Shown: one piece after another, positions 1 through 64,000 of the stretch
Layout: each line of letters begins with the position of its first letter
Numbering within the stretch: the first letter of the stretch is position 1
DNA from: Bacteroidota bacterium
GTDB taxonomy: Bacteria > Bacteroidota > Ignavibacteria > Tepidaquicellales > Tepidaquicellaceae
Assembly: GCA_018266845.1 (NCBI GenBank)
Contig: JAFDZO010000013.1
Location: forward strand, 1 to 64,000
Direction of reading: 5' to 3'
Length of the DNA stretch: 64,000 nt
The notes under the pieces: generated by a model
The model's input: only the letters and a program-made list of their open reading frames with translations
Databases searched by the model: none
Told to the model about the DNA's origin: nothing
Program-made: the position numbers and the translations under genes

Positions 1-67
1 TAGCTCAGCTGGTTAGAGCACTTCGCTTACACCGAAGGGGTCTGAGGTTCGAATCCTTAATCGCCCA
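1..67 (+). tRNA. tRNA-Val (anticodon UAC), 5' end cut by window edge
   Basis: The D arm, an anticodon stem-loop (CTTCG/CGAAG around loop CTTACAC, anticodon TAC at its centre) and the T arm with GGTTCGAATCC are visible. The 3' acceptor strand ATCGCCC with discriminator A ends at 67. The matching first seven bases (expected GGGCGAT) lie before the window, so position 1 is U8. The next bases are CGA, so CCA is not encoded. A terminator follows at once. Confidence 0.93.
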
Positions 68-69
68 CG

Positions 70-105
70 AAAAGCCTGATTACAAAAGTAGTCAGGCTTT
101 TTTAT
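70..105 (+). terminator. Rho-independent terminator after tRNA-Val
   Basis: A 14-bp stem (70-83 paired with 88-101, one G-T pair) with loop AAAA runs into a T tract. It sits 3 nt after the tRNA end and closes that transcript. Confidence 0.88.
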
Positions 106-214
106 TATAAAAGGTTTATATTTGATTTGAATTGTGTTAGTAACTGAATATTAATATCTTACGCACATTGGATGTCTCGAAAATTGGCGTTTTTCAGAAT
201 TTACCAAAAAATAT

Positions 215-1732
215 TTGAAGAAAACAATAATTCTTTCTCTTCTGCTCTTATCCCCGCTTTTTTACTCTAGTCAGAGTGTAGCGCAGACCACAGAAACCGT
301 AATTCAAAAAGCCACTGAACTTATTCAAAATGAAAGATATGAAGAAGCCCAGCTTTTATTGGAGAGATGCCACCGCCAAAATCCGAAAGATTTCAAAGTG
401 CTGAAAATGTACGCCGATGTTTCATATCTAAATAAGAAATACGGAGTATTTATGGATTTATATACTGAGGCTATGGAGATGAAGCCGAATAATTTTTCCT
501 TAAAATTTGAATATGGTAAAAAACTTTTTGATATTAATGAATATCAGACAGCGCTTACAGTACTTGATGAATACCTTATTAATGACCCGGATAATACCGA
601 AGCTCTTTTTATAAAAGCAAAAATTTCTAAATATAACGAAGACTATAAAGAAGCTAATACCTCACTATCAAAAATACTCTCAAAGGAGCCTTCTAACTTA
701 GAGGCGCGTGAGATGTATAATCAAATGCTTGAAGCGAAATCAAAATGGGCAAAGTTTAATGCTTCTTATGCTTATAATAGTCAGCCTATTGAATACTTTT
801 CTCCCGAATTATCAGCCGGAATGTATATTAATCCGCTTCTTTCTTTAAAGATTTCAGCCAAACCGGTACTATTCCAAAGGAAAAAAGAAGATAACGTTAC
901 TGTTTATATGCTTAAGCTTGAAAACCGTTCGTTTATTAAAAACTGGGGAGTCGGCATCAATTATTCGGCAGGCGGAATAATGTATCCTGATATTAATCTT
1001 GATGTATTGGGCAGATTGTCATTCGATAAATATGCCGAGCGGTATATTCTAATGGAAGCAGGCGGAGAGCGTAAGCCATACTTCAATTCGATTTTTAGTT
1101 TAGACTCGCCGCTTTTAGTGAATGCAATTTTCGGTAATCTTTTACTTATTACAAAAGAAAGCTGGAATGGAAAAGCATCGGTAGAATCAGATTTTTTCGA
1201 AGGGATTGAGAATCCGTTAACTACAATTGATTCCTATCTGCTTACTCCAAGATTAAAGGTAAAAGATTTTGATTTCAGAATAGGGTATGGAATTAACTTT
1301 GCAACGACTAAATACGACAAATTTTATTCTGATAAATCCGATGCAGAGATAATTGCGGGAAGAAGTTCGGAGCCTGTTTTTCTGGGATACTATTATCCTT
1401 ATTTTACTCCAAAAAATCAGTTTGTAAATAATGCTATATTGGGAATTGGTTATTCGCCCAATAAAGAAACAAATATAGGTTTAAGGATTGACTACGGTTT
1501 TATAGCAAATACTGAAAAACCTTACTATTTTAGAGAAACAAATCCTGTCGGAGCTGTTTATGTTTCAAAGGGATACAGGTATGTCAGTTATCATCCGATA
1601 GATGTTAGCTTTTCGCTGAAGTCATATTTAACTCCAAAGATTGTTGTGAATGTAGATTTTAATTACTCTGAAAATTTCTTTTATGTAGTAAGAAATTTGA
1701 ATTTAGGGCTTAAGGTAAATTTTTGGAAATAA
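215..1732 (+). CDS. Secreted TPR protein with C-terminal outer-membrane beta-barrel (YaiO-like)
   Basis: The 505-residue product starts at TTG (215), which gives a good signal peptide (MKK, then a leucine-rich stretch, cleavage near SVAQ). Residues about 25-170 form tetratricopeptide repeats (helix pairs with YEEA, YQTAL and YKEA boxes). From about 175 to the end there are alternating short aromatic strands (YAYNS, YSAGG, IGYGINF, LGIGYS) typical of an outer-membrane barrel, ending in NFWK. TPR plus barrel is the layout of YaiO/PgaA-type proteins, so a role in surface glycan handling or export is possible but unproven. It stands alone, about 110 nt after the tRNA terminator and 90 nt before livM. 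The 106-214 gap has no clear promoter by eye. Confidence 0.75.
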   Translation: MKKTIILSLLLLSPLFYSSQSVAQTTETVIQKATELIQNERYEEAQLLLERCHRQNPKDFKVLKMYADVSYLNKKYGVFMDLYTEAMEMKPNNFSLKFEYGKKLFDINEYQTALTVLDEYLINDPDNTEALFIKAKISKYNEDYKEANTSLSKILSKEPSNLEAREMYNQMLEAKSKWAKFNASYAYNSQPIEYFSPELSAGMYINPLLSLKISAKPVLFQRKKEDNVTVYMLKLENRSFIKNWGVGINYSAGGIMYPDINLDVLGRLSFDKYAERYILMEAGGERKPYFNSIFSLDSPLLVNAIFGNLLLITKESWNGKASVESDFFEGIENPLTTIDSYLLTPRLKVKDFDFRIGYGINFATTKYDKFYSDKSDAEIIAGRSSEPVFLGYYYPYFTPKNQFVNNAILGIGYSPNKETNIGLRIDYGFIANTEKPYYFRETNPVGAVYVSKGYRYVSYHPIDVSFSLKSYLTPKIVVNVDFNYSENFFYVVRNLNLGLKVNFWK

Positions 1733-1822
1733 TAATTTCGTAACTTGATTTTATTATTTAAACCTTCTTTTTAAACTTTTTAATTACCTCTATTATATAT
1801 ATTTTTCTCGTTTCAAACCTCA

Positions 1823-2845
1823 TTGCAAGTGAAGAGTAAGCTGCTTTTTCTTTCCTCATTAATCCTGATTTTTGTTATAAACCTCTTTGCAGGTTCTATA
1901 GACCCGTATTTTTATACAGTAATTATTTATATCGGGATTAACATAATTCTTGCAACAAGCTTAAATCTCATTAACGGCTATACTGGGCAGTTCTCGTTAG
2001 GTCATGCGGGATTTATGGCAATCGGCGGCTACCTTTCCATAGCGCTTTCAACATATTTCGCTCCATTTTTTCAGAATACATTCGGTACCGGAGTCTTCGG
2101 TGAGGCAATCACATTTATAATAGTATTGCTTGCCGGTGGAACTGCCGCGGCACTGGTCGGTCTGCTTGTCGGTGTGCCTTCATTGAGATTGAAAGGCGAT
2201 TATCTTGCAATTACAACTTTGGGCTTTGCGGAAATTATTAGAGTAGTAATTCAGAATATGGATGTCATCGGCGCATCACAGGGATTCAGAGGGGTTTATA
2301 TTTATAATAATGGAGTAAAAGCTCCGCAGATGGTTCAGGATTTGGGCGAGATGTCAAATATTTTTTATGCAGTGCCGAAATTTACAAATTTCTTCTGGAC
2401 ATTTTTGTTCGTAGCTATAATTATTTATTACGTTCATAATCTGATTAACTCCACATACGGAAGAGGATTTTTATCAGTAAAGGATGATGAAATTGCAGCA
2501 GAGTCTATGGGAATTAACACAACAAAGTTTAAAGTTTCTGCTTTTGTAAGCGGAGCGTTTTTTGCCGGTATAGCAGGTGTGCTGTACGGGCATTTTAATT
2601 TATATTTGAATCCCGAGGATTTTAATTTCTTAAAATCAGTTGAAATCGTTGTAATGGTTATTCTCGGCGGAATGGGCAGCATGATTGGAGTAATCATTGC
2701 CGCAGTGCTTTTAACAATATTGCCGGAATTTTTACGAAGCGTTTCAGAATACAGAATGATAATCTACGCATTGCTCTTAATAATAATGATGCTTACACGC
2801 CCGCAGGGATTATTCGGATTTAAAATAAAAAGAAAAAAATTATAA
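1823..2845 (+). CDS. livM: Branched-chain amino-acid ABC transporter permease LivM
   Basis: This 340-residue inner-membrane permease belongs to the LivM/BPD_transp_2 family and would form part of the channel of a high-affinity Leu/Ile/Val uptake system. It has about eight to ten hydrophobic segments, the family block GYTGQFSLGHAGF at 52-64, the RLKGDYLAITTLGFAEIIR block near 122-140 and LGGMGSMIG near 280. The start could be TTG 1823 or GTG 1829; neither has a strong ribosome site. It is followed by livG after 79 nt that contain a perfect hairpin. The partner permease LivH and a substrate-binding protein do not precede it, where they would often be, and are not in the window. A urea or amide transporter of the same family cannot be excluded. 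Confidence 0.9.
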   Translation: MQVKSKLLFLSSLILIFVINLFAGSIDPYFYTVIIYIGINIILATSLNLINGYTGQFSLGHAGFMAIGGYLSIALSTYFAPFFQNTFGTGVFGEAITFIIVLLAGGTAAALVGLLVGVPSLRLKGDYLAITTLGFAEIIRVVIQNMDVIGASQGFRGVYIYNNGVKAPQMVQDLGEMSNIFYAVPKFTNFFWTFLFVAIIIYYVHNLINSTYGRGFLSVKDDEIAAESMGINTTKFKVSAFVSGAFFAGIAGVLYGHFNLYLNPEDFNFLKSVEIVVMVILGGMGSMIGVIIAAVLLTILPEFLRSVSEYRMIIYALLLIIMMLTRPQGLFGFKIKRKKL

Positions 2846-2880
2846 TATCTCATTCCTAAGCTTATGTTAGGGAATGTTTG

Positions 2881-2906
2881 CGTAACGAAGCTGAAGCTTC
2901 GTTACG
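2881..2906. repeat. Perfect 11-bp palindrome between livM and livG
   Basis: CGTAACGAAGC (2881-2891), loop TGAA, then its exact reverse complement (2896-2906). No T tract follows, so it is not a standard terminator. In the livMG transcript it would be a stable tetraloop hairpin, suited to mRNA processing or stabilisation, or it may be a dispersed REP-like palindrome. Confidence 0.8.
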
Positions 2907-2924
2907 AGTACAAGGAAATTAAGT

Positions 2925-3695
2925 TTGAGTCTTTTACAGTTAAAAGATATTACTATGCGCTTCGGCGGTCTTACCTGCGTAGATAAAGTATCTACAGTAG
3001 TTGAGAACCACGAGCTTGTCGGAATGATTGGTCCTAACGGAGCAGGGAAGACAACGGTATTTAATATGATTACCGGAGTGTATGACCCAACTGAAGGCGA
3101 TATTGTTTTTAACGGAGAATCAATTGTACCTTATAAGCCATACGAAGTTTCGGCAAAAGGAATCAGCCGGACTTTTCAGAATATAAGATTGTTCAAATCG
3201 CTTTCGGTAAAAGATAACGTAAGAGTTTCTTTCATTAAAAATATTAAATCAAAATATTTTTCATCAATACTTCAGCTTGGAAAATTTTCAAGAGAAGAAA
3301 AAGAAATCGATAAAAGAATTGACGAGCTGCTTGAGATGTTTGACCTGCTTCATGAGAAAGATGAGTACGCTTCATCACTGCCTTATGGTGACCAGAGAAA
3401 GCTTGAAATTGTAAGAGCGCTGGCAACATCACCGAAACTGCTTTTGCTTGATGAGCCGGCAGCGGGAATGAATCCTACTGAAAAAGTTGATTTGATGAAT
3501 CTCATTAAAAAAATAAAAGAGCTTTTTGATATTTCGATTTTATTAATTGAACACGATATGAAAGTTGTGATGGGAGTATGTGAAAGAATTTTTGTGCTTG
3601 AATACGGAAAAAAAATTGCCGACGGCAAGCCGGAAGAAATAAGAAACGATGAAAAAGTAATACAGGCATATTTAGGAGACACGCACCATATCTAA
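2925..3695 (+). CDS. livG: Branched-chain amino-acid ABC transporter ATP-binding protein LivG
   Basis: A cytoplasmic ABC ATPase of 256 residues. The Walker A motif GPNGAGKTT is at about 36-44. The signature is the LivG-type variant (YGDQRKLEIVRAL instead of LSGGQ), and Walker B is LLLLDEPAAGMNP. The long insertion between Walker A and the signature (about residues 100-125) and the degenerate signature separate LivG from LivF. The start is TTG. The final codons THHI run directly into TAA at 3693-3695. Those three bases are also the first bases of the inverted-repeat element that follows, so the element appears to supply the stop codon. Confidence 0.93.
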   Translation: MSLLQLKDITMRFGGLTCVDKVSTVVENHELVGMIGPNGAGKTTVFNMITGVYDPTEGDIVFNGESIVPYKPYEVSAKGISRTFQNIRLFKSLSVKDNVRVSFIKNIKSKYFSSILQLGKFSREEKEIDKRIDELLEMFDLLHEKDEYASSLPYGDQRKLEIVRALATSPKLLLLDEPAAGMNPTEKVDLMNLIKKIKELFDISILLIEHDMKVVMGVCERIFVLEYGKKIADGKPEEIRNDEKVIQAYLGDTHHI

Positions 3696-4125
3696 TTTCA
3701 AATTTCAGATTTCAAATATCAAATTTAAATTTGAATCAGGAAGAATTAAAAGATAGGACAAAGAAATTTGGATTAAGGATTATAAAGCTTGTTGATTTTC
3801 TTCCAAATAGAAAAATTGGTGATGTAATCGGGCGGCAAATTTTAAGATCTGCAACCGGAGTTGGAGCAAATTATAGAGCAGCATGCAGAGCAAGATCTAA
3901 AGCAGAATTTATTTCGAAATTAAATATAGTACTTGAAGAGACAGATGAAACATTGTACTGGCTTGAGTTAATTGAGGAAAGCGGATTAATAAGCAAAGAA
4001 AAATTAGCTGACATAATTAGAGAAAATAAAGAATTAGTGGCTATCTTTATCGCAACCCTTAAAAGTTTGAAGAATAAATGACAGGGAAGAAAAATTTGAA
4101 ATCTGAAATTAGAAATTTGAAATTA
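3693..4125 (+). mobile_element. IVS-like element, copy 1: inverted repeats around a four-helix-bundle ORF
   Basis: Terminal inverted repeats TAATTTCAAATTT (3693-3705) and AAATTTGAAATTA (4113-4125) are exact reverse complements. Pairing continues: 3693-3706 with 4112-4125, then after a 7-nt bulge (4105-4111) 3707-3717 with 4094-4104. The only gene inside is the S23/IVP-type ORF. Copy 2 (4841-5283) has the same ends and layout while the outer flanks differ, so the repeats belong to the element. The layout matches the intervening sequences known from some bacterial 23S rRNA genes, but here it sits between two transporter genes. Whether it moves, and how, is not known from the sequence. Confidence 0.65.
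3731..4081 (+). CDS. Four-helix-bundle protein, S23/IVP family, copy 1
   Basis: A 116-residue all-helical protein of the family named after the ORF in 23S rRNA intervening sequences (also related to the Avd accessory protein of diversity-generating retroelements). Typical signs are ILRSATGVGANYRAACRARS near 38-57, EFISKLNIVLEE near 60-71 and the TLYWLELIEESG block near 74-86, with charged helices at both ends. The start is TTG, the same as in copy 2, and the first 22 nt of the two ORFs are identical. The two proteins are about three-quarters identical over their full length. The molecular function of the family is not established; basic surface patches and RNA/DNA association are known or proposed for relatives. 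It would be co-transcribed with livG and livF. Confidence 0.88.
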   Translation: MNQEELKDRTKKFGLRIIKLVDFLPNRKIGDVIGRQILRSATGVGANYRAACRARSKAEFISKLNIVLEETDETLYWLELIEESGLISKEKLADIIRENKELVAIFIATLKSLKNK

Positions 4126-4130
4126 AGCAG

Positions 4131-4838
4131 ATGTTAGAGATAAAAGACTTACAAATACATTACGGTTCGATAAAGGCAATCAGAGGCATAAATTTAAAAG
4201 TGCCTGACGGCTCGATAGTAACGCTTATCGGTTCAAACGGCGCAGGAAAAACTTCAACGCTACGCGCAATTTCGGGGATAATAAAAACCGCGGGCGGTTC
4301 TATTACTTATAATGGCGAGAACATCACAAATCTTCATCCTGAAAAAATTGTGAAGATGGGAATATGCCAGTCGCCCGAAGGAAGACTGATTTTTTCAAAT
4401 CTCACAGTTGAAGAAAATCTTCTCATGGGAGCATATACGAGAAAAGATAAGGAAGGCGTGAAGGATGATTTGGAATTTGTATTCTCTTTTTTTCCAAGAT
4501 TAAAAGAGAGGATCAAGCAGCTTGGCGGAACGTTAAGCGGCGGCGAGCAGCAGATGCTTGCAATTTCGCGCGCTCTGATGTCGAAGCCGAAAGTTCTTTT
4601 GCTTGATGAGCCGTCGCTCGGAATTGCTCCGTTATTAGTAAAAACAATTTTCGAAAAGATAGTTGCATTAAATCACTCAACAGGAATTACAATTTTATTG
4701 GTAGAGCAGAATGCAAACTTAGCTCTTTCTGTTGCAAACTATGGATATGTTTTAGAAACAGGTGAAATAATTTTAGAAGGCAAGGCAGATGAACTGGCAA
4801 AGAATGAAGAAGTAAGAAAAGCGTATTTGGGAGAATAA
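4131..4838 (+). CDS. livF: Branched-chain amino-acid ABC transporter ATP-binding protein LivF
   Basis: The second ABC ATPase of the Liv transporter, 235 residues, starting at ATG 4131 only 5 nt after the end of element copy 1. Walker A GSNGAGKTS is at about 34-42. The canonical signature LSGGEQQMLAISRAL, Walker B VLLLDEPSLGIAP and the switch-region LLVEQN are all present. Lengths and motifs fit LivF. It would pair with LivG as the heterodimeric motor. It is flanked on both sides by the IVS-like elements, so its segment of the operon mRNA would be bracketed by long hairpins. Confidence 0.93.
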   Translation: MLEIKDLQIHYGSIKAIRGINLKVPDGSIVTLIGSNGAGKTSTLRAISGIIKTAGGSITYNGENITNLHPEKIVKMGICQSPEGRLIFSNLTVEENLLMGAYTRKDKEGVKDDLEFVFSFFPRLKERIKQLGGTLSGGEQQMLAISRALMSKPKVLLLDEPSLGIAPLLVKTIFEKIVALNHSTGITILLVEQNANLALSVANYGYVLETGEIILEGKADELAKNEEVRKAYLGE

Positions 4839-4840
4839 CT

Positions 4841-5283
4841 TAATTTCAAATTTTAGATTTCAAATTTCAAATTTTTGAAACTATAAAATATTTTGAATCA
4901 GGAAGAATTAAAAGTAAGAACTAAAAAATATGCGTTAAAAATTATTAAATTAGTTGATAATCTTCCCGGATCCAAAATTGGTAATGTAATTGGAAATCAA
5001 ATTTTACGCTCAGCAACTTCAGTAGGCGCTAATTATCGTTCTGCTTGTCGAGGTAGATCAAAAGCAGAATTCATTTCAAAACTAAACATTGTATTAGAAG
5101 AAATAGATGAATGTTTATACTGGCTTGAATTAATAGAAGAAAGTGAACTCCTTAAAAAAGAAAAATTAGTTGAATTAATAGGGGAAACAAGGGAATTAAT
5201 TGCAATATTTTTTTCCACACTAAAGACTCTAAGAAATAAATCTTAACTTAAATTTGAAATTTGAAATTTAACATTTGAAATTA
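4841..5283 (+). mobile_element. IVS-like element, copy 2: inverted repeats around a four-helix-bundle ORF
   Basis: The left arm 4840-4874 pairs with the right arm 5250-5284 over 35 nt with two mismatches. The left ends of copies 1 and 2 align with only a few substitutions over about 34 nt, and the right ends at about 30 of 34. The only gene inside is the second S23/IVP-type ORF. It lies between the livF stop (4838) and the aminotransferase start (5289), filling the junction almost exactly. No convincing target-site duplication was found around either copy; the AT-rich flanks make one hard to judge. Confidence 0.66.
4893..5246 (+). CDS. Four-helix-bundle protein, S23/IVP family, copy 2
   Basis: A 117-residue paralogue of the protein at 3731, with the same TTG start and the same conserved core (ILRSATSVGANYRSACRGRS, EFISKLNIVLEE, CLYWLELIEESE). 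The differences are spread along the chain and mostly conservative (F/Y, R/K, V/I, D/E), and the frame is intact. This indicates two functional copies under protein-level selection rather than a fresh duplication. It sits inside its own inverted-repeat element. Function unknown; see copy 1. Confidence 0.88.
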   Translation: MNQEELKVRTKKYALKIIKLVDNLPGSKIGNVIGNQILRSATSVGANYRSACRGRSKAEFISKLNIVLEEIDECLYWLELIEESELLKKEKLVELIGETRELIAIFFSTLKTLRNKS

Positions 5284-5288
5284 AATAT

Positions 5289-6449
5289 ATGAACATTAAG
5301 TTAGCAGACAGAATGTCCAGACTCGGCACTGAAACAGCGTTCGAAGTTTTGGCAAAAGCAAAGAAGCTTGAGGCAGAAGGCAAAACAATCATCCATTTGG
5401 AAATCGGGCAGCCTGATTTTCCAACTCCTAAAAATATATGCGATGCGGCAATTGCATCTATAAAAGCCGGAGACCACGGCTACACTCCGTCTAACGGAAT
5501 TATTGAGCTGAGAAAAGTTATTGCAGATTATATAACACGCACACGCGGAGTTCAGCGTGATGCCGATGAAGTTGTTATGATGCCGGGCGCAAAGCCTGTT
5601 ATGTTTTATGCAATGCTTGCATTAGTGAATGAGGGCGATGAAGTGATTTATCCTAATCCCGGATTTCCGATTTACGAATCAATGATTAACTTCGTCGGTG
5701 GAAAAGCTGTTCCGCTAAAGCTGGAAGAGTCAAAGAATTTTTCGTTCGACGTAGAAGACTTAAAAAAGTTAATTACACCGAAGACAAAGTTAATTATAAT
5801 TAACACTCCGCAAAATCCTACAGGCGGAATTTTAACCGAAGACACTATCAGAAAAATTGCCGATGTTATAAAAGATACAGATATAATGGTATTAAGCGAT
5901 GAAATTTATTCGCGGTTGATTTTCACAGGAGAGCATTTTAGTATTACACAAATTCCGGGTATGCTTGAGCGTACAATTATACTTGAAGGATTTTCAAAAA
6001 CATATGCAATGACTGGATGGCGCGCAGGTTACGGAGTTATGCGAAAAGATTTAGCTGACCTTTTTTCAAAACTTATGACAAACAGCAATTCATGCACAAA
6101 TTACATGGTGCAAAAGGCATGTATCGAAGCTTATACCGGTCCGCAGGATGAAGTTGAAAAAATGAGAGAAGAATTTATGAGAAGAAGGGACGTTATTGTT
6201 GACGGATTAAATTCTATTCCCGGATTTTCATGCGTAGTGCCTGACGGGGCATTCTATGCCTTCCCGAACATTACAAAAACAGGTTTTGATTCCCGCAAGC
6301 TTTGCGACCACTTATTGTATAATGCAGGTGTTGCATGTTTATCGGGTACGGCATTTGGTGCATTCGGTGAAGGATATTTAAGATTCTCCTATGCAAATTC
6401 AACTGAAAATATTCAGGCAGCAATTAAAAAGATAAAGGAAGTGTTGTAA
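5289..6449 (+). CDS. Class I/II PLP-dependent aminotransferase (aspartate/aromatic type)
   Basis: 386 residues, fold-type I. The PLP lysine is K237 in EGFSKTYAMTGWRAGY; other landmarks are NTPQNPTGG near 175, the LSDEIYSRL aspartate/tyrosine block and the C-terminal LRFSYANS arginine motif that binds the substrate carboxylate. The sequence resembles the subgroup-I-gamma aspartate/alanine/aromatic aminotransferases; exact substrates cannot be read from sequence. It follows the liv operon after IVS-like copy 2, so it may take part in branched-chain amino-acid metabolism, but that rests on position only. The start is ATG, with no strong ribosome site. Confidence 0.9.
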   Translation: MNIKLADRMSRLGTETAFEVLAKAKKLEAEGKTIIHLEIGQPDFPTPKNICDAAIASIKAGDHGYTPSNGIIELRKVIADYITRTRGVQRDADEVVMMPGAKPVMFYAMLALVNEGDEVIYPNPGFPIYESMINFVGGKAVPLKLEESKNFSFDVEDLKKLITPKTKLIIINTPQNPTGGILTEDTIRKIADVIKDTDIMVLSDEIYSRLIFTGEHFSITQIPGMLERTIILEGFSKTYAMTGWRAGYGVMRKDLADLFSKLMTNSNSCTNYMVQKACIEAYTGPQDEVEKMREEFMRRRDVIVDGLNSIPGFSCVVPDGAFYAFPNITKTGFDSRKLCDHLLYNAGVACLSGTAFGAFGEGYLRFSYANSTENIQAAIKKIKEVL

Positions 6450-6536
6450 ATAATTACAATTTGCAAGTTTAGAAATGAGGTTTTAGGTTATAGTATCGAA
6501 ATCAAAATGAAAAAAATAATTAAATTAAATTCATAA

Positions 6537-6971
6537 ATGGAACAACAAGTAACACCTGAACAAGTCAAAGAAAAAATTCTGGAAATTTATAAGAGCAATG
6601 ACGCAATTTCAATTGCTTCCACAGGCGGAGAATATTCCCCATGGATATTAGGAGCATATTTTGCTTCAGACGGATTAACAATTTACTGTTTTCTTGAAAC
6701 AGCAGGGAAAACCTATAGGAATATTTTTTTAAATAAAAATATTGCAATTTCCATTAGCAAAAATGATGCAATGCAGGATTTTCTTCAGGGCAAAGGAACT
6801 ATTGAAATGCTTCCTAATGAAGATGATGAAAAAGTAAGAGGTATGATACTTGAAAAAATGCCGTGGTTTAAAACCTATACTCCCGTTGCTCCTTGTAAAA
6901 TAACTATCAATAAATTTTTTGTTACATCACTGCAGAACGGCTGGTTCCCTGCAAAAGTTTTGGAGCAATAA
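6537..6971 (+). CDS. Pyridoxamine-5'-phosphate-oxidase-like flavoprotein
   Basis: A small 144-residue protein with the split-barrel FMN-binding fold. Evidence is the N-terminal strand pattern (AISIASTG, PWILGAYFA, LTIYCFLE), the KTYRNIFLNKNIAISIS segment matching the family's core, and a C-terminal FFVTSLQNGWFPAKV strand. True PdxH proteins are longer (about 200 residues) and have a C-terminal RLSP-type motif that is absent here. It is therefore one of the many uncharacterised PNPOx-like proteins, whose cofactor may be FMN, F420 or heme. It is a stand-alone gene closed by the terminator at 7026. Confidence 0.75.
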   Translation: MEQQVTPEQVKEKILEIYKSNDAISIASTGGEYSPWILGAYFASDGLTIYCFLETAGKTYRNIFLNKNIAISISKNDAMQDFLQGKGTIEMLPNEDDEKVRGMILEKMPWFKTYTPVAPCKITINKFFVTSLQNGWFPAKVLEQ

Positions 6972-6979
6972 TTATATGT

Positions 6980-7002
6980 GTTACGATGTAGTGCTTCGTA
7001 AC
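6980..7002. repeat. Small palindrome (GTTACGA ... TCGTAAC)
   Basis: A 7-bp inverted repeat with a 9-nt loop. It shares the TTACGA/TCGTAA core with the perfect palindrome at 2881-2906, which may point to a short dispersed family. Two examples are too few to be sure. Confidence 0.4.
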
Positions 7003-7025
7003 CGGAACATAAATTCTCATAGCTA

Positions 7026-7070
7026 AAAAGCCATTATCTTGTAATTCTAAAGGTGATGGCTTCTTTTATT
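7026..7070 (+). terminator. Rho-independent terminator
   Basis: GCCATTATCTT (7030-7040) pairs with AAGGTGATGGC (7050-7060) with two G-T pairs, followed by TTCTTTTATTTT. It ends the flavoprotein transcript 55 nt after the stop codon. Confidence 0.82.
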
Positions 7071-7114
7071 TTATCACTTTTAAAAAGTAAAGAAAGTATT
7101 ACTTTTAGTCTCTT

Positions 7115-7492
7115 ATGAATCTTATAAAGCAAACTTTTTTACGGATAAGTATTTATGTAATTCTGGCAGGATTTCTTGTCGTCTTTGCGTGGTTTAAATT
7201 TTTTAAACCCGATTCTGTAGATGTTATAGAGGTTGGTGGTTCCAATGGAAGATATTATGTGAAGTTTAAAGAGTTTAACTCCAAATCTGATATTGAAATC
7301 AGAATTGTTAAGCTTCTAAATAAAGTTAATAATGATCAGATTTTAGTGTTTGAAGGAGGTTATAAGTTAAACGAAGGATGCGATATGAATATAAATTCAA
7401 TAGATGACTTGCTGAATAAAATTGATTACTATAATGAATCGCAAAACAGGTTAATGTTCATCAACAAAAAATGCTATTTAGAAAAGAACTGA
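7115..7492 (+). CDS. Small membrane-anchored hypothetical protein
   Basis: Not recognised. The 125-residue product has one N-terminal transmembrane segment (about residues 10-28, IYVILAGFLVVFAWF) followed by a soluble, probably periplasmic, alpha/beta domain with two cysteines near the C-terminus (C89 and C120 region). Codon use and the intact frame look normal. It lies 9 nt upstream of nadB and so may be co-transcribed with it, but nothing links it to NAD synthesis. Confidence 0.6.
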   Translation: MNLIKQTFLRISIYVILAGFLVVFAWFKFFKPDSVDVIEVGGSNGRYYVKFKEFNSKSDIEIRIVKLLNKVNNDQILVFEGGYKLNEGCDMNINSIDDLLNKIDYYNESQNRLMFINKKCYLEKN

Positions 7493-7501
7493 TATAATAA
7501 T

Positions 7502-9130
7502 TTGAAAACTGATTTTCTCATAGTAGGCAGCGGCATTGCGGGGCTTTCACTTGCAATAAAACTTTCCGAACTAGGTCGTGTTACAATCATTACTAAAAAA
7601 CAAAAAGCAGAATCCAATACAAACTATGCTCAGGGCGGAATTGCATCTGTCTTTGGCAGTGATGATACTTATGATTTGCACATACAGGATACGCTTGATT
7701 GCGGCGCAGGGCTGTGTCATTTAGATGCTGTGGAAAAAATTGTTACAGAAGGTCCGGTAAGAATAAAAGAGCTGATGGAGCTGGGTGTAAACTTCAGTAA
7801 AGATCATGGACATATATCGCTTGGTAAGGAAGGCGGGCACTCACGAAACAGAATACTTCACTCGAAAGATTTAACGGGAAAAGAAATTGAAAGAGCGCTG
7901 CTGCATAAGGTTGCTTCAATTTCAAGAATAAAAGTTTACGAATATTATTTCGCGATTGATTTACTCACTCCGCGGAATTTAAAAAGAAAAAAATCGAAAG
8001 AAAAAAATATCTGTTACGGAATATATGCTTATAATGTAAATTCGAATAAAGTTGAAAAGATTGTTTCGAATTACACTATTCTTGCATCGGGCGGATTAGG
8101 GCAGGTTTACACGCACACAACAAATCCCGCTATTGCAACAGGAGACGGTTTTGCAATAGGATACAGAGGCGGATGTGATATTGCTAATATGGAGTTTGTA
8201 CAGTTTCATCCTACAGCTTTGTATGAAAATAAAGAAGTGCACGATTCGCAGGTGTTTTTGATTTCAGAAGCAGTAAGAGGAGCAGGAGCGATTTTAAAAA
8301 ATCGTGACGGCAAAGAGTTTATGCACAAGTATGATAAGAGAAAATCATTAGCTCCGAGAGATATTGTTGCAAGAGCAATTGATGCTGAAATGAAGAAGAG
8401 AGGAGATACGAATGTTTTTCTTGATATGAGGCACATAGATAAAAAGGAAATTCTGAATCACTTTCCTAATATTTACAAGCACTGTTTGAAAATAGGAATA
8501 GATGTTACCAAACAGATGGTGCCTGTTGTTCCGGCTGCGCATTATTCCTGCGGCGGAATTAAAACTGACTTACACGGCAAGACCAATGTAAAAAATCTTT
8601 TTGCATGCGGAGAAGTTACAATGACGGGAGTTCACGGAGCGAACCGGCTTGCATCAAATTCACTATTGGAGGCAGTAGTGTTTTCAAATTCAATATCAGA
8701 GTATTTTAAAAAGAATTATAAAAAAGATAAGAAAGAAAATTTAACAAAGTTATACTCCGATATTTTAAGCTGGAATTCTAAAGGCACGGTAAATACCGAA
8801 GAGTGGATTTTAATTTCTCACAATAAAAAAGAAATTAAAGAGATAATGAGCGACTACGTAGGGATTGTAAGAAATACGATCAGGTTACAAAGAGCTAACA
8901 GGAGAATTTTAATGATGAAAGATGAGATAAGAGAGTTTTATAAAAAAACGAAAGTAAGTGTGGAATTGCTTGAATTGAGAAATCTTGTAACAGTGGCTGC
9001 ATTAATTATTGAGTCAGCGATGAAAAGAAAAGAATCGAGGGGACTGCATTATATGCTCGATTATCCTATGAGGGATGATAAATATTTTTCAAAAGATACA
9101 ATCATTACAAAACAAATAAAAAATAATTAG
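7502..9130 (+). CDS. nadB: L-aspartate oxidase NadB
   Basis: The first enzyme of de novo NAD synthesis, oxidising L-aspartate to iminoaspartate with FAD. At 542 residues it is typical. The dinucleotide motif VGSGIAGLSLAIKL is at about 7-20. The NadB/SdhA-family blocks NYAQGGIAS, GGHSRNRILHSKDLTG and EFVQFHPTAL are present, as is HGANRLASNSLLEAVV near 375-390. The helical C-terminal domain (about 400-540) is present. Succinate dehydrogenase is less likely because the covalent-FAD histidine context and the SdhB/C partners are missing. The start is TTG; no ATG lies near. nadA and nadC are not nearby. Confidence 0.93.
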   Translation: MKTDFLIVGSGIAGLSLAIKLSELGRVTIITKKQKAESNTNYAQGGIASVFGSDDTYDLHIQDTLDCGAGLCHLDAVEKIVTEGPVRIKELMELGVNFSKDHGHISLGKEGGHSRNRILHSKDLTGKEIERALLHKVASISRIKVYEYYFAIDLLTPRNLKRKKSKEKNICYGIYAYNVNSNKVEKIVSNYTILASGGLGQVYTHTTNPAIATGDGFAIGYRGGCDIANMEFVQFHPTALYENKEVHDSQVFLISEAVRGAGAILKNRDGKEFMHKYDKRKSLAPRDIVARAIDAEMKKRGDTNVFLDMRHIDKKEILNHFPNIYKHCLKIGIDVTKQMVPVVPAAHYSCGGIKTDLHGKTNVKNLFACGEVTMTGVHGANRLASNSLLEAVVFSNSISEYFKKNYKKDKKENLTKLYSDILSWNSKGTVNTEEWILISHNKKEIKEIMSDYVGIVRNTIRLQRANRRILMMKDEIREFYKKTKVSVELLELRNLVTVAALIIESAMKRKESRGLHYMLDYPMRDDKYFSKDTIITKQIKNN

Positions 9131-9133
9131 CAA

Positions 9134-9634
9134 ATGTTTAAGGGGAAAAATTATTTGTCTGTATTTATTTTGTTAGTTTTAATTTCTTCTGCAAAGGCAC
9201 AAAATCCTGAAATAAAAGATATTACTCATAAAACAAATGTTACCTCAGTATGGGAAGTGAATACGGATGTATGGGAAGGCGGTGTCGGCGCAGGACTTCA
9301 TTATCCGTCGCTGCTTAATGCCAAATATCAGTCGCTCGGATTAAAAAGAGGGGATTATCAGATATCGGTAGTGATTCACTTAGCTGCGGGGTACTGGCTT
9401 TTGAATGATGCGGCATATCAGAAGCACACGGGTAAGACGGGTGCAAATCCCAATAAAGAACTCGTTGCTCAGCTAATAAATGACGGAGTAAGTGTGGAAA
9501 TCTGCGGCGTAACAATGCTGAATAATAAGTGGACTGCTGCAGATTTGCTGCCGGGAGTAATGATTTTGGAAACCGGAGCATACTCAAGAATTATTGATTT
9601 ACAAAAATCGGGTTATTCGTACATAAGATTTTAA
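9134..9634 (+). CDS. Secreted DsrE/DsrF-like family protein
   Basis: 166 residues with a clear signal peptide (hydrophobic 8-20, cleavage near AKAQ). The mature part shows the DsrE-like fold: a first strand, then VIHLAAGYWLLNDAAYQKH, then PNKELVAQLINDGVSVEICGVTM with a single cysteine at the position used in DsrE-like proteins, and finally LLPGVMILETGAYSRIIDLQKSGYSYIRF. Cytoplasmic DsrE homologues carry sulfur; exported single-cysteine relatives are common in environmental genomes without assigned function. It starts 3 nt after nadB, so it is probably in the same transcript. Confidence 0.72.
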   Translation: MFKGKNYLSVFILLVLISSAKAQNPEIKDITHKTNVTSVWEVNTDVWEGGVGAGLHYPSLLNAKYQSLGLKRGDYQISVVIHLAAGYWLLNDAAYQKHTGKTGANPNKELVAQLINDGVSVEICGVTMLNNKWTAADLLPGVMILETGAYSRIIDLQKSGYSYIRF

Positions 9635-9676
9635 ATTTTATTATAATCTCTCAATAGTATATTCTCTCAAAGTAAA

Positions 9677-12112
9677 ATGAAAATCCTCTTTACCTGTTTG
9701 TTATTTTTAATTGCATCAGTAAGCTTTTCACAAGAGAAAAACGCTCCCGAACGTGTAAGAACCTATGATGTGCAGCACATAAAAATGAATATTAATCTCG
9801 ACTGGGATAAAAAAATGGTCATCGGTAATGTTGAAACGAGAATTGTTCCGCTGGCTGACGGCTTTAAGGAATTTGAAGTTGATGCAGTCGCATTCAGAAT
9901 TAACAAGATAACGGACAAAGAGGGAAACAGATTAAAATATGATTATGACGATAAAAAAATTACAGTGATATTTGATAAAGCATATTCGCCCAATGATACA
10001 ATAGTTTATACTGTGGATTACACATGCGTTCCGCAAAGCGGACTGTATTTTATTTATCCGCAGGAGCTTACACCTTCATATAAAAATCAAGTCTGGTCGC
10101 AGGGCGAAGGCGAAGACAACAGATACTGGCTTCCTATTTATGATTATCCGAACGACAAGACTACAACTGAAATGTATGTAACGGTTGAAAATAAATATCA
10201 AACTTTATCTAACGGATATCTTGAATCAAAAACTTCTGCCGGTGATGATAAATATACTGCGCATTGGATACAGGATAAGCCGCACTCGACTTATTTAATT
10301 ATGCTGGGAGTAGGTGAGTATAATATAGTAGAAGATAACTGGAACGGAATACCCGTTCAGTCTTTTATTTATCCTGATAAGCAAAAGGAAGGGCAGTTCT
10401 CTTTCAGGAATACAGCAGAGATGGTGAAGGTATTTTCTGAAAAATACGGAGTGGTTTATCCATGGGCAAAATATGCTCAGATAACGGTGAAAGATTTTAT
10501 ATATGGCGGTATGGAAAACACATCTGCTACAGTACTGAACGAACGCGCATACTATTGGCCTGAGATTGAAAAAAATTATTCTGCTGAAGGATTAATATCG
10601 CATGAGCTTGGTCATCAATGGTGGGGAGATTTGATAACTTGCAGGAACTGGAACGAGATGTGGCTCAATGAAAGCTTTGCAACCTACAGTGATGCATTAT
10701 GGTGTGAACTAAAATATGGAAGAGATGAGTATGATTACCAGATTTTGCGCAATGGTGATAATGCTTTAAACTTTGATGAAACCAAAGGGCGTTATCCAAT
10801 CTGGGCTGGCTACGGAAGTGTCGGCACAAATATTTACGATAAGGGTTCAGTAATAATAAATACATTCAGATATATTCTCGGTGATAAATTCTTCCCATCA
10901 CTCCAAACTTTTCTGACAGACTACGGGTATAAGAATGTAGAGAGCAAAGATTTGTTAGATGCAATAAATAAGACATGGAACAGCAACCCAAATCTTGACC
11001 AGCCGCCTGCTGATTTTAAATGGATGTTTGACCAGTGGATTTGGAAGGCAGGGCAGCCGGAGTTTGATATAAGCTATTCTTATGATGCAGCAAATAAATT
11101 AGTTTTACTTAATGTCTTTCAAACTCAGAAGGAAGATTCTTTAACTCCTGTTTTCAGAACTCCTGTTGAAGTAAGAATAAAAAGCGGCAGTGAAGATAAA
11201 ATCGAGAAGATAAATATTTCTAAAAAGCAGGAGCAGTTAAAGATTACGTTCGGCTCCGTTCCTGATTTTGTGCAGTTTGATTACGGCAATAACATTCTTG
11301 ATAAGTCAAAGATAACAAGAAGTATTGGAGATATTTATAATCAAATATTACAGAGCGAAAATGCAATTGACAGAATAATGGCAATCCGTGAGCTTCCCGC
11401 AAAACCTTTTGATAGAATGATAACTGATGTTTTGTATAATGTTTTAACCACTGATAAATTTTATGGGGTAAGAAACGAGGCAGCAATTGCTTTGGGCAAG
11501 TTTAAAAAAAATCAGGTTGCAGATGTTTTAATGAAAGCTTACGATATTCAGTCTCATCCAAAGGTAAAAAGGGAAATTTTAAAAGCGCTTGCAAATTTTA
11601 AAGAGGAGAAAGTTGAGAAATTTATTACAAGAAAAATTAAAGATGAAAAAGACGATTACATAGTTTCTGATGGAATAGATGCGCTTGTAAAAGTCTGCAA
11701 TCCTGAAGATATTTATGAATACGTGAAGCCCTTTATGAAAAGAGAGTCCCATAGAAATGTTGTAATGGGTTCTGTCATTAATGCCTTAAAAATTTCGCAT
11801 AAATATAAATCTGATGAAAGAATAAAAACTTATTTTAAGGAAATTGCGTTTGGTATAGATATACCAAGCAGACTGCGCGTTGATGCAATCCACGCATTAA
11901 AATCGTTTGCAAAAGATGAGGATGTGAAGATACTTGCAAAAAAATATATAGGCTTTAATGCAAGATATGTAAAGCAGGAGCTGATAGCACTGCTGGGTGA
12001 ATCTCAGGATAAATCATATGTAGAGTTTTTAACAGAAATTAAAAAGAATACCTCGGACCAAAGAATTTATAAAAGTTTATCTGAGGCAATAAAAAAACTG
12101 AACGGCAATTAA
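9677..12112 (+). CDS. M1 family metallo-aminopeptidase with C-terminal HEAT-like repeats
   Basis: 811 residues, exported (signal peptide 1-18, cleavage after SFSQ). An N-terminal beta-sandwich is followed by the M1 catalytic domain: exopeptidase motif GGMEN near 278, zinc site HELGH 309-313 with the third ligand E332, and a downstream tyrosine region (YDKGSVI). After the domain near 480-560, the last 250 residues are repeated helix pairs (FYGVRNEAAIALGKFK, HPKVKREILKALANFK, SRLRVDAIHALKSFAK) of the HEAT/PBS type. No T9SS tail is seen, so it is probably periplasmic or on the cell surface. It removes N-terminal residues from peptides. Confidence 0.92.
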   Translation: MKILFTCLLFLIASVSFSQEKNAPERVRTYDVQHIKMNINLDWDKKMVIGNVETRIVPLADGFKEFEVDAVAFRINKITDKEGNRLKYDYDDKKITVIFDKAYSPNDTIVYTVDYTCVPQSGLYFIYPQELTPSYKNQVWSQGEGEDNRYWLPIYDYPNDKTTTEMYVTVENKYQTLSNGYLESKTSAGDDKYTAHWIQDKPHSTYLIMLGVGEYNIVEDNWNGIPVQSFIYPDKQKEGQFSFRNTAEMVKVFSEKYGVVYPWAKYAQITVKDFIYGGMENTSATVLNERAYYWPEIEKNYSAEGLISHELGHQWWGDLITCRNWNEMWLNESFATYSDALWCELKYGRDEYDYQILRNGDNALNFDETKGRYPIWAGYGSVGTNIYDKGSVIINTFRYILGDKFFPSLQTFLTDYGYKNVESKDLLDAINKTWNSNPNLDQPPADFKWMFDQWIWKAGQPEFDISYSYDAANKLVLLNVFQTQKEDSLTPVFRTPVEVRIKSGSEDKIEKINISKKQEQLKITFGSVPDFVQFDYGNNILDKSKITRSIGDIYNQILQSENAIDRIMAIRELPAKPFDRMITDVLYNVLTTDKFYGVRNEAAIALGKFKKNQVADVLMKAYDIQSHPKVKREILKALANFKEEKVEKFITRKIKDEKDDYIVSDGIDALVKVCNPEDIYEYVKPFMKRESHRNVVMGSVINALKISHKYKSDERIKTYFKEIAFGIDIPSRLRVDAIHALKSFAKDEDVKILAKKYIGFNARYVKQELIALLGESQDKSYVEFLTEIKKNTSDQRIYKSLSEAIKKLNGN

Positions 12113-13054
12113 TTGAAATTATATTTATACATATTACTACTTGCTGTAATTCTTATTCCCGGATGCGGAAAGAAAGATAATTCCGTGACTGAAAAGAAGG
12201 AAAGCAATCTTTCAGCAGCCGGCACGGGAGAGAAAGATAAAAATTTCAAGATTGATTACAAACAGCCGCGGACAATTTTTAAAATTGAAGAGGTTGATTT
12301 AGATAATAACGGAAAAGATGAATACATTGTGTTCAGTATTGCCAATGATTCCCTCAATAAAGGAATTATGCAGTTTTACAAATTTGACATGATGGAGGTT
12401 TTTATAAAAGACAGCATTAATAATTCGTATAAAAAAATATCTACTGATACAGTGGATTTTTCTGATGAGTATTGGATAATGAATCTTGAAAAAGATAAAT
12501 CTAAACAGGTACTCATAAAAACTAACATGGGCGGGAACGATATTATTAACTCAAAAGGAATGTATGTTTTTAATTATGACTCTTCTAAAGTAAAGCTTGT
12601 AAAATATTTTGATACGGGTAATCCTGAAATAAAGGATGTCAATGGCGACGGTAATAAAGAAATTTTGGTTTCAGATTCTTTTTTCGGAATTCTCCCCGAG
12701 TCGAGTTCCATCTATTACATTGCAGAAATTTATAAATATAATAATGGAACACTTGTCAAAAGTAATAAAGAGTTCAAACAGTTTTTTGATACTGAAGCGG
12801 ATAATGCAATAAAAGAATATCAAAGAGTAAAAGACAGGTTAAATAACAGCGAAAAGATTAAAAGTTCGGAATATCTTTTATACAAAAGAACGGCTGAAAT
12901 TATTTTATGTTTTTATGCAGGCGAAGACTATGGCAGGATTACAAAGTTCTGGAGTGATGAAAATCCCTTTCTTCAAAAAAATCTTGCCGAAGACGAATAT
13001 GATGATTTAAAAAAATTCATTACAAAACTTCCTCCTATTGCCGGCACAATCTGA
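12113..13054 (+). CDS. Lipoprotein with FG-GAP/EF-hand-like Asp-rich motifs
   Basis: 313 residues beginning at TTG right after the aminopeptidase stop. It has a type II signal peptide with lipobox IPGC (cysteine near residue 18), then a low-complexity linker. Two short DxDNNGxDE-like segments (VDLDNNGKDEY near 60 and DVNGDGNKEI near 175) resemble calcium-binding loops of FG-GAP/VCBS repeats. The remainder has no recognised domain. The gene is translationally coupled to its neighbour and overlaps the glycosyltransferase downstream by 17 nt. Function unknown. Confidence 0.65.
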   Translation: MKLYLYILLLAVILIPGCGKKDNSVTEKKESNLSAAGTGEKDKNFKIDYKQPRTIFKIEEVDLDNNGKDEYIVFSIANDSLNKGIMQFYKFDMMEVFIKDSINNSYKKISTDTVDFSDEYWIMNLEKDKSKQVLIKTNMGGNDIINSKGMYVFNYDSSKVKLVKYFDTGNPEIKDVNGDGNKEILVSDSFFGILPESSSIYYIAEIYKYNNGTLVKSNKEFKQFFDTEADNAIKEYQRVKDRLNNSEKIKSSEYLLYKRTAEIILCFYAGEDYGRITKFWSDENPFLQKNLAEDEYDDLKKFITKLPPIAGTI

Positions 13055-13898
13055 AAATAATATTTTGCTTTCGGTAATAATTGTTACATGGAACAGTGCA
13101 GCCGAAATAGAGCATTGCATCAATTCAATCATTCATCATAATGTAAATATTCCCGTTGAAATAATTGTGGTTGATAATGCCTCGAAGGATAAGACGCGTT
13201 CGATTTTAAAAAATTATTCGGTTCAAACTGATTTTGTGAAAATAATTTTGAACGATGACAATAAAGGTTATACACTTGCAAATAATCAGGGTATAAATGA
13301 GGCGAAAGGGGAATTTGTTCTTCTTTTAAATCCTGATACCAAAATTACCGACGGCGCGCTTGAAAAGATGATTGAATTTTTATTGGTTTCTTCCGATGCA
13401 GGTGCAGTTGCGCCGCAGCTTTTGAATGAAGATTATACGATTCAGAAATCATGCAGGACCTTCCCTACATACTGGGATATGTTTTGCGAGTTTTCACTGC
13501 TATCTAAGATTTTCCCCATGAGTAATACTTTCGCAAGATGGAAGATGAACTATTTTTCACATAACGAATTAGCAGAAGTAGAGCAGCCTATGGCAGCAGC
13601 GCTGATGATTAAAAAAAATGTTTTGGATAAAGTTCAAGGATTTGATGAAAGATATAAAATGTTCTTTAATGACGTTGACCTTTGTAAAAGCATTGTTGAT
13701 GCAGGATATAAAATTTATTTTTATCCTGAGTCAAAAATATTCCACATTAAAGGTGCCAGTATTTATAAAGACAGGAAAAATATGCTGAGAGTTTGGAATG
13801 ATGACTGCATTAAATATTTTAAGAAATACTATAACAATTTTTTATTAACTCCGTTGCTTAGCGTGGGGTTAAAACTTTCTTTACCTTTTAGAAGATGA
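13038..13898 (+). CDS. Family 2 glycosyltransferase (rhamnosyltransferase-like)
   Basis: 286 residues, GT-A fold. Landmarks are SVIIVTWNSAAEIEHCI at the N-terminus, IIVVDNASKD (nucleotide-binding Asp), NKGYTLANNQGI, LLLNPDTKI (the DxD-like metal site) and the acceptor region FDERYKMFFNDVDLCKSIVDAGYKIYFYP with the catalytic-base ED/DVD cluster. The first hydrophobic strand lies close to the start, so either TTG 13038 or TTG 13065 fits. The stop codon overlaps the next ATG by 4 nt. It probably adds a sugar to a lipid- or cell-wall-linked glycan; donor unknown. Confidence 0.85.
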   Translation: MPAQSENNILLSVIIVTWNSAAEIEHCINSIIHHNVNIPVEIIVVDNASKDKTRSILKNYSVQTDFVKIILNDDNKGYTLANNQGINEAKGEFVLLLNPDTKITDGALEKMIEFLLVSSDAGAVAPQLLNEDYTIQKSCRTFPTYWDMFCEFSLLSKIFPMSNTFARWKMNYFSHNELAEVEQPMAAALMIKKNVLDKVQGFDERYKMFFNDVDLCKSIVDAGYKIYFYPESKIFHIKGASIYKDRKNMLRVWNDDCIKYFKKYYNNFLLTPLLSVGLKLSLPFRR

Positions 13899-14731
13899 AA
13901 GCAGCAATAGCTCAGATAAATTCCGTTCTCGGTGACTTAAACAAAAATATTGAACGGCATATAGAGTGTTGTAACAAGGCAATTGAAAACAAAGCCGATA
14001 TGATTATTTTTCCCGAGCTTTCTTTAACTGGATACTCTGTAAAAGATATAAACTACGATATTGCATTCAATCCTTACAAGAGTGATAAGCTAAAAAAGTT
14101 AACTGAGTTGAGCAAAAAGATTTCTATAGTTGCGGGATTTGTTGAAGAAGATGAAAAATACGCAGTGTATAACTCAGCTATTCTATTGGAGGACGGTGAA
14201 ATAAAAGGAATACACAGAAAAATTTATCCACCTACATACGGAATTTTTGAAGAGTATAGATATTTTTCTAAAGGTATGAATTGCATTCCCACAGATTCTA
14301 AATTCGGTAAGCTTGGAATTATGGTATGTGAAGACTTGTGGCATTTATCAGTTCCTTATACTATGGCAATGGCTGGCGCAAAAATTTTAATCGGTATTGC
14401 GTGTTCACCAACAAGGCTGGCTGTTGATACAGAGCATTTTAAAAATTATGATATAAATTCGGAGCATCATAAAACGTATGCCCGAATTCTTTCATCTTAT
14501 CTTTTATTTTGTAACCGCGTTGGATTTGAAGACGGAGTAAATTTCTGGGGAGGCAGTGAGGCAGTTGACCCTTCGGGAAATATAATTTCGGTTGCGAAAA
14601 TTTTTGAGGAAGATATGATTTTTGCTGAAATTAAAGAGACGGAAGTTCAAAGAGCCAGAAGAAATGCCAGACATTTTATAGATGAAGATTTGGATAAAAC
14701 GCTTAAAAATTTACACAAACTGAACCTTTAA
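13895..14731 (+). CDS. Nitrilase-superfamily (carbon-nitrogen) hydrolase
   Basis: 278 residues with the complete Glu-Lys-Cys triad: E41 in IIFPELSLTGY, K109 in GIHRKIYPPTYG and C145 in GIMVCEDLWH. The sequence resembles the glutaminase domain of glutamine-dependent NAD synthetase and aliphatic amidases. No NAD-synthetase domain follows, so it hydrolyses a small amide or carbamoyl compound of unknown identity. The EEYRYFSKG loop after the lysine matches the family. It overlaps the GT2 gene by 4 nt (ATGA). The gap to the HrcA operator is only about 20 nt. Confidence 0.85.
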   Translation: MKAAIAQINSVLGDLNKNIERHIECCNKAIENKADMIIFPELSLTGYSVKDINYDIAFNPYKSDKLKKLTELSKKISIVAGFVEEDEKYAVYNSAILLEDGEIKGIHRKIYPPTYGIFEEYRYFSKGMNCIPTDSKFGKLGIMVCEDLWHLSVPYTMAMAGAKILIGIACSPTRLAVDTEHFKNYDINSEHHKTYARILSSYLLFCNRVGFEDGVNFWGGSEAVDPSGNIISVAKIFEEDMIFAEIKETEVQRARRNARHFIDEDLDKTLKNLHKLNL

Positions 14732-14750
14732 TCCGCTTATTACGTTATAT

Positions 14751-14777
14751 TTATCACACAAGGATTTAGAGTGCCAA
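14751..14777 (+). promoter_or_regulatory. CIRCE operator for HrcA
   Basis: TTATCACAC (14751-14759), a 9-nt spacer and GAGTGCCAA (14769-14777). Against the CIRCE consensus TTAGCACTC-N9-GAGTGCTAA the halves match 7/9 and 8/9 and the spacing is exact. Being directly upstream of hrcA-grpE-dnaJ, it suggests autoregulation of the operon by HrcA and release on heat shock. Confidence 0.75.
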
Positions 14778-14811
14778 ACTAAATTCATATAAATTTGAAT
14801 TTTATTTGGCA
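14772..14811. repeat. Inverted repeat overlapping the CIRCE right half
   Basis: TGCCAAA at 14772-14778 and TTTGGCA at 14805-14811 bracket further paired sequence (AAATTCA/TGAATTT), giving a roughly 16-bp stem with two mismatches. It may be a second operator or an mRNA hairpin in the hrcA leader. Confidence 0.55.
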
Positions 14812-14850
14812 TTTATCTTTTCAGGCAAAATCATTATTTTTGTATCCATT

Positions 14851-15888
14851 ATGATAGCGAATTTAACAGAACGGGAAAAAGAAATTTTACGCTGCGTTGT
14901 TGAGAATTTTATAATTAATGCAGTTCCGGTGGGCTCCAGAAACATTTCAAAGCAAAGCGATTTGAATTTATCGCCTGCTACAATCAGAAATGTAATGAGC
15001 GATTTGGAAGAGATGGAGCTGCTAAGTACTCCGCATACATCTGCCGGAAGAGTTCCGACGGATAAGGCGTACCGCTATTATATAGATACTTTGATGAACA
15101 GGGAAAACCTGAATGATGTGGAGATAAGGTCAATTCAGAATCAGGTTTTAGATATGAGAAGCGCATTAAGCGAGCCGGAGGAAATTTTTTCTGAGACTTC
15201 AAAAATTCTTGGAAAAATTTCTCATATGCTTGCAGTAGTTTCGGAGCCGCTGCTTGCAACAGGAATTTTTGCAAAGCTGGAGCTTGTAAGCCTTTCCTCT
15301 ACAAAAATTCTTGCAGTATTAAATATCAGGTCAGGAATTGTAAAAACCCTTTTGCTTGAAATAGATTCTGAAATTTCAAAGTCAAAACTTGACCGTATCT
15401 CATCGCTGCTCAATGAAAGATTAAGCGGTCTTACATTGCAGCAGATAAAAGAGACTTATGTTCAAAGAGTTGGAGATTTACAGTCTGAAAGCCCTGAACT
15501 GATTCAGCTATTTATAAACACAATCGATAAATTTTACGATGAGGAAAAATCCGGAAAAATTTATGTAGGCGGAACTAGTGAGATAATCACGCAGCCGGAA
15601 TTTATCGATATGAAGAACGTAAAAAGCATAATTGATTTAACCGAGGACAGAAACTTTGTTGTGCATATTTTCCAGAATTCGGATTTGGTGAATAATAATG
15701 TTTCAATTAGAATAGGTGATGAAAATGAAGATGACAAACTGAGAAACTTAAGCGTGCTTACGACAGCTTATTCTATGGGAGACGTAAAAGGAAAAATAGG
15801 TGTTATAGGTCCTAAGAGAATGAACTATGCCAAAATGATAACTCTTCTCGAATACACTTCCAAACTAATAACCGAAATGGTGGTTTAA
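14851..15888 (+). CDS. hrcA: Heat-inducible transcription repressor HrcA
   Basis: 345 residues from ATG 14851. An in-frame TTG at 14806 would add 15 residues, but it lies inside the leader inverted repeat and family members begin just before LTEREKEIL. The N-terminal winged helix-turn-helix has LTEREKEILRCVV, VGSRNISKQ, LSPATIRNVMSDLEEM and the HTSAGRVPTDKAYRYYID signature. The GAF-like dimerisation domain follows (about 110-330). It represses its own operon and probably other chaperone genes through CIRCE, with activity tuned by GroEL in known systems. It is first in hrcA-grpE-dnaJ. Confidence 0.95.
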   Translation: MIANLTEREKEILRCVVENFIINAVPVGSRNISKQSDLNLSPATIRNVMSDLEEMELLSTPHTSAGRVPTDKAYRYYIDTLMNRENLNDVEIRSIQNQVLDMRSALSEPEEIFSETSKILGKISHMLAVVSEPLLATGIFAKLELVSLSSTKILAVLNIRSGIVKTLLLEIDSEISKSKLDRISSLLNERLSGLTLQQIKETYVQRVGDLQSESPELIQLFINTIDKFYDEEKSGKIYVGGTSEIITQPEFIDMKNVKSIIDLTEDRNFVVHIFQNSDLVNNNVSIRIGDENEDDKLRNLSVLTTAYSMGDVKGKIGVIGPKRMNYAKMITLLEYTSKLITEMVV

Positions 15889-15889
15889 A

Positions 15890-16462
15890 TTGTTTAAAAA
15901 TTTTAGAAAAGGAAAAATGAGTAAAAATAAAAATACAGAAGAAAAAGAAAATTTAAACGTAACTGAAAATCCTGAAACTATTACAGATGAAACACAGGAA
16001 AATGAAGCATCAAGTGAAACAGATAAATTAAAAAAAGAAAATGCGGAGCTGAGAGAATTGCTTCTCAGGAAAGCTGCAGAGTTTGAAAATTATAAAAAAA
16101 GAAGAGAGGCAGAATCTGCTGAGTTTGTAAAATACTCTTCTGAAAGAATTATAAAAGAACTGATTCCTGTTTATGACGATATGGATAGGTCGCTCCATTC
16201 TGTAAACAAAGGTGAGACAAAAGATTTGGAAACTTTGAAGCAGGGGCTGGAGCTTGTGTATCAGAAATTTAAAGGAGTTCTTCAATCTGAAGGATTGCAG
16301 GAGCTTGATGTGCTTGGCAAACCGTTTGATGTAAATACTTCAGATGCACTATTACAGGTGCCGAAGGAAGTCGAACCTAATACAGTAATCGAAGTTGTAG
16401 AAAAAGGTTATTCGTTAAAAGATAAAGTGATAAAGCATGCCAAGGTTCTGGTATCTGCTTAA
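15890..16462 (+). CDS. grpE: Nucleotide exchange factor GrpE
   Basis: 190 residues from TTG 15890; ATG 15917, preceded by AAAAGGAAAA, would give 181 and is at least as likely. An acidic disordered N-terminus is followed by a long coiled coil (LKKENAELRELLLRKAAEFENYKKRRE), the ELIPVYDDMDRSL segment and the beta-domain with FDVNTSDALLQVPKE and EVVEKGYSLKDKVIKHAKVLVS. GrpE releases ADP from DnaK. It begins 1 nt after the hrcA stop. dnaK itself is not in the window. Confidence 0.95.
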   Translation: MFKNFRKGKMSKNKNTEEKENLNVTENPETITDETQENEASSETDKLKKENAELRELLLRKAAEFENYKKRREAESAEFVKYSSERIIKELIPVYDDMDRSLHSVNKGETKDLETLKQGLELVYQKFKGVLQSEGLQELDVLGKPFDVNTSDALLQVPKEVEPNTVIEVVEKGYSLKDKVIKHAKVLVSA

Positions 16463-16506
16463 ATAAATTTTCTTAATGGTGATGAATTAAGAAAAGAAAA
16501 AATTTT

Positions 16507-17670
16507 ATGACTAAAAGAGATTATTACGAAATATTATCCGTTGAAAGAACAGCTTCGGGTGAAGAAATAAAAAAATCATACCGGAAGCTTGCAATGCAGT
16601 ATCACCCGGATAGAAATCCCGGTGATAAAGAAGCTGAAGACAAATTTAAAGAATGCGCTGAGGCGTATGAGATTTTATCCGATCCGCAGAAGAGACAAAG
16701 GTATGACCAGTTCGGGCATCAGGGTGTAAGCGGAGGTCCGGGAGGATTTTCGGGCTTCACCGATATGAATGATATTTTCTCACACTTCGGCGATATTTTC
16801 GGCGGCGGCGGGGGTGGAAGTATTTTTGAAGAATTTTTTGGGGGCGGCAGAGGCTCATCAAGAAGAAGACAAGGAAACGGAACAAGAGGCAGCGATTTAA
16901 AAATAAATATAAAACTTACTCTGGAAGAAATTGCAGAGGGAGTTGAAAAGACGATTAAGATAAAAAGACATAACCGATGCGAGACATGTAACGGAAGCGG
17001 AGCGAAGGGTTCAAGCGGTTATGCAACCTGCACAAACTGTAACGGCTCGGGAGAAATCCGCCAGGTATCACGTTCAATCTTCGGGCAGTTTGTAAATGTT
17101 ACGATGTGTACAACTTGTAACGGAGAAGGAAGAGTTATAAAAGATAGATGCCACGAATGCCACGGAGAGGGAAGAGTAAAAGCGGAGTCGGAGATAAAAG
17201 TAAATATCCCATCGGGGGTGAGCGAAGGAAATTATATTCCTCTTGAAGGGCAGGGCAACGCAGGATTAAGAGGCGGACCCGCAGGGGATTTATATATTCA
17301 TCTTGAGGAAGAAGAGCATGAGATTTTTATCAGGCAGGAAGACGATATCTACTATGAGCTTGAACTAAGTTTTACCGATGCAGCTTTGGGAGCGGATGTT
17401 ATTGTGCCGACTTTAAAAGGAAAGGCAAGATTAAAAATAGACTCTGGAACTCAGCCTGGCACCATTTTGAAAATGTCGGGCAAAGGAATTAAAAAGCTTC
17501 ATTCGGACAGGCGGGGCGACCAGCTGGTCAAGGTCAATGTCCATATTCCGACCAAGCTTTCGGGCAAGGAAAAGGACCTTTTAAGGGAGTTGGCAAAATC
17601 AGATAACTTTAAGCCGAACGGCAAAAAAAAGCAGGAAAAGGGCTTTTTTAAGAAGGTTTTTTCGGATTAA
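16507..17670 (+). CDS. dnaJ: Chaperone protein DnaJ
   Basis: 387 residues, full type I DnaJ. The J domain has the HPD motif at 33-35. A Gly/Phe-rich region with poly-Gly (about 75-125) precedes the zinc domain with four CxxCxGxG repeats (CETCNGSG from about 158, [24 protein letters not shown]). The two C-terminal substrate-binding beta-domains follow. It stimulates DnaK ATPase and delivers unfolded clients. It is last in hrcA-grpE-dnaJ; no clear terminator follows. The 274-nt gap to the next gene has no feature I can support. Confidence 0.96.
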
Positions 17671-17944
17671 TGCCCGCAGCTTACGCTTAATCCAAGGCTC
17701 TCAAAATAAATGATTGTTAATGTAGTATTTATTCTGATATTATGTAAAGTTGATTATAATTCTATGTTTTACCAGAATAATAATTGAAAGACCTTTCTGA
17801 ATTTTTATGTTTGTAAATGAAAATTTGTTTCACAACTTATTTTCTGTAACCTCTTTTGAAACTTGATATATTAATTTGAGTTTAAATTTTATCAAGAGCT
17901 TTTTTCCATTAGCGGCGTATCAAGGTAAATCTTAGTTCCTTCCT

Positions 17945-20176
17945 ATGAAAAAACTATTTACACTCCTGGTTTTTCTCCTCACCCTCGAAGCTCTACCTCA
18001 GGAAGTTATAATAATCGACGGTCCTAGAAATGAACTCTATATTTACGAAGAGCAGTTAGTTAAAGGTGATAAAGACGCATTAAAAGAAATCGGGAAGTTT
18101 TTAGGCAGTAATAAAAAAATTTTTGAATCCCTCGGCTACCATCTACTATACACAAAAGAAAAAGAAATCTCTCTGCGGATTATTGAAGAAAACACGCTTT
18201 TCACTTCTGAAGAAATAAAATTGGATTCTAATTTAACGGCTTCAGCTTATAAAAAATTTATCTCCGATAATTATGAGAACATAAAATTCTCCGACAAGCT
18301 TGGAGTTTTTTATATTACCCAGCCGGATAATAGGGACGTAAATTACAGATTGAAAAAAATACCGGATTTTTCGCTGAAAAAAATAAAGAAAAATAAAATT
18401 AAAAATTTTTCGTTTTTTGAAAAGAAACATTCTGAAATAATTACATTATTAAATAGGAAAAATCCTGAATGTCTTAAAAAAATTGCTGAGCTGAATTTTT
18501 ATTACAGGAATAAGTTTAATAAATATAATTTCGATGAAATTGAAAGCTGTATCGATTTACTAAAGCTCTTGACAAAAACCGACCTGCAATTTTTTAGCTA
18601 TAAAGATTCAGTGTATTTAACATTTGAGTCTTATGACATTAAAAATTCTGAAGCACTTCTATTGTTTTATTGGAGTAAACACTATATAGATTATACTTTC
18701 GACGAAAAAGAGGATTGCTTTGTAAACACACACAAACAATTTGATAAGGGAACTAGAATAGAAAATCTTTTTGAATTAATATGCTCTCCCGATGATACTG
18801 TTGCAATGAATGCTTTCATCATGATTACCGAATTACCTCCTGATGAAGTTAAAAAAGGTGCATTTGTATTTAATAAAAAAGATATTCTAGTGAGGGCGAA
18901 TTATGTTGTAGGTTTGTTTCCTGAAAGGAAATCAGTGGCATTATCACTTTTTACAGATTATTGTAAAAAGAAAAATATTAACTACAAAGGCGATGAAGTA
19001 TTAAGACAAAAAATCCTGAAGCTGAATGAAGAGATGGAAATGAAAGATAGAATTTTTTATGAAAATCATCTAATTGAATCTCTTACTTTAAAAGATATTA
19101 CCGTACTGGAATACTTGGCAAGCTTATATGAAAATGGAGGCATTAATAATTCTGCAGCTATAATTTTAGACAGATTTTATTCAAGGCACTGGCAGGAAAT
19201 TTTAAATTCAGAAGAGAACTTAAATTTTTATATTAAAAAAGCCTCTTGTTTTTCAAACTTCGGAATAATAGGAGCATGTAATTATTTTTATTCAAAATTT
19301 GAAAATGCCGATAAGGCAACTCTAGATAGATTAATGAAAATAGATACCACTGATGGATTTGTAAAAAATGAAGTTGCCAAAATTTTAATCTTGAATTCTG
19401 ATTCAATCAAAGCAAAACTCGATTCAATCCGGCAAATTAATTTAAATGAAATGAGAAATAGTTCTCTTATTGGGTCTTCATATCAGGGAGTTTACAAATA
19501 CTTCGATACGAGAGAAAATGTTTTGAAAATTCGTAACAAGTTTGAAGAAGATAATTATAATTCGTTCGTTGAGGATGCATCGGCGAAAATTTTGAATATC
19601 TTTGAATCAAACTTAGATAAAGATGAAAAAGAAAGAAAAATTAATAAAATAATCGCAGAGATAAGTTATGAAGAAATTTTAAGTATTATTTCTTTATATA
19701 AAAAAATCAGTTTTGAGAGATGGGATTATATTGCAGATTTTGTCAAAAGTGATTTTGGAATTCCGATCAATTCGGATTATATTTCCGATTCAGTTATACA
19801 GGAATTCATTTTCAATTATAAGAAATTCAGCGAATACGAATTATACGAATATTATTTAGATAAAGCAGGAGTGGACTATAAAAATTCTACCGGCTCTTTA
19901 GATTATGATAAAATATATCCGTTATTGAAGTACAATCAGATGGATTACTTCACGGGAGGAGAAAATTACAGCAGACAGTTATTAGTTTACGCTTTAATAA
20001 AATTGCTTGAAATTAACTTTAATACAACATTGGGGTTTCCTAAAAAATTATGTAATTCAGGTGATACTTACAGATGTACTCCGAATCAACGAGCTGAGAT
20101 ATGGAGACTTTATCTTATGGAAAAAAACCTCGTGAGTTATAAAGATACTGAACCTCCGGCTTTTTATGACGATTAG
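17945..20176 (+). CDS. Large secreted helical protein of unknown function
   Basis: Not recognised. The 743-residue product has a signal peptide (MKKLFTLLVFLLTLEALPQ). The mature protein is rich in Lys, Glu, Ile, Asn and Tyr and predicted largely helical. Several segments look like degenerate HEAT/TPR-type helix pairs, for example ENLFELICSPDDTVAMNAFI (about 277-296) and DILVRANYVVGLFPERKSVA (about 315-334). There are no catalytic motifs, no T9SS tail and no membrane anchor beyond the signal. Base composition is more AT-rich than in neighbouring genes. It stands alone and ends 60 nt before a strong terminator. Confidence 0.6.
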   Translation: MKKLFTLLVFLLTLEALPQEVIIIDGPRNELYIYEEQLVKGDKDALKEIGKFLGSNKKIFESLGYHLLYTKEKEISLRIIEENTLFTSEEIKLDSNLTASAYKKFISDNYENIKFSDKLGVFYITQPDNRDVNYRLKKIPDFSLKKIKKNKIKNFSFFEKKHSEIITLLNRKNPECLKKIAELNFYYRNKFNKYNFDEIESCIDLLKLLTKTDLQFFSYKDSVYLTFESYDIKNSEALLLFYWSKHYIDYTFDEKEDCFVNTHKQFDKGTRIENLFELICSPDDTVAMNAFIMITELPPDEVKKGAFVFNKKDILVRANYVVGLFPERKSVALSLFTDYCKKKNINYKGDEVLRQKILKLNEEMEMKDRIFYENHLIESLTLKDITVLEYLASLYENGGINNSAAIILDRFYSRHWQEILNSEENLNFYIKKASCFSNFGIIGACNYFYSKFENADKATLDRLMKIDTTDGFVKNEVAKILILNSDSIKAKLDSIRQINLNEMRNSSLIGSSYQGVYKYFDTRENVLKIRNKFEEDNYNSFVEDASAKILNIFESNLDKDEKERKINKIIAEISYEEILSIISLYKKISFERWDYIADFVKSDFGIPINSDYISDSVIQEFIFNYKKFSEYELYEYYLDKAGVDYKNSTGSLDYDKIYPLLKYNQMDYFTGGENYSRQLLVYALIKLLEINFNTTLGFPKKLCNSGDTYRCTPNQRAEIWRLYLMEKNLVSYKDTEPPAFYDD

Positions 20177-20235
20177 TTTCTGCCGCACAAAATTTCTTTA
20201 TGAATGAAAAGACGATATTTTTTTGTTAAATTCTC

Positions 20236-20271
20236 ACCTGACAGGGTTAAAAACCTGTCAGGTCTTTTTTT
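20236..20271 (+). terminator. Strong Rho-independent terminator
   Basis: ACCTGACAGG (20236-20245) and its exact complement CCTGTCAGGT (20254-20263) around an 8-nt loop, followed by CTTTTTTT. It ends the transcript of the 743-residue protein gene. Confidence 0.93.
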
Positions 20272-20371
20272 ATATACCAGCAGCATTTCTTTTTATTACC
20301 GCAATATTACCTCTTAACAATTCCGTAACAAATCCATAACACGCGTAACATTTATTTTACATTCACTTGAA

Positions 20372-20413
20372 AGCGGATAGGTAGTTTATATAAATATAAA
20401 AATCTTATCCGCT
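20372..20413 (+). promoter_or_regulatory. Leader hairpin directly before the TonB receptor start
   Basis: AGCGGATA (20372-20379) and TATCCGCT (20406-20413) form a perfect 8-bp stem around a 26-nt AT-rich loop. The 3' arm ends 4 nt before the ATG at 20418, so the hairpin would cover the ribosome-binding region. It could be a translational control element or a dyad operator; which one cannot be read here. Confidence 0.5.
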
Positions 20414-20417
20414 AAAA

Positions 20418-23207
20418 ATGTCAAAAATTTTATTGTTCTTTTTACTTTTTTTTTCATACTGTTCTTACTCTTTCTCGCAGGAGATAAAGGGCAAAGTGCT
20501 TGATGCAGGAAACTCAGAGCCGCTGATTGGCGCAGTCGTAAAAGTTATCGAAGATAAAGCAGGAGCATCTACAGACTTGGACGGCACGTATTCTGTGCAG
20601 CTTTCCAAAGCAGGAGTTTACACTGTTGAGTTTTCGTACATTGGCTACAAATCTTACACTGTAAAAAACGTAGAAATAAAGCAGGGAGAAATTACAAAGC
20701 TTGATGCGTCGCTTTCCGCTGATGGAGTTGCCACCGATGAAATTGTCGTGGAAGCGTCAACTTCGCTTGCTAATGAAAACACTCTTTTGCTTGAGCAGAA
20801 AAACTCGACGAAAATCTCAGACGGCATCAGCGAACAGCAGATGAAACGCGCTCCCGATGCCGCGGCTTCCGATGTTCTTAAAAGAGTAATAGGGGTAAGC
20901 ATTATTAACGACAGATTTGTGAACGTAAGAGGAACAAATGAACGCTACAATAACACTACGCTTAACGGAGTAATTATTCCCTCTACAGAGCCTGATAAAA
21001 AAGCCTTCTCATTCGATTTGTTCCCGTCAAATCTTCTGGAAAATATTGTAATAGCAAAATCATTCACTGCCGAGCTTCCCGGGAATTTTTCAGGGGGACT
21101 TGTAGAACTGAACACAAAAGAATTTCCCGAAGCGTTAACATTCAATTTCACAACGGGCGGCTCATTGCTGAACGGAAGCTCATTGAAAAATAATTTTCTT
21201 TCATACAATGCAGGGCAGAGTAAAATTTTATTTTTTAATTCAGGACTTGATGACGGTGGAAGGTCGCTGCCTTCTGTTATTCCCGATAACCCTGTTACGG
21301 GAGCAAATGATTTTGGAAAAGAATTTAAAAATAACTGGGCGCAGAATACATCGAGAGCTCCGGCGAATGGGAATTTTCAGATTTCAGTCGGTAATAAAAT
21401 TGATTTTTTAAAAAACCCGCTGGGAATAATTTTGGCGTACTCATACAGGAATGGATTTAAGACGGAAGACTATGAAAGAAACGAATACATTGGAGATACG
21501 ACTAAGTTTGTTCATTTCACAGGACAAAAATCAGAGTACAATGTAAGCAATGGCGGGATAGCAAATCTTTCCTATAAAATCGGCGACTATAATAAAATCA
21601 GTTTCAAAAATACTTTTTCAATTTCCTCGGAAGATGCAACGGAATATTCGGAAGGTTACAGAATACTTTCATTTACTCAGGGAGATGAAGACAGGAAAAA
21701 TTACAGAACGGCTTTTTCGGAGAGAAAATTAATCTCATCGCAGTTAACGGGTTCACATTACTTAGGAAAATTTAACGGGCTTAATTTAACATGGAGAGGC
21801 TCTTACTCGGAATCAAATAGAAACGAGCCGGATACAAAGACAGCATACTACAGAAAAGAGTATAATTCCGAAGACCCTTATATCATTCCTATAACTGTAA
21901 TTCCAAACTCAAATGTTGGAAGAAGATTTTATTCAACGCTGCTTGATATTAACAGAAGCGCAGGACTTGATGCGGAGATGAATTTTATAAAAATAAAAAA
22001 TGAAACGCAGTCAAAAGTAAAATATGGAGTGCTTGCAAACAGCACTACGAGAAATTTCAGAGCGAGAAGTTTTGAGCCGTACAGAACGGGCGGATTTTTT
22101 AATGTTACGCAGTCAATCGAAAATGTATTCAACCCTAATTACTTTGCCGATGGAACGCTGACAATGACAGAGGTAACAAACAATGCGGACAGATATAATG
22201 CAGAGGAAAATCTGTTAGCGGGATATGTTTCGTTTGAAGTTCCGTACAAAAAATTCAGATTTGTAGGCGGTGTGAGATATGAAAGCAACCAGCAGAAGCT
22301 GGAAGGTTTCGACAGAACATCACTTGCGCCGAAGCCGATTAATGTTGATGTGAAGTCTGATGACATTATGCCCGGGTTGAACTTAACATACTTTGTGAAT
22401 GAAAATACAAACTTAAGATTTTCCGCTTCGCAGACAGTTTCGCGTCCCGAGCTGAGAGAGCTTGCTCCGTTCGGATATGTTGATTTTGTAACAGACGGCG
22501 ATGTATCGGGAAATCCTGATTTGAAATCGTGCCTCATTCAGAATTACGATGTGAGATACGAAGTATTCCCTGCAGCGGGAGAAATTTTTTCCGTCAGCGC
22601 ATTTTACAAACATTTTAACAGACCGATTGAAAGAGTAATAGTGCCTACTATTACCACTCCTGCCCCTGCATACACATTTGAAAATGCAGAGGACGGCGCA
22701 GTGAATTACGGGATAGAAATAGAAGCAAGGAAGAACTTAGGTTTTCTTAGCAAAAAATTAACAAACTTTTTAATTAACGGTAACATAGCCTTTATAAATT
22801 CGCAAGTAGATTTACAAGGAACATCATCTGCCGGAACTGAAACAAAAAGAAGACTTCAGGGGCAGGCGCCTTATGCGATAAATCTGGGACTGTACTACGA
22901 TAACTATGACTTAGGAACGAGCCTGAACCTGCTTTACAACAGAAGCGGCGACAGGATTGCAGAGGTGGGAAGAAGAGGGTTTAACGATGTGTATGAGAAG
23001 GGAAGAGACTTACTGGATTTTTCTGCAACTCAAAAGTTCTTTAAAAATTTCGAGGTGAAGTTCAGCATTAAGGATTTACTGAATCAGGATGAAAGATATA
23101 CGCAGAAAGTTACTTTGAACAGAACTACCGATGAGCTTGTGGAAAAAGATGTAAGGTTGGTGAGAAGCGGAACTTCATACTCACTCTCATTTGGCTATAA
23201 GTTTTAA
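20418..23207 (+). CDS. TonB-dependent receptor with N-terminal CarboxypepD-regulatory-like domain
   Basis: 929 residues, outer-membrane active transporter. After a signal peptide (cleavage after SFSQ) comes a carboxypeptidase-regulatory-like beta-sandwich (about 22-110: GKVLDAGNSEPLIGAVVKV, FSYIGYKSY). The plug domain (about 135-230: DVLKRVIGVSIINDRFVNVRG, LFPSNLLENIVIAKSFTAELPGNFSGGLVELNTKE) and a 22-strand-type barrel ending in SLSFGYKF with terminal Phe follow. No SusD-like partner is adjacent. The next gene, 30 nt downstream, is a T9SS-exported protein, so the two form a likely uptake/surface-capture pair with unknown ligand. Confidence 0.9.
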   Translation: MSKILLFFLLFFSYCSYSFSQEIKGKVLDAGNSEPLIGAVVKVIEDKAGASTDLDGTYSVQLSKAGVYTVEFSYIGYKSYTVKNVEIKQGEITKLDASLSADGVATDEIVVEASTSLANENTLLLEQKNSTKISDGISEQQMKRAPDAAASDVLKRVIGVSIINDRFVNVRGTNERYNNTTLNGVIIPSTEPDKKAFSFDLFPSNLLENIVIAKSFTAELPGNFSGGLVELNTKEFPEALTFNFTTGGSLLNGSSLKNNFLSYNAGQSKILFFNSGLDDGGRSLPSVIPDNPVTGANDFGKEFKNNWAQNTSRAPANGNFQISVGNKIDFLKNPLGIILAYSYRNGFKTEDYERNEYIGDTTKFVHFTGQKSEYNVSNGGIANLSYKIGDYNKISFKNTFSISSEDATEYSEGYRILSFTQGDEDRKNYRTAFSERKLISSQLTGSHYLGKFNGLNLTWRGSYSESNRNEPDTKTAYYRKEYNSEDPYIIPITVIPNSNVGRRFYSTLLDINRSAGLDAEMNFIKIKNETQSKVKYGVLANSTTRNFRARSFEPYRTGGFFNVTQSIENVFNPNYFADGTLTMTEVTNNADRYNAEENLLAGYVSFEVPYKKFRFVGGVRYESNQQKLEGFDRTSLAPKPINVDVKSDDIMPGLNLTYFVNENTNLRFSASQTVSRPELRELAPFGYVDFVTDGDVSGNPDLKSCLIQNYDVRYEVFPAAGEIFSVSAFYKHFNRPIERVIVPTITTPAPAYTFENAEDGAVNYGIEIEARKNLGFLSKKLTNFLINGNIAFINSQVDLQGTSSAGTETKRRLQGQAPYAINLGLYYDNYDLGTSLNLLYNRSGDRIAEVGRRGFNDVYEKGRDLLDFSATQKFFKNFEVKFSIKDLLNQDERYTQKVTLNRTTDELVEKDVRLVRSGTSYSLSFGYKF

Positions 23208-23237
23208 AAGTTAATTAAAAAAATAAAAAAATTAGAA

Positions 23238-24899
23238 ATGAAAAAATTACTTTTTCTTTTTACGGTATTCGTTATGCTTTGCGGGAAAGTTTTCGCTTTA
23301 CCCGTTGATTCCACTACGTTCAACTCAAGCAGCATTACAAACAACATTACATTAACAAACGACAAGACATACAGAATAAAAGGTTTCAACTACGTAAAAA
23401 ACGGCGCGACTGTTTCCATTCAGGCAGGAACAATTATCACAGGTGACTTCAGTACAAAAGGAACTTTGATTTTTGAAAGAGGCTCGAAAATTTTTGCTAA
23501 CGGAACATCTTCACAACCGATAGTATTCACAAGCATGAAGCCGGCAGGACAAAGAAACTCCGGCGACTGGGGCGGAATAATTATTTTAGGCAGAGCAGGA
23601 ATTAATACATCAACAGGTGTTGACTCCGCTGAAATAGAAGGCTTCGGAGCAGGGCTTGGTCCAATCTACGGCGGGCAGCCAAGAAACGATGCTGACAGCT
23701 CAGGTCTTTTAAGATATGTTAGAATTGAATTCGCAGGGGTAAATTTAACAGGTGTAAGCGGAAACGAAATCAACGGATTAACATTAGGCGGTGTAGGAAG
23801 CAAAACAGTTATCGAGTATGTGCAGGTTTCTTATTCTGGCGATGATTCATTCGAGTGGTTCGGCGGAACAGTTAACTGCAAATATCTTGTAGCATATAAA
23901 GGCTTGGATGACGATTGGGATACAGATAACGGCTTCAGAGGCAGGGTGCAGTTCGGGCTTAGTGTCAGAGACTCAGGCTACTACGATGTATCCACCTCGA
24001 ATGGTTTTGAAAGCGATAACAACAATAACAATCCTGTGAGCGGAACATATAACGGACCAAGAACAAAGCCGGTCTTTTCCAATATGACAGTAGTCGGTCC
24101 GTATAGCGCCACAAATTTAACATTAAATTCACTATGGGGAAGAGGCGCGCATCAAAGAAGAGCGTCGCAGATGAATGTATTTAATTCGATTATTATGGGA
24201 TGGAAAGTCGGAGTGAGATTTGACGGCACCGGAGTGTATGACGGCGCAACAGGCGATACGGTAAGATGGAAAAATAATATTCTCGCAGGAAACGTAAAAC
24301 TTGCCGATACAGCTGCTTCAACATCGTTCTCTACGCAGGCATGGCTGCAAACAGGCGCATTCGGAAACACAGTTTCAGCAGCGGCAACAGGAGTATTAAC
24401 AAACGCATTCAATATTTACCCAGATAATGCAGCAAATGTAAATAACTGGGTTCCGGCAGGCGGTTCACCCGCTTTATCGGGAGCTTCATTCAGCGATGCA
24501 AACTTAGCCGGATTTGAAGTTGTAACATTCAGAGGAGCATTAGGAAGCGGAAGCAACTGGCTTACAGGATGGACGCAATGGGACCCGAAGAATTACGCAT
24601 CAGTTGGCATTCAGCCAATTTCAAATGAGCTTCCTTCGGCGTATAAGCTTGCGCAGAATTTCCCTAATCCTTTCAATCCTTCTACAAAGATAAATTTCTC
24701 AATTCCGAAATCAGGATTTGTAACATTGAAGATTTATGATTTAGCAGGAAAAGAGGTATCGGGTTTAGTAAACGAAAATTTATCAGCAGGAGTTTACGGA
24801 GTTGATTTCAATGCTGCAAACCTCACTTCAGGAATTTATTTCTATACATTAAGGACAGATAATTTTAGCGAAACTAAGAAAATGATGCTGATAAAGTAA
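23238..24899 (+). CDS. T9SS-exported cell-surface protein with right-handed repeat-like fold
   Basis: 553 residues with a signal peptide (1-20). The middle has repeated short strands with GTIITGD, GTLIFERGSKIFANG, GDWGGIIILGRAG, LRYVRIEFAG, NEINGLTLGGVG and IEYVQVSYSGDDSFEWFGG, as in surface proteins found beside TonB receptors in Bacteroidota. The last about 80 residues are a type IX sorting tail: YKLAQNFPNPFNPSTKI, FVTLKIYDLAGKEV, GVYGVDFNAANLTSGIYFY and KKMMLIK. It is therefore exported and attached or released by T9SS (Por system). It is co-transcribed with the receptor and may capture the ligand for it. Confidence 0.88.
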   Translation: MKKLLFLFTVFVMLCGKVFALPVDSTTFNSSSITNNITLTNDKTYRIKGFNYVKNGATVSIQAGTIITGDFSTKGTLIFERGSKIFANGTSSQPIVFTSMKPAGQRNSGDWGGIIILGRAGINTSTGVDSAEIEGFGAGLGPIYGGQPRNDADSSGLLRYVRIEFAGVNLTGVSGNEINGLTLGGVGSKTVIEYVQVSYSGDDSFEWFGGTVNCKYLVAYKGLDDDWDTDNGFRGRVQFGLSVRDSGYYDVSTSNGFESDNNNNNPVSGTYNGPRTKPVFSNMTVVGPYSATNLTLNSLWGRGAHQRRASQMNVFNSIIMGWKVGVRFDGTGVYDGATGDTVRWKNNILAGNVKLADTAASTSFSTQAWLQTGAFGNTVSAAATGVLTNAFNIYPDNAANVNNWVPAGGSPALSGASFSDANLAGFEVVTFRGALGSGSNWLTGWTQWDPKNYASVGIQPISNELPSAYKLAQNFPNPFNPSTKINFSIPKSGFVTLKIYDLAGKEVSGLVNENLSAGVYGVDFNAANLTSGIYFYTLRTDNFSETKKMMLIK

Positions 24900-24931
24900 T
24901 AAAAGAGCCTTTACATTTCTCCAATATTTCG

Positions 24932-24975
24932 AAAAAATCCGTCCTTGTATCTGTGGCAGGGACGGATTTTTTAAT
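24932..24975 (+). terminator. Rho-independent terminator after the TonB/T9SS pair
   Basis: AAAAAATCCGTCC (24932-24944) and GGACGGATTTTTT (24960-24972) pair perfectly over 13 bp with a 15-nt loop. The A/T flanks make it possibly bidirectional. Confidence 0.9.
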
Positions 24976-25349
24976 TTTGCCCGAAGCAAATATTCTTGCA
25001 GCCTTTAGAATTGTCTTAATTTTGGCTAAAAAGCGCATTTTCTCCCTATCTGTAACTGCATTAAAGGATTGAAAAATCTTCAATAATTCGCTATTTTTAA
25101 GATTATTTTGGAAAATTCTGTTTATGGTTTGGAAGCTTTATTAGTATTTAGCAAAAATAGTAAAAACATTAGAAGACATAACACTTTAGCAGCAAACAGA
25201 GAAATAAAATTAATCCTTTCTTCTTGCCTGTTATCCGCTGACGTTTCCGAGAAAGAATCCTATTCCAAACTCTTATTTATTTTACTCCCGATGTTAATCT
25301 TGACTGCGCTTTGCTCCGTTAAAACCATTATAAACTGATTTGTTCAAAA
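24976..25349 (+). other. Untranslated leader region upstream of the polysaccharide locus
   Basis: 374 nt without a convincing gene between the terminator and the antiterminator gene. A 76-codon TTG-started reading frame (25108-25338) has no recognisable motif and looks accidental. The position suggests a long operon leader where an UpxY/NusG-type factor could load. No ops/JUMPstart-like motif and no confident -7/-33 promoter could be assigned by eye. Confidence 0.4.
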
Positions 25350-25874
25350 ATGGATGATGAAAAAAAGTGGTACGTTATTCAGACAAGACCTTTATTTGAA
25401 AAGAAAGTTTTTAGGCAGATTGAAGATAAAAAAATAGAAGTTTTTCTTCCTGAAATAGAGACAATAAGAATCTGGTCAGACAGGAAGAAGAGAATACATA
25501 AACCGCTTTTTTCGGGGTATCTGTTTGTAAATGCAAATCCCGATGAGAGAATACAGGCAATCACTAATACAGTAGGCGCTTTGCGTTATGTGATGTATCA
25601 GAAAAGACCTGCTATTGTAACACAGAGGGAAATTGACAGCATAAAAATTTCTCTTAACCTTGCTGAAAGAGTTAACGTCGAAAACACGACTTTTCAGAAA
25701 GGCGATGAAGTAATGATTACGAGCGGACCGCTTTCAGGACTCAAAGGAATTGTTACTGAAGCAAGAGGACATTATAAACTGCTTGTAAATATTATTGAGC
25801 TTTCGGCTTCGCTCTCGATAGAATTATTTGCTGATGAAATCAGCCACATGAAAAAAATTAACGAATACAAATAA
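25350..25874 (+). CDS. UpxY/RfaH-type NusG-paralogue transcription antiterminator
   Basis: 174 residues. The NGN domain starts with KKWYVIQTRPLFEKKVFRQIEDKKIEVFLPE and contains KPLFSGYLFVN, with VGALRYVMYQKRPAIVT closing it at about 90. A KOW motif follows near 122-145 (FQKGDEVMITSGPLSGLKGIV). Paralogues of this type bind RNA polymerase early in capsule operons and suppress termination. Being first in a 38-kb run of polysaccharide genes, it probably antiterminates this locus. Its TAA overlaps the next ATG (AATAATG). The general NusG would be elsewhere. Confidence 0.9.
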   Translation: MDDEKKWYVIQTRPLFEKKVFRQIEDKKIEVFLPEIETIRIWSDRKKRIHKPLFSGYLFVNANPDERIQAITNTVGALRYVMYQKRPAIVTQREIDSIKISLNLAERVNVENTTFQKGDEVMITSGPLSGLKGIVTEARGHYKLLVNIIELSASLSIELFADEISHMKKINEYK

Positions 25875-27040
25875 TGAAAGTACCTTTATTAGACTTAAAA
25901 GCGCAGTATGCAAAAATAAAACCTGAAGTGGATGCAGCGCTTATAAAATGCGCAGAGTCGCAGTATTTCATTTTAGGACCCGAAGTAGATAAACTGGAAG
26001 CATCATGCGCAGAATATCTTGACTGCAAATATTCCCTCGGCATTTCTTCAGGCACCGATGCCCTTCTGCTTGCATTGATGGCAATCGAGTTAAAACCCGA
26101 CGATGAAGTTATTATTCCGACATATTCTTTCTTTGCTACTGCAGGTGTTGTAGCCCGCCTTAATGCAAAGCCCGTTCTCTGCGATAATGACCCTGTAACA
26201 TTTAATATTGACCCTGCAAAAATTGAAGCATTAATCACACCTAAGACAAGAGCTATTATTCCTGTTCATCTCTATGGTCAAAGCGCAGATATGGACCCGA
26301 TAATGGAAATTGCCAAGAAACATAATCTGATAGTTATCGAAGACGGCGCGCAGGCAATCGGAACGCAGTACAAGGACGGAAGAAAATTAGGTTCAATCGG
26401 ACACATAGGATGCTTTTCGTTTTTCCCGAGTAAAAATCTTGGCGGATTCGGCGACGGCGGACTTGTAACAACTAACGATGATGCGCTTTACGAAAGAATG
26501 AAAATATTAAGAGTGCACGGTGGAAAACCGAAATATCATCACAAATTCATAGGAGCAAATTTCAGAATAGATGAAATTCAATGCGCAGTTCTGAACGTAA
26601 AGCTCCCGCATCTTGATTCATGGACAAAAAGAAGACAGGAAAATGCAGAGCTTTATACGAAGCTTTTTATCGAAAAAGGACTCGCTGAAAAAGAAGGCAA
26701 TATAACTTTTGATGCGAAAAATAAAATTCTACTTCCTGAACCTGTTTATAAAAATACAGGACACCCGCACTACCATATTTACAATCAATACATAATCAGA
26801 GTCGAAAACAGAGACGGGCTGAAAGATTTTCTTACAAAGAATGATATTGGTAATGAAATTTATTATCCGATTCCGTTTCATTTGCAGGAATGCTTCCAGT
26901 ATCTCGGACACAAGAAAGGTGATTTTCCGCTTGCAGAATTCTGCGCCGATACATCTCTTGCAGTGCCGATTTATCCTGAACTGACGACTGAAATGATAAC
27001 ATACGTAGTAGATAAGATTGCAGAATTTCTTAATCAATAA
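25874..27040 (+). CDS. wbpE: DegT/DnrJ/EryC1 aminotransferase, WbpE/WlbC type
   Basis: 388 residues, PLP enzyme. The Schiff-base lysine is K187 in CFSFFPSKNLGGFGDGG; other blocks are FILGPEVDKLE, SGTDALLLALMA, IPVHLYGQSADMDPI and VIEDGAQAIGT. The N-terminus VPLLDLKAQYA is typical of the WbpE/WlbC group, which transfer an amino group from glutamate to C3 of UDP-3-keto-GlcNAcA and release 2-oxoglutarate. The partner genes for that pathway (WbpD, WbpA and WbpB types) follow within 5 kb, which supports the assignment. A FdtB/QdtB-like sugar aminotransferase is the alternative. Confidence 0.82.
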   Translation: MKVPLLDLKAQYAKIKPEVDAALIKCAESQYFILGPEVDKLEASCAEYLDCKYSLGISSGTDALLLALMAIELKPDDEVIIPTYSFFATAGVVARLNAKPVLCDNDPVTFNIDPAKIEALITPKTRAIIPVHLYGQSADMDPIMEIAKKHNLIVIEDGAQAIGTQYKDGRKLGSIGHIGCFSFFPSKNLGGFGDGGLVTTNDDALYERMKILRVHGGKPKYHHKFIGANFRIDEIQCAVLNVKLPHLDSWTKRRQENAELYTKLFIEKGLAEKEGNITFDAKNKILLPEPVYKNTGHPHYHIYNQYIIRVENRDGLKDFLTKNDIGNEIYYPIPFHLQECFQYLGHKKGDFPLAEFCADTSLAVPIYPELTTEMITYVVDKIAEFLNQ

Positions 27041-27043
27041 ACT

Positions 27044-27065
27044 AAAAATTTATAAATAAATTTTT
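27044..27065. repeat. A/T-only hairpin between wbpE- and wbpD-type genes
   Basis: AAAAATTTA (27044-27052), loop TAAA, TAAATTTTT (27057-27065), with outer CTAAAA/TTTTAG pairing possible. It has little G/C and may be chance in AT-rich DNA. Confidence 0.3.
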
Positions 27066-27082
27066 AAAGTAATTTTAGTATA

Positions 27083-27667
27083 ATGGAAAAGAATTATTAC
27101 GTGAATGAATATGCAGTTGTAGATGATAATGTTGAAATAGGCGAGGGCACAAAGGTTTGGCATTTTTCGCATATTCAGACCGGTTCAAAGATTGGAAAAA
27201 AATGTGTATTCGGGCAGAATGTAAACGTCGGCAACAATGTTTCTATAGGTGATTTTGTAAAAGTGCAAAATAACGTTTCAATTTACGAAGGCGTTACACT
27301 GGAGGATTATGTTTTTTGCGGTCCTTCAATGGTGTTTACGAATATATTAGACCCTAAGTGCAAATACCCGCAGGTAGGCGCGCAGTTTTATATCAAGACA
27401 TTGGTGAAAGAAGGCGCTTCACTCGGAGCCAACTCGACAATTGTTTGCGGAAATACCGTGGGTAAGCATTGTCTTGTGGGAGCAGGAAGTGTTGTAACGA
27501 AAGATGTACCGGACTACGCATTGGTTGTTGGCAATCCGGCAAGAATAATCGGATGGGTAAGTGAAGCAGGAAAGAGACTGAACTTTGATGAAAAGGGTGA
27601 GGCATATTGTGAAAAATCGAACAAGAGATATAAACTCGAAGACGGAAAAGTTTTCGAGATAGAATAA
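27083..27667 (+). CDS. wbpD: Hexapeptide N-acetyltransferase, WbpD/WlbB type
   Basis: 194 residues forming a left-handed beta-helix of hexapeptide repeats (VDDNVEIGEGTKVWHFSHI, IGKKCVFGQNVNVGNNV, IGDFVKVQNNVSIYEGV). The conserved NILDPKCKYPQ loop and the LGANSTIVCGNTVGKHCLVGAGSVVTKDVPDYALVVGNPARIIGWVSEAG block are found in WbpD/WlbB. These acetylate the 3-amino group to give UDP-2,3-diacetamido-2,3-dideoxy-D-glucuronate. It sits between the aminotransferase and dehydrogenase genes of the same pathway. Confidence 0.84.
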   Translation: MEKNYYVNEYAVVDDNVEIGEGTKVWHFSHIQTGSKIGKKCVFGQNVNVGNNVSIGDFVKVQNNVSIYEGVTLEDYVFCGPSMVFTNILDPKCKYPQVGAQFYIKTLVKEGASLGANSTIVCGNTVGKHCLVGAGSVVTKDVPDYALVVGNPARIIGWVSEAGKRLNFDEKGEAYCEKSNKRYKLEDGKVFEIE

Positions 27668-27674
27668 TATACTT

Positions 27675-27690
27675 AACAGTACATACTGTT
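27675..27690. repeat. Short palindrome after wbpD
   Basis: AACAGTA-CA-TACTGTT, 7 bp perfect, 8 nt after the stop codon in the 114-nt gap before the epimerase gene. No T tract follows. It could be an operator-like dyad or a chance palindrome. Confidence 0.35.
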
Positions 27691-27781
27691 GATTTTCATT
27701 TTTTACCGCTGATGTCTCATTTTTTAAAAAAGAATGTGAGGCAATTGGCGGAGCTTTGTTTAAAACTTTTAAAACCTCAGG

Positions 27782-28708
27782 ATGAAATTTTTAGTAACTG
27801 GCGGAGCAGGATTTATCGGCTCTAACATTGTGGGCGAATTATTAAAAAGGAACTATGAAGTAAAAGTTCTTGATAATTTTGCTACAGGCAAAAGAGAGAA
27901 TCTTTTAGATTATAACGGTGATATTGAGTTAATCGAAGGAGATATTAGAAGCTACCATATTGTTACTGAAGCAGTGAAAGGCGTTGATGTAGTTCTTCAT
28001 CAGGCAGCGCTGCCATCCGTGCCGCGTTCGATTAATGATCCCATCACTTCTAACGAGGTAAATGTTGCCGGAACGCTGAATGTGCTTGAGGCATCAAGAA
28101 AAGCTAATGTGCAAAAAATAGTTTTTGCTTCTTCATCGTCAATCTATGGAGATAATCCGAAACTTCCGAAGGATGAATCAATGATTCCAAATCCGCTTTC
28201 ACCTTATGCTGTCTCAAAATTAGCGGGTGAAAAATATTGCGGAGTATTTACTAAAATTTATGGACTGAAAACAATTGCATTGAGATACTTCAATGTATTC
28301 GGACCAAGACAGGACCCCAATTCACAGTACTCGGCTGTGATACCAAAGTTTATCAAAGCTATGATGAATGATAAGCCGCCGGTAATTTTCGGCGACGGCG
28401 AGCAGAGCAGGGATTTTACATTTGTAAGAAATGTAATAGAAGGAAACATACTTGCGGCAACGACTGACTGCGAATCAGGTATTGCAATGAACTGCGCTTG
28501 TCACGGAAGAGTAACGCTGAACGAACTTGTTGCAAACATAAATGAAATTCTCGGTAAAGATATAAAGCCAATCTATAATGACCCGAGAGCGGGAGATATA
28601 AAGCATTCATTTGCCGATATAGAGCTTGCCGAAAAAAATCTTAACTACAAACCTCTTGTAAATTTCAAAGAGGGATTAAAAATTACAATAGAAAGTTTTA
28701 AAAAATAA
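27782..28708 (+). CDS. UDP-sugar 4-epimerase, extended SDR (WbpP/GalE-like)
   Basis: 308 residues. The NAD motif is TGGAGFIGSNIV at 7-18. The catalytic block is FASSSSIYGD and SPYAVSKLAGEKYC (YxxxK). The ALRYFNVFGPRQDPNSQYSAVIPKFI and DGEQSRDFTFVRNVI segments match WbpP/TviC-type UDP-N-acetylglucosamine/UDP-GlcNAcA 4-epimerases and broad GalE homologues. In this locus it may make UDP-GalNAc(A) or another C4 epimer. The substrate is not decided by the sequence. Confidence 0.82.
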   Translation: MKFLVTGGAGFIGSNIVGELLKRNYEVKVLDNFATGKRENLLDYNGDIELIEGDIRSYHIVTEAVKGVDVVLHQAALPSVPRSINDPITSNEVNVAGTLNVLEASRKANVQKIVFASSSSIYGDNPKLPKDESMIPNPLSPYAVSKLAGEKYCGVFTKIYGLKTIALRYFNVFGPRQDPNSQYSAVIPKFIKAMMNDKPPVIFGDGEQSRDFTFVRNVIEGNILAATTDCESGIAMNCACHGRVTLNELVANINEILGKDIKPIYNDPRAGDIKHSFADIELAEKNLNYKPLVNFKEGLKITIESFKK

Positions 28709-28735
28709 CCACTAAAAAATAAAGGAAGGTATAAA

Positions 28736-30043
28736 TTGAACCTTAAAGATAAAATTAAATCGAATAATTTCGTTGTCGGTATTATCGGTTTAGGGTATGT
28801 TGGGCTGCCGCTGGCACTTGAGTTCTGCAAGAACAATATAAAAGTTCTTGGTTTTGATTTAGACAATTTCAAAGTTAAAAAAATTCTCAAAGATAAAGAG
28901 TCATACATTAAGCATATTCCGACTGAGCACATTAAAGAGTCAGTTAATAAAAAAATGCTTGATGCAACAACGGATTTTTCAAGATTAAAAAATGTTGATG
29001 TAATCATTATCTGCGTTCCTACTCCATTGAATGCAAACAGGGAACCCGACCTCAGCTATATTACGAATACGGGTGAAGTAATTGCGAAGTATATGAGAAA
29101 AGGGCAGTTGATTTCTCTTGAAAGCACAACCTATCCCGGAACGACTGATGAAGTGCTTGTAGGAATTTTTAATAAGACCGGACTGAAAGCAGGGAAAGAT
29201 TATCATTTATGTTTTTCTCCTGAAAGAGAAGATCCGAACAATGCAAAATACACCACAGCTACGATTCCGAAAGTTCTCGGCGGATTAACAAAAACTTGCG
29301 GCGAGCTTGGCAAGATGGTTTATGAAAAAGTCATAAACAAAGTTGTTCCTGTTTCATCAACAAGGGCAGCGGAAGCAACAAAGCTTCTTGAAAATATTTT
29401 CCGTTCGATAAATATTGCACTGGTAAACGAGCTAAAAGTTGTTTTCGATAAAATGGATATTGACGTATGGGAAGTAATCGAAGCAGCTTCTACAAAGCCG
29501 TTCGGTTATACTCCTTTCTATCCAGGTCCGGGATTAGGCGGACACTGTATTCCGATTGACCCATTCTACTTAACATGGAAAGCAAGAGAATATGAAATTT
29601 CAACGAAGTTCATCGAGCTTGCAGGCGAGATAAACACCTATATGCCTCACTATGTTGTTGAAAGAGTTTATCATGCGCTAAACGATAATAAGAAATGTTT
29701 AAAGGGTTCAAAAATTTTATTGCTCGGACTTGCATACAAAAAGGACATTGATGATTTAAGAGAGTCGCCATCGCTAAAATTAATTGAACTTCTCGAGCAT
29801 GAAGGCGCATCGGTAGATTACAATGATGAGTATTGCAAATCAATTCCTGAGACAAGAGAATACAAGTTTAAAAAGAAATCTATAAAGCTCTCACCTGCAA
29901 CCGTTAAAAAATATGATTTAGTTCTTGTTTCAACTGACCACTCATATTATGATCATGAAATGATTTTCAAAAATGCAAAAGTGATAGTTGATTCAAGAAA
30001 CGCTTTTAAAAAATTCAGAGGTAAAAAACTTTATAAAGCATAA
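28736..30043 (+). CDS. wbpA: UDP-N-acetylglucosamine 6-dehydrogenase, WbpA type
   Basis: 435 residues of the UDP-glucose/GDP-mannose dehydrogenase family. The Rossmann motif is GIIGLGYVGLPLALEF. The catalytic cysteine is C271 in GPGLGGHCIPIDPFYLTW. The bridging helix lies near 215-235 (TKLLENIFRSINIALVNE), and the UDP-binding C-terminal domain (LLGLAYKKDIDDLRESPSLKLIELL) is present. It performs two NAD-linked oxidations of C6 to the uronic acid. WbpA/TviB enzymes act on UDP-GlcNAc, and the neighbouring wbpB, wbpE and wbpD types favour this over UDP-glucose dehydrogenase. The start is TTG; the next gene begins 2 nt after the stop. Confidence 0.86.
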   Translation: MNLKDKIKSNNFVVGIIGLGYVGLPLALEFCKNNIKVLGFDLDNFKVKKILKDKESYIKHIPTEHIKESVNKKMLDATTDFSRLKNVDVIIICVPTPLNANREPDLSYITNTGEVIAKYMRKGQLISLESTTYPGTTDEVLVGIFNKTGLKAGKDYHLCFSPEREDPNNAKYTTATIPKVLGGLTKTCGELGKMVYEKVINKVVPVSSTRAAEATKLLENIFRSINIALVNELKVVFDKMDIDVWEVIEAASTKPFGYTPFYPGPGLGGHCIPIDPFYLTWKAREYEISTKFIELAGEINTYMPHYVVERVYHALNDNKKCLKGSKILLLGLAYKKDIDDLRESPSLKLIELLEHEGASVDYNDEYCKSIPETREYKFKKKSIKLSPATVKKYDLVLVSTDHSYYDHEMIFKNAKVIVDSRNAFKKFRGKKLYKA

Positions 30044-30045
30044 AA

Positions 30046-31071
30046 ATGCACCACGGCAATAAAGTAAGATTTGCAGTAGTAGGTTCAGGACATATCGGCA
30101 AAAGGCACGCCGAAATGATAACAAGAAATGAAGAATCGGAACTTGCTGCTATGTGCGACATCCTTCCGAAAGAAAAGCTTGGGCTTGAGAATTATGATGT
30201 GCCTTTTTTCTCATCGGTGGATGACCTGCTTGCATCAGATGTAAACTTTGATGTGCTTTGCGTTGCTACTCCTAACGGTCTTCATGGCGAGCACTCACTG
30301 AAAGCGCTGGATAAGGGCAAGCATGTTGTATGCGAAAAGCCGATGGCGCTGACTGTAGCTGACTGCGAAAAAATAATTTTCAAAGCGCTGCAGGTTTCGA
30401 GACATGTTTTTTGCGTAATGCAAAACAGATACTCGCCGCCTTCCAAGTGGATAAAAGAAGTTGTTGAGAGCGGAATACTTGGCGATACGTATATGGTACA
30501 GCTAAACTGCTACTGGAACAGGGACGACAGATACTACAAAAAAGGTAACTGGAAAGGAACAAAAGATTTAGACGGCGGAACGCTTTTTACCCAGTTCTCA
30601 CATTTCATTGATATTATGTACTGGCTCTTCGGAGATATAAAAGATATTCAGGCGAAGTTTAATGATTTTAATCATAAAGGGTTAACTGACTTTGAGGATT
30701 CAGGAATTGTGAATTTCAATTTTGTTAACGGCGGAATGGGATGTATAAATTATTCAACTTCATTGTGGAATTCAAACATGGAAAGCAGTATCACAATTGT
30801 CGGCAGCAACGGCAGCGTGAAAATCGGCGGGCAGTATATGAATGATGTAGAATATTGCCACATAAAAGATTACACAATGCCAAAGCTTGACCCTGTAAAT
30901 CCTGCAAATGATTATGGCGCGTATAAAGGCTCAGCCGCAAATCATCATTATATTTTTGAAAATGTGATTGATGTATTGAAGGGAAGAAATGTGATTACAA
31001 CAAATGCGCTCGAAGGATTAAAGGTTGTTGATATTATAGAAAGAATATATTCGCTGAAAGATAAAAATTGA
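30046..31071 (+). CDS. wbpB: Gfo/Idh/MocA oxidoreductase, WbpB/WlbA type 3-dehydrogenase
   Basis: 341 residues. The N-terminal NAD motif is VVGSGHIGKRHAEMI; the family CEKPMALT motif has K98. FCVMQNRYSPPSKWIKE and DGGTLFTQFSHFIDIMYWLFGD hold the catalytic Lys/His positions of the WbpB/WlbA group. These oxidise C3 of UDP-GlcNAcA with tightly bound NAD and, in characterised members, use 2-oxoglutarate to re-oxidise the NADH, forming 2-hydroxyglutarate. The product is the substrate of the WbpE-type aminotransferase. The stop overlaps the start of the next gene by 4 nt. Confidence 0.84.
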   Translation: MHHGNKVRFAVVGSGHIGKRHAEMITRNEESELAAMCDILPKEKLGLENYDVPFFSSVDDLLASDVNFDVLCVATPNGLHGEHSLKALDKGKHVVCEKPMALTVADCEKIIFKALQVSRHVFCVMQNRYSPPSKWIKEVVESGILGDTYMVQLNCYWNRDDRYYKKGNWKGTKDLDGGTLFTQFSHFIDIMYWLFGDIKDIQAKFNDFNHKGLTDFEDSGIVNFNFVNGGMGCINYSTSLWNSNMESSITIVGSNGSVKIGGQYMNDVEYCHIKDYTMPKLDPVNPANDYGAYKGSAANHHYIFENVIDVLKGRNVITTNALEGLKVVDIIERIYSLKDKN

Positions 31072-32264
31072 AGTATGATGTAATTGTTATCGGGGCGGGT
31101 ATCGTTGGGCTTGCATCAGCTTATAGGTTGCTTGAAGCAAAGCCGGATTTGAAGCTCCTCATTCTCGAAAAAGAAAACAAAGAAGCGCGACACCAGACGG
31201 GAAACAACAGCGGAGTGATACATTCTGGAATTTATTATAAGCCCGGAAGTTTGAAAGCAACAAACTGTATTAATGGATATAATCAGCTTTTGAAATTCTG
31301 CGATGAAAATGGAATAAAGTATGAACTATGCGGTAAGGTGATTGTAGCTTTGAATGAAAAAGAAATTCCTGCGCTGGAAAATATATATCAGAGAGGGAAC
31401 GAAAACGGATTGCAAAATCTGAAGTATCTCTCACCTGAACAGGTAAAAGAGATTGAGCCTCACGTAACTTGTATTAAAGGAATACATGTTCCGCAAACCG
31501 GAATTATTAATTACAAAGAAGTTTCTGCAAAGCTTTTAGATTTGATAAAGCAAAAAGGCGCAGAAGCAAAATTTAGTCAGCGGGTTGTAAAAATTGAGCC
31601 AAGAAACGATTACAATGTTGTTGTTACCGATTCGCTGGAGTATGAAACCGAAGCTGTTGTTTGCTGCGGAGGATTGCAGTCAGATGAGCTTGCATCGTTT
31701 GCAACTCAAAACGTAAATTTTAAAATTATTCCTTTCAGAGGCGAGTATTACAAGCTGAAGAAAGAAAAAGAATATTTAGTAAAGAATTTAATTTATCCCG
31801 TGCCTGACCCGGCTTTTCCTTTTCTTGGAGTTCATTTCACAAGAATGATAGAAGGCGGAGTGGAGGCAGGACCGAATGCAGTCTTTGCATTCAGTAAAGA
31901 GGGGTATAAAAAATCCGATATAAACGCGAAGGAGCTTTTTTCCTCGTTAACTTATCCCGGATTTTTAAAAGTAGCAGCTAAATATTGGAAGACGGGGTTA
32001 GGTGAAATGTACCGCTCGTTTTCTAAAAGCGCATTTACAAGCGCGCTGCAAAAGTTAGTTCCTGAAATTCAGGAAAGCGATTTAGTCGAGGGCGGAGCAG
32101 GTGTGCGCGCTCAGGCATGCGGCAGCGACGGAAAACTTATTGACGATTTTTTGATAATGCAGAATGGAAAAATAATGAATGTTTGTAATGCTCCATCGCC
32201 TGCAGCAACATCATCATTGTCTATCGGAAATTATATAAAGGATAAAGTGCTTCAGATACTGTGA
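31068..32264 (+). CDS. lhgO: L-2-hydroxyglutarate oxidase/dehydrogenase LhgO
   Basis: 398 residues, DAO-fold FAD enzyme. The dinucleotide motif VIGAGIVGLASAYRLL is at 6-21. The LhgO hallmarks RHQTGNNSGVIHSGIYYKPGS, KVIVALNEKE, IVNYKEV-like IINYKEV, and LVEGGAGVRAQACGSDGKLIDDF are present. It converts L-2-hydroxyglutarate to 2-oxoglutarate. Its TTG start lies in the stop codon of the wbpB-type gene (TTGA), so the two are translationally coupled. That placement suggests it removes the 2-hydroxyglutarate made by WbpB and regenerates its oxidant. A glycerol-3-phosphate dehydrogenase-like role is the less likely alternative. Confidence 0.86.
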   Translation: MKYDVIVIGAGIVGLASAYRLLEAKPDLKLLILEKENKEARHQTGNNSGVIHSGIYYKPGSLKATNCINGYNQLLKFCDENGIKYELCGKVIVALNEKEIPALENIYQRGNENGLQNLKYLSPEQVKEIEPHVTCIKGIHVPQTGIINYKEVSAKLLDLIKQKGAEAKFSQRVVKIEPRNDYNVVVTDSLEYETEAVVCCGGLQSDELASFATQNVNFKIIPFRGEYYKLKKEKEYLVKNLIYPVPDPAFPFLGVHFTRMIEGGVEAGPNAVFAFSKEGYKKSDINAKELFSSLTYPGFLKVAAKYWKTGLGEMYRSFSKSAFTSALQKLVPEIQESDLVEGGAGVRAQACGSDGKLIDDFLIMQNGKIMNVCNAPSPAATSSLSIGNYIKDKVLQIL

Positions 32265-33409
32265 TGATTCCAATCGGAAAAACATATTTTGATGAAGATG
32301 ATTTTAAAGCAGTAGTCGAGCCGCTAAAATCCGGCTGGGTGCTGCAAGGAAAATATGTTAAGGAATTTGAAGATGTTTTCAGTTCTTTTACTGATGTAAA
32401 AAATTCCGTTGCTGTATCTTCAGGCTCAACAGCGCTGCAGTTAGTTCTTTCAACTTACGGACTAAAAGAAGGCGATGAAGTAATTCTTCCCTCATTTACC
32501 TGGATTGCAACTGCAAACGCAATTGAATACACGGGCGCAAAACCTGTTTTTGTTGATATTGATTTATCTACATACAACATTGATGTAAATAAAATCGAAA
32601 ATGCTATTACGGAAAGAACGAAGGGAATTATTCCCGTTCATCTTTTCGGTTTGTGCGCAGATATGGATGCGATAAATTCCATAGCGAAGAAGCATAATTT
32701 GTTTGTGGTAGAAGATGCTGCATGTGCATTGGGTTCATATTATAAAGGCAGGCATTGCGGTTCATTCGGAGATTACGGATGTTTTTCATTTCACCCGCGC
32801 AAATCAATTACAACCGGTGAAGGCGGAATGATTACTACAAATGATGCGGCAAAATCTGATTTATGCAGGAGTCTTCGTAATCATGGAGCATCGGATAAAA
32901 AAGCATTGCCGTTTCTTTTATCTGATTATGATAATCTCGGATATAATTTCAGGATGACGGATATTCAGGGAGCTTTAGGGGTTTCCCAAATGAAGAAAAT
33001 AAATTTTCTTCTTGATGAAAGAAAGAAAGCAGCAGCTTTATATGATAAGCACCTAAGCAAAATTGAATGGCTGAATCTTCCGGCTGCTGGAAAAGATTAT
33101 ACTCACAGCTATCAGTCCTACGTATGTATGTTTATGCCTGAAGAAATAAATGAAAAAAATGTTGAAAAAATTTCTTCAAAGAGAAATGAATTTATGATGA
33201 TGTTAGAGCGCGAGGGGGCAGCCACAAGACAGGGGACTCACTCAGTTGCGCATCAGCAATACTACAAAAAAAAGTATTGTTTAGAAAACAGCGATTGTTT
33301 TAATTCAAAAGCAGCGGAAATGTGTACTATAGCTTTTCCGGTTTATCCCGGGATAAGCGAGAACGAAATAATATCTGTTGCCACAATTGCAGAAAAATAT
33401 AAGCCCTAA
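32264..33409 (+). CDS. DegT/DnrJ/EryC1 aminotransferase (perosamine-synthase-like)
   Basis: 381 residues from ATG 32264, which overlaps the upstream stop as TGATG; GTG 32261 is the alternative. The PLP lysine is about K180 in GCFSFHPRKSITTGEGGM. SSGSTALQLVLSTYG, LPSFTWIATANAIEYTGAKPVFVDID, IPVHLFGLCADMDAI and YNFRMTDIQGALGVSQM are standard for the 4-amino-sugar (GDP-perosamine/4-keto-6-deoxy) group. It may serve the nonulosonate branch (LegC role on the LegB product) or make a separate 4-amino-4,6-dideoxy sugar. It lacks the longer N-terminus I associate with LegC proteins. It ends the first block of the locus. Confidence 0.8.
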   Translation: MIPIGKTYFDEDDFKAVVEPLKSGWVLQGKYVKEFEDVFSSFTDVKNSVAVSSGSTALQLVLSTYGLKEGDEVILPSFTWIATANAIEYTGAKPVFVDIDLSTYNIDVNKIENAITERTKGIIPVHLFGLCADMDAINSIAKKHNLFVVEDAACALGSYYKGRHCGSFGDYGCFSFHPRKSITTGEGGMITTNDAAKSDLCRSLRNHGASDKKALPFLLSDYDNLGYNFRMTDIQGALGVSQMKKINFLLDERKKAAALYDKHLSKIEWLNLPAAGKDYTHSYQSYVCMFMPEEINEKNVEKISSKRNEFMMMLEREGAATRQGTHSVAHQQYYKKKYCLENSDCFNSKAAEMCTIAFPVYPGISENEIISVATIAEKYKP

Positions 33410-33435
33410 AACAGGCTTTAGCATTTCTTTTAATA

Positions 33436-33481
33436 GCGGAGAAGCATAATTTTTTGTTTTTATTGGTTTTTTGCTTTCCGC
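33436..33481. repeat. Hairpin in the gap before the export genes
   Basis: GCGGAGAAGCA (33436-33446) pairs with TGCTTTCCGC (33472-33481) with one bulged base, loop about 25 nt and T-rich. It lies 27 nt after the aminotransferase stop and about 25 nt before the next start. It could attenuate or terminate (a weak T tract is inside the loop, not after it), consistent with a locus needing an antiterminator. Confidence 0.45.
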
Positions 33482-33505
33482 AGATAATTTTCAAAAAAAC
33501 GTTTG

Positions 33506-34039
33506 ATGAAATTAAAATTTTTAATTTTTGTAGTTTTATTGTGCTCTGTTGTTCACGGAGCTTTTGCGCAGGATGGTAAGGAAAAAATAGGACCGGAAGA
33601 GCTTAAAATCACCGGCGCAAACTATTATAATTATGCCGACAAGGAAAGGGTTAATATTGAGGTGAACCTCTGGGGATATGTTAAAAATCCCGGCAAGTAT
33701 TTAATTCCTAAAGGTACAACATTTTTAGATTTAGTTACGCTTGGCGGAGGACCGGTGCAAGATTCTAATCTGGAAGATATTAGAATTATCAGACCGAAGA
33801 ATGATACACTGAGAATTACCAGCGACCAGATAATTAACCTTAACTATAACGATTATTTGTGGGGAGAAAAAGTTAGTCAAACAGGAAAAAGCAATCCCGT
33901 TTTGATGTCCGGCGATATTGTCCTTGTTCCCGGCAGCCCCCGATATTTTTTTAGGGATAATCTGAGTTTTATTTTGTCTATATCTTCAGTATTAATTTCA
34001 CTGGGTATCTTAGTTTTAACTATAACAAGAAATAATTGA
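33506..34039 (+). CDS. Short SLBB-domain polysaccharide export protein with C-terminal membrane helix
   Basis: 177 residues from ATG 33506 (TTG 33503 is adjacent). A signal peptide (cleavage after AFAQ) is followed by one SLBB domain (about 50-135: VNLWGYVKNPGKYLIPKGTTFLDLVTLGGG, then DIRIIRPKND) and the strand GDIVLVPGSPRYFFRDN. A C-terminal transmembrane helix (about 153-173) ends in TRNN. Wza-type exporters have an additional N-terminal Poly_export (PES) domain and several SLBB domains; these are absent. It is therefore an accessory export protein rather than the full outer-membrane channel. It overlaps the next gene by 4 nt. Confidence 0.78.
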   Translation: MKLKFLIFVVLLCSVVHGAFAQDGKEKIGPEELKITGANYYNYADKERVNIEVNLWGYVKNPGKYLIPKGTTFLDLVTLGGGPVQDSNLEDIRIIRPKNDTLRITSDQIINLNYNDYLWGEKVSQTGKSNPVLMSGDIVLVPGSPRYFFRDNLSFILSISSVLISLGILVLTITRNN

Positions 34040-34323
34040 ATAATCTGGATTTCAGAATATTTAAGCGTTATAAACCCGAGTACGCAAAGTGCGTAAATTG
34101 CGGTGCCGCCGGAACGCTTAAAAAATACCGCTCAAGAGGTTTAGTTGACAATATAGCAAAAATATTCTTATTGAAAAAATTTTTTTGTAAGAACTGCCAA
34201 TGGAAAGGCAGATATTTTACAGTTAAACTTACTAAACACTGGCTGCGCGCAGTATTGTTTTACTTAATTGCGATAGCCGGAACAATATTTATAATATACA
34301 ATTACCTGGAAAGGTTCTTATAG
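34036..34323 (+). CDS. Small zinc-ribbon membrane protein
   Basis: 95 residues, not a recognised family. Two CxxC pairs (CVNCG near 19-23 and CKNCQ near 51-55) separated by a basic stretch form a probable zinc ribbon. A single transmembrane helix follows (about 71-88, AVLFYLIAIAGTIFIIY). The TTG start overlaps the SLBB gene by 4 nt and the Wzc-type gene follows after 33 nt. It is thus wedged between two export genes and probably works with them, but its role is unknown. The intact cysteines and tight coupling argue that it is real. Confidence 0.7.
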   Translation: MNNLDFRIFKRYKPEYAKCVNCGAAGTLKKYRSRGLVDNIAKIFLLKKFFCKNCQWKGRYFTVKLTKHWLRAVLFYLIAIAGTIFIIYNYLERFL

Positions 34324-34356
34324 TTCTTTTAAGATTTATTAAAGTTACATCTGTTT

Positions 34357-36600
34357 ATGGAAAGAAAACACAAACATTCGGAAACTAATTCTGAATTTTT
34401 TCAGACTGTTTCACACGATGAAACGGCTGATGTGAAATTCTACGTTAATGTTCTCCGCGCTAATATCCTTCCGATACTGGTTATATTTGCAGTATCATTA
34501 ATCTGCACATTTACATATCTGTACTTCGCAAAAAACATTTACCGTTCAACAACAGTTTTAAAGATAGATAATCCTAAGGGTAGCATTCTTGAAAATCCTT
34601 TTGGTGAATTAGGAGATTATCGCACAGAGAGATATATCTTAAACCAAATTGAAGTTCTGAAAAGCTTTTATATCAGAGATATAAGCGCGCGGGCTATCCT
34701 TGATTCTTTAAAAAATGTAAGCGACTATTCAGACTTTGCTTATATAGTTACAAAATCAAAGGATGGTAAAACTAATATTATCAGCGAAGATGCCTTAAGA
34801 AAAATGCTGATTGGCTTAATCGGAGTATCCCAGAAGAAAGGCTTAGACGCTATTGAAATCAGTGTTGAAGGACCTTCTTTTAAGGAGGCTCAGTTGATTA
34901 CGCTGACATATACTAATACATACGTAAATCACCTGAAAGACTTATCCCGTCAGGATGTAACGGCAATTAAACAATTTTTAGCTACGGAAAAAGATAAAAA
35001 ATTTAACGAGCTAAATACGGCTGAAGCAAGATTAGAAGATTTTCAAAAAAGAACGGGGTTGCTAATTCTTGATGCGCAGGTTCAAAACCTTGTTACGGTA
35101 ATTTCCCAGTATGATGCGCAGAAAAATGCTTCAGATATAGAACTGAAAGCAAATGAAAACGGGCTTTCGACGCTGAAAAAAGAAATCAGTAATATTGATC
35201 CTACAATGTATGACTATATTCAGGGACAGGTATCAAAATCTTATGTAGAGGAATTCCAGAGACAAATTGCTGAGTATGAAGTAAAAAGAGATATTGAAAA
35301 CTCTACGATAAAAGATCCGCAGGTGAAGGAAAAATTGATGAAAGATGCAAATGAAAGAATTTCAGAACTTAAGAAAAATCTTAACGATAAAGTTGCACAG
35401 CTTTCGGCGGGAATACTCTCAAACACTCCAGAAGAGAAAAAAGAATTATCGAGAAAAATTCTCGATGCGACTATTCAGAATCAATTATTAAGAACTAGGA
35501 CTTCATCACTTTCAAGTTACTTAAAAAAATATGAAACAGATTTTGCAAAACTACCTTCTGAAAGCATCGAGCTTGCAAAGCTTGAGAGAGATGCAAAGTC
35601 AGCGGAAAAATTGTATCTTATACTTGAAGAAAAATATCAGGAAGCAACAATAAACGAAAGAGCAAGAATTGCAAACGCTGTTTTACTGGATCCGGGTATT
35701 GAAGATTTCGGTCCGGTAAAGCCTAAAAAAAACATGGTTATTCTTTCGGGAATTATTATAGGACTGGGACTTGGTTTAGGTTTTGCGTTTATTAGAAATT
35801 ACCTCGATAAAACTATTAAAACTCCTGACCAGATTGAAAATAAAGGATTCAGTATTCTTTCATGGATTCCGAATATCGAAGGGCTTACGGATAAGTCTAT
35901 TCCCGGTTCGGAATTTATTGTAGCTTTAAAGCCGAAATCTCCGGTTGCAGAATCTTTTAAAGCGCTGCGAACAAGAGTAGAGTTTTCAAAGCTAGAGGCT
36001 GATCCTATAAAAACCATTTTAATAACAAGCTCCATACCTTCGGAAGGAAAAACGGTTGTTGCTCTCAATTTAGCCGGAACTTTTGCCCAAGCTGATAAAA
36101 AAGTACTTTTGGTTGACTGCGATTTGAGAAAGCCAAGAGTTCATTCCGCTTTAGGTGTTGACAGGTATCCGGGCTTAAGTGATTATTTGTTTAAGAATGT
36201 GGGACTGGACGATATAATAAGAAAAACAATTCAGGAAAATATGTACTTTATTTCAAGCGGTACTATCCCCCCTAATCCGTCTGAACTTCTGGGTTCTATT
36301 CAGATGCGGGAGTTTCTCAAAGAAATGAGAAACAGATTTGATATTATAGTGCTTGACTCACCGCCGTTTATCACTGTAACCGACGCTGAAATATTGTTTA
36401 AAATGACTGATGGAACAGTTCTTGTCGCGCAGGCAAGTAAAACACCTTTTGACGCTTTTGTTAAAAGCTATACAAGATTGAGCACACTTAACCCTCACAA
36501 CTTGCTGGGGTCTGTTCTCAATAATTTTGATTTTAAAGCAGCGTACGGATATACTTACAGCTACTATTATCATTACCAAACACCAAAGCAAAACGATTAA
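34357..36600 (+). CDS. Polysaccharide co-polymerase / tyrosine autokinase (Wzc-like)
   Basis: 747 residues. The Wzz domain has transmembrane helices near 31-53 and 459-480, with a long periplasmic coiled-coil region between (KKFNELNTAEARLEDFQKR and others). The cytoplasmic BY-kinase domain has Walker A SSIPSEGKT with K565, Walker A' LLVDCDLRKPR and Walker B DIIVLDSPPF. The C-terminus is a tyrosine cluster (seven Tyr in the last 16 residues) for autophosphorylation. It controls chain length and export of the capsule or exopolysaccharide with the Wzy pathway. The fused layout is that of proteobacterial/Bacteroidota Wzc. Confidence 0.93.
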   Translation: MERKHKHSETNSEFFQTVSHDETADVKFYVNVLRANILPILVIFAVSLICTFTYLYFAKNIYRSTTVLKIDNPKGSILENPFGELGDYRTERYILNQIEVLKSFYIRDISARAILDSLKNVSDYSDFAYIVTKSKDGKTNIISEDALRKMLIGLIGVSQKKGLDAIEISVEGPSFKEAQLITLTYTNTYVNHLKDLSRQDVTAIKQFLATEKDKKFNELNTAEARLEDFQKRTGLLILDAQVQNLVTVISQYDAQKNASDIELKANENGLSTLKKEISNIDPTMYDYIQGQVSKSYVEEFQRQIAEYEVKRDIENSTIKDPQVKEKLMKDANERISELKKNLNDKVAQLSAGILSNTPEEKKELSRKILDATIQNQLLRTRTSSLSSYLKKYETDFAKLPSESIELAKLERDAKSAEKLYLILEEKYQEATINERARIANAVLLDPGIEDFGPVKPKKNMVILSGIIIGLGLGLGFAFIRNYLDKTIKTPDQIENKGFSILSWIPNIEGLTDKSIPGSEFIVALKPKSPVAESFKALRTRVEFSKLEADPIKTILITSSIPSEGKTVVALNLAGTFAQADKKVLLVDCDLRKPRVHSALGVDRYPGLSDYLFKNVGLDDIIRKTIQENMYFISSGTIPPNPSELLGSIQMREFLKEMRNRFDIIVLDSPPFITVTDAEILFKMTDGTVLVAQASKTPFDAFVKSYTRLSTLNPHNLLGSVLNNFDFKAAYGYTYSYYYHYQTPKQND

Positions 36601-36607
36601 ATCATAG

Positions 36608-37609
36608 ATGGAACTAAAGGAATTTTATAAAGGAAAAAAAGTTTTTGTAACAGGCGCAGGGGGTTTTATCGGAAGCCATGTTGTGGAAGAGCTTGTTAAT
36701 AACGGAGCGGATGTTACTGCATTGGTGCATTACAATGCTTCTTCATATATTAATAATTTAAGATTTCTCTCTCCTGAAATTTTATCTAAGGTTGAAATAA
36801 AATTCGGAGATGTTACAGATGCTTTTCAGATGCAGTCTCTCACAAAGGGATGCGATATGATTCTTCATCTTGCTGCATTAATAGGTATTCCATATTCTTA
36901 TGCTGCTCCAGCTGCGTATGTATCGGCAAATATAAACGGTACGCTGAATATGCTTGAGGCAGCAAGAAATAATGGTATTCCAAAAATTGTTGTAACATCT
37001 ACTTCGGAAACATACGGCACCGCAATTTATGCTCCGATAGATGAGAAACATCCTATGCAGGGGCAATCTCCATACAGCGCAACAAAAATCGGCGCTGATA
37101 AATTGGCGGAGAGTTACTTCCTTTCATTCAACTTGCCTGTTTGTATTTTTAGACCATTTAATACATTCGGACCGAGGCAATCTATGAGGGCAGTTATTCC
37201 TACGATTATTACTCAAGCATTAACATCGAATGAAATAAAATTAGGCTCGTTGAGTCCTGTGCGTGATATGGTTTTTGTGAAAGATACGGCAAGAGGATTT
37301 TTACTTGCAGGTATGGAAGAGAAATCCATTGGTGAAGTAATCAGTGTTGGAACAGGCATAGGCGCAACTGTAGGGGAAATAGCTGAGGCGATTTTAAAAA
37401 TATTAGAGTCGGATAAAAAGATTGTTGAAGATTCTCAAAGAATTCGCCCTGAGAAAAGCGAAGTGTTTAAGCTGATTTGCGATAACACAAAAGCAAAAGA
37501 AATTTTAAATTGGACTCCGCAATATACTCTTGAGCAGGGCTTAAGAGAGGCGATTGCATTCATTCAGAGTAATATCAATTCATACGAAGCGGATAGATAC
37601 ACTGTCTAA
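36608..37609 (+). CDS. legB: NAD-dependent 4,6-dehydratase, LegB type
   Basis: 333 residues, extended SDR. The NAD motif is VTGAGGFIGSHVVEEL. The catalytic blocks are TSTSETYGTA and SPYSATKIGADKLAESY, with FRPFNTFGPRQSMRAVIPTII and RDMVFVKDTARGF. This pattern matches LegB, the GDP-GlcNAc 4,6-dehydratase of legionaminic acid synthesis, and similar Pse/Leg-locus dehydratases. The neighbours (a CMP-sugar synthetase, legI, legG and a PtmE-like nucleotidyltransferase) support this pathway. The reading frame stays open past its TAA into the next gene (see the CTG-start finding). Confidence 0.8.
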   Translation: MELKEFYKGKKVFVTGAGGFIGSHVVEELVNNGADVTALVHYNASSYINNLRFLSPEILSKVEIKFGDVTDAFQMQSLTKGCDMILHLAALIGIPYSYAAPAAYVSANINGTLNMLEAARNNGIPKIVVTSTSETYGTAIYAPIDEKHPMQGQSPYSATKIGADKLAESYFLSFNLPVCIFRPFNTFGPRQSMRAVIPTIITQALTSNEIKLGSLSPVRDMVFVKDTARGFLLAGMEEKSIGEVISVGTGIGATVGEIAEAILKILESDKKIVEDSQRIRPEKSEVFKLICDNTKAKEILNWTPQYTLEQGLREAIAFIQSNINSYEADRYTV

Positions 37610-37618
37610 TACTTTTCT

Positions 37619-38323
37619 CTGTATAAAAAAAATAAAATAGCTGCGTTAATAACTGCCAGAGGCGGTTCGAAGGGAATTCCGAAAAAGAATATCATTAATC
37701 TTTGCGGAAAGCCTTTAATACATTGGACTGTTGAGGCTGCTATAAAATCAAAATTTGTTGATGAAATTTTTTTATCAACTGATTCAGCTGATATAATCAA
37801 AGCAGTAAAAAAATTTCCTGTTGAAGTCCCTTTCAGAAGACCAAAAAATTTATCTGGAGATAAAGCGACAAGCACCGATGTAATTCTTCATTTTATAGAT
37901 TGGATGAAGGAAAGCGGGAATGTTTACGATACATTACTTTTGCTCCAGCCAACTTCTCCATTCAGAAAAGCTGAACACATAGATAACTCTATTAAAAAAT
38001 TCTTATCAGATAGCAAGGCGTTATCGCTTATTTCCGTTACAGAAAATATTAAAAGTCCTTATCTCTCAAGAAAGATAAATTCAAAAAGTTATCTCGAAAA
38101 TATATTTAATGTAGAGAGTGAAAGAAGGAGGCAGGATATTCCTGTTACATACTATATTAACGGTGCAATATATTTAATGAGAATAAATGATTTTGAAAAG
38201 TACAAAACTTTTCAAACATCAAAGACTTTAGCTTATGAAATGCCGTATTATAATTCGATAGATATTGATGAACCGATGGATTTAAAAATTGCAGAACTAT
38301 ATTATAAACAAAAACTGATTTAA
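37619..38323 (+). CDS. legF: CMP-nonulosonate (acylneuraminate) cytidylyltransferase, probable CTG start
   Basis: About 234 residues. The N-terminal nucleotide-binding motif ALITARGGSKGIPKKNI begins at codon 37640, and the FLSTDS, LLLQPTSPFRKAEHI and ETxxIDxP-like YNSIDIDEPMDL blocks follow, so this is a complete CMP-sugar synthetase. The first ATG in frame (37904) is too far in and would remove the active site. Upstream of the motif the frame has no ATG, GTG or TTG before the legB stop at 37607. The best start is CTG 37619, giving a normal length. In the pathway it activates the nonulosonic acid with CTP. The role is clear; the exact sugar (Leg, Pse, Neu) is inferred. Confidence 0.82.
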   Translation: MYKKNKIAALITARGGSKGIPKKNIINLCGKPLIHWTVEAAIKSKFVDEIFLSTDSADIIKAVKKFPVEVPFRRPKNLSGDKATSTDVILHFIDWMKESGNVYDTLLLLQPTSPFRKAEHIDNSIKKFLSDSKALSLISVTENIKSPYLSRKINSKSYLENIFNVESERRRQDIPVTYYINGAIYLMRINDFEKYKTFQTSKTLAYEMPYYNSIDIDEPMDLKIAELYYKQKLI

Positions 38324-39177
38324 TGAATCATAGAGTAATAGCAAGGCTTGATATAAAAGGACCAAACTTAGTAAAGGGAATTCACCTTGAAGGATTGCGT
38401 GTCATGGGTAAGCCGGAAGAGTTTGCATCTTATTACAACGAAGCCGGCGCAGATGAATTATTATATATGGACGTAGTTGCAAGCTTGTATGACAGAAATA
38501 GCTTAAAAGATATTATAACAAGAACTGCAAAAGAAATTTTTATCCCGTTGACAGTCGGCGGCGGATTGAGAAGTATTGAAGACATAACGGAAGTTTTGCG
38601 TTATGGCGCAGATAAAGTATCGTTGAATACAGCAGCGATAAAAAATCCTGAAATTATTAGGCAGGCATCTGAAGCATTCGGCTCTTCTACAATTGTTATT
38701 GCAATAGAAGCAATAAAACAAAACGACGGTAAATATTTATGCTACACAGATAACGGGAGAGAATATACAGGTATTGATGCTTTTGAGTGGGCAGAGAAAG
38801 CGCAGGATTTAGGCGCGGGAGAATTGATTGTAACATCGGTTGATAAAGAGGGAACCGGTGAAGGTTTTGATATAGAGCTAACAAGGAAAATATCTGATGC
38901 TGTGAGAATTCCTGTAATTGCGCATGGAGGTCCGGGCAAGCTGGAGCATTTTGAAGAAATAATTCGTGAAGGAAATGCAGATGCAGTAACAGTTGCTTCA
39001 ATGATTCACTATGATTATGTTTCTAAAAATAAATCGCAGGGTGAATTTAAAGGTGAAGGAAATGTAACTTTTATTAACAGCGGAAAAGAATTCGGTAAAA
39101 TTAATAAAGCGGAGATTATGGATATAAAAAAATATTTATCGGAAAAAGGAATTGACTGCAGGTATATAAATGAATGA
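38323..39177 (+). CDS. HisF-like cyclase subunit of an N-acetyl-sugar amidotransferase system
   Basis: 284 residues, a TIM barrel of the HisF family (longer than the roughly 255 of HisF). ARLDIKGPNLVKGI retains the first catalytic aspartate (D10), PLTVGGGLRSIED and HGGPGKLEHFEEII are the phosphate-binding loops. The second catalytic position reads VIAIEAIK, with E129 where histidine-pathway HisF has Asp (D130 in Thermotoga numbering). It lies in a polysaccharide locus with a HisH-like glutaminase and a PP-loop sugar amidotransferase. It is therefore the WbuZ/HisF2 type that channels ammonia, not histidine biosynthesis. Confidence 0.86.
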   Translation: MNHRVIARLDIKGPNLVKGIHLEGLRVMGKPEEFASYYNEAGADELLYMDVVASLYDRNSLKDIITRTAKEIFIPLTVGGGLRSIEDITEVLRYGADKVSLNTAAIKNPEIIRQASEAFGSSTIVIAIEAIKQNDGKYLCYTDNGREYTGIDAFEWAEKAQDLGAGELIVTSVDKEGTGEGFDIELTRKISDAVRIPVIAHGGPGKLEHFEEIIREGNADAVTVASMIHYDYVSKNKSQGEFKGEGNVTFINSGKEFGKINKAEIMDIKKYLSEKGIDCRYINE

Positions 39178-39850
39178 AGAAAAGAAATATCAGGTCGCAA
39201 TAATTGATTATGAAATGGGAAACATGTTCAGTGTTGACCATGCCTGCAAATACGTCGGCTTGAACTCAATTATTACAGAGGATAAAGATGTAATTATGAA
39301 CTCAGATGCAGCCATACTTCCGGGAGTAGGCGCTTTTGGAAACTGTATGGCAAATTTAAACAAGCTTGATTTGGTTTCTCCCATAAAAGATTTTGTTGCA
39401 TCGGGAAAACCGTTCCTTGGAATTTGTCTTGGGCTTCAACTGCTTTTTACTGAAAGTGAAGAGTTTGGTCTCTCACGAGGGTTGGATTTGATACAAGGTA
39501 AAGTTGTAAGATTCCCAAGTGAAAATACTGTTGGAAAAAAATTAAAAGTACCGCAAGTTGGTTGGAATCATATTTATGAGAATAAACAAAATGAAAATCA
39601 CTGGGGCAATTCTATATTAAAGGATACCACATCAAAGGAGTTTATGTATTTCGTGCATTCTTACTATGTAAAACCTGATAACGATAATGACATTCTTACT
39701 TTAACAAACTATGAAGGAATAGAATATTGTTCCGGTGTAAAAAAAAATAATATCACCGCTTTTCAGTTTCATCCTGAAAAAAGCGGACATGAAGGAATAA
39801 AAATTTATAAAAACTGGGTTACAGAAATTAAAAATTTTAAAGAAAATTAA
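39170..39850 (+). CDS. HisH-like class I glutaminase subunit (WbuY/HisH2 type)
   Basis: 226 residues with a full class I glutamine amidotransferase triad: nucleophile C86 in LGICLGLQLLF, and His and Glu in the FQFHPEKSGHEG segment near the C-terminus. PGVGAFGNCM is the oxyanion-strand region. The family normally partners HisF; here its start overlaps the HisF-like gene by 8 nt and its end overlaps the sugar amidotransferase. It releases ammonia for transfer to the sugar substrate. Lacking other his genes nearby, a histidine role is unlikely. Confidence 0.87.
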   Translation: MNEEKKYQVAIIDYEMGNMFSVDHACKYVGLNSIITEDKDVIMNSDAAILPGVGAFGNCMANLNKLDLVSPIKDFVASGKPFLGICLGLQLLFTESEEFGLSRGLDLIQGKVVRFPSENTVGKKLKVPQVGWNHIYENKQNENHWGNSILKDTTSKEFMYFVHSYYVKPDNDNDILTLTNYEGIEYCSGVKKNNITAFQFHPEKSGHEGIKIYKNWVTEIKNFKEN

Positions 39851-41079
39851 TGAGCAATAAATTAGAAGCGTACTATGGACTTCCTGAAGAAGTAAAATTC
39901 TGCAAGAAGTGTGTGATGTCGAATCAAAGACCGGCTTCAACTCCTGAATTCAAACACACTATTGAAAGCAAAAAAACTACTCTTAATATTGGAGAAGACG
40001 GAATCTGCGATGCTTGCAGGGTAAACGAAGGAAAAGAAAATATTGACTGGGAAAAAAGGGAGCAGGAGCTTCTAAAGCTTCTTGATAAACATAGAAGAAA
40101 CGATGGCAAGTATGACTGTATAGTACCCGGCAGCGGCGGAAAGGATAGCGCGTATCAGTCATGGATGCTAAAGTATAAATACGGAATGAACCCATTGACG
40201 ATAACGTGGCCTCCGATTTTATATACGGATTACGGTTATCAGAACTGGAAGAACTGGGTTGAGGTTGGCGGTTTTGATAATCTTACGTTCAAGCAGAACG
40301 GAAGAATAATGAAACTTCTGACAAGATTATCTATTGAAAATTTATTTCACCCATTTCAGACATTTATTCTTGGGCAGAAAAATCTTGCACCCAAGATTGC
40401 AATAAATTATGATATACCTCTTATTTTTTACGGTGAGAATGAAGCTGAGTACGGTAATCCAATCGCTGACGATGCGACTTCACTGAGAGATAAATCTTAC
40501 TTCAGCATGACTCACTTAAAAGATATGTATCTTGCAGGTGTATCTATAGAAGAGTTAATGGAAAAATATGATGTAAAGCTAGCTGACCTTATGACATTCT
40601 TACCCGCTGACCATGACCAGCTTGAGAAATCAAAAATCGAAGTTCATTACCTTGGTTATTATTTGAAATGGGTTCCGCAGGAAGTTTATTATCATGCAGT
40701 TGAGCATACGGGATTCAAGGCGCGTCCGTTCAGAACGCAGGGTACGTATTCCAAGTATAACAGCATAGACGATAAGATAGATGATTTACATTATTATACT
40801 ACATTCATAAAGTTCGGTATAGGAAGAACAACATACGATGCTTCTCAGGAAATAAGAAATAAACATTTGACAAGAGAAGAGGGACTTGCTCTTGTGAAAA
40901 AATTTGACGGCGAATTTCCTGACAGATATTTCAAAGATATAATGTCTCATATAGGCATGACCGAAGAAAGATTTTTTGAGCTTGCAGATAAATTCCGCTC
41001 ACCGCATTTATGGGGTAAGGATGCTGAAGGAAACTGGAAGCTAAGGCATACAGTAAATAAGACAGGCTTAGACGACTAA
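39850..41079 (+). CDS. N-acetyl-sugar amidotransferase (WbuX/PseA/WbpG type)
   Basis: 409 residues with a PP-loop ATP-pyrophosphatase fold. Two cysteine pairs FCKKCVMSNQRPAS and GICDACRVNEG form a zinc knuckle; the PP-loop is VPGSGGKDSAYQSW. The blocks YGENEAEYGNP and FGIGRTTYDASQEIRNKHLTREEG are family-specific. These enzymes use ammonia to turn an N-acetyl into an acetamidino group, on 2,3-diacetamido uronic acids (WbpG) or nonulosonates (PseA). Both kinds of substrate could be made here, so the true one is open. It is directly coupled to the HisF/HisH-like partners. Confidence 0.88.
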   Translation: MSNKLEAYYGLPEEVKFCKKCVMSNQRPASTPEFKHTIESKKTTLNIGEDGICDACRVNEGKENIDWEKREQELLKLLDKHRRNDGKYDCIVPGSGGKDSAYQSWMLKYKYGMNPLTITWPPILYTDYGYQNWKNWVEVGGFDNLTFKQNGRIMKLLTRLSIENLFHPFQTFILGQKNLAPKIAINYDIPLIFYGENEAEYGNPIADDATSLRDKSYFSMTHLKDMYLAGVSIEELMEKYDVKLADLMTFLPADHDQLEKSKIEVHYLGYYLKWVPQEVYYHAVEHTGFKARPFRTQGTYSKYNSIDDKIDDLHYYTTFIKFGIGRTTYDASQEIRNKHLTREEGLALVKKFDGEFPDRYFKDIMSHIGMTEERFFELADKFRSPHLWGKDAEGNWKLRHTVNKTGLDD

Positions 41080-41094
41080 TATTAAAAATAAGAA

Positions 41095-42078
41095 TTGGCA
41101 AAGAGAATTTTATTTACATCTCCAGGTAGAAGATTTGAACTGATAAATTTTTTCAAAGAAGAATTTACAGGTTATGAATTTATCGGCGCAGATGCGTTTA
41201 AAACTTCACCCGCTGCATACATACTTGATAGAGTTTATGAAGTCCCGTTAAAGATAGATGATGCTTACACAGAGGCGGTAATTGAAATTTGTAAAAAAGA
41301 AGAAATTGAATTTGTAATTCCTTTGCTCGACCCTGAGCTGCCTTTTTTTTCTAAAGCGGAAAAAGAGTTTCAAAAAATAGGAGTAAAAGTCTGGGTGCCT
41401 TCGTACAATATTGTAGAACTTTCAAATAATAAATTTTTAACTTATAACCGGTTTAGAGATAAGGATGTAAATCTACCTGAAACTTGGATGTTAAAAGATT
41501 TCATTGAAAAAAATGTTTCTACATGCTATGAAAAATTAATTCTTAAGCCTGCTACAGGTTCAGCATCAAAGGGAATTTATAAAATAAATTCTTCTGAGGT
41601 AAAACAAATTTTTGAAAGCAATAACTTAAATTCCGCAGCCTATATAGTTCAGCAATGTATAGATTTTGATTTTGAGGTTACAGTTGATTTATATGGTGAT
41701 GGAAATGGAAATATTATAGAGTACTGTCAGAGAAAAAGAATAAGCACTCGCGGAGGAGAAGTTGAGAAAGGAATCACGGTCAATTTCCCAAAGGTAACTG
41801 ATGTAGTTAAGAAGGTAGTAAGTGAATTAAAGATTTTAGGAGTTGTAAATATTCAGGTAATGGTGAAGGATGATAAAGTTTATCTCGGAGAAATTAATCC
41901 GCGCTTCGGGGGAGGGTATCCTCTTGCGCATAAAGCCGGTTCTAATTTAATTCAGCATATTAAATGCTATATGAATAAATCTTCCTATGAAAGTATAGAT
42001 GTCAGATATAAAGAAAATTTTTATATGCTTAGGTATGATAATGCAGTTTACACGGATAATTTATTAGAGTTGATTTGA
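41095..42078 (+). CDS. ATP-grasp domain protein (carbamoyl-phosphate-synthase-like)
   Basis: 327 residues. ATP-grasp landmarks are YEKLILKPATGSASKGIYK (phosphate-binding loop), VQQCIDFDFEVTVDLYG and the metal-binding strand VYLGEINPRFGGGYPL near 275-290. An N-terminal Rossmann-like domain (RILFTSPGRRFELINFF) precedes it. Such proteins make acyl-phosphate-activated ligations, for example of an amino acid or carboxylate to an amine or a sugar. It overlaps the downstream HAD gene by 4 nt and lies between amidotransferase and legI genes, so it probably decorates the same sugar. The start is TTG. Confidence 0.75.
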   Translation: MAKRILFTSPGRRFELINFFKEEFTGYEFIGADAFKTSPAAYILDRVYEVPLKIDDAYTEAVIEICKKEEIEFVIPLLDPELPFFSKAEKEFQKIGVKVWVPSYNIVELSNNKFLTYNRFRDKDVNLPETWMLKDFIEKNVSTCYEKLILKPATGSASKGIYKINSSEVKQIFESNNLNSAAYIVQQCIDFDFEVTVDLYGDGNGNIIEYCQRKRISTRGGEVEKGITVNFPKVTDVVKKVVSELKILGVVNIQVMVKDDKVYLGEINPRFGGGYPLAHKAGSNLIQHIKCYMNKSSYESIDVRYKENFYMLRYDNAVYTDNLLELI

Positions 42079-42707
42079 AAGTTGTAGGATTTGATTTAGA
42101 TGATACGATCTACTTGCACTGGGATTACGAAAAAATTCTTTTCGACACAATAGCAAAATCTATTGAATATAAGTTCGGATTTGAGAAAGAAAAAGTTTTC
42201 GCTGAAATGCAGAAGCTTTTTGATGCGAAAGATTTTGACAGATTGTTTGATAAGGCTGTAATCAATAGCAAATATGAACTGCCCGAAGAGTGGGATGAAT
42301 TTGTAACAAGCAAAATTCTTCCATTCTATAGGAATCATAAACCTGATTCCAAATTAAAACCATTTGAATGGGTAAATGTTTTACTCAGCCAAATTAGAGA
42401 AAAAGGTTGTAAGTTAGTTCTGATAACAAACGGTGGTGCAAAGATTCAAAGAAATAAAATTGAGTTATTGAATCTTTCAAATCATTTTGATAAAATTTAT
42501 ATCTCTGATGAGTTTAATCCTCCAATGAGAAAGCCGGATTTAAAAATATTTGAAAAAGTTTTGGAAGATTTTAATGTGAAGGCGAATGAAATGATTTATA
42601 TAGGAGATTCCATGGAGAAAGACGGAGCATGTGAAAAACTCGGAATAAAATTTTTATTATTTTCAGATTACAAAAAATTATACGAAATACTTGATATAGC
42701 TCAATGA
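42075..42707 (+). CDS. HAD-superfamily hydrolase
   Basis: 210 residues, a subfamily IA HAD phosphatase. Motif I is FDLDDTIYLH with nucleophile D7 and acid D9; motif II is LITNGGAKIQ; motif III/IV are KPDLKIFEKV and YIGDSMEKDGACEKLG. The helical cap follows motif I. The overlap with the ATP-grasp gene (TTGA) and with legI (4 nt) suggests joint expression. It may dephosphorylate a sugar-phosphate intermediate, but LegI condensation does not itself need a phosphatase. Substrate not known. Confidence 0.8.
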   Translation: MKVVGFDLDDTIYLHWDYEKILFDTIAKSIEYKFGFEKEKVFAEMQKLFDAKDFDRLFDKAVINSKYELPEEWDEFVTSKILPFYRNHKPDSKLKPFEWVNVLLSQIREKGCKLVLITNGGAKIQRNKIELLNLSNHFDKIYISDEFNPPMRKPDLKIFEKVLEDFNVKANEMIYIGDSMEKDGACEKLGIKFLLFSDYKKLYEILDIAQ

Positions 42708-43708
42708 AGAGAACTTTTATTATAGCAGAAGCAGGTGTAAATCATAACGGGCAGCTTGATTTAGCATATAAGCTTGTTGATGAAGCTGTAAAAGCAGGAG
42801 CAGATGCAGTAAAATTTCAGACGGCAGTTCCTGAACTTGTGATGACAGAATATGCCACAAAGGCAGAGTATCAGATAACAAACACCGGTGAAGCAGGCTC
42901 GCAAATCGAGATGGCAAAGAAAATTCATCTGCCCCTTGATGCGTATAAAGGATTAAAAGAATATTGCGAAAAGAATAATATTATTTTTTTATCAACACCA
43001 TTTGATATGAAATCATTGGAGCTTTTGCTTAGCTTCAATATGCCTTATATGAAAGTTCCTTCAGGTGAGATAACAAATTATCCTTACCTGAAAAGAATTG
43101 GTGAGCAGAATATGAACGTGATTATTTCAACAGGAATGTCAACGCTCGATGATGTCAGGGAATGTTTAAATTTAATAATTTCTTCCGGCACTGATAAAAA
43201 TAAAGTTACGCTGCTGCATTGCACAACGGAATACCCGGCTCCATTGCAGGATGTTAATCTAAAAGCAATGCTGGCATTGAAAGATACATTTGGAGTTAAC
43301 GTTGGATATTCAGATCATACTAAAGGAATAGAAATTTCAATTGCTGCTGCTGCTATGGGAGCAACCGTAATTGAAAAACATTTTACGCTGGATAAAAATA
43401 TGGAGGGACCTGATCATGTTGCATCTCTTGAACCTAATGAACTTGCAGAAATGGTAAGATGTATTCGGAATGTAGATTTAGCAATGGGAGATGGTGTAAA
43501 ACAAATTGTTTCTTCGGAAGAAAAAAATATTGTAATTGCGCGAAAAAGCATTTTAGCTGCTCACGATATAAACGAAGGTGAAATTTTTACTGATAAAAAT
43601 TTAATCGTTAAGAGACCGGGTAATGGAATAAATCCTATGAGATGGAATGAAGTTGTAGGTAGAAAAGCGAAAAGAAAATTTTCTAAAGACGAACTAATAG
43701 AGCTTTGA
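42704..43708 (+). CDS. legI: Nonulosonate synthase, LegI/NeuB type
   Basis: 334 residues. The NeuB TIM barrel begins FIIAEAGVNHNGQLDLAYKLVDEA with the usual GADAVKFQT, FDMKSLELL, KVPSGEITNYPYLKRI, STGMSTLDDV, LLHCTTEYPAP and VGYSDHTKGIE motifs, and the metal site IEKHFTLDKNMEGPDHVASL. The C-terminal SAF antifreeze-like domain (about 275-330) follows. It condenses phosphoenolpyruvate with a 6-deoxy or N-acetyl mannosamine-type sugar. With legB and PtmE-like neighbours, legionaminic acid is more likely than sialic acid. Confidence 0.9.
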   Translation: MKRTFIIAEAGVNHNGQLDLAYKLVDEAVKAGADAVKFQTAVPELVMTEYATKAEYQITNTGEAGSQIEMAKKIHLPLDAYKGLKEYCEKNNIIFLSTPFDMKSLELLLSFNMPYMKVPSGEITNYPYLKRIGEQNMNVIISTGMSTLDDVRECLNLIISSGTDKNKVTLLHCTTEYPAPLQDVNLKAMLALKDTFGVNVGYSDHTKGIEISIAAAAMGATVIEKHFTLDKNMEGPDHVASLEPNELAEMVRCIRNVDLAMGDGVKQIVSSEEKNIVIARKSILAAHDINEGEIFTDKNLIVKRPGNGINPMRWNEVVGRKAKRKFSKDELIEL

Positions 43709-44859
43709 AAAAGAAAATTTGCATAGCAACGGGAACAAGAGCGGAGTACGGGTTGCTTCAGCCGTTAATGAATCTTATTAAGAAAGATAAATCTTTTGAG
43801 CTTCAGATTGTTGCGACTGCAATGCACTTATCTCCCGAGTTTGGAATGACTGTGAATGAAATTGAAAGAGATGGATATAAAGTAAATGAAAAAATTGAAA
43901 TGCTGCTCTCGGCTGATACAGATACGGCAATTGTAAAAGCAATGGGGCTTGCAATGATTAGCGCTGCCGATGTTTTTAAAAAATTAAATCCTGATTTGCT
44001 TGTTATTCTTGGCGACAGGTTTGAAATGCTTGCGCTTGCCCAGTCTGCTTACCTTATGAATATTCCTATTGCTCACATAGCAGGAGGTGAAACAACTGAA
44101 GGAGCATTTGATGAAGGAATAAGGCATTCGATTACAAAAATGTCTTCACTTCATTTTGCGGCTACGGAGATTTACAAGAAAAGAATTATTCAGCTTGGTG
44201 AAAACCCGGATAGAGTGTTTAATGTTGGCGCATTAGGGCTTGATAACATAAAGAATATGAAGCTCATTTCAAAACAGGATTTGGAAAAAGATTTGAAGCT
44301 ACGATTTGATAGCAAGACTGCTCTTGTAACTTTTCACCCTGTAACATTAGAGAAAGAGTCTCCCAAGAAGCAGTTTGAAAAATTATTAAAAGCATTTGAA
44401 AAATTTCATGAGTTAAAATTAATTTTCACGATGCCGAACTCTGATACGGGCGGCAGAGAAATTATTGCAATGATAAATAAGTATTCAGAGCAAAGAGAAA
44501 ATGCTTATGCTTTTACAAACCTTGGACAGAAGAGATATTTGTCAACTTTGAAATATGTTGATTTGGTTATAGGAAATTCTTCCAGCGGGATTGTGGAAGT
44601 TCCTTTCATGGGAATACCGACCTTAAATATTGGGGACAGACAAAAAGGCAGAATAATGGGAGAGAGCATTGTTAATGTAAAGTGTGATGAAAGAGAAATT
44701 GTGAAAGGAATTACTGCTTGCCTCAATAGGAAAAAAGCTATCGGCAAAATGAAAAACCCTTATGGTAATGGAACGGCAGCAAAGCAGATGTTAAATATTA
44801 TCAAGAAGAAAACCGGAAAAATTTCTTCTAAGAAAAAATTTTTTGATTTAGATTTTTAA
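43705..44859 (+). CDS. legG: Hydrolysing NDP-sugar 2-epimerase, LegG/NeuC type
   Basis: 384 residues, GT-B-like UDP-GlcNAc 2-epimerase superfamily. ICIATGTRAEYGLLQPLM at the N-terminus is the NeuC/LegG signature; VILGDRFEMLALAQSA, HIAGGETTEGAFDEGIRHSITKMSSLHF and GNSSSGIVEVPFMGIPTLNIGDRQ are also diagnostic. It hydrolyses the nucleotide sugar and inverts C2 to deliver the mannosamine-type substrate to LegI. The start is TTG, 4-nt overlap with legI. The substrate nucleotide (GDP or UDP) cannot be told from sequence alone. Confidence 0.9.
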   Translation: MKKKICIATGTRAEYGLLQPLMNLIKKDKSFELQIVATAMHLSPEFGMTVNEIERDGYKVNEKIEMLLSADTDTAIVKAMGLAMISAADVFKKLNPDLLVILGDRFEMLALAQSAYLMNIPIAHIAGGETTEGAFDEGIRHSITKMSSLHFAATEIYKKRIIQLGENPDRVFNVGALGLDNIKNMKLISKQDLEKDLKLRFDSKTALVTFHPVTLEKESPKKQFEKLLKAFEKFHELKLIFTMPNSDTGGREIIAMINKYSEQRENAYAFTNLGQKRYLSTLKYVDLVIGNSSSGIVEVPFMGIPTLNIGDRQKGRIMGESIVNVKCDEREIVKGITACLNRKKAIGKMKNPYGNGTAAKQMLNIIKKKTGKISSKKKFFDLDF

Positions 44860-44860
44860 A

Positions 44861-45934
44861 ATGGAAGATAAGCAAAAATTATCGAAGTATATAGTTTCGC
44901 ATAAAGCAACGCTGAAAGATGCGATTAATCAGTTAGATGCAGGCGGTGAAAAAATTTTGTTTGTTGTAAACCATGACAATAAACTTTTTGGAGCATTAAC
45001 AGACGGTGATTTGAGAAGATTTATTCTTTCCGATGGCGACTTTAAAACGACTGTTGAAAATGTATGCAACAAAAAACCGATAAAAATTTTAGAGCCATAC
45101 GATTTAGAGAAAATTAAAAGATTAATAATCGAGAAGAAATTATCTGCTGTTCCTGTAGTAAATGACTGCAATGTTCTGGTTGATATTTTATTCTGGGAAG
45201 AGATATTCGATTCAACTGAACATAGAAAGCCAAAGTCCAGCCTTTCAAATCCCGTTGTCATAATGGCGGGCGGAAAAGGAACACGCTTAGATCCTTTTAC
45301 AAAGATATTGCCGAAGCCATTAATCCCTATTGGAGATAAGCCGATAATTGAAATAATAATTGATAAGTTTGTTGATTACGGAGTTAATGATTTCTATCTC
45401 ACATTAAACCATAAATCAAAAATTATTAAATCTTATTTCGAGGAGCTTTCTCCTTCATTCAATGTTGAGTTTGTTCTTGAAGATAGTCCTTACGGAACAG
45501 CAGGGAGCATTAATCTTTTGAAGGGAAGATTTAGCGAACCGGTAATAGTAACAAATTGCGACATCATTATTGATTGCGATTATCATGATTTTGTTACCCA
45601 TCACACGAAAAATAAATTTGATTTGACTTTGGCTGCATCCCTGAAAAATTACAAAATTCCCTATGGTATTTGCGAATTAAGTAATGGAGGCGTGCTGGAA
45701 AAAATTGTAGAAAAGCCGGAGTATAACTATCTGGTTAATACCGGTATGTATGTTTTGAATCCTGATATGATTAAACTAATTCCTGAGAAAAAACACTTTG
45801 ATATGACAGACTTTATGGAGGTAATAAAAAGCAGCGGCGGAAAAGTGGGTGTTTATCCTATAAGCGAAAGCTCATGGATAGATACGGGAGAGTGGGCTGA
45901 GTATAAAAAAGCTGTACAAAAAATTTCTTTTTAA
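44861..45934 (+). CDS. ptmE: CBS-domain sugar-1-phosphate nucleotidyltransferase (PtmE-like)
   Basis: 357 residues. Two CBS motifs (about 1-118; VNHDNKLFGALTDGDLRR and LSAVPVVNDCNVL) precede a nucleotidyltransferase domain starting VVIMAGGKGTRLDPFTKILPKPLIPIGDKPI. SPYGTAGSINLL, TNCDIII (metal Asp), ISESSWIDTGEWAEY complete it. This two-part layout is that of PtmE, which makes GDP-GlcN in the Campylobacter legionaminic route, and of related GDP-mannose pyrophosphorylase-like proteins. It supports a GDP-linked pathway here. It starts 1 nt after the legG stop. Confidence 0.82.
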   Translation: MEDKQKLSKYIVSHKATLKDAINQLDAGGEKILFVVNHDNKLFGALTDGDLRRFILSDGDFKTTVENVCNKKPIKILEPYDLEKIKRLIIEKKLSAVPVVNDCNVLVDILFWEEIFDSTEHRKPKSSLSNPVVIMAGGKGTRLDPFTKILPKPLIPIGDKPIIEIIIDKFVDYGVNDFYLTLNHKSKIIKSYFEELSPSFNVEFVLEDSPYGTAGSINLLKGRFSEPVIVTNCDIIIDCDYHDFVTHHTKNKFDLTLAASLKNYKIPYGICELSNGGVLEKIVEKPEYNYLVNTGMYVLNPDMIKLIPEKKHFDMTDFMEVIKSSGGKVGVYPISESSWIDTGEWAEYKKAVQKISF

Positions 45935-45946
45935 AATTAATAATTA

Positions 45947-46921
45947 ATGAAAACAATTTTAGTTATCGGCGCCGGGCAGCTTGGAAGCAGGCATCTGCAG
46001 GCGCTTAAGTTAGTAAAGCACGATTTGAAAATTAGTGTGGTTGACCCGTTTCAGGCATCGCTTGATGTTGCGAAGGAAAGGTTTGAGGGGTTTAATGCTG
46101 AAGGCGGAGAACACACAATTGAGTATTTTCTATCTGTGGATGAATTAAAAGATACGGAGTTCGATGTAGTAATCAGCGCGTCTTCCTGCGATACCAGATA
46201 TAATGCGCTTACAAAGCTTCTCGGCAAAGCTAATGTAAAAAACTTTTTGCTTGAGAAAGTTCTCTTTAATAAGAAAGATGACTACTCCTCTTTTCAAAAA
46301 ATTCTGAAAGATAAAAATATTAACGCGTATGTTAACTGCAGCATGCGCACAATGCCTTTTTACAGAGATATTAGAAATATTTTTTTGAATACAGATTTGC
46401 AATACATTGTCTCAGGCAGCAACTACCGGTTAATGTCAAACATTATTCATTACGTTGACCATATGGTATATCTTTCAGGTTGCACGGAGTTTGAGGTTGA
46501 TTGTTCTTTGCTTGATAAAAAATACATCACGAGCAAAAGAGAAGGATTTTGGGAGTTTAACGGAACGTTACTTGTAAAGTTTGCTAACGGAAGCTCGGGA
46601 ATGTTTACTTCTTATAATGGAGGCGATTCGCCTGCAGTGATTTACATTAATAATGAAAAATGTAAAATTGTTTCACGCGAGTCTGAAGGGAAAATCTGGA
46701 TGCAGAAAAGCGACGATGCATGGAAATGGGAAGAGATTGATTTCAGAATTCCTTACCAGTCTGAAATGACAAGCAAAATAGTTACAGATTTATTGAAGAC
46801 AGGAAAATGCGAACTGGTTGAATATGATGAGAGTATGAATACACACATACAGCTTTACCAGCCAGTCTTGGAGCACTTCAATAAATACAACGATAATATA
46901 GATTACTATCCTTTTACTTAA
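45947..46921 (+). CDS. Gfo/Idh/MocA-like oxidoreductase, atypical
   Basis: 324 residues with a Rossmann N-terminus (ILVIGAGQLGSRHLQALKL). Where the family normally has a conserved EKP, this protein reads LLEKVLFNKKD. The domain after it includes MRTMPFYRDI and YRLMSNIIHYVDHMVYLSG, with a His/Asp pair in the place of the substrate histidine. The Lys of the motif remains but the Pro is lost, so catalysis is possible but not assured. It is followed by a second, more canonical paralogue and probably modifies the same sugar. Substrate not known. Confidence 0.7.
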   Translation: MKTILVIGAGQLGSRHLQALKLVKHDLKISVVDPFQASLDVAKERFEGFNAEGGEHTIEYFLSVDELKDTEFDVVISASSCDTRYNALTKLLGKANVKNFLLEKVLFNKKDDYSSFQKILKDKNINAYVNCSMRTMPFYRDIRNIFLNTDLQYIVSGSNYRLMSNIIHYVDHMVYLSGCTEFEVDCSLLDKKYITSKREGFWEFNGTLLVKFANGSSGMFTSYNGGDSPAVIYINNEKCKIVSRESEGKIWMQKSDDAWKWEEIDFRIPYQSEMTSKIVTDLLKTGKCELVEYDESMNTHIQLYQPVLEHFNKYNDNIDYYPFT

Positions 46922-46935
46922 AATTTTAATCACAA

Positions 46936-47889
46936 ATGGAAAATAAAGTTTTACTTGTAGGCGCTGGTCCTATGGCAGTGGATTATGCAAAGGTGCTTTT
47001 GAAATTAAACGTGTCATTTGTAACCGTTGGCAACAGCGAAAAATCCGCAGCAGATTTTAAAGAGAAGACAGGTTGCGATGTAATATTGGGCGGAATAAAG
47101 AAGTACCTCGGCAGCAATAAAGAAGTTTTTGGTAAGGCAATAAATGCAGCCCCTGAGCATTTGCTTGGTGAGGTTACCGTAGATTTAATTAATGCAGGAT
47201 ACAAAAATATTCTTGTTGAAAAACCGGGCGGCAAAAATTTTGAAGACATAAAAAACGTCGCGGATGCAGCAAAGAAAAATGATGCGAAAGTTTTAGTGGG
47301 TTATAACAGAAGATTTTTTTCATCTGTAGAAAAAGCTAAAGAGATTATCAAAGAAGATGGCGGTGTTACCTCGTTTTATTTTGAGTTTACAGAATGGAGC
47401 CATATAATTGGCACACTTAAAAAAGGTGACGGAGTTTTAGAGGAATGGTTTCTCCACAACTCTTCACACATAATTGACCTTGCATTTTATCTTGGAGGCA
47501 AACCAAAAGAACTAGCTTCGTATGTTTCAGGAAATTTGCAATGGCATCCCAATGGCTCTGTGTTTACGGGAGCAGGTGTTGCCGAGTCTGGAGCTTTATT
47601 CTCATATAATGCGAACTGGGAAGCGCCGGGAAGATGGGTAGTTGAAGTTCTTACAAGAAAGCACAGATTACTTTTCAAACCGATTGAGAAGCTTCAAATT
47701 CAAAAAATAGGAAGCGTCGCAGTTGATTTTGTAGAGATAGATGATAAAAATGATACGGAATTTAAGCCGGGATTATATTTGCAGGTGAAAAATTATTTAG
47801 AAGAAGATTATTCTAAATTGAGCGATATACATGAGCAGCTTTCAAATGTTGAAAACTACTATAATAAAATTGTAAAAGGCAGTAAGTAA
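46936..47889 (+). CDS. Gfo/Idh/MocA-family NAD(P)-dependent oxidoreductase
   Basis: 317 residues. N-terminal NAD motif VLLVGAGPMAVDYAKVL; canonical VEKPGGKNFEDI motif with the catalytic lysine; LVGYNRRFFSSVEKAKEII and EEWFLHNSSHIIDLAFYLGGKP give the substrate-side residues. Typical oxidation/reduction of a sugar hydroxyl or keto group. It comes after the atypical paralogue at 45947 and 3 nt before the SGNH-hydrolase gene, in the nonulosonate block. A precise reaction is not evident. Confidence 0.8.
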   Translation: MENKVLLVGAGPMAVDYAKVLLKLNVSFVTVGNSEKSAADFKEKTGCDVILGGIKKYLGSNKEVFGKAINAAPEHLLGEVTVDLINAGYKNILVEKPGGKNFEDIKNVADAAKKNDAKVLVGYNRRFFSSVEKAKEIIKEDGGVTSFYFEFTEWSHIIGTLKKGDGVLEEWFLHNSSHIIDLAFYLGGKPKELASYVSGNLQWHPNGSVFTGAGVAESGALFSYNANWEAPGRWVVEVLTRKHRLLFKPIEKLQIQKIGSVAVDFVEIDDKNDTEFKPGLYLQVKNYLEEDYSKLSDIHEQLSNVENYYNKIVKGSK

Positions 47890-47892
47890 TTT

Positions 47893-48627
47893 TTGGAACG
47901 AAAGCATCAAATAAGATTGTATGCTGATTCGCTTGGGCTTCCCCGACCCGGTGTCGTAACAAATGATGAAAGGTATTTAAGCTTATTTGTAAAGTGGTAT
48001 AAAGAAAAACATAATACAGAACCTGAAATAGTTGATCACTCGCGCAGCAATACGACGATTAAAGATTTATGCGCATGGTTCATTGAAGATAACAGATACT
48101 TTGGCAATAAAGCAGATGTAATAATTTTACAGGAAGGAATTGTTGATTGCGCTCCAAGACCAATTCCGAGAAAAGTAAGAAATCTCGTTTCTAAGCTGCC
48201 CGGTTTTTTAAAAAAACGTGTAATAAAATTCTTGCACAATAACAGGGCGAAGCTCCAGAATTTCGGTTTAAAGTATTTTATAGTTAAGCCGAAAGATTTT
48301 GCCGAAGAATATAAAAAATTTCTAAACGAAGCAGCGAAAGCTGCTGAACGGGTTTATGTGTTTAATATTGTTCCCACTAATGATGAAATAGAAGCTCAAT
48401 CTCCGGGGTTAAAAAAGAGTATAGATGATTATAATAAAATCATCAGCGATGTTGTAAAAGAAATGAATTTGAAAAATGTTTTTCTGGTTGATATGTATGA
48501 ACATGTAAACAGTAAAATTGAAAATTTAAATGATTATGTTTTAAAGGAAGACGGACATCACATTACAAAACTTTCGCACAAAATATATTCAGAGAAAATT
48601 ATAGAGAACGAAACGAAATATTTGTAA
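47893..48627 (+). CDS. SGNH/GDSL-like hydrolase or sugar O-acyl enzyme
   Basis: 244 residues. Block I is LYADSLGLPR with the probable nucleophile S13; block III ILQEGIVD replaces the usual GxND glycine/asparagine pair by G/V-D; block V near the C-terminus is KEDGHHIT with the Asp-x-x-His pair. No signal peptide is seen, so it acts in the cytoplasm, and the locus suggests deacylation or O-acyl transfer on a precursor sugar. Divergent enough that the family is a reasoned call. TTG start. Confidence 0.68.
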   Translation: MERKHQIRLYADSLGLPRPGVVTNDERYLSLFVKWYKEKHNTEPEIVDHSRSNTTIKDLCAWFIEDNRYFGNKADVIILQEGIVDCAPRPIPRKVRNLVSKLPGFLKKRVIKFLHNNRAKLQNFGLKYFIVKPKDFAEEYKKFLNEAAKAAERVYVFNIVPTNDEIEAQSPGLKKSIDDYNKIISDVVKEMNLKNVFLVDMYEHVNSKIENLNDYVLKEDGHHITKLSHKIYSEKIIENETKYL

Positions 48628-48643
48628 GGGAAAGCACTGCTGA

Positions 48644-50068
48644 TTGTCTAAAGTCGCGAAAAATACACTAATCTATACAATAGGCACTATACTGCCTAAA
48701 GCTGCAAGTTTTGTTTTGCTTCCTATCTATACGAAGTTTCTCTCTCCGGCTGAATACGGGATTTTAAGTTCAATGTGGGCTTTGGAGGGAATTGCCACAA
48801 TATTCTTTTCGTTAAGTCTGGGTACTTCGGTTTTCAGATTGTACTGGGACTATGAAGATGAAGAGCTTCGGAAGAAATTTCTGGGGACAATTTATGTTGC
48901 AATAGGAATCAGTTCTTTAGTATGGCTTGCTTTGATATTTATTTTTCAAAATTTAATTGACGGCATATACAATTCTATTAGTTTTTTCCCCTACTTCGCG
49001 TTTTCCATGGTAACTATTTGTATAACCGGTTTTTTTGATATACCACAAAAGTTACTTATGATACGGGAAAAAGCGATGACGTATGTTACGCTTTCTATAC
49101 TGTTCTTTTTGCTGAACAGCGGATTGATTTTGTATTTTGTTGTTTGGCTAAAACAAGGCGCGAGCGGTTATCTTCTTGCAACTCTTATAGCAACTGCGGT
49201 TTTTTTTCCTGTTTACCTCATAATAGGAAAACAAAACATTTCGTTTAATTTTCATTTCCCTTATTTCAAGGCAGCCTTGCTTTTTGCGCTTCCGGGAATT
49301 CCAACTTTATTATCTTCATGGGTTCTTGATTTATCGGATAGAATATTTATCGAAAGATATTTTTCTTTGACTGAAGTAGGTATCTATTCTTTGTCATATA
49401 AAATAGCAGGGATTGCTTTAATACTTTCATCAAGTTTTAATCTTGCGTACCGCCCTGTTTTTTTTAGGCTGGCTAATTCCGAAGAACAGGAAACCACCAG
49501 AAAGAATATTTATGATTTTAATAACTTGTTTCTGGTACTTCTTCTGTTTTTCTTTTTTGCCTTAAGTTTTTTTTCCAAAGAGATAATAGTTCTCTTTTTC
49601 GATTCCTCTTATTCCTCAGCTTATTTATATATTCCGGTAATTGCATTGGCTTATTTTCTTTCTGTGATGGGAGGGCTTATTGCCAGATATTTTGAGCAGA
49701 GTAAGAAGATGAAGCAGAATATGTATATTTATATCTTCAGCTCTTTGGTAAATGTTGCTTTTAATTTTTTGTTAATTCCAAGCCTTGGCGCTTTCGGAGC
49801 GGCATATTCGACTTTGCTTGCAATGTTGTTTACAGTGGTAGCAGGCTATTTTTATACAAAAAAGCATTGTTATTTTGTCGAGTTTAACTGGAAGACACTT
49901 GCTGTAGTTTTTTCGGTATTAACATTGCTGTTTATACTTTTCGAGTTTGTGCTTGTTTTTCCTCTGTATTATGCTCTTGGCGCAAAAACACTTTTAACAC
50001 TTGTATTACTTACTTTCCTTATTGTGAAATATTTGCCTGATATAAAATCTGCATATAGAAAAATGTAA
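48644..50068 (+). CDS. Oligosaccharide-unit flippase (Wzx-like, MATE/MOP superfamily)
   Basis: 474 residues with about 12-14 transmembrane segments, starting KNTLIYTIGTILPKAASFVLLPIYTKFLSPAEYGIL, which is the N-terminal signature of PST/Wzx transporters. YRPVFFRLANSEEQETTRKNIYDF and the C-terminal IPSLGAFGAAYSTLLAML helices agree. It flips the undecaprenyl-linked repeat unit to the periplasmic face. TTG start. It precedes a glycosyltransferase-like gene and the Wzy polymerase, as is usual in Wzx/Wzy loci. Confidence 0.9.
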   Translation: MSKVAKNTLIYTIGTILPKAASFVLLPIYTKFLSPAEYGILSSMWALEGIATIFFSLSLGTSVFRLYWDYEDEELRKKFLGTIYVAIGISSLVWLALIFIFQNLIDGIYNSISFFPYFAFSMVTICITGFFDIPQKLLMIREKAMTYVTLSILFFLLNSGLILYFVVWLKQGASGYLLATLIATAVFFPVYLIIGKQNISFNFHFPYFKAALLFALPGIPTLLSSWVLDLSDRIFIERYFSLTEVGIYSLSYKIAGIALILSSSFNLAYRPVFFRLANSEEQETTRKNIYDFNNLFLVLLLFFFFALSFFSKEIIVLFFDSSYSSAYLYIPVIALAYFLSVMGGLIARYFEQSKKMKQNMYIYIFSSLVNVAFNFLLIPSLGAFGAAYSTLLAMLFTVVAGYFYTKKHCYFVEFNWKTLAVVFSVLTLLFILFEFVLVFPLYYALGAKTLLTLVLLTFLIVKYLPDIKSAYRKM

Positions 50069-50071
50069 TTG

Positions 50072-51385
50072 ATGAGTCCAAAGGATATAACAACTTTTTT
50101 TTTAGAAATTGAAAAAGAAAACAACCTTTTTGACTGGGAGTCAGGCGGAGTATTTGTATGGCAGCTTGTAAGGACGAATCTATTTGGGAAAATTTTGAGC
50201 GCAGTGAAGCAGGAGAAAATAAACTATAAGAATGATTTAATTGGGAGAATATTTAGAAAGAGATACAGGGTAAAAAATATTTTGTTTTACAATCCTTTTT
50301 CGGATAAAACAAAATCAGATGTTTTGATTTTTGAAAGCTCAAGGTATCTTCAGCTTGACGGAAAATATATTGACCCTTATACTAAGTTTCTTGGGGATGA
50401 AATTTTGTCAAAAAAAATGACACTGACAAGATACCAGTCGAACTATTCCGTTGATTACTTGTCCGAAAAAAACAAAAATGTGAAGCATCTTGATTATATT
50501 GAAGCGAAGGCTCTTAGTAAGGCAAAATCAATTAGTTTCGATTTTTCAGAAGGGGATTTATCACTAATTAAAATTTTACAAAAAGCATTTGATGAGTATT
50601 TTAAGATAAATCTTGACCTCAAAGATATCTTCTTAAAGCAGATTAAATACTTCAAAGCGGAGCTTCCTTATTATCAGAGATTATTGGATATTAAAAAGCC
50701 TAAAGAAATTTTTTTTGTTGATTATAACAGCAAAATGGCAATTACGTGCGCTGCAAAGGAAAGAGGAATACCAGTTACAGAAATGCAGCATGGCTTGATG
50801 GTCAGCGAGGATATTATTTATCATTTTCCCACAGTGAAAGAGGGCGGGTACAGATATTTCCCCGACAAGTTTATTTTGTGGAATGATTTATGGAGGAAGG
50901 GTTCTAAACTTCCGATAGCGGAAGAAAATATTATTATTAGAGAAAACGATTTTCTTAAGGTCAAGAAAAGCAGATACAAAAATATTTCCAAAAAGAAAAA
51001 CACAATACTCATCTCATCTCAATACGGGTTAACAAATGAGATTGCAAAAGATGTTTTAGAAAACCTTCCTTTGCTGAAAGAATATGAAATAATCTATAAG
51101 CTCCACCCCGTCGAGTATTCAGTCTTTAAAACTAATGAACTGCTGCAGACGCTTTCAAAAGAGCCGAATGTTTTTTTCCCTGATTCGAAAGATGATTTGC
51201 ATAAATTTTTAGCGGAAGCTGAAATTTTTATCGGAGTATTTTCTTTTGTTATTTTTGAAGCTATGGAGTTTGGCTGCAAAATGTTTCTTCTTGATTTACC
51301 GGGTGTCAGCATGGTGAAATTTTTGGTTGATAATAAACATGCTGTATTGATTAAGAGTATAAAGAATATTAAAGAAAATTTATAA
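50072..51385 (+). CDS. GT-B-like glycosyltransferase (capsule/sialyl- or nonulosonyl-transferase-like)
   Basis: 437 residues from ATG 50072 (TTG 50069 adjacent). No GT family can be assigned firmly. The second half has VTEMQHGLMVSEDIIYHFP, a FPDKFILWNDLWRKG segment, the strand TILISSQYG, and IIYKLHPVEYSVF followed by DLHKFLAEAEIFIGVFSFVIFEAMEFGCKMFLLDLPG. That arrangement (HG near a Gln, HP, and a loop then EAxxFG) is found in polysialyltransferase/KpsC-like and other CMP- or NDP-sugar GT-B enzymes. It may transfer the legionaminic acid. The frame after its TAA stays open into the polymerase gene. Confidence 0.6.
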   Translation: MSPKDITTFFLEIEKENNLFDWESGGVFVWQLVRTNLFGKILSAVKQEKINYKNDLIGRIFRKRYRVKNILFYNPFSDKTKSDVLIFESSRYLQLDGKYIDPYTKFLGDEILSKKMTLTRYQSNYSVDYLSEKNKNVKHLDYIEAKALSKAKSISFDFSEGDLSLIKILQKAFDEYFKINLDLKDIFLKQIKYFKAELPYYQRLLDIKKPKEIFFVDYNSKMAITCAAKERGIPVTEMQHGLMVSEDIIYHFPTVKEGGYRYFPDKFILWNDLWRKGSKLPIAEENIIIRENDFLKVKKSRYKNISKKKNTILISSQYGLTNEIAKDVLENLPLLKEYEIIYKLHPVEYSVFKTNELLQTLSKEPNVFFPDSKDDLHKFLAEAEIFIGVFSFVIFEAMEFGCKMFLLDLPGVSMVKFLVDNKHAVLIKSIKNIKENL

Positions 51386-51484
51386 CGTAAACTGTTCGGC
51401 TTAGATAAAAATATCAATTCTGACGGACTTCAGGGAGTAAGTTTTAAGGATAAAATCCTGAATCATTTTCTTGTTTACATTTTA

Positions 51485-52684
51485 ATGGGAGTTTCATCTA
51501 TTCCTGTTTTATTTGGCAATGAATATGTAGTTGGAGGTTTTCTAATTTCGGGGTTGATTTTTTTTATTAAGGGAAGAAAATTTGACAGATTTATATTCTT
51601 TTATTGTTTAATTTTTTTGATTCTTTTTGTCCTTCATGTTTTTGCGTTTAAGCAGTTTATTTATGGTATATTCGTAGCATATTTTTTGAGAATTTTATTT
51701 GCGTATTTCGTTGTTAAGATTGTCGGACGGGATATTGACAAATACATTATCCAACAGATTTATTTCTTTTCTATAATTGGCCTTCTTGTAACTACAGCAC
51801 TGTTTTTCTTTCCGAACCTTATAGATTATATTTATGCTAATGTTACACCGATATTTGACGAGATTACTATAGTACAGCCAAATAGAAAGCACTTTATCAT
51901 TTATACAATGGAACTGGGATGGAATGTTCAGCTTCCAAGAAATGCGGGTCCTTTCTGGGAGCCGGGAGGTTTTGGAATTTTTATTTTTATTGCGCTTACA
52001 TTTAACATCCTGCGGGAGGGAAAGTTTTTCTCGCGAAAAAACATAATTTTTATAATAACGATTTTAACCACCCAGTCCACAGCCGCATATTTGGCTCTTT
52101 TTGTTTTTGGTATAATTTATATTTTCCTGAACAAAAAATTAGTATATTCAATCATCATAATTCCCTGTTTGCTGATAGTATTCAATTACGCATACACTAA
52201 ACTTGATTTTTTAGGAAGCAAAGTTGAAGGTATGTACGAAGATTCGCAGAAAGAAGGAAGAAAGCAGATTTACTCGAGAATAAGAAGCGGGCAGATTAAT
52301 CTTGAAAATTTTAATTCCTCACCTTTGTTTGGGATTGGAAGATTTTTTGAAGTTAGTGATGAAGAAAATACAGGAAACAACGGCACCACCCTTCTTTTGG
52401 CAGAGTTCGGAGCTATAGGTTTCCTTTTATTTTTTGTAAGTATGTACAGGTCATACAGAAATTATTGTATTAGTAATAAAGCGAGTCCGTATTTAGGGGT
52501 TTCGATAATAGCGGGTTTATTGACATTAGGATATTCACAAGGAATTTTTCAAAAACCGTTTTTTTTCGGACTCTGTTTTATGTTCTTGTTTGATACTTAC
52601 GCCAGAAATTACGCCAGAGTGAAATTTGAAAGAGCTCAATTGAAATTTATGCCAAAATTTACTTTGGCAAGGAATAAAGCTTGA
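51485..52684 (+). CDS. O-antigen/capsule polymerase (Wzy-like), true start probably upstream
   Basis: 399 residues from ATG 51485, about 10-11 transmembrane segments, with the polymerase-type periplasmic loop containing [22 protein letters not shown] and a later [23 protein letters not shown]. The open frame continues 31 codons upstream to CTG 51392 and includes [21 protein letters not shown], a convincing first membrane helix that the ATG start would cut. No ATG, GTG or TTG lies in that extension. So the start is likely CTG 51392 or CTG 51458, or the upstream gene is read through. It polymerises repeat units. Weak conservation of Wzy makes this a topology-based call. Confidence 0.72.
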
Positions 52685-52685
52685 A

Positions 52686-53300
52686 ATGGGAATCTTACTT
52701 CTTAAATTAGGGTACAAAACCGCAGCAGCAATATGCAGTTTGTACTATACTATAAGATTCCGGTTTTTCATGGTGCTTACCGGCGGAAGCTGCGGCAGCG
52801 GGTTAAAAATTGACGGGAAAGTTTTTGTAAGGACACAAACTAATAATACGATTAGAATCGGAAACAATTTTTCTTTAAACTCACGACCGGGATCAAATCT
52901 TGTCGGGATAAACAATTGCGCAAGTTTTCAATCATTCCTAAACGGAAAAATCGAGATTGGCAATGACTGCGGATTTACCTCAACTGTTATCTCTTCCAAA
53001 ACTTCTATAAAGATTGGAAACAATGTGAAGATAGGGGGAAATGTAAGAGTATTTGACCACGATTATCATTCTATGAACTATTCGGAAAGAAGAAATCCTG
53101 AAACCGATAGTCCGAATGCAAAGTCTGAACCCGTTGAGATTGGCAATGATGTTTTTATAGGAACAAATTCGATTATTCTAAAGGGAGTGAAGATAGGCGA
53201 CCGCTCAATTATCGGAGCAGGTTCGGTTGTAGCTTTAAAAAACATTCCTCCCGATTCAGTTGTTGCAGGCAATCCGGCTAAGATTATTACTAAAGAATAA
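52686..53300 (+). CDS. Hexapeptide-repeat acyltransferase (WbbJ/NodL-like)
   Basis: 204 residues. The left-handed beta-helix is seen in [64 protein letters not shown] (active-site His region), then [34 protein letters not shown] and [13 protein letters not shown]. Acts as a sugar O- or N-acetyltransferase with acetyl-CoA. It could be the LegH-type acetyltransferase missing from the nonulosonate set or acetylate the assembled repeat unit. The gene starts 1 nt after the polymerase stop. Confidence 0.84.
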
Positions 53301-53305
53301 GCTAA

Positions 53306-54478
53306 TTGAGCAGTGAATTAAATGTAGTTTGTTTGGGCGGCTTCAGCTATCCGAACGGAATGGCTGGAACTAAAAGAGTGCAGTTTTTTATTGACAGATT
53401 TAACGAAAAAAAAATCCCCGTCAGTGTAATCACAATAGGAAATTTTGGAGACAGTAAATCAGGAAACAATTCAAAGGGAGTTAGCGGCACAACAAAATTT
53501 TTTAATTACGGGGCTTCGCTTCCGGCTTCTTTAATAAGTTATTTTTTCCTTCCACTTCTAATTTTACTTGCAGGGATAAAAATTTTAGTAATACGAAAAA
53601 GCGGGCTGAAAAACATTCTTTATGTTTACAATAGCATCTCAGTAGATTCGTTTTTAGTGGTGTTGTTTGCAAGGGGCTTAGGGTATAAGGTTGTTGCAGA
53701 TATTGTTGAAGATTATAGGGTGATTAATGAAAACATAAGTTTTCCTTTAAGAATAAAATATAAGCTGATAAATTTTTTTGAAGGAAGAATTCACCTTTTT
53801 TGTGATAGGGTTGTTGTGCTTTCAAGCTATTTAAAAGATTTTTTTGTAAAACAGCTAAACGTTAAAATTCCGGTCGAATTAATACCCGTATCTTCTAATC
53901 TCAAAGCAGAGAGTAAGTCGAAAGAAAAATTCCACTCGCCGCTAAAAATTTCCTATACAGGCTCGTTTGCTAAAAAAGACGGGCTTCAATTTTTGATAAA
54001 TGCCTTCAATGAATTTAGCAAAAAATTTACTGACTCCCAGCTCTTGCTGACAGGCATAGGAAATAATCCTCAAAAATTAGTTGAAGACTCAAAAAATTCT
54101 AAAATAAAATACATCGGCTATTTATCCGATGAAGAATACTATAACTTTTTACTTGATGCTGATATTCTTTGTATGACAAGGCTGAATACAAAATTTGCTA
54201 ATGCAGGGTTTCCGTTTAAACTGGGAGAATATCTTGCAACGGGCAATCCGGTTGTAGTTACAGATGTAAGCGACATCTCTGATTACCTTGAAAATAATAT
54301 TGACGCTAAAATTGTTCCGCCGGAAAATTCGCATGCGCTGTGCGCAGCCCTAACAGAGTATGCAGAGGACTTTAAAGCTGCTTCTAAGATTGGCGAGCGG
54401 GGAAAAGAGAAGGCTCTGAAGTTTTTTAATTATCAAATTAACGGCGATAAACTTATAGATTTAATGAAAAAAATCTGA
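53306..54478 (+). CDS. Family 4-type glycosyltransferase
   Basis: 390 residues, GT-B fold. The N-terminal LGGFSYPNGMAGTKRVQFFIDRF glycine-rich strand is followed by a hydrophobic region (about 75-95) and the C-terminal donor domain with ISYTGSFAKKDGLQFLINAFNEF, YIGYLSDEEYYNFLLDADILCM and FPFKLGEYLATGNPVVVTDVSDI (the E-x7-E-like site). TTG start. The stop codon overlaps the ATG of the next gene (TGATG). It likely adds one sugar to the repeat unit; donor unknown. Confidence 0.83.
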   Translation: MSSELNVVCLGGFSYPNGMAGTKRVQFFIDRFNEKKIPVSVITIGNFGDSKSGNNSKGVSGTTKFFNYGASLPASLISYFFLPLLILLAGIKILVIRKSGLKNILYVYNSISVDSFLVVLFARGLGYKVVADIVEDYRVINENISFPLRIKYKLINFFEGRIHLFCDRVVVLSSYLKDFFVKQLNVKIPVELIPVSSNLKAESKSKEKFHSPLKISYTGSFAKKDGLQFLINAFNEFSKKFTDSQLLLTGIGNNPQKLVEDSKNSKIKYIGYLSDEEYYNFLLDADILCMTRLNTKFANAGFPFKLGEYLATGNPVVVTDVSDISDYLENNIDAKIVPPENSHALCAALTEYAEDFKAASKIGERGKEKALKFFNYQINGDKLIDLMKKI

Positions 54479-56355
54479 TGTGCGGAATAGCCGGATATAT
54501 TAATTTTGATAAGTCAAGACCTGCCTTGCAGAATATTATTAAAGGCATGACTGATATTATCTCGCACAGAGGACCCGACGGCGAAGGATTTTATATTAAA
54601 GAAAATCTTGCTCTCGGGCATAGAAGACTTTCTATAATTGATTTATCTACCGGGGATCAGCCGATGTTCAGTCCAGATAAATCAATCGTAATTGTTTTTA
54701 ACGGAGAGATATATAACTACATTGAGCTTAGAGAGGAATTAAAATCACTCGGGCATTCATTTATTACTACATCGGATACGGAGGTTATTATACATGCGTA
54801 TATGCAGTGGGGGGTTGACTGCCAGAATAAATTAAACGGATGTTGGGGATTTGCAATTTGGGATGATAATAAGAAACAACTTTTTATTTCAAGAGACCGG
54901 CTGGGCGAAAAACCAATGCATTATGCAATATGGAATAACTCTTTTGTATTCGGTTCTGAGATTAAAAGTCTTTTCAGTTTTGGTGTGCCGGGTGATATGG
55001 ATGATTCACTTCTTGAGATTTATTTCTTTCTGAAATTTATCCCGTCTCCTTATACTTTTTTTAAGCAGATAAAAAAGCTTAAACCCGGTCATTTTCTCCT
55101 GATAAATGGCAGTGAAATAAAAGAGCGGAAATATTGGGATCTGCCCGAGATTGATGAAAAGAATATGCTTTCTGATACTAAGGAGATAAACAATAACTTT
55201 GAATTTTTGCTAAAAGATTCGGTTAATATCAGAATGAGAAGTGATGTTCCATTCGGCGCTCTTTTAAGCGGAGGGCTTGATTCTGCAAGCGTTGTTGCGC
55301 TTATGTCGGAGATTTCAAAATTTCCTGTTGAAACATTCACAATTGGATATGATGACGCTTCATTTGATGAAACAGATTTGGCTAAAGATGCAGCAAATAA
55401 ATTTAATACAAATCATCACTCATACAAAGTTGAAGCGGAGTCATTTGAAGATTCTTTAAGAAAAATTTTATTTCATTATGATGAGCCTTTTGGAGACGCT
55501 TCTGCAATTCCCACAGGAATAGTTTCAAGATATGCCAGAAAATTCGTTAAGATGGTTTTAACGGGCGATGGCGGTGATGAGGTGCTTTGCGGTTACCCGT
55601 CTTTTCAGGGAGTAAAGCTTTCATCGTATTACAAAAAAGCTCCATCCTTGCTGCGAAAAAGTTTACCCGGAACACTTAATATTTTTTCAAAAGCAGTAAG
55701 AGGAAATGCAAGATATAAAATAAACAGGTATGAAAGACTGTTCAGAAGTGCGAATTCAGATTTTATCACGAGTATGATAGAGCGAATGCCGACAAATGAT
55801 ATGCGCTCCGTTAAAGCTTTATTCCCGCAAAACAGTAAAATTTACAGCATAGAGGATTACATGAATGACTTCATGAAAAATTGTTCTTATAAAGATGATT
55901 TTTATAAGCTAATGTACATCAGCTTTAAACTTTTTCTTCCTGACGACTATCTTGTAAAAGTTGATAGAATGTCTATGGCATATTCGCTTGAGGCGCGTGT
56001 TCCTTTCATAGACCACAGATTGGTTGAGTATATGGTTGGAGTAGATAAAAATGTGAAAATGAAGAAGTTTGAAAGAAAAAGTGTTTTGCGGGAGACGGTG
56101 GGAAAGAAGCTGCCTGCTTCCCTTCTTACGGCAGTAAAGAAAGGTTTTTCAGTTCCGATAGTAGAGTGGTTCAAAGCAGATACAATGCAGCCAAATCTTG
56201 AAGCTCTTTACAGTGAAGATATTGGTTTAAATAAAGATGTAATCAAGAATTTTGTAAAAGAAAATACAGAAGGAAAAAAAGATAACAGCAACATAATCTG
56301 GATGTTAATGCTGCTGAGAGAAACACGCAGGAAAAATGAATACGAGCTTGCCTAA
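54478..56355 (+). CDS. Asparagine-synthase-like glutamine amidotransferase (1 of 2)
   Basis: 625 residues. The class II glutaminase domain has the nucleophile C2 (MCGIAGYIN), ISHRGPDGEGFY, GHRRLSIIDLSTGDQPM and NGEIYNY. The synthetase PP-loop is LLSGGLDSASVVALM with LTGDGGDEVLCGYPSF. In capsule loci such enzymes (WbpS-type) amidate the carboxyl groups of uronic or nonulosonic acids rather than aspartate. The locus makes such acids, so that is preferred here. It overlaps both flanking glycosyltransferase genes (1 and 20 nt). Confidence 0.88.
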   Translation: MCGIAGYINFDKSRPALQNIIKGMTDIISHRGPDGEGFYIKENLALGHRRLSIIDLSTGDQPMFSPDKSIVIVFNGEIYNYIELREELKSLGHSFITTSDTEVIIHAYMQWGVDCQNKLNGCWGFAIWDDNKKQLFISRDRLGEKPMHYAIWNNSFVFGSEIKSLFSFGVPGDMDDSLLEIYFFLKFIPSPYTFFKQIKKLKPGHFLLINGSEIKERKYWDLPEIDEKNMLSDTKEINNNFEFLLKDSVNIRMRSDVPFGALLSGGLDSASVVALMSEISKFPVETFTIGYDDASFDETDLAKDAANKFNTNHHSYKVEAESFEDSLRKILFHYDEPFGDASAIPTGIVSRYARKFVKMVLTGDGGDEVLCGYPSFQGVKLSSYYKKAPSLLRKSLPGTLNIFSKAVRGNARYKINRYERLFRSANSDFITSMIERMPTNDMRSVKALFPQNSKIYSIEDYMNDFMKNCSYKDDFYKLMYISFKLFLPDDYLVKVDRMSMAYSLEARVPFIDHRLVEYMVGVDKNVKMKKFERKSVLRETVGKKLPASLLTAVKKGFSVPIVEWFKADTMQPNLEALYSEDIGLNKDVIKNFVKENTEGKKDNSNIIWMLMLLRETRRKNEYELA

Positions 56356-57451
56356 AAATAAAATATTAATTCTTGTCCCAGGACAAAATGCCAGAGGCGG
56401 AATTACAAATTATTATTACTCAATAAAAAGTGAGTTTACTTATCATGTAGATTATTTTTTAAGAGGCTCAAGGAACCACCCGTTCCGCGAATCTCTGCTA
56501 AGAGATATTCTTCAGCCGTTTAAAGATTTTTTTAACTTTTACCGGAAAATAAGAAAGAAAGAGTACGTTTTGCTTCAAACAGCAACAGCCTTCGACGATT
56601 TTTCTCTTGTGCGTGATTCATTTTTTATCATGCTAGCAAAATGGTACAAAATGAAAGTGATAGTTTTTTACAGAGGATGGGACGTTCCTTTTGCGGATAA
56701 AATCGAAAAAAAATATTTACGGTTCTTTAAATTTGTTTTTTTCCGCGCTGATGCGATGATAGATTTGTCTTCCGAGTTTGTTGCAAGGATGAAATCTTGG
56801 GGGTACAATAAGAAAATTTATTTGGAAACTACCACTGTAAACAAATCGCTATTGAAGGATATTAAGGAAGATGAGATTGTTGATAAATATAAAAATATCA
56901 AATCCTTTCAAATTCTTTTTCTTTCGAGAATTGAAGAGGCAAAGGGAGTTTATCAGGCAGTTGATGCTTTTGTTTTACTTTTAGAAAAATACCCTGACAG
57001 CACGTTGATTATTGCAGGAGATGGAAAAGAAACCGGCAATGTTAAAAAATATGTTGCGGAGAAAAAAATTCCGAATGTAACTTTTTATGATCACATATCC
57101 GGTGAGCAGAAAAAAGAATGCTATAGGAATTCTCACATATACTTATTCCCGTCTTATTGGCCCGAGGGAATGCCTAATTCTGTTTTGGAGGCTATGGCAT
57201 TTGGGCTTCCTGTTGTTACAAGAAAAGTCGGCGGTTTGATTGATTTTTTTGAAAATGACAAAAACGGATATTTTACTCACAGTAAAGACCCTGAAGTGTT
57301 TTTCGGATTTATGGATTCGATTATTTCTAATCCCGAACTAATGAAAAATATTGCTGTCAACAATCATAGATTTGCGAAAGAAAGATTTGTATCGGATAAA
57401 GTTGCAAAAAGGCTTGAAAAAATTTTTGAAGAAGTAATAACGGAAAGATAA
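56336..57451 (+). CDS. Family 4-type glycosyltransferase
   Basis: 371 residues. NKILILVPGQNARGGITNYYYSI is the N-terminal strand and acceptor loop; the donor domain has FQILFLSRIEEAKGVYQAVDAFVLL, LIIAGDGKETGNVKKYV and LFPSYWPEGMPNSVLEAMAFGLPVVTRKVGGLIDFF with the ExxxxxxxE-type motif of GT4. Its start lies 20 nt inside the upstream asparagine-synthase-like gene. It ends 49 nt before the second such gene. Donor and linkage are not known. Confidence 0.88.
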   Translation: MNTSLPKNKILILVPGQNARGGITNYYYSIKSEFTYHVDYFLRGSRNHPFRESLLRDILQPFKDFFNFYRKIRKKEYVLLQTATAFDDFSLVRDSFFIMLAKWYKMKVIVFYRGWDVPFADKIEKKYLRFFKFVFFRADAMIDLSSEFVARMKSWGYNKKIYLETTTVNKSLLKDIKEDEIVDKYKNIKSFQILFLSRIEEAKGVYQAVDAFVLLLEKYPDSTLIIAGDGKETGNVKKYVAEKKIPNVTFYDHISGEQKKECYRNSHIYLFPSYWPEGMPNSVLEAMAFGLPVVTRKVGGLIDFFENDKNGYFTHSKDPEVFFGFMDSIISNPELMKNIAVNNHRFAKERFVSDKVAKRLEKIFEEVITER

Positions 57452-57500
57452 AAGTATTTTCTATAATAATTATTAATAAGTTTAAAAGAATTCTAGATAA

Positions 57501-59402
57501 ATGTGCGGTATAACCGGGTTAATTAATTGCGGAAGCGAACATGCTTTAAACGAAATGACCTCTGTAATTGAGCATAGAGGTCCTGATGATTACGGTATAA
57601 AATGGTTTCATCATACCAATTCAGGTTTCGGGCACAGGCGTTTATCAATTATAGATTTAAGTCCGGCTGGTCATCAGCCGATGTGTAATGATGCCGGAAA
57701 TCTGTGGATAACTTATAACGGGGAAATTTATAATTATAAAGAAGTCAGGAAATCCTTAACTACTCTTGGTTATAAATTCAAATCTCATTCCGATACCGAA
57801 GTAATTCTCAAAGCTTATGAAGAATGGGGAGTTGAATGCCTTGAGCGTTTCAACGGAATGTTTGCATTTGCAATTTACGATGCTGAAAAAGAAAAGCTCT
57901 TCGGAGCACGGGATAGAACCGGTGTAAAACCTTTTTATTATTCACAATTTGGGGAGTCTTTTGCTTTTGCATCTGAAATCAAAGCAATATTAAAAGCAAA
58001 GCTATTCCCGAACGAAATTGATTATGAAGCAATTTATACTCCGATTCATTATCAGATAACTCCAAAAACAGGATTCAAAAACATCAATAAGCTCCCTGCC
58101 GGATGTTATTTTATATTTGAGAACGGCAAACTGACTGTAAAAGATTATTGGAAAATCACTCCTTCAGAGAATTATGACATAACTGAAGACCAAGCTGTAG
58201 AAAAATTAAACGAGCTTCTCATAAGCGCAATTGATTATCAAATGGTTGCCGATGTTCCTGTCGGGATATTGCTTAGCGGCGGGTTAGACTCTTCCATTAT
58301 AGCTTCCTTAATGGGAAGGAACACCGATAAGCAGATAAAATCTTTTACTATTAAATTCAAGCAGGAAGATTTAAAAAAACAGGGGAACGTTGATGACAGT
58401 TACTATGCGAAAAAAGTTGCGGAGAAATTTAACTTTGACCATAAGGAAATTCTCATCGAACCGGATATAATAAATCTGTTTCCAAAAATTGTATGGCATC
58501 TTGATGAACCGATGGCTGACCCTTCTACGATTAATACTTATTTGATTTCACAAGCTGCAAGAGAAGAAGGAATAGTTGTGCTGTTAAATGGAATGGGAGG
58601 TGATGAAATTTTCGGAGGATACCGTTCATATCTTGCCTGCCTTGCTGCCGACCATTATCAGAAATTTGTTCCAAAGTTTCTCGATGCAATTTTCAGGAGC
58701 ATTTTATCAAGAATTCCCCAGGCTTCCAGAAAAAGAGATTACAAATATATTCGATGGGTAAAAGAGTATATGAATTTCTCGAATATGGATCAGTTCGACA
58801 GGTATATTACATCGGGCAATGTTTCACTGACAGATAGAAATTTTAATGAGTACTATTTGAATTGTCCTTACAGGATAACGGACTGCTTTTACTACAAAAA
58901 GCAGCGAAAACTCTTTTTTGATAATGATATGTCTTACCTGACGAAGATTTGCCTAAATGATACGAGAGTATATATGACAGACCACAATCTTACATGCGCT
59001 GATAAGCCTGCAATGGCGGCAAGCGTAGAGGGAAGACCTCCTCTGACGGACCATAGAATAATTGAGTTTATGTTTTCGCTTTCGCCCGATGCCCGTATTC
59101 ATAAGCGAGTGCAGAAGTATCTGCTTAAAAAGGTATCTGAAAAGTATCTCCCGAATGAAGTTGTTTACAGACCCAAAGCCCCTTTCAGCGCACCTATGCG
59201 CTCATGGCTGAAAGGTTCACTATCAGAATTTGTCGGAGATGTTTTGTCGGAAGAATCTGTTAAAAGAAGAGGAATATATAATCATGCTTATGTAACGCAG
59301 TTAATTGAAAAAAATAAAAAAGGATTAGAAGATAATTCACAATTAATTTGGAGACTCCTTACAAACGAAATGTGGCTGCGAACTTTTTTTGACGGAAAGT
59401 AA
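57501..59402 (+). CDS. Asparagine-synthase-like glutamine amidotransferase (2 of 2)
   Basis: 633 residues with C2 (MCGITGLIN), IEHRGPDDYGIK, GHRRLSIIDLSPAGHQPM, NGEIYNYKEV and the PP-loop LLSGGLDSSIIASLMG; GMGGDEIFGGYRSYL follows. Distinct from the 54478 copy in its C-terminal part and therefore not a recent duplicate. It may amidate a second acidic sugar, or the two may act at different stages. Its end overlaps the next gene by 14 nt. Confidence 0.88.
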   Translation: MCGITGLINCGSEHALNEMTSVIEHRGPDDYGIKWFHHTNSGFGHRRLSIIDLSPAGHQPMCNDAGNLWITYNGEIYNYKEVRKSLTTLGYKFKSHSDTEVILKAYEEWGVECLERFNGMFAFAIYDAEKEKLFGARDRTGVKPFYYSQFGESFAFASEIKAILKAKLFPNEIDYEAIYTPIHYQITPKTGFKNINKLPAGCYFIFENGKLTVKDYWKITPSENYDITEDQAVEKLNELLISAIDYQMVADVPVGILLSGGLDSSIIASLMGRNTDKQIKSFTIKFKQEDLKKQGNVDDSYYAKKVAEKFNFDHKEILIEPDIINLFPKIVWHLDEPMADPSTINTYLISQAAREEGIVVLLNGMGGDEIFGGYRSYLACLAADHYQKFVPKFLDAIFRSILSRIPQASRKRDYKYIRWVKEYMNFSNMDQFDRYITSGNVSLTDRNFNEYYLNCPYRITDCFYYKKQRKLFFDNDMSYLTKICLNDTRVYMTDHNLTCADKPAMAASVEGRPPLTDHRIIEFMFSLSPDARIHKRVQKYLLKKVSEKYLPNEVVYRPKAPFSAPMRSWLKGSLSEFVGDVLSEESVKRRGIYNHAYVTQLIEKNKKGLEDNSQLIWRLLTNEMWLRTFFDGK

Positions 59403-60600
59403 ATTAAAAATCTGCTCCCCCTTGCAAAAAGTCATTGATTCCGCAGCTAAACTGAGAAGTTTCATCGAGAAAGAAAATTTCAAAGGTTATGACCCTTATG
59501 ATACTTTAAACTCTTTCATCCCATTTGAGAAACTTGGTAAATGGGCTTCAGCAATAGCAATACAAATTCAGAAAAGGAATCCCGTTAATATACGTCCTCT
59601 TCTCGGGATAAAAAAAGGAATAAACCCTAAAAGCCACGGCTTGCTTTTGTATGCGTATTCACTGCAATATGAGCTTACAAAAGATGAGAAAACCGGTGAA
59701 AGCATGGAAAATATTTTCAACTGGCTTATTGAAAATTATTCAAAGGGCTATTCAGGTTATTGTTGGGGATATAATTTCGGCTGGGCTAATCCGGTTAAAT
59801 ATGTTAAACCTTATGAGCCTAATATTGTAGCAACGTCCTTTGTCGGCAAGGGTATTTATCAATATTACCTTGCTTCCAGAAATGAGAAAGCTAAAGAAGT
59901 TCTTCTTGGTATTACGAATTTTTTATTAAATGATTTGCCTAAATTTGAAAATGAAAGAGGTCTATGTCTTAGTTATACTCCCATTATGAAAGATGCCTGT
60001 TTCAATGCCACACTTTTGGGAGGAGAAGTGATTGCAAGAGTTTATGATTTAACGAAAGAGGAAAAGTATAGAGAGAAGGCAAAGAGCATAGCTGATTTTG
60101 CAATAAGCTATCAACTGCCAAGCGGGCTTTGGAATTATGAAATTGATTTGAAGTCCGGGAAAGAGCTTGCGCAGACGGATTTTCATCAGGGATATGTTCT
60201 GGAGTCTATTTCAGAGATCGCAAAATATGCCGATATTGAAAGCGGCGAATATGAAAAGGCTATAACAAAGGGGTTAGAGTATTACAGGAAAGAGCAGTTT
60301 TATGAAAACGGGCAATCCTTATGGCGTATTCCCAAAATTTATCCGGTTGAAATTCACAATCAATCGCAGGGAGTAATTACATTTGCTCTGCTGAAAAAAT
60401 ATAACCCGGAGTATTTTGATTTTGCAAAGAAGATAGCGGAATGGACAATTGAAAATATGCAAAGCAAGCGGGACGGACATTTTTATTATAGAAAAACGAA
60501 ACACTTTGATATTAAGATTCCATTTATGCGCTGGTCTCAGGCATGGATGTTTCTTGCACTAGCAAGGCTGCAATATGAAAGCAAAAAATCTGAAAAATAA
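59389..60600 (+). CDS. VpsJ-like (alpha/alpha)6-barrel polysaccharide protein
   Basis: 403 residues. Repeating helical hairpins with aromatic/Gly motifs (YSGYCWGYNFGWANPVKYVKP, YTPIMKDACFNATLLGGEVIARVYDLT, YQLPSGLWNYEID, TDFHQGYVLESISEIAKY, EIHNQSQGVITFALL, FMRWSQAWMFLALARLQYES) give an alpha/alpha toroid like glycoside hydrolase-related and VpsJ-type proteins of exopolysaccharide loci. No signal peptide, so cytoplasmic. The reaction is not known. TTG start inside the upstream gene. An epimerase or lyase-like role is possible. Confidence 0.65.
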   Translation: MTESKLKICSPLQKVIDSAAKLRSFIEKENFKGYDPYDTLNSFIPFEKLGKWASAIAIQIQKRNPVNIRPLLGIKKGINPKSHGLLLYAYSLQYELTKDEKTGESMENIFNWLIENYSKGYSGYCWGYNFGWANPVKYVKPYEPNIVATSFVGKGIYQYYLASRNEKAKEVLLGITNFLLNDLPKFENERGLCLSYTPIMKDACFNATLLGGEVIARVYDLTKEEKYREKAKSIADFAISYQLPSGLWNYEIDLKSGKELAQTDFHQGYVLESISEIAKYADIESGEYEKAITKGLEYYRKEQFYENGQSLWRIPKIYPVEIHNQSQGVITFALLKKYNPEYFDFAKKIAEWTIENMQSKRDGHFYYRKTKHFDIKIPFMRWSQAWMFLALARLQYESKKSEK

Positions 60601-60603
60601 TTT

Positions 60604-62649
60604 ATGTGCGGAATATTTGGATTAATAGTAAAAGAAAATTCTGATTACGAATATGGATTTGTAAAAAAACTTACTGAAGAGTTAGCGCTTTTTTCTGAAT
60701 CCAGAGGAAAGGAATCGGCAGGTTTTGCGATTTATAATCCTCTACTAAATAAAATTTCAGTTATTAAAGGCGCAGAAACTGTTTCTAAGTTAATTGACAA
60801 TGGGAAGTTCGACACCTTTTTTTATCAATCGAACGGAATAGACAAACGCGAACTAAAGAGTAAAATAAAATCCTCTTTTGCTTTAACAGGACATTCACGT
60901 CTTGTAACAAACGGAACACAGCTTCTGGATTTTAATAATCAGCCTGTGATTAAAGATGGTATAGTAGGTATTCATAACGGAATTATTACCAATGTAGATG
61001 AGCTTTGGCAAAAATTTTCGGAGCTTAAGAGAGAGTGCGAAGTGGATACAGAGATACTGCTTTCTCTAATCCGCAAATTTATAAATGATGGCTGCCCGCT
61101 GGATGAGTCGTTTGTAAAAGTATTTAACTTGATTAAAGGTGCGGCTTCCATTGCTTTCATGTTTGAAGATAAAAACTGCCTTGCTCTTTTTACGAATTGC
61201 GGCTCATTATATTCTGTAACGAATGAAAGGAACGATGTATTGATATTTGCTTCCGAAGAATATTTTCTGAAGGAATTGATGCAAATAAAAAGCATAAGTA
61301 ATTCATTGGGCAATTATACCATAAAGCAGCTTCCGTCTTTTTCAGGATTGCTCTTTAAAATCAGCACGCTTGAATCAGAAGAAGTTAAAACGAAGGAAAA
61401 TTATTCCTCTAAAGGAATTTGTTTTGATTCCGGCAGTAAGTTTGAAATCGAGTATAAGCCTGAAGGAATAAAACCATTCATTCCGGCAAATATTTCTGCT
61501 TCTGAAGACGCAAAGTTAAAAAATCTTTTAAAGTATGATTTTGAAACAGTAAGCAAATTAAAGCGGTGCGCAAAGTGCCTGCTTCCCGAGACTTTTCCTT
61601 TTATTGAATTTGATTCACAGGGAATCTGTAATGTCTGCAAAAATTATAAACCTTCTTCTCACCCTGATTCATTCGATAAGCTGATGGAGCTTGTAGAGCC
61701 TTACCGAAGCAAGAACGGAGGCATTGACTGCATTGTTCCGTTTAGCGGGGGGCGCGATAGCTCGTATTCGCTTCACATGATTAAGAAAGAGCTGAAGTTA
61801 AACCCTATTACGATAACATATGACTGGGGAATGGTTACAGATTTAGCAAGAAGAAACATTGCTCGCGTTACAGGAAAGCTTGGAGTTGAAAATATACTCG
61901 TTTCCGCCGATATAAAAATGAAACGCGAAAACATCAGGAAAAATGTTACTGCATGGCTACGAAAACCGGCTTTAGGAATGATTCCTCTTTTTATGGTAGG
62001 GGATAAATATTTTTTTTATCACACAATGGAGCTGCGAAAGAAAACAGGTGTGAGATTAAATTTATGGGGCTCTAATAAGTTAGAGAATACTGATTTTAAA
62101 GTCGGCTTCTGCGGAGTCGGGTTGGATTTTGATAAAAAACGAATTGATGCTTTAAAGCTAAAAAATGTTTTTAAATTGATAGGATTTTACGGAGGAAATT
62201 TTCTCACTAATCCTTCTTATTTAAACTCATCACTATATGATACTTTCGGGGCATTTCTTTCCCGGTATGTGCGCGAGCGAAAAGATTACTATCATTTTTT
62301 TGATTATATTCAATGGGATGAACATAAAATAGAAGACACAATAATTAATGAGTATGAATGGGAAACTGCGCCGGATACAAAATCAACGTGGAGAATAGGA
62401 GACGGCACTGCCGGATTTTATAATTATATTTATTATTCTGTAGCCGGTTTTTCTGAAATTGATACATTTAGAAGTAACCAAATAAGAGAAGGAATGATTA
62501 CCAGAGAGCAGGGCTTAAAGTATATTCAGGAAGAAAATGCGCCAAGATATGAATCACTTAAATTTTATTTTGATACAATCAATCTGGATTTTGAGAAGGC
62601 TATAAACATTATAAACAACATTCCAAAGTTATATAAGGATAAAGTATAA
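60604..62649 (+). CDS. Fused class-II glutaminase plus PP-loop N-acetyl-sugar amidotransferase
   Basis: 681 residues. The N-terminal about 250 residues are an Ntn-type glutamine amidotransferase: C2 (MCGIFGLIV), SRGKESAGFAIYN, TGHSRLVTNGTQ and NQPVIKDGIVGIHNGIITN, which resembles the GlmS/PurF domain. From about 320 the protein is a WbuX/PseA-like module: Cys pairs LKRCAKCLLPETFP (C322) and GICNVCKNY, PP-loop VPFSGGRDSSYS (about 378-389) and GITREQGL-like GMITREQGLKYI near the end. The single chain thus carries its own ammonia source. It probably makes an amidine or amide on a second sugar of the glycan. Confidence 0.85.
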   Translation: MCGIFGLIVKENSDYEYGFVKKLTEELALFSESRGKESAGFAIYNPLLNKISVIKGAETVSKLIDNGKFDTFFYQSNGIDKRELKSKIKSSFALTGHSRLVTNGTQLLDFNNQPVIKDGIVGIHNGIITNVDELWQKFSELKRECEVDTEILLSLIRKFINDGCPLDESFVKVFNLIKGAASIAFMFEDKNCLALFTNCGSLYSVTNERNDVLIFASEEYFLKELMQIKSISNSLGNYTIKQLPSFSGLLFKISTLESEEVKTKENYSSKGICFDSGSKFEIEYKPEGIKPFIPANISASEDAKLKNLLKYDFETVSKLKRCAKCLLPETFPFIEFDSQGICNVCKNYKPSSHPDSFDKLMELVEPYRSKNGGIDCIVPFSGGRDSSYSLHMIKKELKLNPITITYDWGMVTDLARRNIARVTGKLGVENILVSADIKMKRENIRKNVTAWLRKPALGMIPLFMVGDKYFFYHTMELRKKTGVRLNLWGSNKLENTDFKVGFCGVGLDFDKKRIDALKLKNVFKLIGFYGGNFLTNPSYLNSSLYDTFGAFLSRYVRERKDYYHFFDYIQWDEHKIEDTIINEYEWETAPDTKSTWRIGDGTAGFYNYIYYSVAGFSEIDTFRSNQIREGMITREQGLKYIQEENAPRYESLKFYFDTINLDFEKAINIINNIPKLYKDKV

Positions 62650-63428
62650 TGGCTTTTGATTTTACATTAACTGCTTTTGAAAATATTTTACGCGCCGCTT
62701 TAGATGCCGGATATAAATTTGATACCTTTGAAAATTTTATGAACGGCAAAAGTAATCATGAAAAACTGGTTCTTTTAAGGCATGATGTTGATAAAAAACC
62801 ATATAATTCGCTTGCAACCGCTAAGCTCGAAAATAATCTTGGTATAGCTTCATCTTATTATTTCAGAATTGTTGATTCAAGCAATGACCCGAACGTTATA
62901 AAACAAATCAGGGATTTGGGACACGAAATAGGTTATCACTATGAAGAAATGGATTTAGCAAACGGAAATACTGATGAGGCGGTCAAAATTTTTGAAAAAA
63001 ATCTTGCTTATTTCAGAACGTATTATCCGGTTGTTACAATTTGTATGCACGGAAGCCCTATGTCAAAATTTGACAACAAAGATATTTGGAAAAAAGCAAA
63101 CTACCGAGATTACGGAATAATAGGTGAGCCGTACTTTGATGTTGATTTCTCAAAGTTTGGATACCTGACCGATACAGGTAGAAGCTGGAACGGCGAAAAA
63201 GTAAGCGTAAGAGACAAAGTAAAGAACAGTCCGTACAGTTTTAATCTTAAAACTTCTTTTGAAGTGATTGAAGCATTTAAAGCGAATAAGCTTCCGCCAA
63301 AGATAATGATAACCACTCATCCTCAGCGTTGGAATAATAAACTGCTTCCATATATAACAGAGTTTGTTATGCAAAAAACAAAAAATTTTGTTAAGGCAAT
63401 AATAGTTAAGAAAAACTCCGGCAAATAA
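62649..63428 (+). CDS. Polysaccharide-deacetylase-like (carbohydrate esterase 4-type) protein
   Basis: 259 residues. The Asp-x-Asp metal motif is RHDVDKKP (D46 and D48), followed by GHEIGYHYEEMDLA (His pair for metal and base), CMHGSPMSKFDNKDI and the C-terminal TTHPQRW histidine. These fit the NodB-fold deacetylases. No signal peptide, so action on a cytoplasmic intermediate is likely, for example removal of an N-acyl group. The stop of the fusion gene overlaps its start (TAATGG). No motif fixes the substrate. Confidence 0.78.
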   Translation: MAFDFTLTAFENILRAALDAGYKFDTFENFMNGKSNHEKLVLLRHDVDKKPYNSLATAKLENNLGIASSYYFRIVDSSNDPNVIKQIRDLGHEIGYHYEEMDLANGNTDEAVKIFEKNLAYFRTYYPVVTICMHGSPMSKFDNKDIWKKANYRDYGIIGEPYFDVDFSKFGYLTDTGRSWNGEKVSVRDKVKNSPYSFNLKTSFEVIEAFKANKLPPKIMITTHPQRWNNKLLPYITEFVMQKTKNFVKAIIVKKNSGK

Positions 63429-63435
63429 TCTCTCT

Positions 63436-64000
63436 ATGAAAACTCTCATCAAAAAAAACAGAATACCTATAAAACAAATTTTACTTGTAGGGTTTCTCCC
63501 GTCATTTCTGAAGAAGATTTATTATAAGAGCAAAGGCTTCAAGTTTGGAGAAAATGTATCAATTGGTTTCGGTTCTGTTATTGTTTCTAAAGAGGTTGAA
63601 ATAAAAAGCAATACAAGTATCGGCTTTCTGACAGTTGTCAGGGCAAAATCCGTTAAGATTGACCGTTATGTTAAAATCGGCTCATTTGTTTTTATTGATA
63701 CTGAGAAGGTTGAGATTGGCGAGGATACAAGAATAAATGAACAGGTTGTAATTGCCGGAATAAAAAATCCTGACTCAATTATTAAAATAGGCAAACGGGT
63801 GATTGTAATGGAGTACTCATACCTGAACCCCACTAAACCTCTTACTATAGGTGATGATACAGGTATAGGAGGGCATTGCTTATTATTTACCCATGGTTCA
63901 TGGCTTTCACAGATTGACGGCTTTCCGGTTACATTTGCCCCTATTACATTAGGCAATAAGGTCTGGCTTCCATGGAGGGTGTTTATAATGCCGGGAGTAA
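63436..64000 (+). CDS. Hexapeptide-repeat acyltransferase, truncated by window end
   Basis: 188 codons are visible from ATG 63436. After a short basic, hydrophobic N-terminus the chain shows regular beta-helix repeats (FGENVSIGFGSVIVSKEVEIKSNTSIG, VKIGSFVFIDTEKVEIGEDTRINEQVVI, LTIGDDTGIGGHCLLFTHGSWLSQ with the active-site His, then ITLGNKVWLPWRVFIMPGV). An O- or N-acetyltransferase of the polysaccharide locus. The C-terminal part lies past 64000. A GT-linked role is not seen. Confidence 0.82.
   Translation, partial: MKTLIKKNRIPIKQILLVGFLPSFLKKIYYKSKGFKFGENVSIGFGSVIVSKEVEIKSNTSIGFLTVVRAKSVKIDRYVKIGSFVFIDTEKVEIGEDTRINEQVVIAGIKNPDSIIKIGKRVIVMEYSYLNPTKPLTIGDDTGIGGHCLLFTHGSWLSQIDGFPVTFAPITLGNKVWLPWRVFIMPGV

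Follow-up and report, generated by a model that had tools for sequence, protein, structure and literature searches.

A single open reading frame in the genome of a Bacteroidota bacterium joins a PurF/GlmS-type glutaminase to a PP-loop synthetase of the N-acetyl-sugar amidotransferase (NASAT) type, and the encoded protein probably works unaided as an acetamidino synthetase, a glutamine-dependent N-acetyl-sugar amidotransferase acting on a diacetamido-uronate-type sugar, with the three-protein system of the same locus (the trio of HisF-like, HisH-like and classical NASAT proteins) acting on a nonulosonate. The whole stretch analysed, 64,000 nucleotides of contig JAFDZO010000013.1, is referred to as the window. 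The fusion is an uncharacterised, mis-annotated variant spread over several phyla, and no account of it was found in the literature searched, which covers few subscription journals. Its layout in the window is as follows:

60604 to 62649, plus strand: fusion ORF, glutaminase plus NASAT-type PP-loop synthetase, ATG start, 681 aa
60604 to 61389, plus strand: glutaminase domain of PurF/GlmS-type Ntn fold, residues ~1-262 (Pfam GATase_6/7)
61390 to 61539, plus strand: variable linker, residues ~263-312 (alignment and low model confidence)
61540 to 62646, plus strand: NASAT-type PP-loop synthetase domain, residues ~313-681 (TIGR03573 and 8WEX fold)
61567 to 61638, plus strand: zinc-type tetracysteine, C322-x2-C325 ... 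C342-x2-C345 (alignment; as in 8WEX)
61744 to 61764, plus strand: PP-loop SGGRDSS, residues 381-387 (translation and alignment)

The reading frame is free of internal stops and its product begins MCGIFG, the codon of Cys2 lying at 60607-60609. The N-terminal part matches Pfam GATase_6 (1.7e-9, 38.2 bits, cut-off 27) and GATase_7 (2.9e-9, 37.4 bits, cut-off 25), and its Cys2, R34-G35, GHSR, HNGI..N and D148 align with GlmS and PurF of the same genome. The Cys2 nucleophile and the glutamine-binding motifs are common to the fusion and the GlmS/PurF glutaminase domains, but only in the fusion is the Ntn glutaminase attached to a PP-loop synthetase, and the residue after the HTR motif is Trp in GlmS, Tyr in PurF and Leu in the window's fusion. 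By HMM score as well as by fold, PurF/GlmS are nearer to the domain than AsnB is: an HMM built on this part of the fusions gave 65 bits for PurF of the same genome, 62 for GlmS and 16-18 for AsnB-type proteins, and the N-terminal part of an AlphaFold2 model (five-sequence alignment, mean pLDDT 69, pTM 0.72, with pLDDT <50 over linker residues 265-300) matches PurF at Z 23.1 and the GlmS glutaminase 1xff at Z 21.0 (PurF/GlmS Z 20-23 vs AsnB Z 17).

The synthetase half is matched by TIGR03573 (WbuX/NASAT) over residues 320-661 (3.2e-42) at 145 bits, which does not reach the curated cut-off of 203.2; the PP-loop domains of the other fusions score 109-147 bits, all likewise under it. Since the fusion lies outside the curated NASAT family, its acetamidino product is something we infer, as we do its glutaminase activity, ATP chemistry, acceptor sugar and ammonia tunnel. 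Residues 318-681 of the model, which is of moderate confidence, match the NASAT structure 8WEX (LpNASAT) at Z 22.1 over 316 residues (rmsd 4.2), and C322, C325, C342 and C345 satisfy the pattern CxxC-Xn-[GN]xCxxC, a tetracysteine of the same type as in 8WEX (PMC10607449). With WbuX/WbpG the fusion shares this tetracysteine, the PP-loop SGGxDS, the fold and a polysaccharide locus; it differs in forming a separate clade below the cut-off, in carrying SGGRDS in every case and in having its own class II glutaminase. Apart from the motif residues, only P401, N418 and R634 stay nearly invariant across fusions and classical NASATs, so the acceptor site of the fusion may differ from that of NASAT. Pfam Asn_synthase (PF00733) is absent from the fusion at E 0.1, whereas both AsnB-like genes of the window match it at 3e-86 or better.

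The initial annotation had described a GlmS/PurF-type glutaminase joined to a NASAT-type PP-loop domain, with the Cys pairs and SGGRDSS intact, and the Pfam, TIGR03573 and fold matches bear this out. Its assignment of the C-terminal half to the same PP-loop family as the classical enzyme holds as regards homology, motifs and the 8WEX fold, but goes too far in that the TIGR03573 cut-off is missed (145 vs 203 bits). Likewise, the talk of convergent solutions is right for the glutaminase and the ammonia supply, which have been reinvented; the synthetase halves are homologous, and convergence is therefore confined to the glutaminase/ammonia part.

A search for the fusion, which the annotation had proposed, was run over 395 genomes of the phylum, a plasmid collection and a genome collection, and it returned full-length fusions from Bacteroidota, a WWE3 bacterium, a Solidesulfovibrio plasmid (Desulfovibrionales) and Agrobacterium plasmids, making a set of 20 distinct intact orthologues from 19 genomes or records; none was found among the viral contigs and phages searched. 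All 20 have Cys straight after the start codon (GTG in one), the tetracysteine and SGGRDS, and the aligned fusions also retain the GlmS/PurF motifs (Arg-Gly, H[SA]R/HTR, HNGI..N and Asp); neither half is degenerate. With 20 distinct full-length orthologues keeping the same residues, the fusion is far beyond chance. When TIGR03573 was run on 391 Bacteroidia genomes, two main groups and a few divergent stand-alone proteins emerged, the groups being the classical NASATs (>200 bits, frames of ~370-430 aa, 51 genomes over the cut-off) and the fusions (132-147 bits, frames of ~600-684 aa, 14 genomes). Trees of the PP-loop domain, whose roots are not fixed, gather the fusions in a single clade with full support, where an N-truncated copy and a frame-split one join them, and so suggest that the fusion arose once; this clade is closer to the NASAT clade free of NeuB than to the NeuB-linked clade that holds the window's trio. 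At 9846-11051 of locus L074 (contig C21 of genome G663) lies a decayed fusion, its synthetase half open and remnants of the glutaminase upstream in other frames, and at 9631-11572 of locus L082 (contig C90 of genome G635) the fusion runs in two overlapping frames, broken near the linker by a genuine split or by an error of assembly. Some NASAT relatives are without the zinc tetracysteine and have CxxG...GxSNYA or similar, with SGGTDS or SGGVDS (L032:5922-7073, L069:14525-15685, L125:15385-16533, L130:13904-15046 and L136:9179-10423); two of them were scored, both above the TIGR03573 cut-off, and in 4/5 loci they are paired with a cysteine-bearing NASAT or a fusion.

In the classical version, HisH is the glutaminase, HisF the channel and NASAT the synthetase. 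The neighbourhood of the fusions is of another kind: HisH/HisF lie within 6 kb of 15 of the 16 uronate-type NASATs (a grouping against nonulosonate NASATs in which a few rows were assigned by neighbourhood, not by tree), but of only 1 of the 20 fusions, and this one exception, G373, has its own separate NASAT-type gene beside them. At E<=1e-15, HisH was not found genome-wide in the fusion carriers G479 (single contig, 98% complete) and G663 (90%), nor at E 1e-15 in G635 (94% complete, with the split fusion). A classical NASAT is missing from 7 of the 15 fusion-bearing Bacteroidia genomes, G635 included. That HisH/HisF are rarely near the fusions and that HisH is not found in some of the genomes is most simply explained if the ammonia comes from the fused domain. 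The statement that a classical NASAT needs HisF/HisH proved too strong, since in the nonulosonate clade 10 of 22 NASATs lack both within 6 kb, on contigs that are partly truncated (e.g., G448, G433, G481 and G452). The co-occurrence of fusion and classical NASAT (8/15 vs 43/376 genomes, p = 1.6e-4) was set aside as evidence, being confounded by relatedness, with NASATs common anyway in the family to which the window's genome belongs.

The window itself carries the classical version as well, followed by genes for a nonulosonate:

38323 to 39177, plus strand: HisF-like ammonia-channel subunit (His_biosynth 1e-63; WbuZ 263 bits and HisF 278 bits, both under cut-offs)
39170 to 39850, plus strand: HisH-like class I glutaminase (TIGR01855, 204 bits)
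39850 to 41079, plus strand: classical NASAT of the nonulosonate-linked clade (TIGR03573, 356 bits, over cut-off; tree)
42704 to 45934, plus strand: NeuB, NeuC and a PtmE-like nucleotidyltransferase (TIGR03569, 486 bits; TIGR03568, 494 bits; PtmE from a reading of the ORF)

The three-protein system that had been placed at 38323-41079 is thus real, its NASAT scoring over the cut-off, and the locus does hold two different ammonia systems, as had been claimed. The NeuB, NeuC and PtmE-like genes after the trio are consistent with a legionaminic-type sugar, and PtmG of Campylobacter makes CMP-Leg5Am7Ac (PMC3766260). Elsewhere in the same genome (G000), contig C46 carries at 4549-12198 (locus L036) three further NASATs, two homologues each of HisH and HisF, and a NeuB nearby, which brings the NASAT-type synthetases of the genome to five.

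The acceptor of the fusion is suggested by cassettes that contain a WbpI-type 2-epimerase. Members of this subfamily have 52-63% mutual identity and their best PDB match is 8SXV (293-319 bits, with CapG behind at 177-186), a UDP-2,3-diacetamido-2,3-dideoxyglucuronate (UDP-GlcNAc3NAcA) 2-epimerase (PMC10622841); the idea that the adjacent epimerase might belong to an L-FucNAc pathway (FnlC/CapG-type) was dropped on these scores (8SXV 293 vs CapG 177 bits). A GT-B-like protein (GT; DUF354 in one case) accompanies the epimerase and, by position only, is a putative equivalent of WbpH. The gene order is HisH, HisF, GT, epimerase and NASAT in G188 and G534; GT, epimerase and fusion in locus L007 and in G663; and HisH, HisF, cysteine-less NASAT, GT, epimerase and fusion in G373. 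In G424, the GT-epimerase pair is flanked by a fusion on one side and by a cysteine-less NASAT and then a second fusion on the other. In P. aeruginosa, PA3148-PA3152 are wbpI, wbpH, wbpG, hisF2 and hisH2 (PMC4783410), and like WbpG the fusion in some genomes sits after the wbpH-position gene and wbpI. In those cassettes, it stands where the cysteine-bearing NASAT similar to WbpG is found elsewhere, an arrangement in support of a reaction there that forms an acetamidino group on a 2,3-diacetamido-uronate-type sugar; in G373 and G424, another NASAT-type protein stands in the same cassette, and the fusion is therefore no simple substitute there. At >=55% identity, the WbpI subfamily occurs in 7 of 391 genomes, 6 of them with an adjacent NASAT-type protein or fusion, while a broader search at E 1e-60 gave matches in 262/391 genomes and was dropped as an uninformative marker. 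The subfamily was not found in the window's own locus, where the nearest protein is a 2-epimerase of a related, more distant subfamily on contig C4 at 68.8 kb, 6 kb downstream of the fusion.

Further sugar-pathway genes of the window are these:

27083 to 33409, plus strand: diacetamido-uronate pathway, with WbpD-like (27083), TviC-like epimerase (27782), WbpA-like (28736), WbpB-like (30046) and WbpE-like (32261) genes
31068 to 32264, plus strand: L-2-hydroxyglutarate oxidase (547 bits), between the WbpB- and WbpE-like genes
54478 to 56355, plus strand: AsnB-like amidotransferase (nearest model eps_aminotran_1, under cut-off)
57501 to 59402, plus strand: second AsnB-like amidotransferase (Pfam and family models)
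62649 to 63428, plus strand: putative deacetylase-like neighbour (weak PdaB match only)

The WbpB of P. aeruginosa reoxidises its NADH with 2-oxoglutarate, and the oxidase may dispose of the 2-hydroxyglutarate if the window's WbpB does the same; an L-2-hydroxyglutarate oxidase adjoins WbpB in genome G483 too. The best PDB matches in the window are 3Q2I for the WbpB-like and 3MQG for the WbpD-like protein. Relatives of the 62649-63428 product adjoin fusions or NASATs in other loci. The linkage to wbpABDE had been considered as proof of the acceptor, and it is weakened by a control: 59 of 149 Bacteroidia genomes carry WbpD, which agrees with its known part in making T9SS linking sugars. Of the 15 Bacteroidia genomes with a fusion, 14 have it, often far off or on another contig. 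With wbpABDE common in Bacteroidia, finding them close to the fusion says little about the acceptor. In Bacteroidota, these genes also serve the T9SS linking sugar (PMC7468200), and for this reason, together with the frequency of WbpD and the specific WbpI subfamily not being in the window, the acceptor in the window is only probable.

Several other readings of the fusion have to be weighed against this one. Database names would put it in another known family, a reading that we regard as practically negligible: the orthologues at NZ_CP026539.1 15728-17692 (Solidesulfovibrio) and NZ_CP045856.1 219988-221802 (Agrobacterium) are labelled 7-cyano-7-deazaguanine synthase and glucosamine 6-phosphate synthetase, respectively, but the window's fusion scores 13.8 bits against the QueC model (cut-off 150.3) and 45 bits against glmS (cut-off 418), with no match to the isomerase (SIS) domain. 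That the glutaminase half is dispensable or decaying, with ammonia taken up free or delivered in trans by HisH, would fit the copy of G663 that lost its glutaminase and the halves in different frames of G635; it is nevertheless very unlikely, given that Cys2 and the core glutaminase motifs are present in all 20 intact orthologues, whatever their phylum, and that HisH was not detected in some fusion genomes.

As to the substrate, it is quite unlikely that the fusion acts on a nonulosonate as the trio does, e.g., at a second N-acetyl position of the legionaminic-type sugar that the trio would modify. Fusion and NASAT do lie no more than ~30 kb apart in 7 of the 8 Bacteroidia genomes carrying both, and acetamidino-bearing legionaminic derivatives are known (PMC3766260); however, several fusions are in genomes without any classical NASAT, and NeuB lies within 10 kb in 18 of 22 loci of the trio's NASAT clade vs 0 of 20 fusion loci (Fisher p = 2e-8, relatedness uncorrected). 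Of the earlier suggestion that the two systems serve two sugars or positions, this genome context supports two sugars. Unlikely, too, is amidation of the uronic-acid carboxyl to a uronamide, in the manner of WbpS/AsnB-type enzymes, in place of the conversion of N-acetyl to acetamidino. In its favour are the AsnB-like overall layout (Ntn glutaminase and PP-loop synthetase), the uronate pathway genes near several fusions and the score under the NASAT cut-off. Yet two enzymes of the AsnB type (54478 and 57501) are present in the locus in any case, members of the family that has been shown to form uronamides (PMC7468200, with the role of WbpS), and the one at 54478-56355 is likely a uronamide former; moreover, the fusion has no Asn_synthase domain, its C-terminal domain matches 8WEX with the tetracysteine kept, and its position in the cassette is that of NASAT.

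For a self-contained acetamidino synthetase, the reaction would run as follows. The Ntn domain, with Cys2 as nucleophile, would hydrolyse glutamine, and the ammonia would travel within the single chain to the PP-loop domain, which would use ATP (giving AMP + PPi) to activate the acceptor N-acetyl (amide) of a nucleotide- or lipid-linked sugar; displacement of the activated oxygen by ammonia would then yield N-C(=NH)CH3. The fusion alone would thereby do the combined job of HisH, HisF and NASAT. In the window, the trio would most likely serve a legionaminic-type nonulosonate and the fusion, also most likely, another sugar of the 2,3-diacetamido-2,3-dideoxyuronate (WbpABDE/WbpI) type. A more speculative thought, which we hold unlikely, arises from G373 and G424, where the fusion and a cysteine-less NASAT sit by WbpI, and perhaps from the window: one polymer could have two different N-acetyl groups converted, each by an amidotransferase whose ammonia supply is unrelated to the other's, in which case the fusion would be a distinct class with its own acceptor position, not a one-piece WbpG. 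As surface decorations, acetamidino sugars are basic and may carry a positive charge, and such double conversion, if true, would give multiply cationic polysaccharide units.

The closest kin in layout are AsnB and its relatives (WbpS, beta-lactam synthetase), in which an Ntn class II glutaminase or a derivative of it is followed by a PP-loop ATP-pyrophosphatase in one chain, as in the fusion. The parts differ, however, the glutaminase of the fusion being of the PurF/GlmS type (65/62 vs 16-18 bits) and its synthetase of the NASAT type with no Asn_synthase, and the AsnB-like layout was probably built independently from other glutaminase and PP-loop branches. Tannerella forsythia Tanf_01265, a 605 aa AsnB-like protein, has been suggested as the enzyme that makes the acetamidino group of Pse (PMC6120980); compared by description, not by sequence, it resembles the fusion in the single chain, the predicted AsnB layout and the acetamidino proposal, and differs in being described as an AsnB-domain protein. 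The enzymology of acetamidino sugars has been little explored; according to a 2023 structural paper, little is known of the synthetase. The fusion family corrects database names (QueC, GlmS, hypothetical) across several phyla, and the one-chain version, if true, would make the reaction, the ammonia route and the acceptor simpler to test. The AsnB layout, an Ntn glutaminase with a PP-loop synthetase, would then have been made a second time from other parts.
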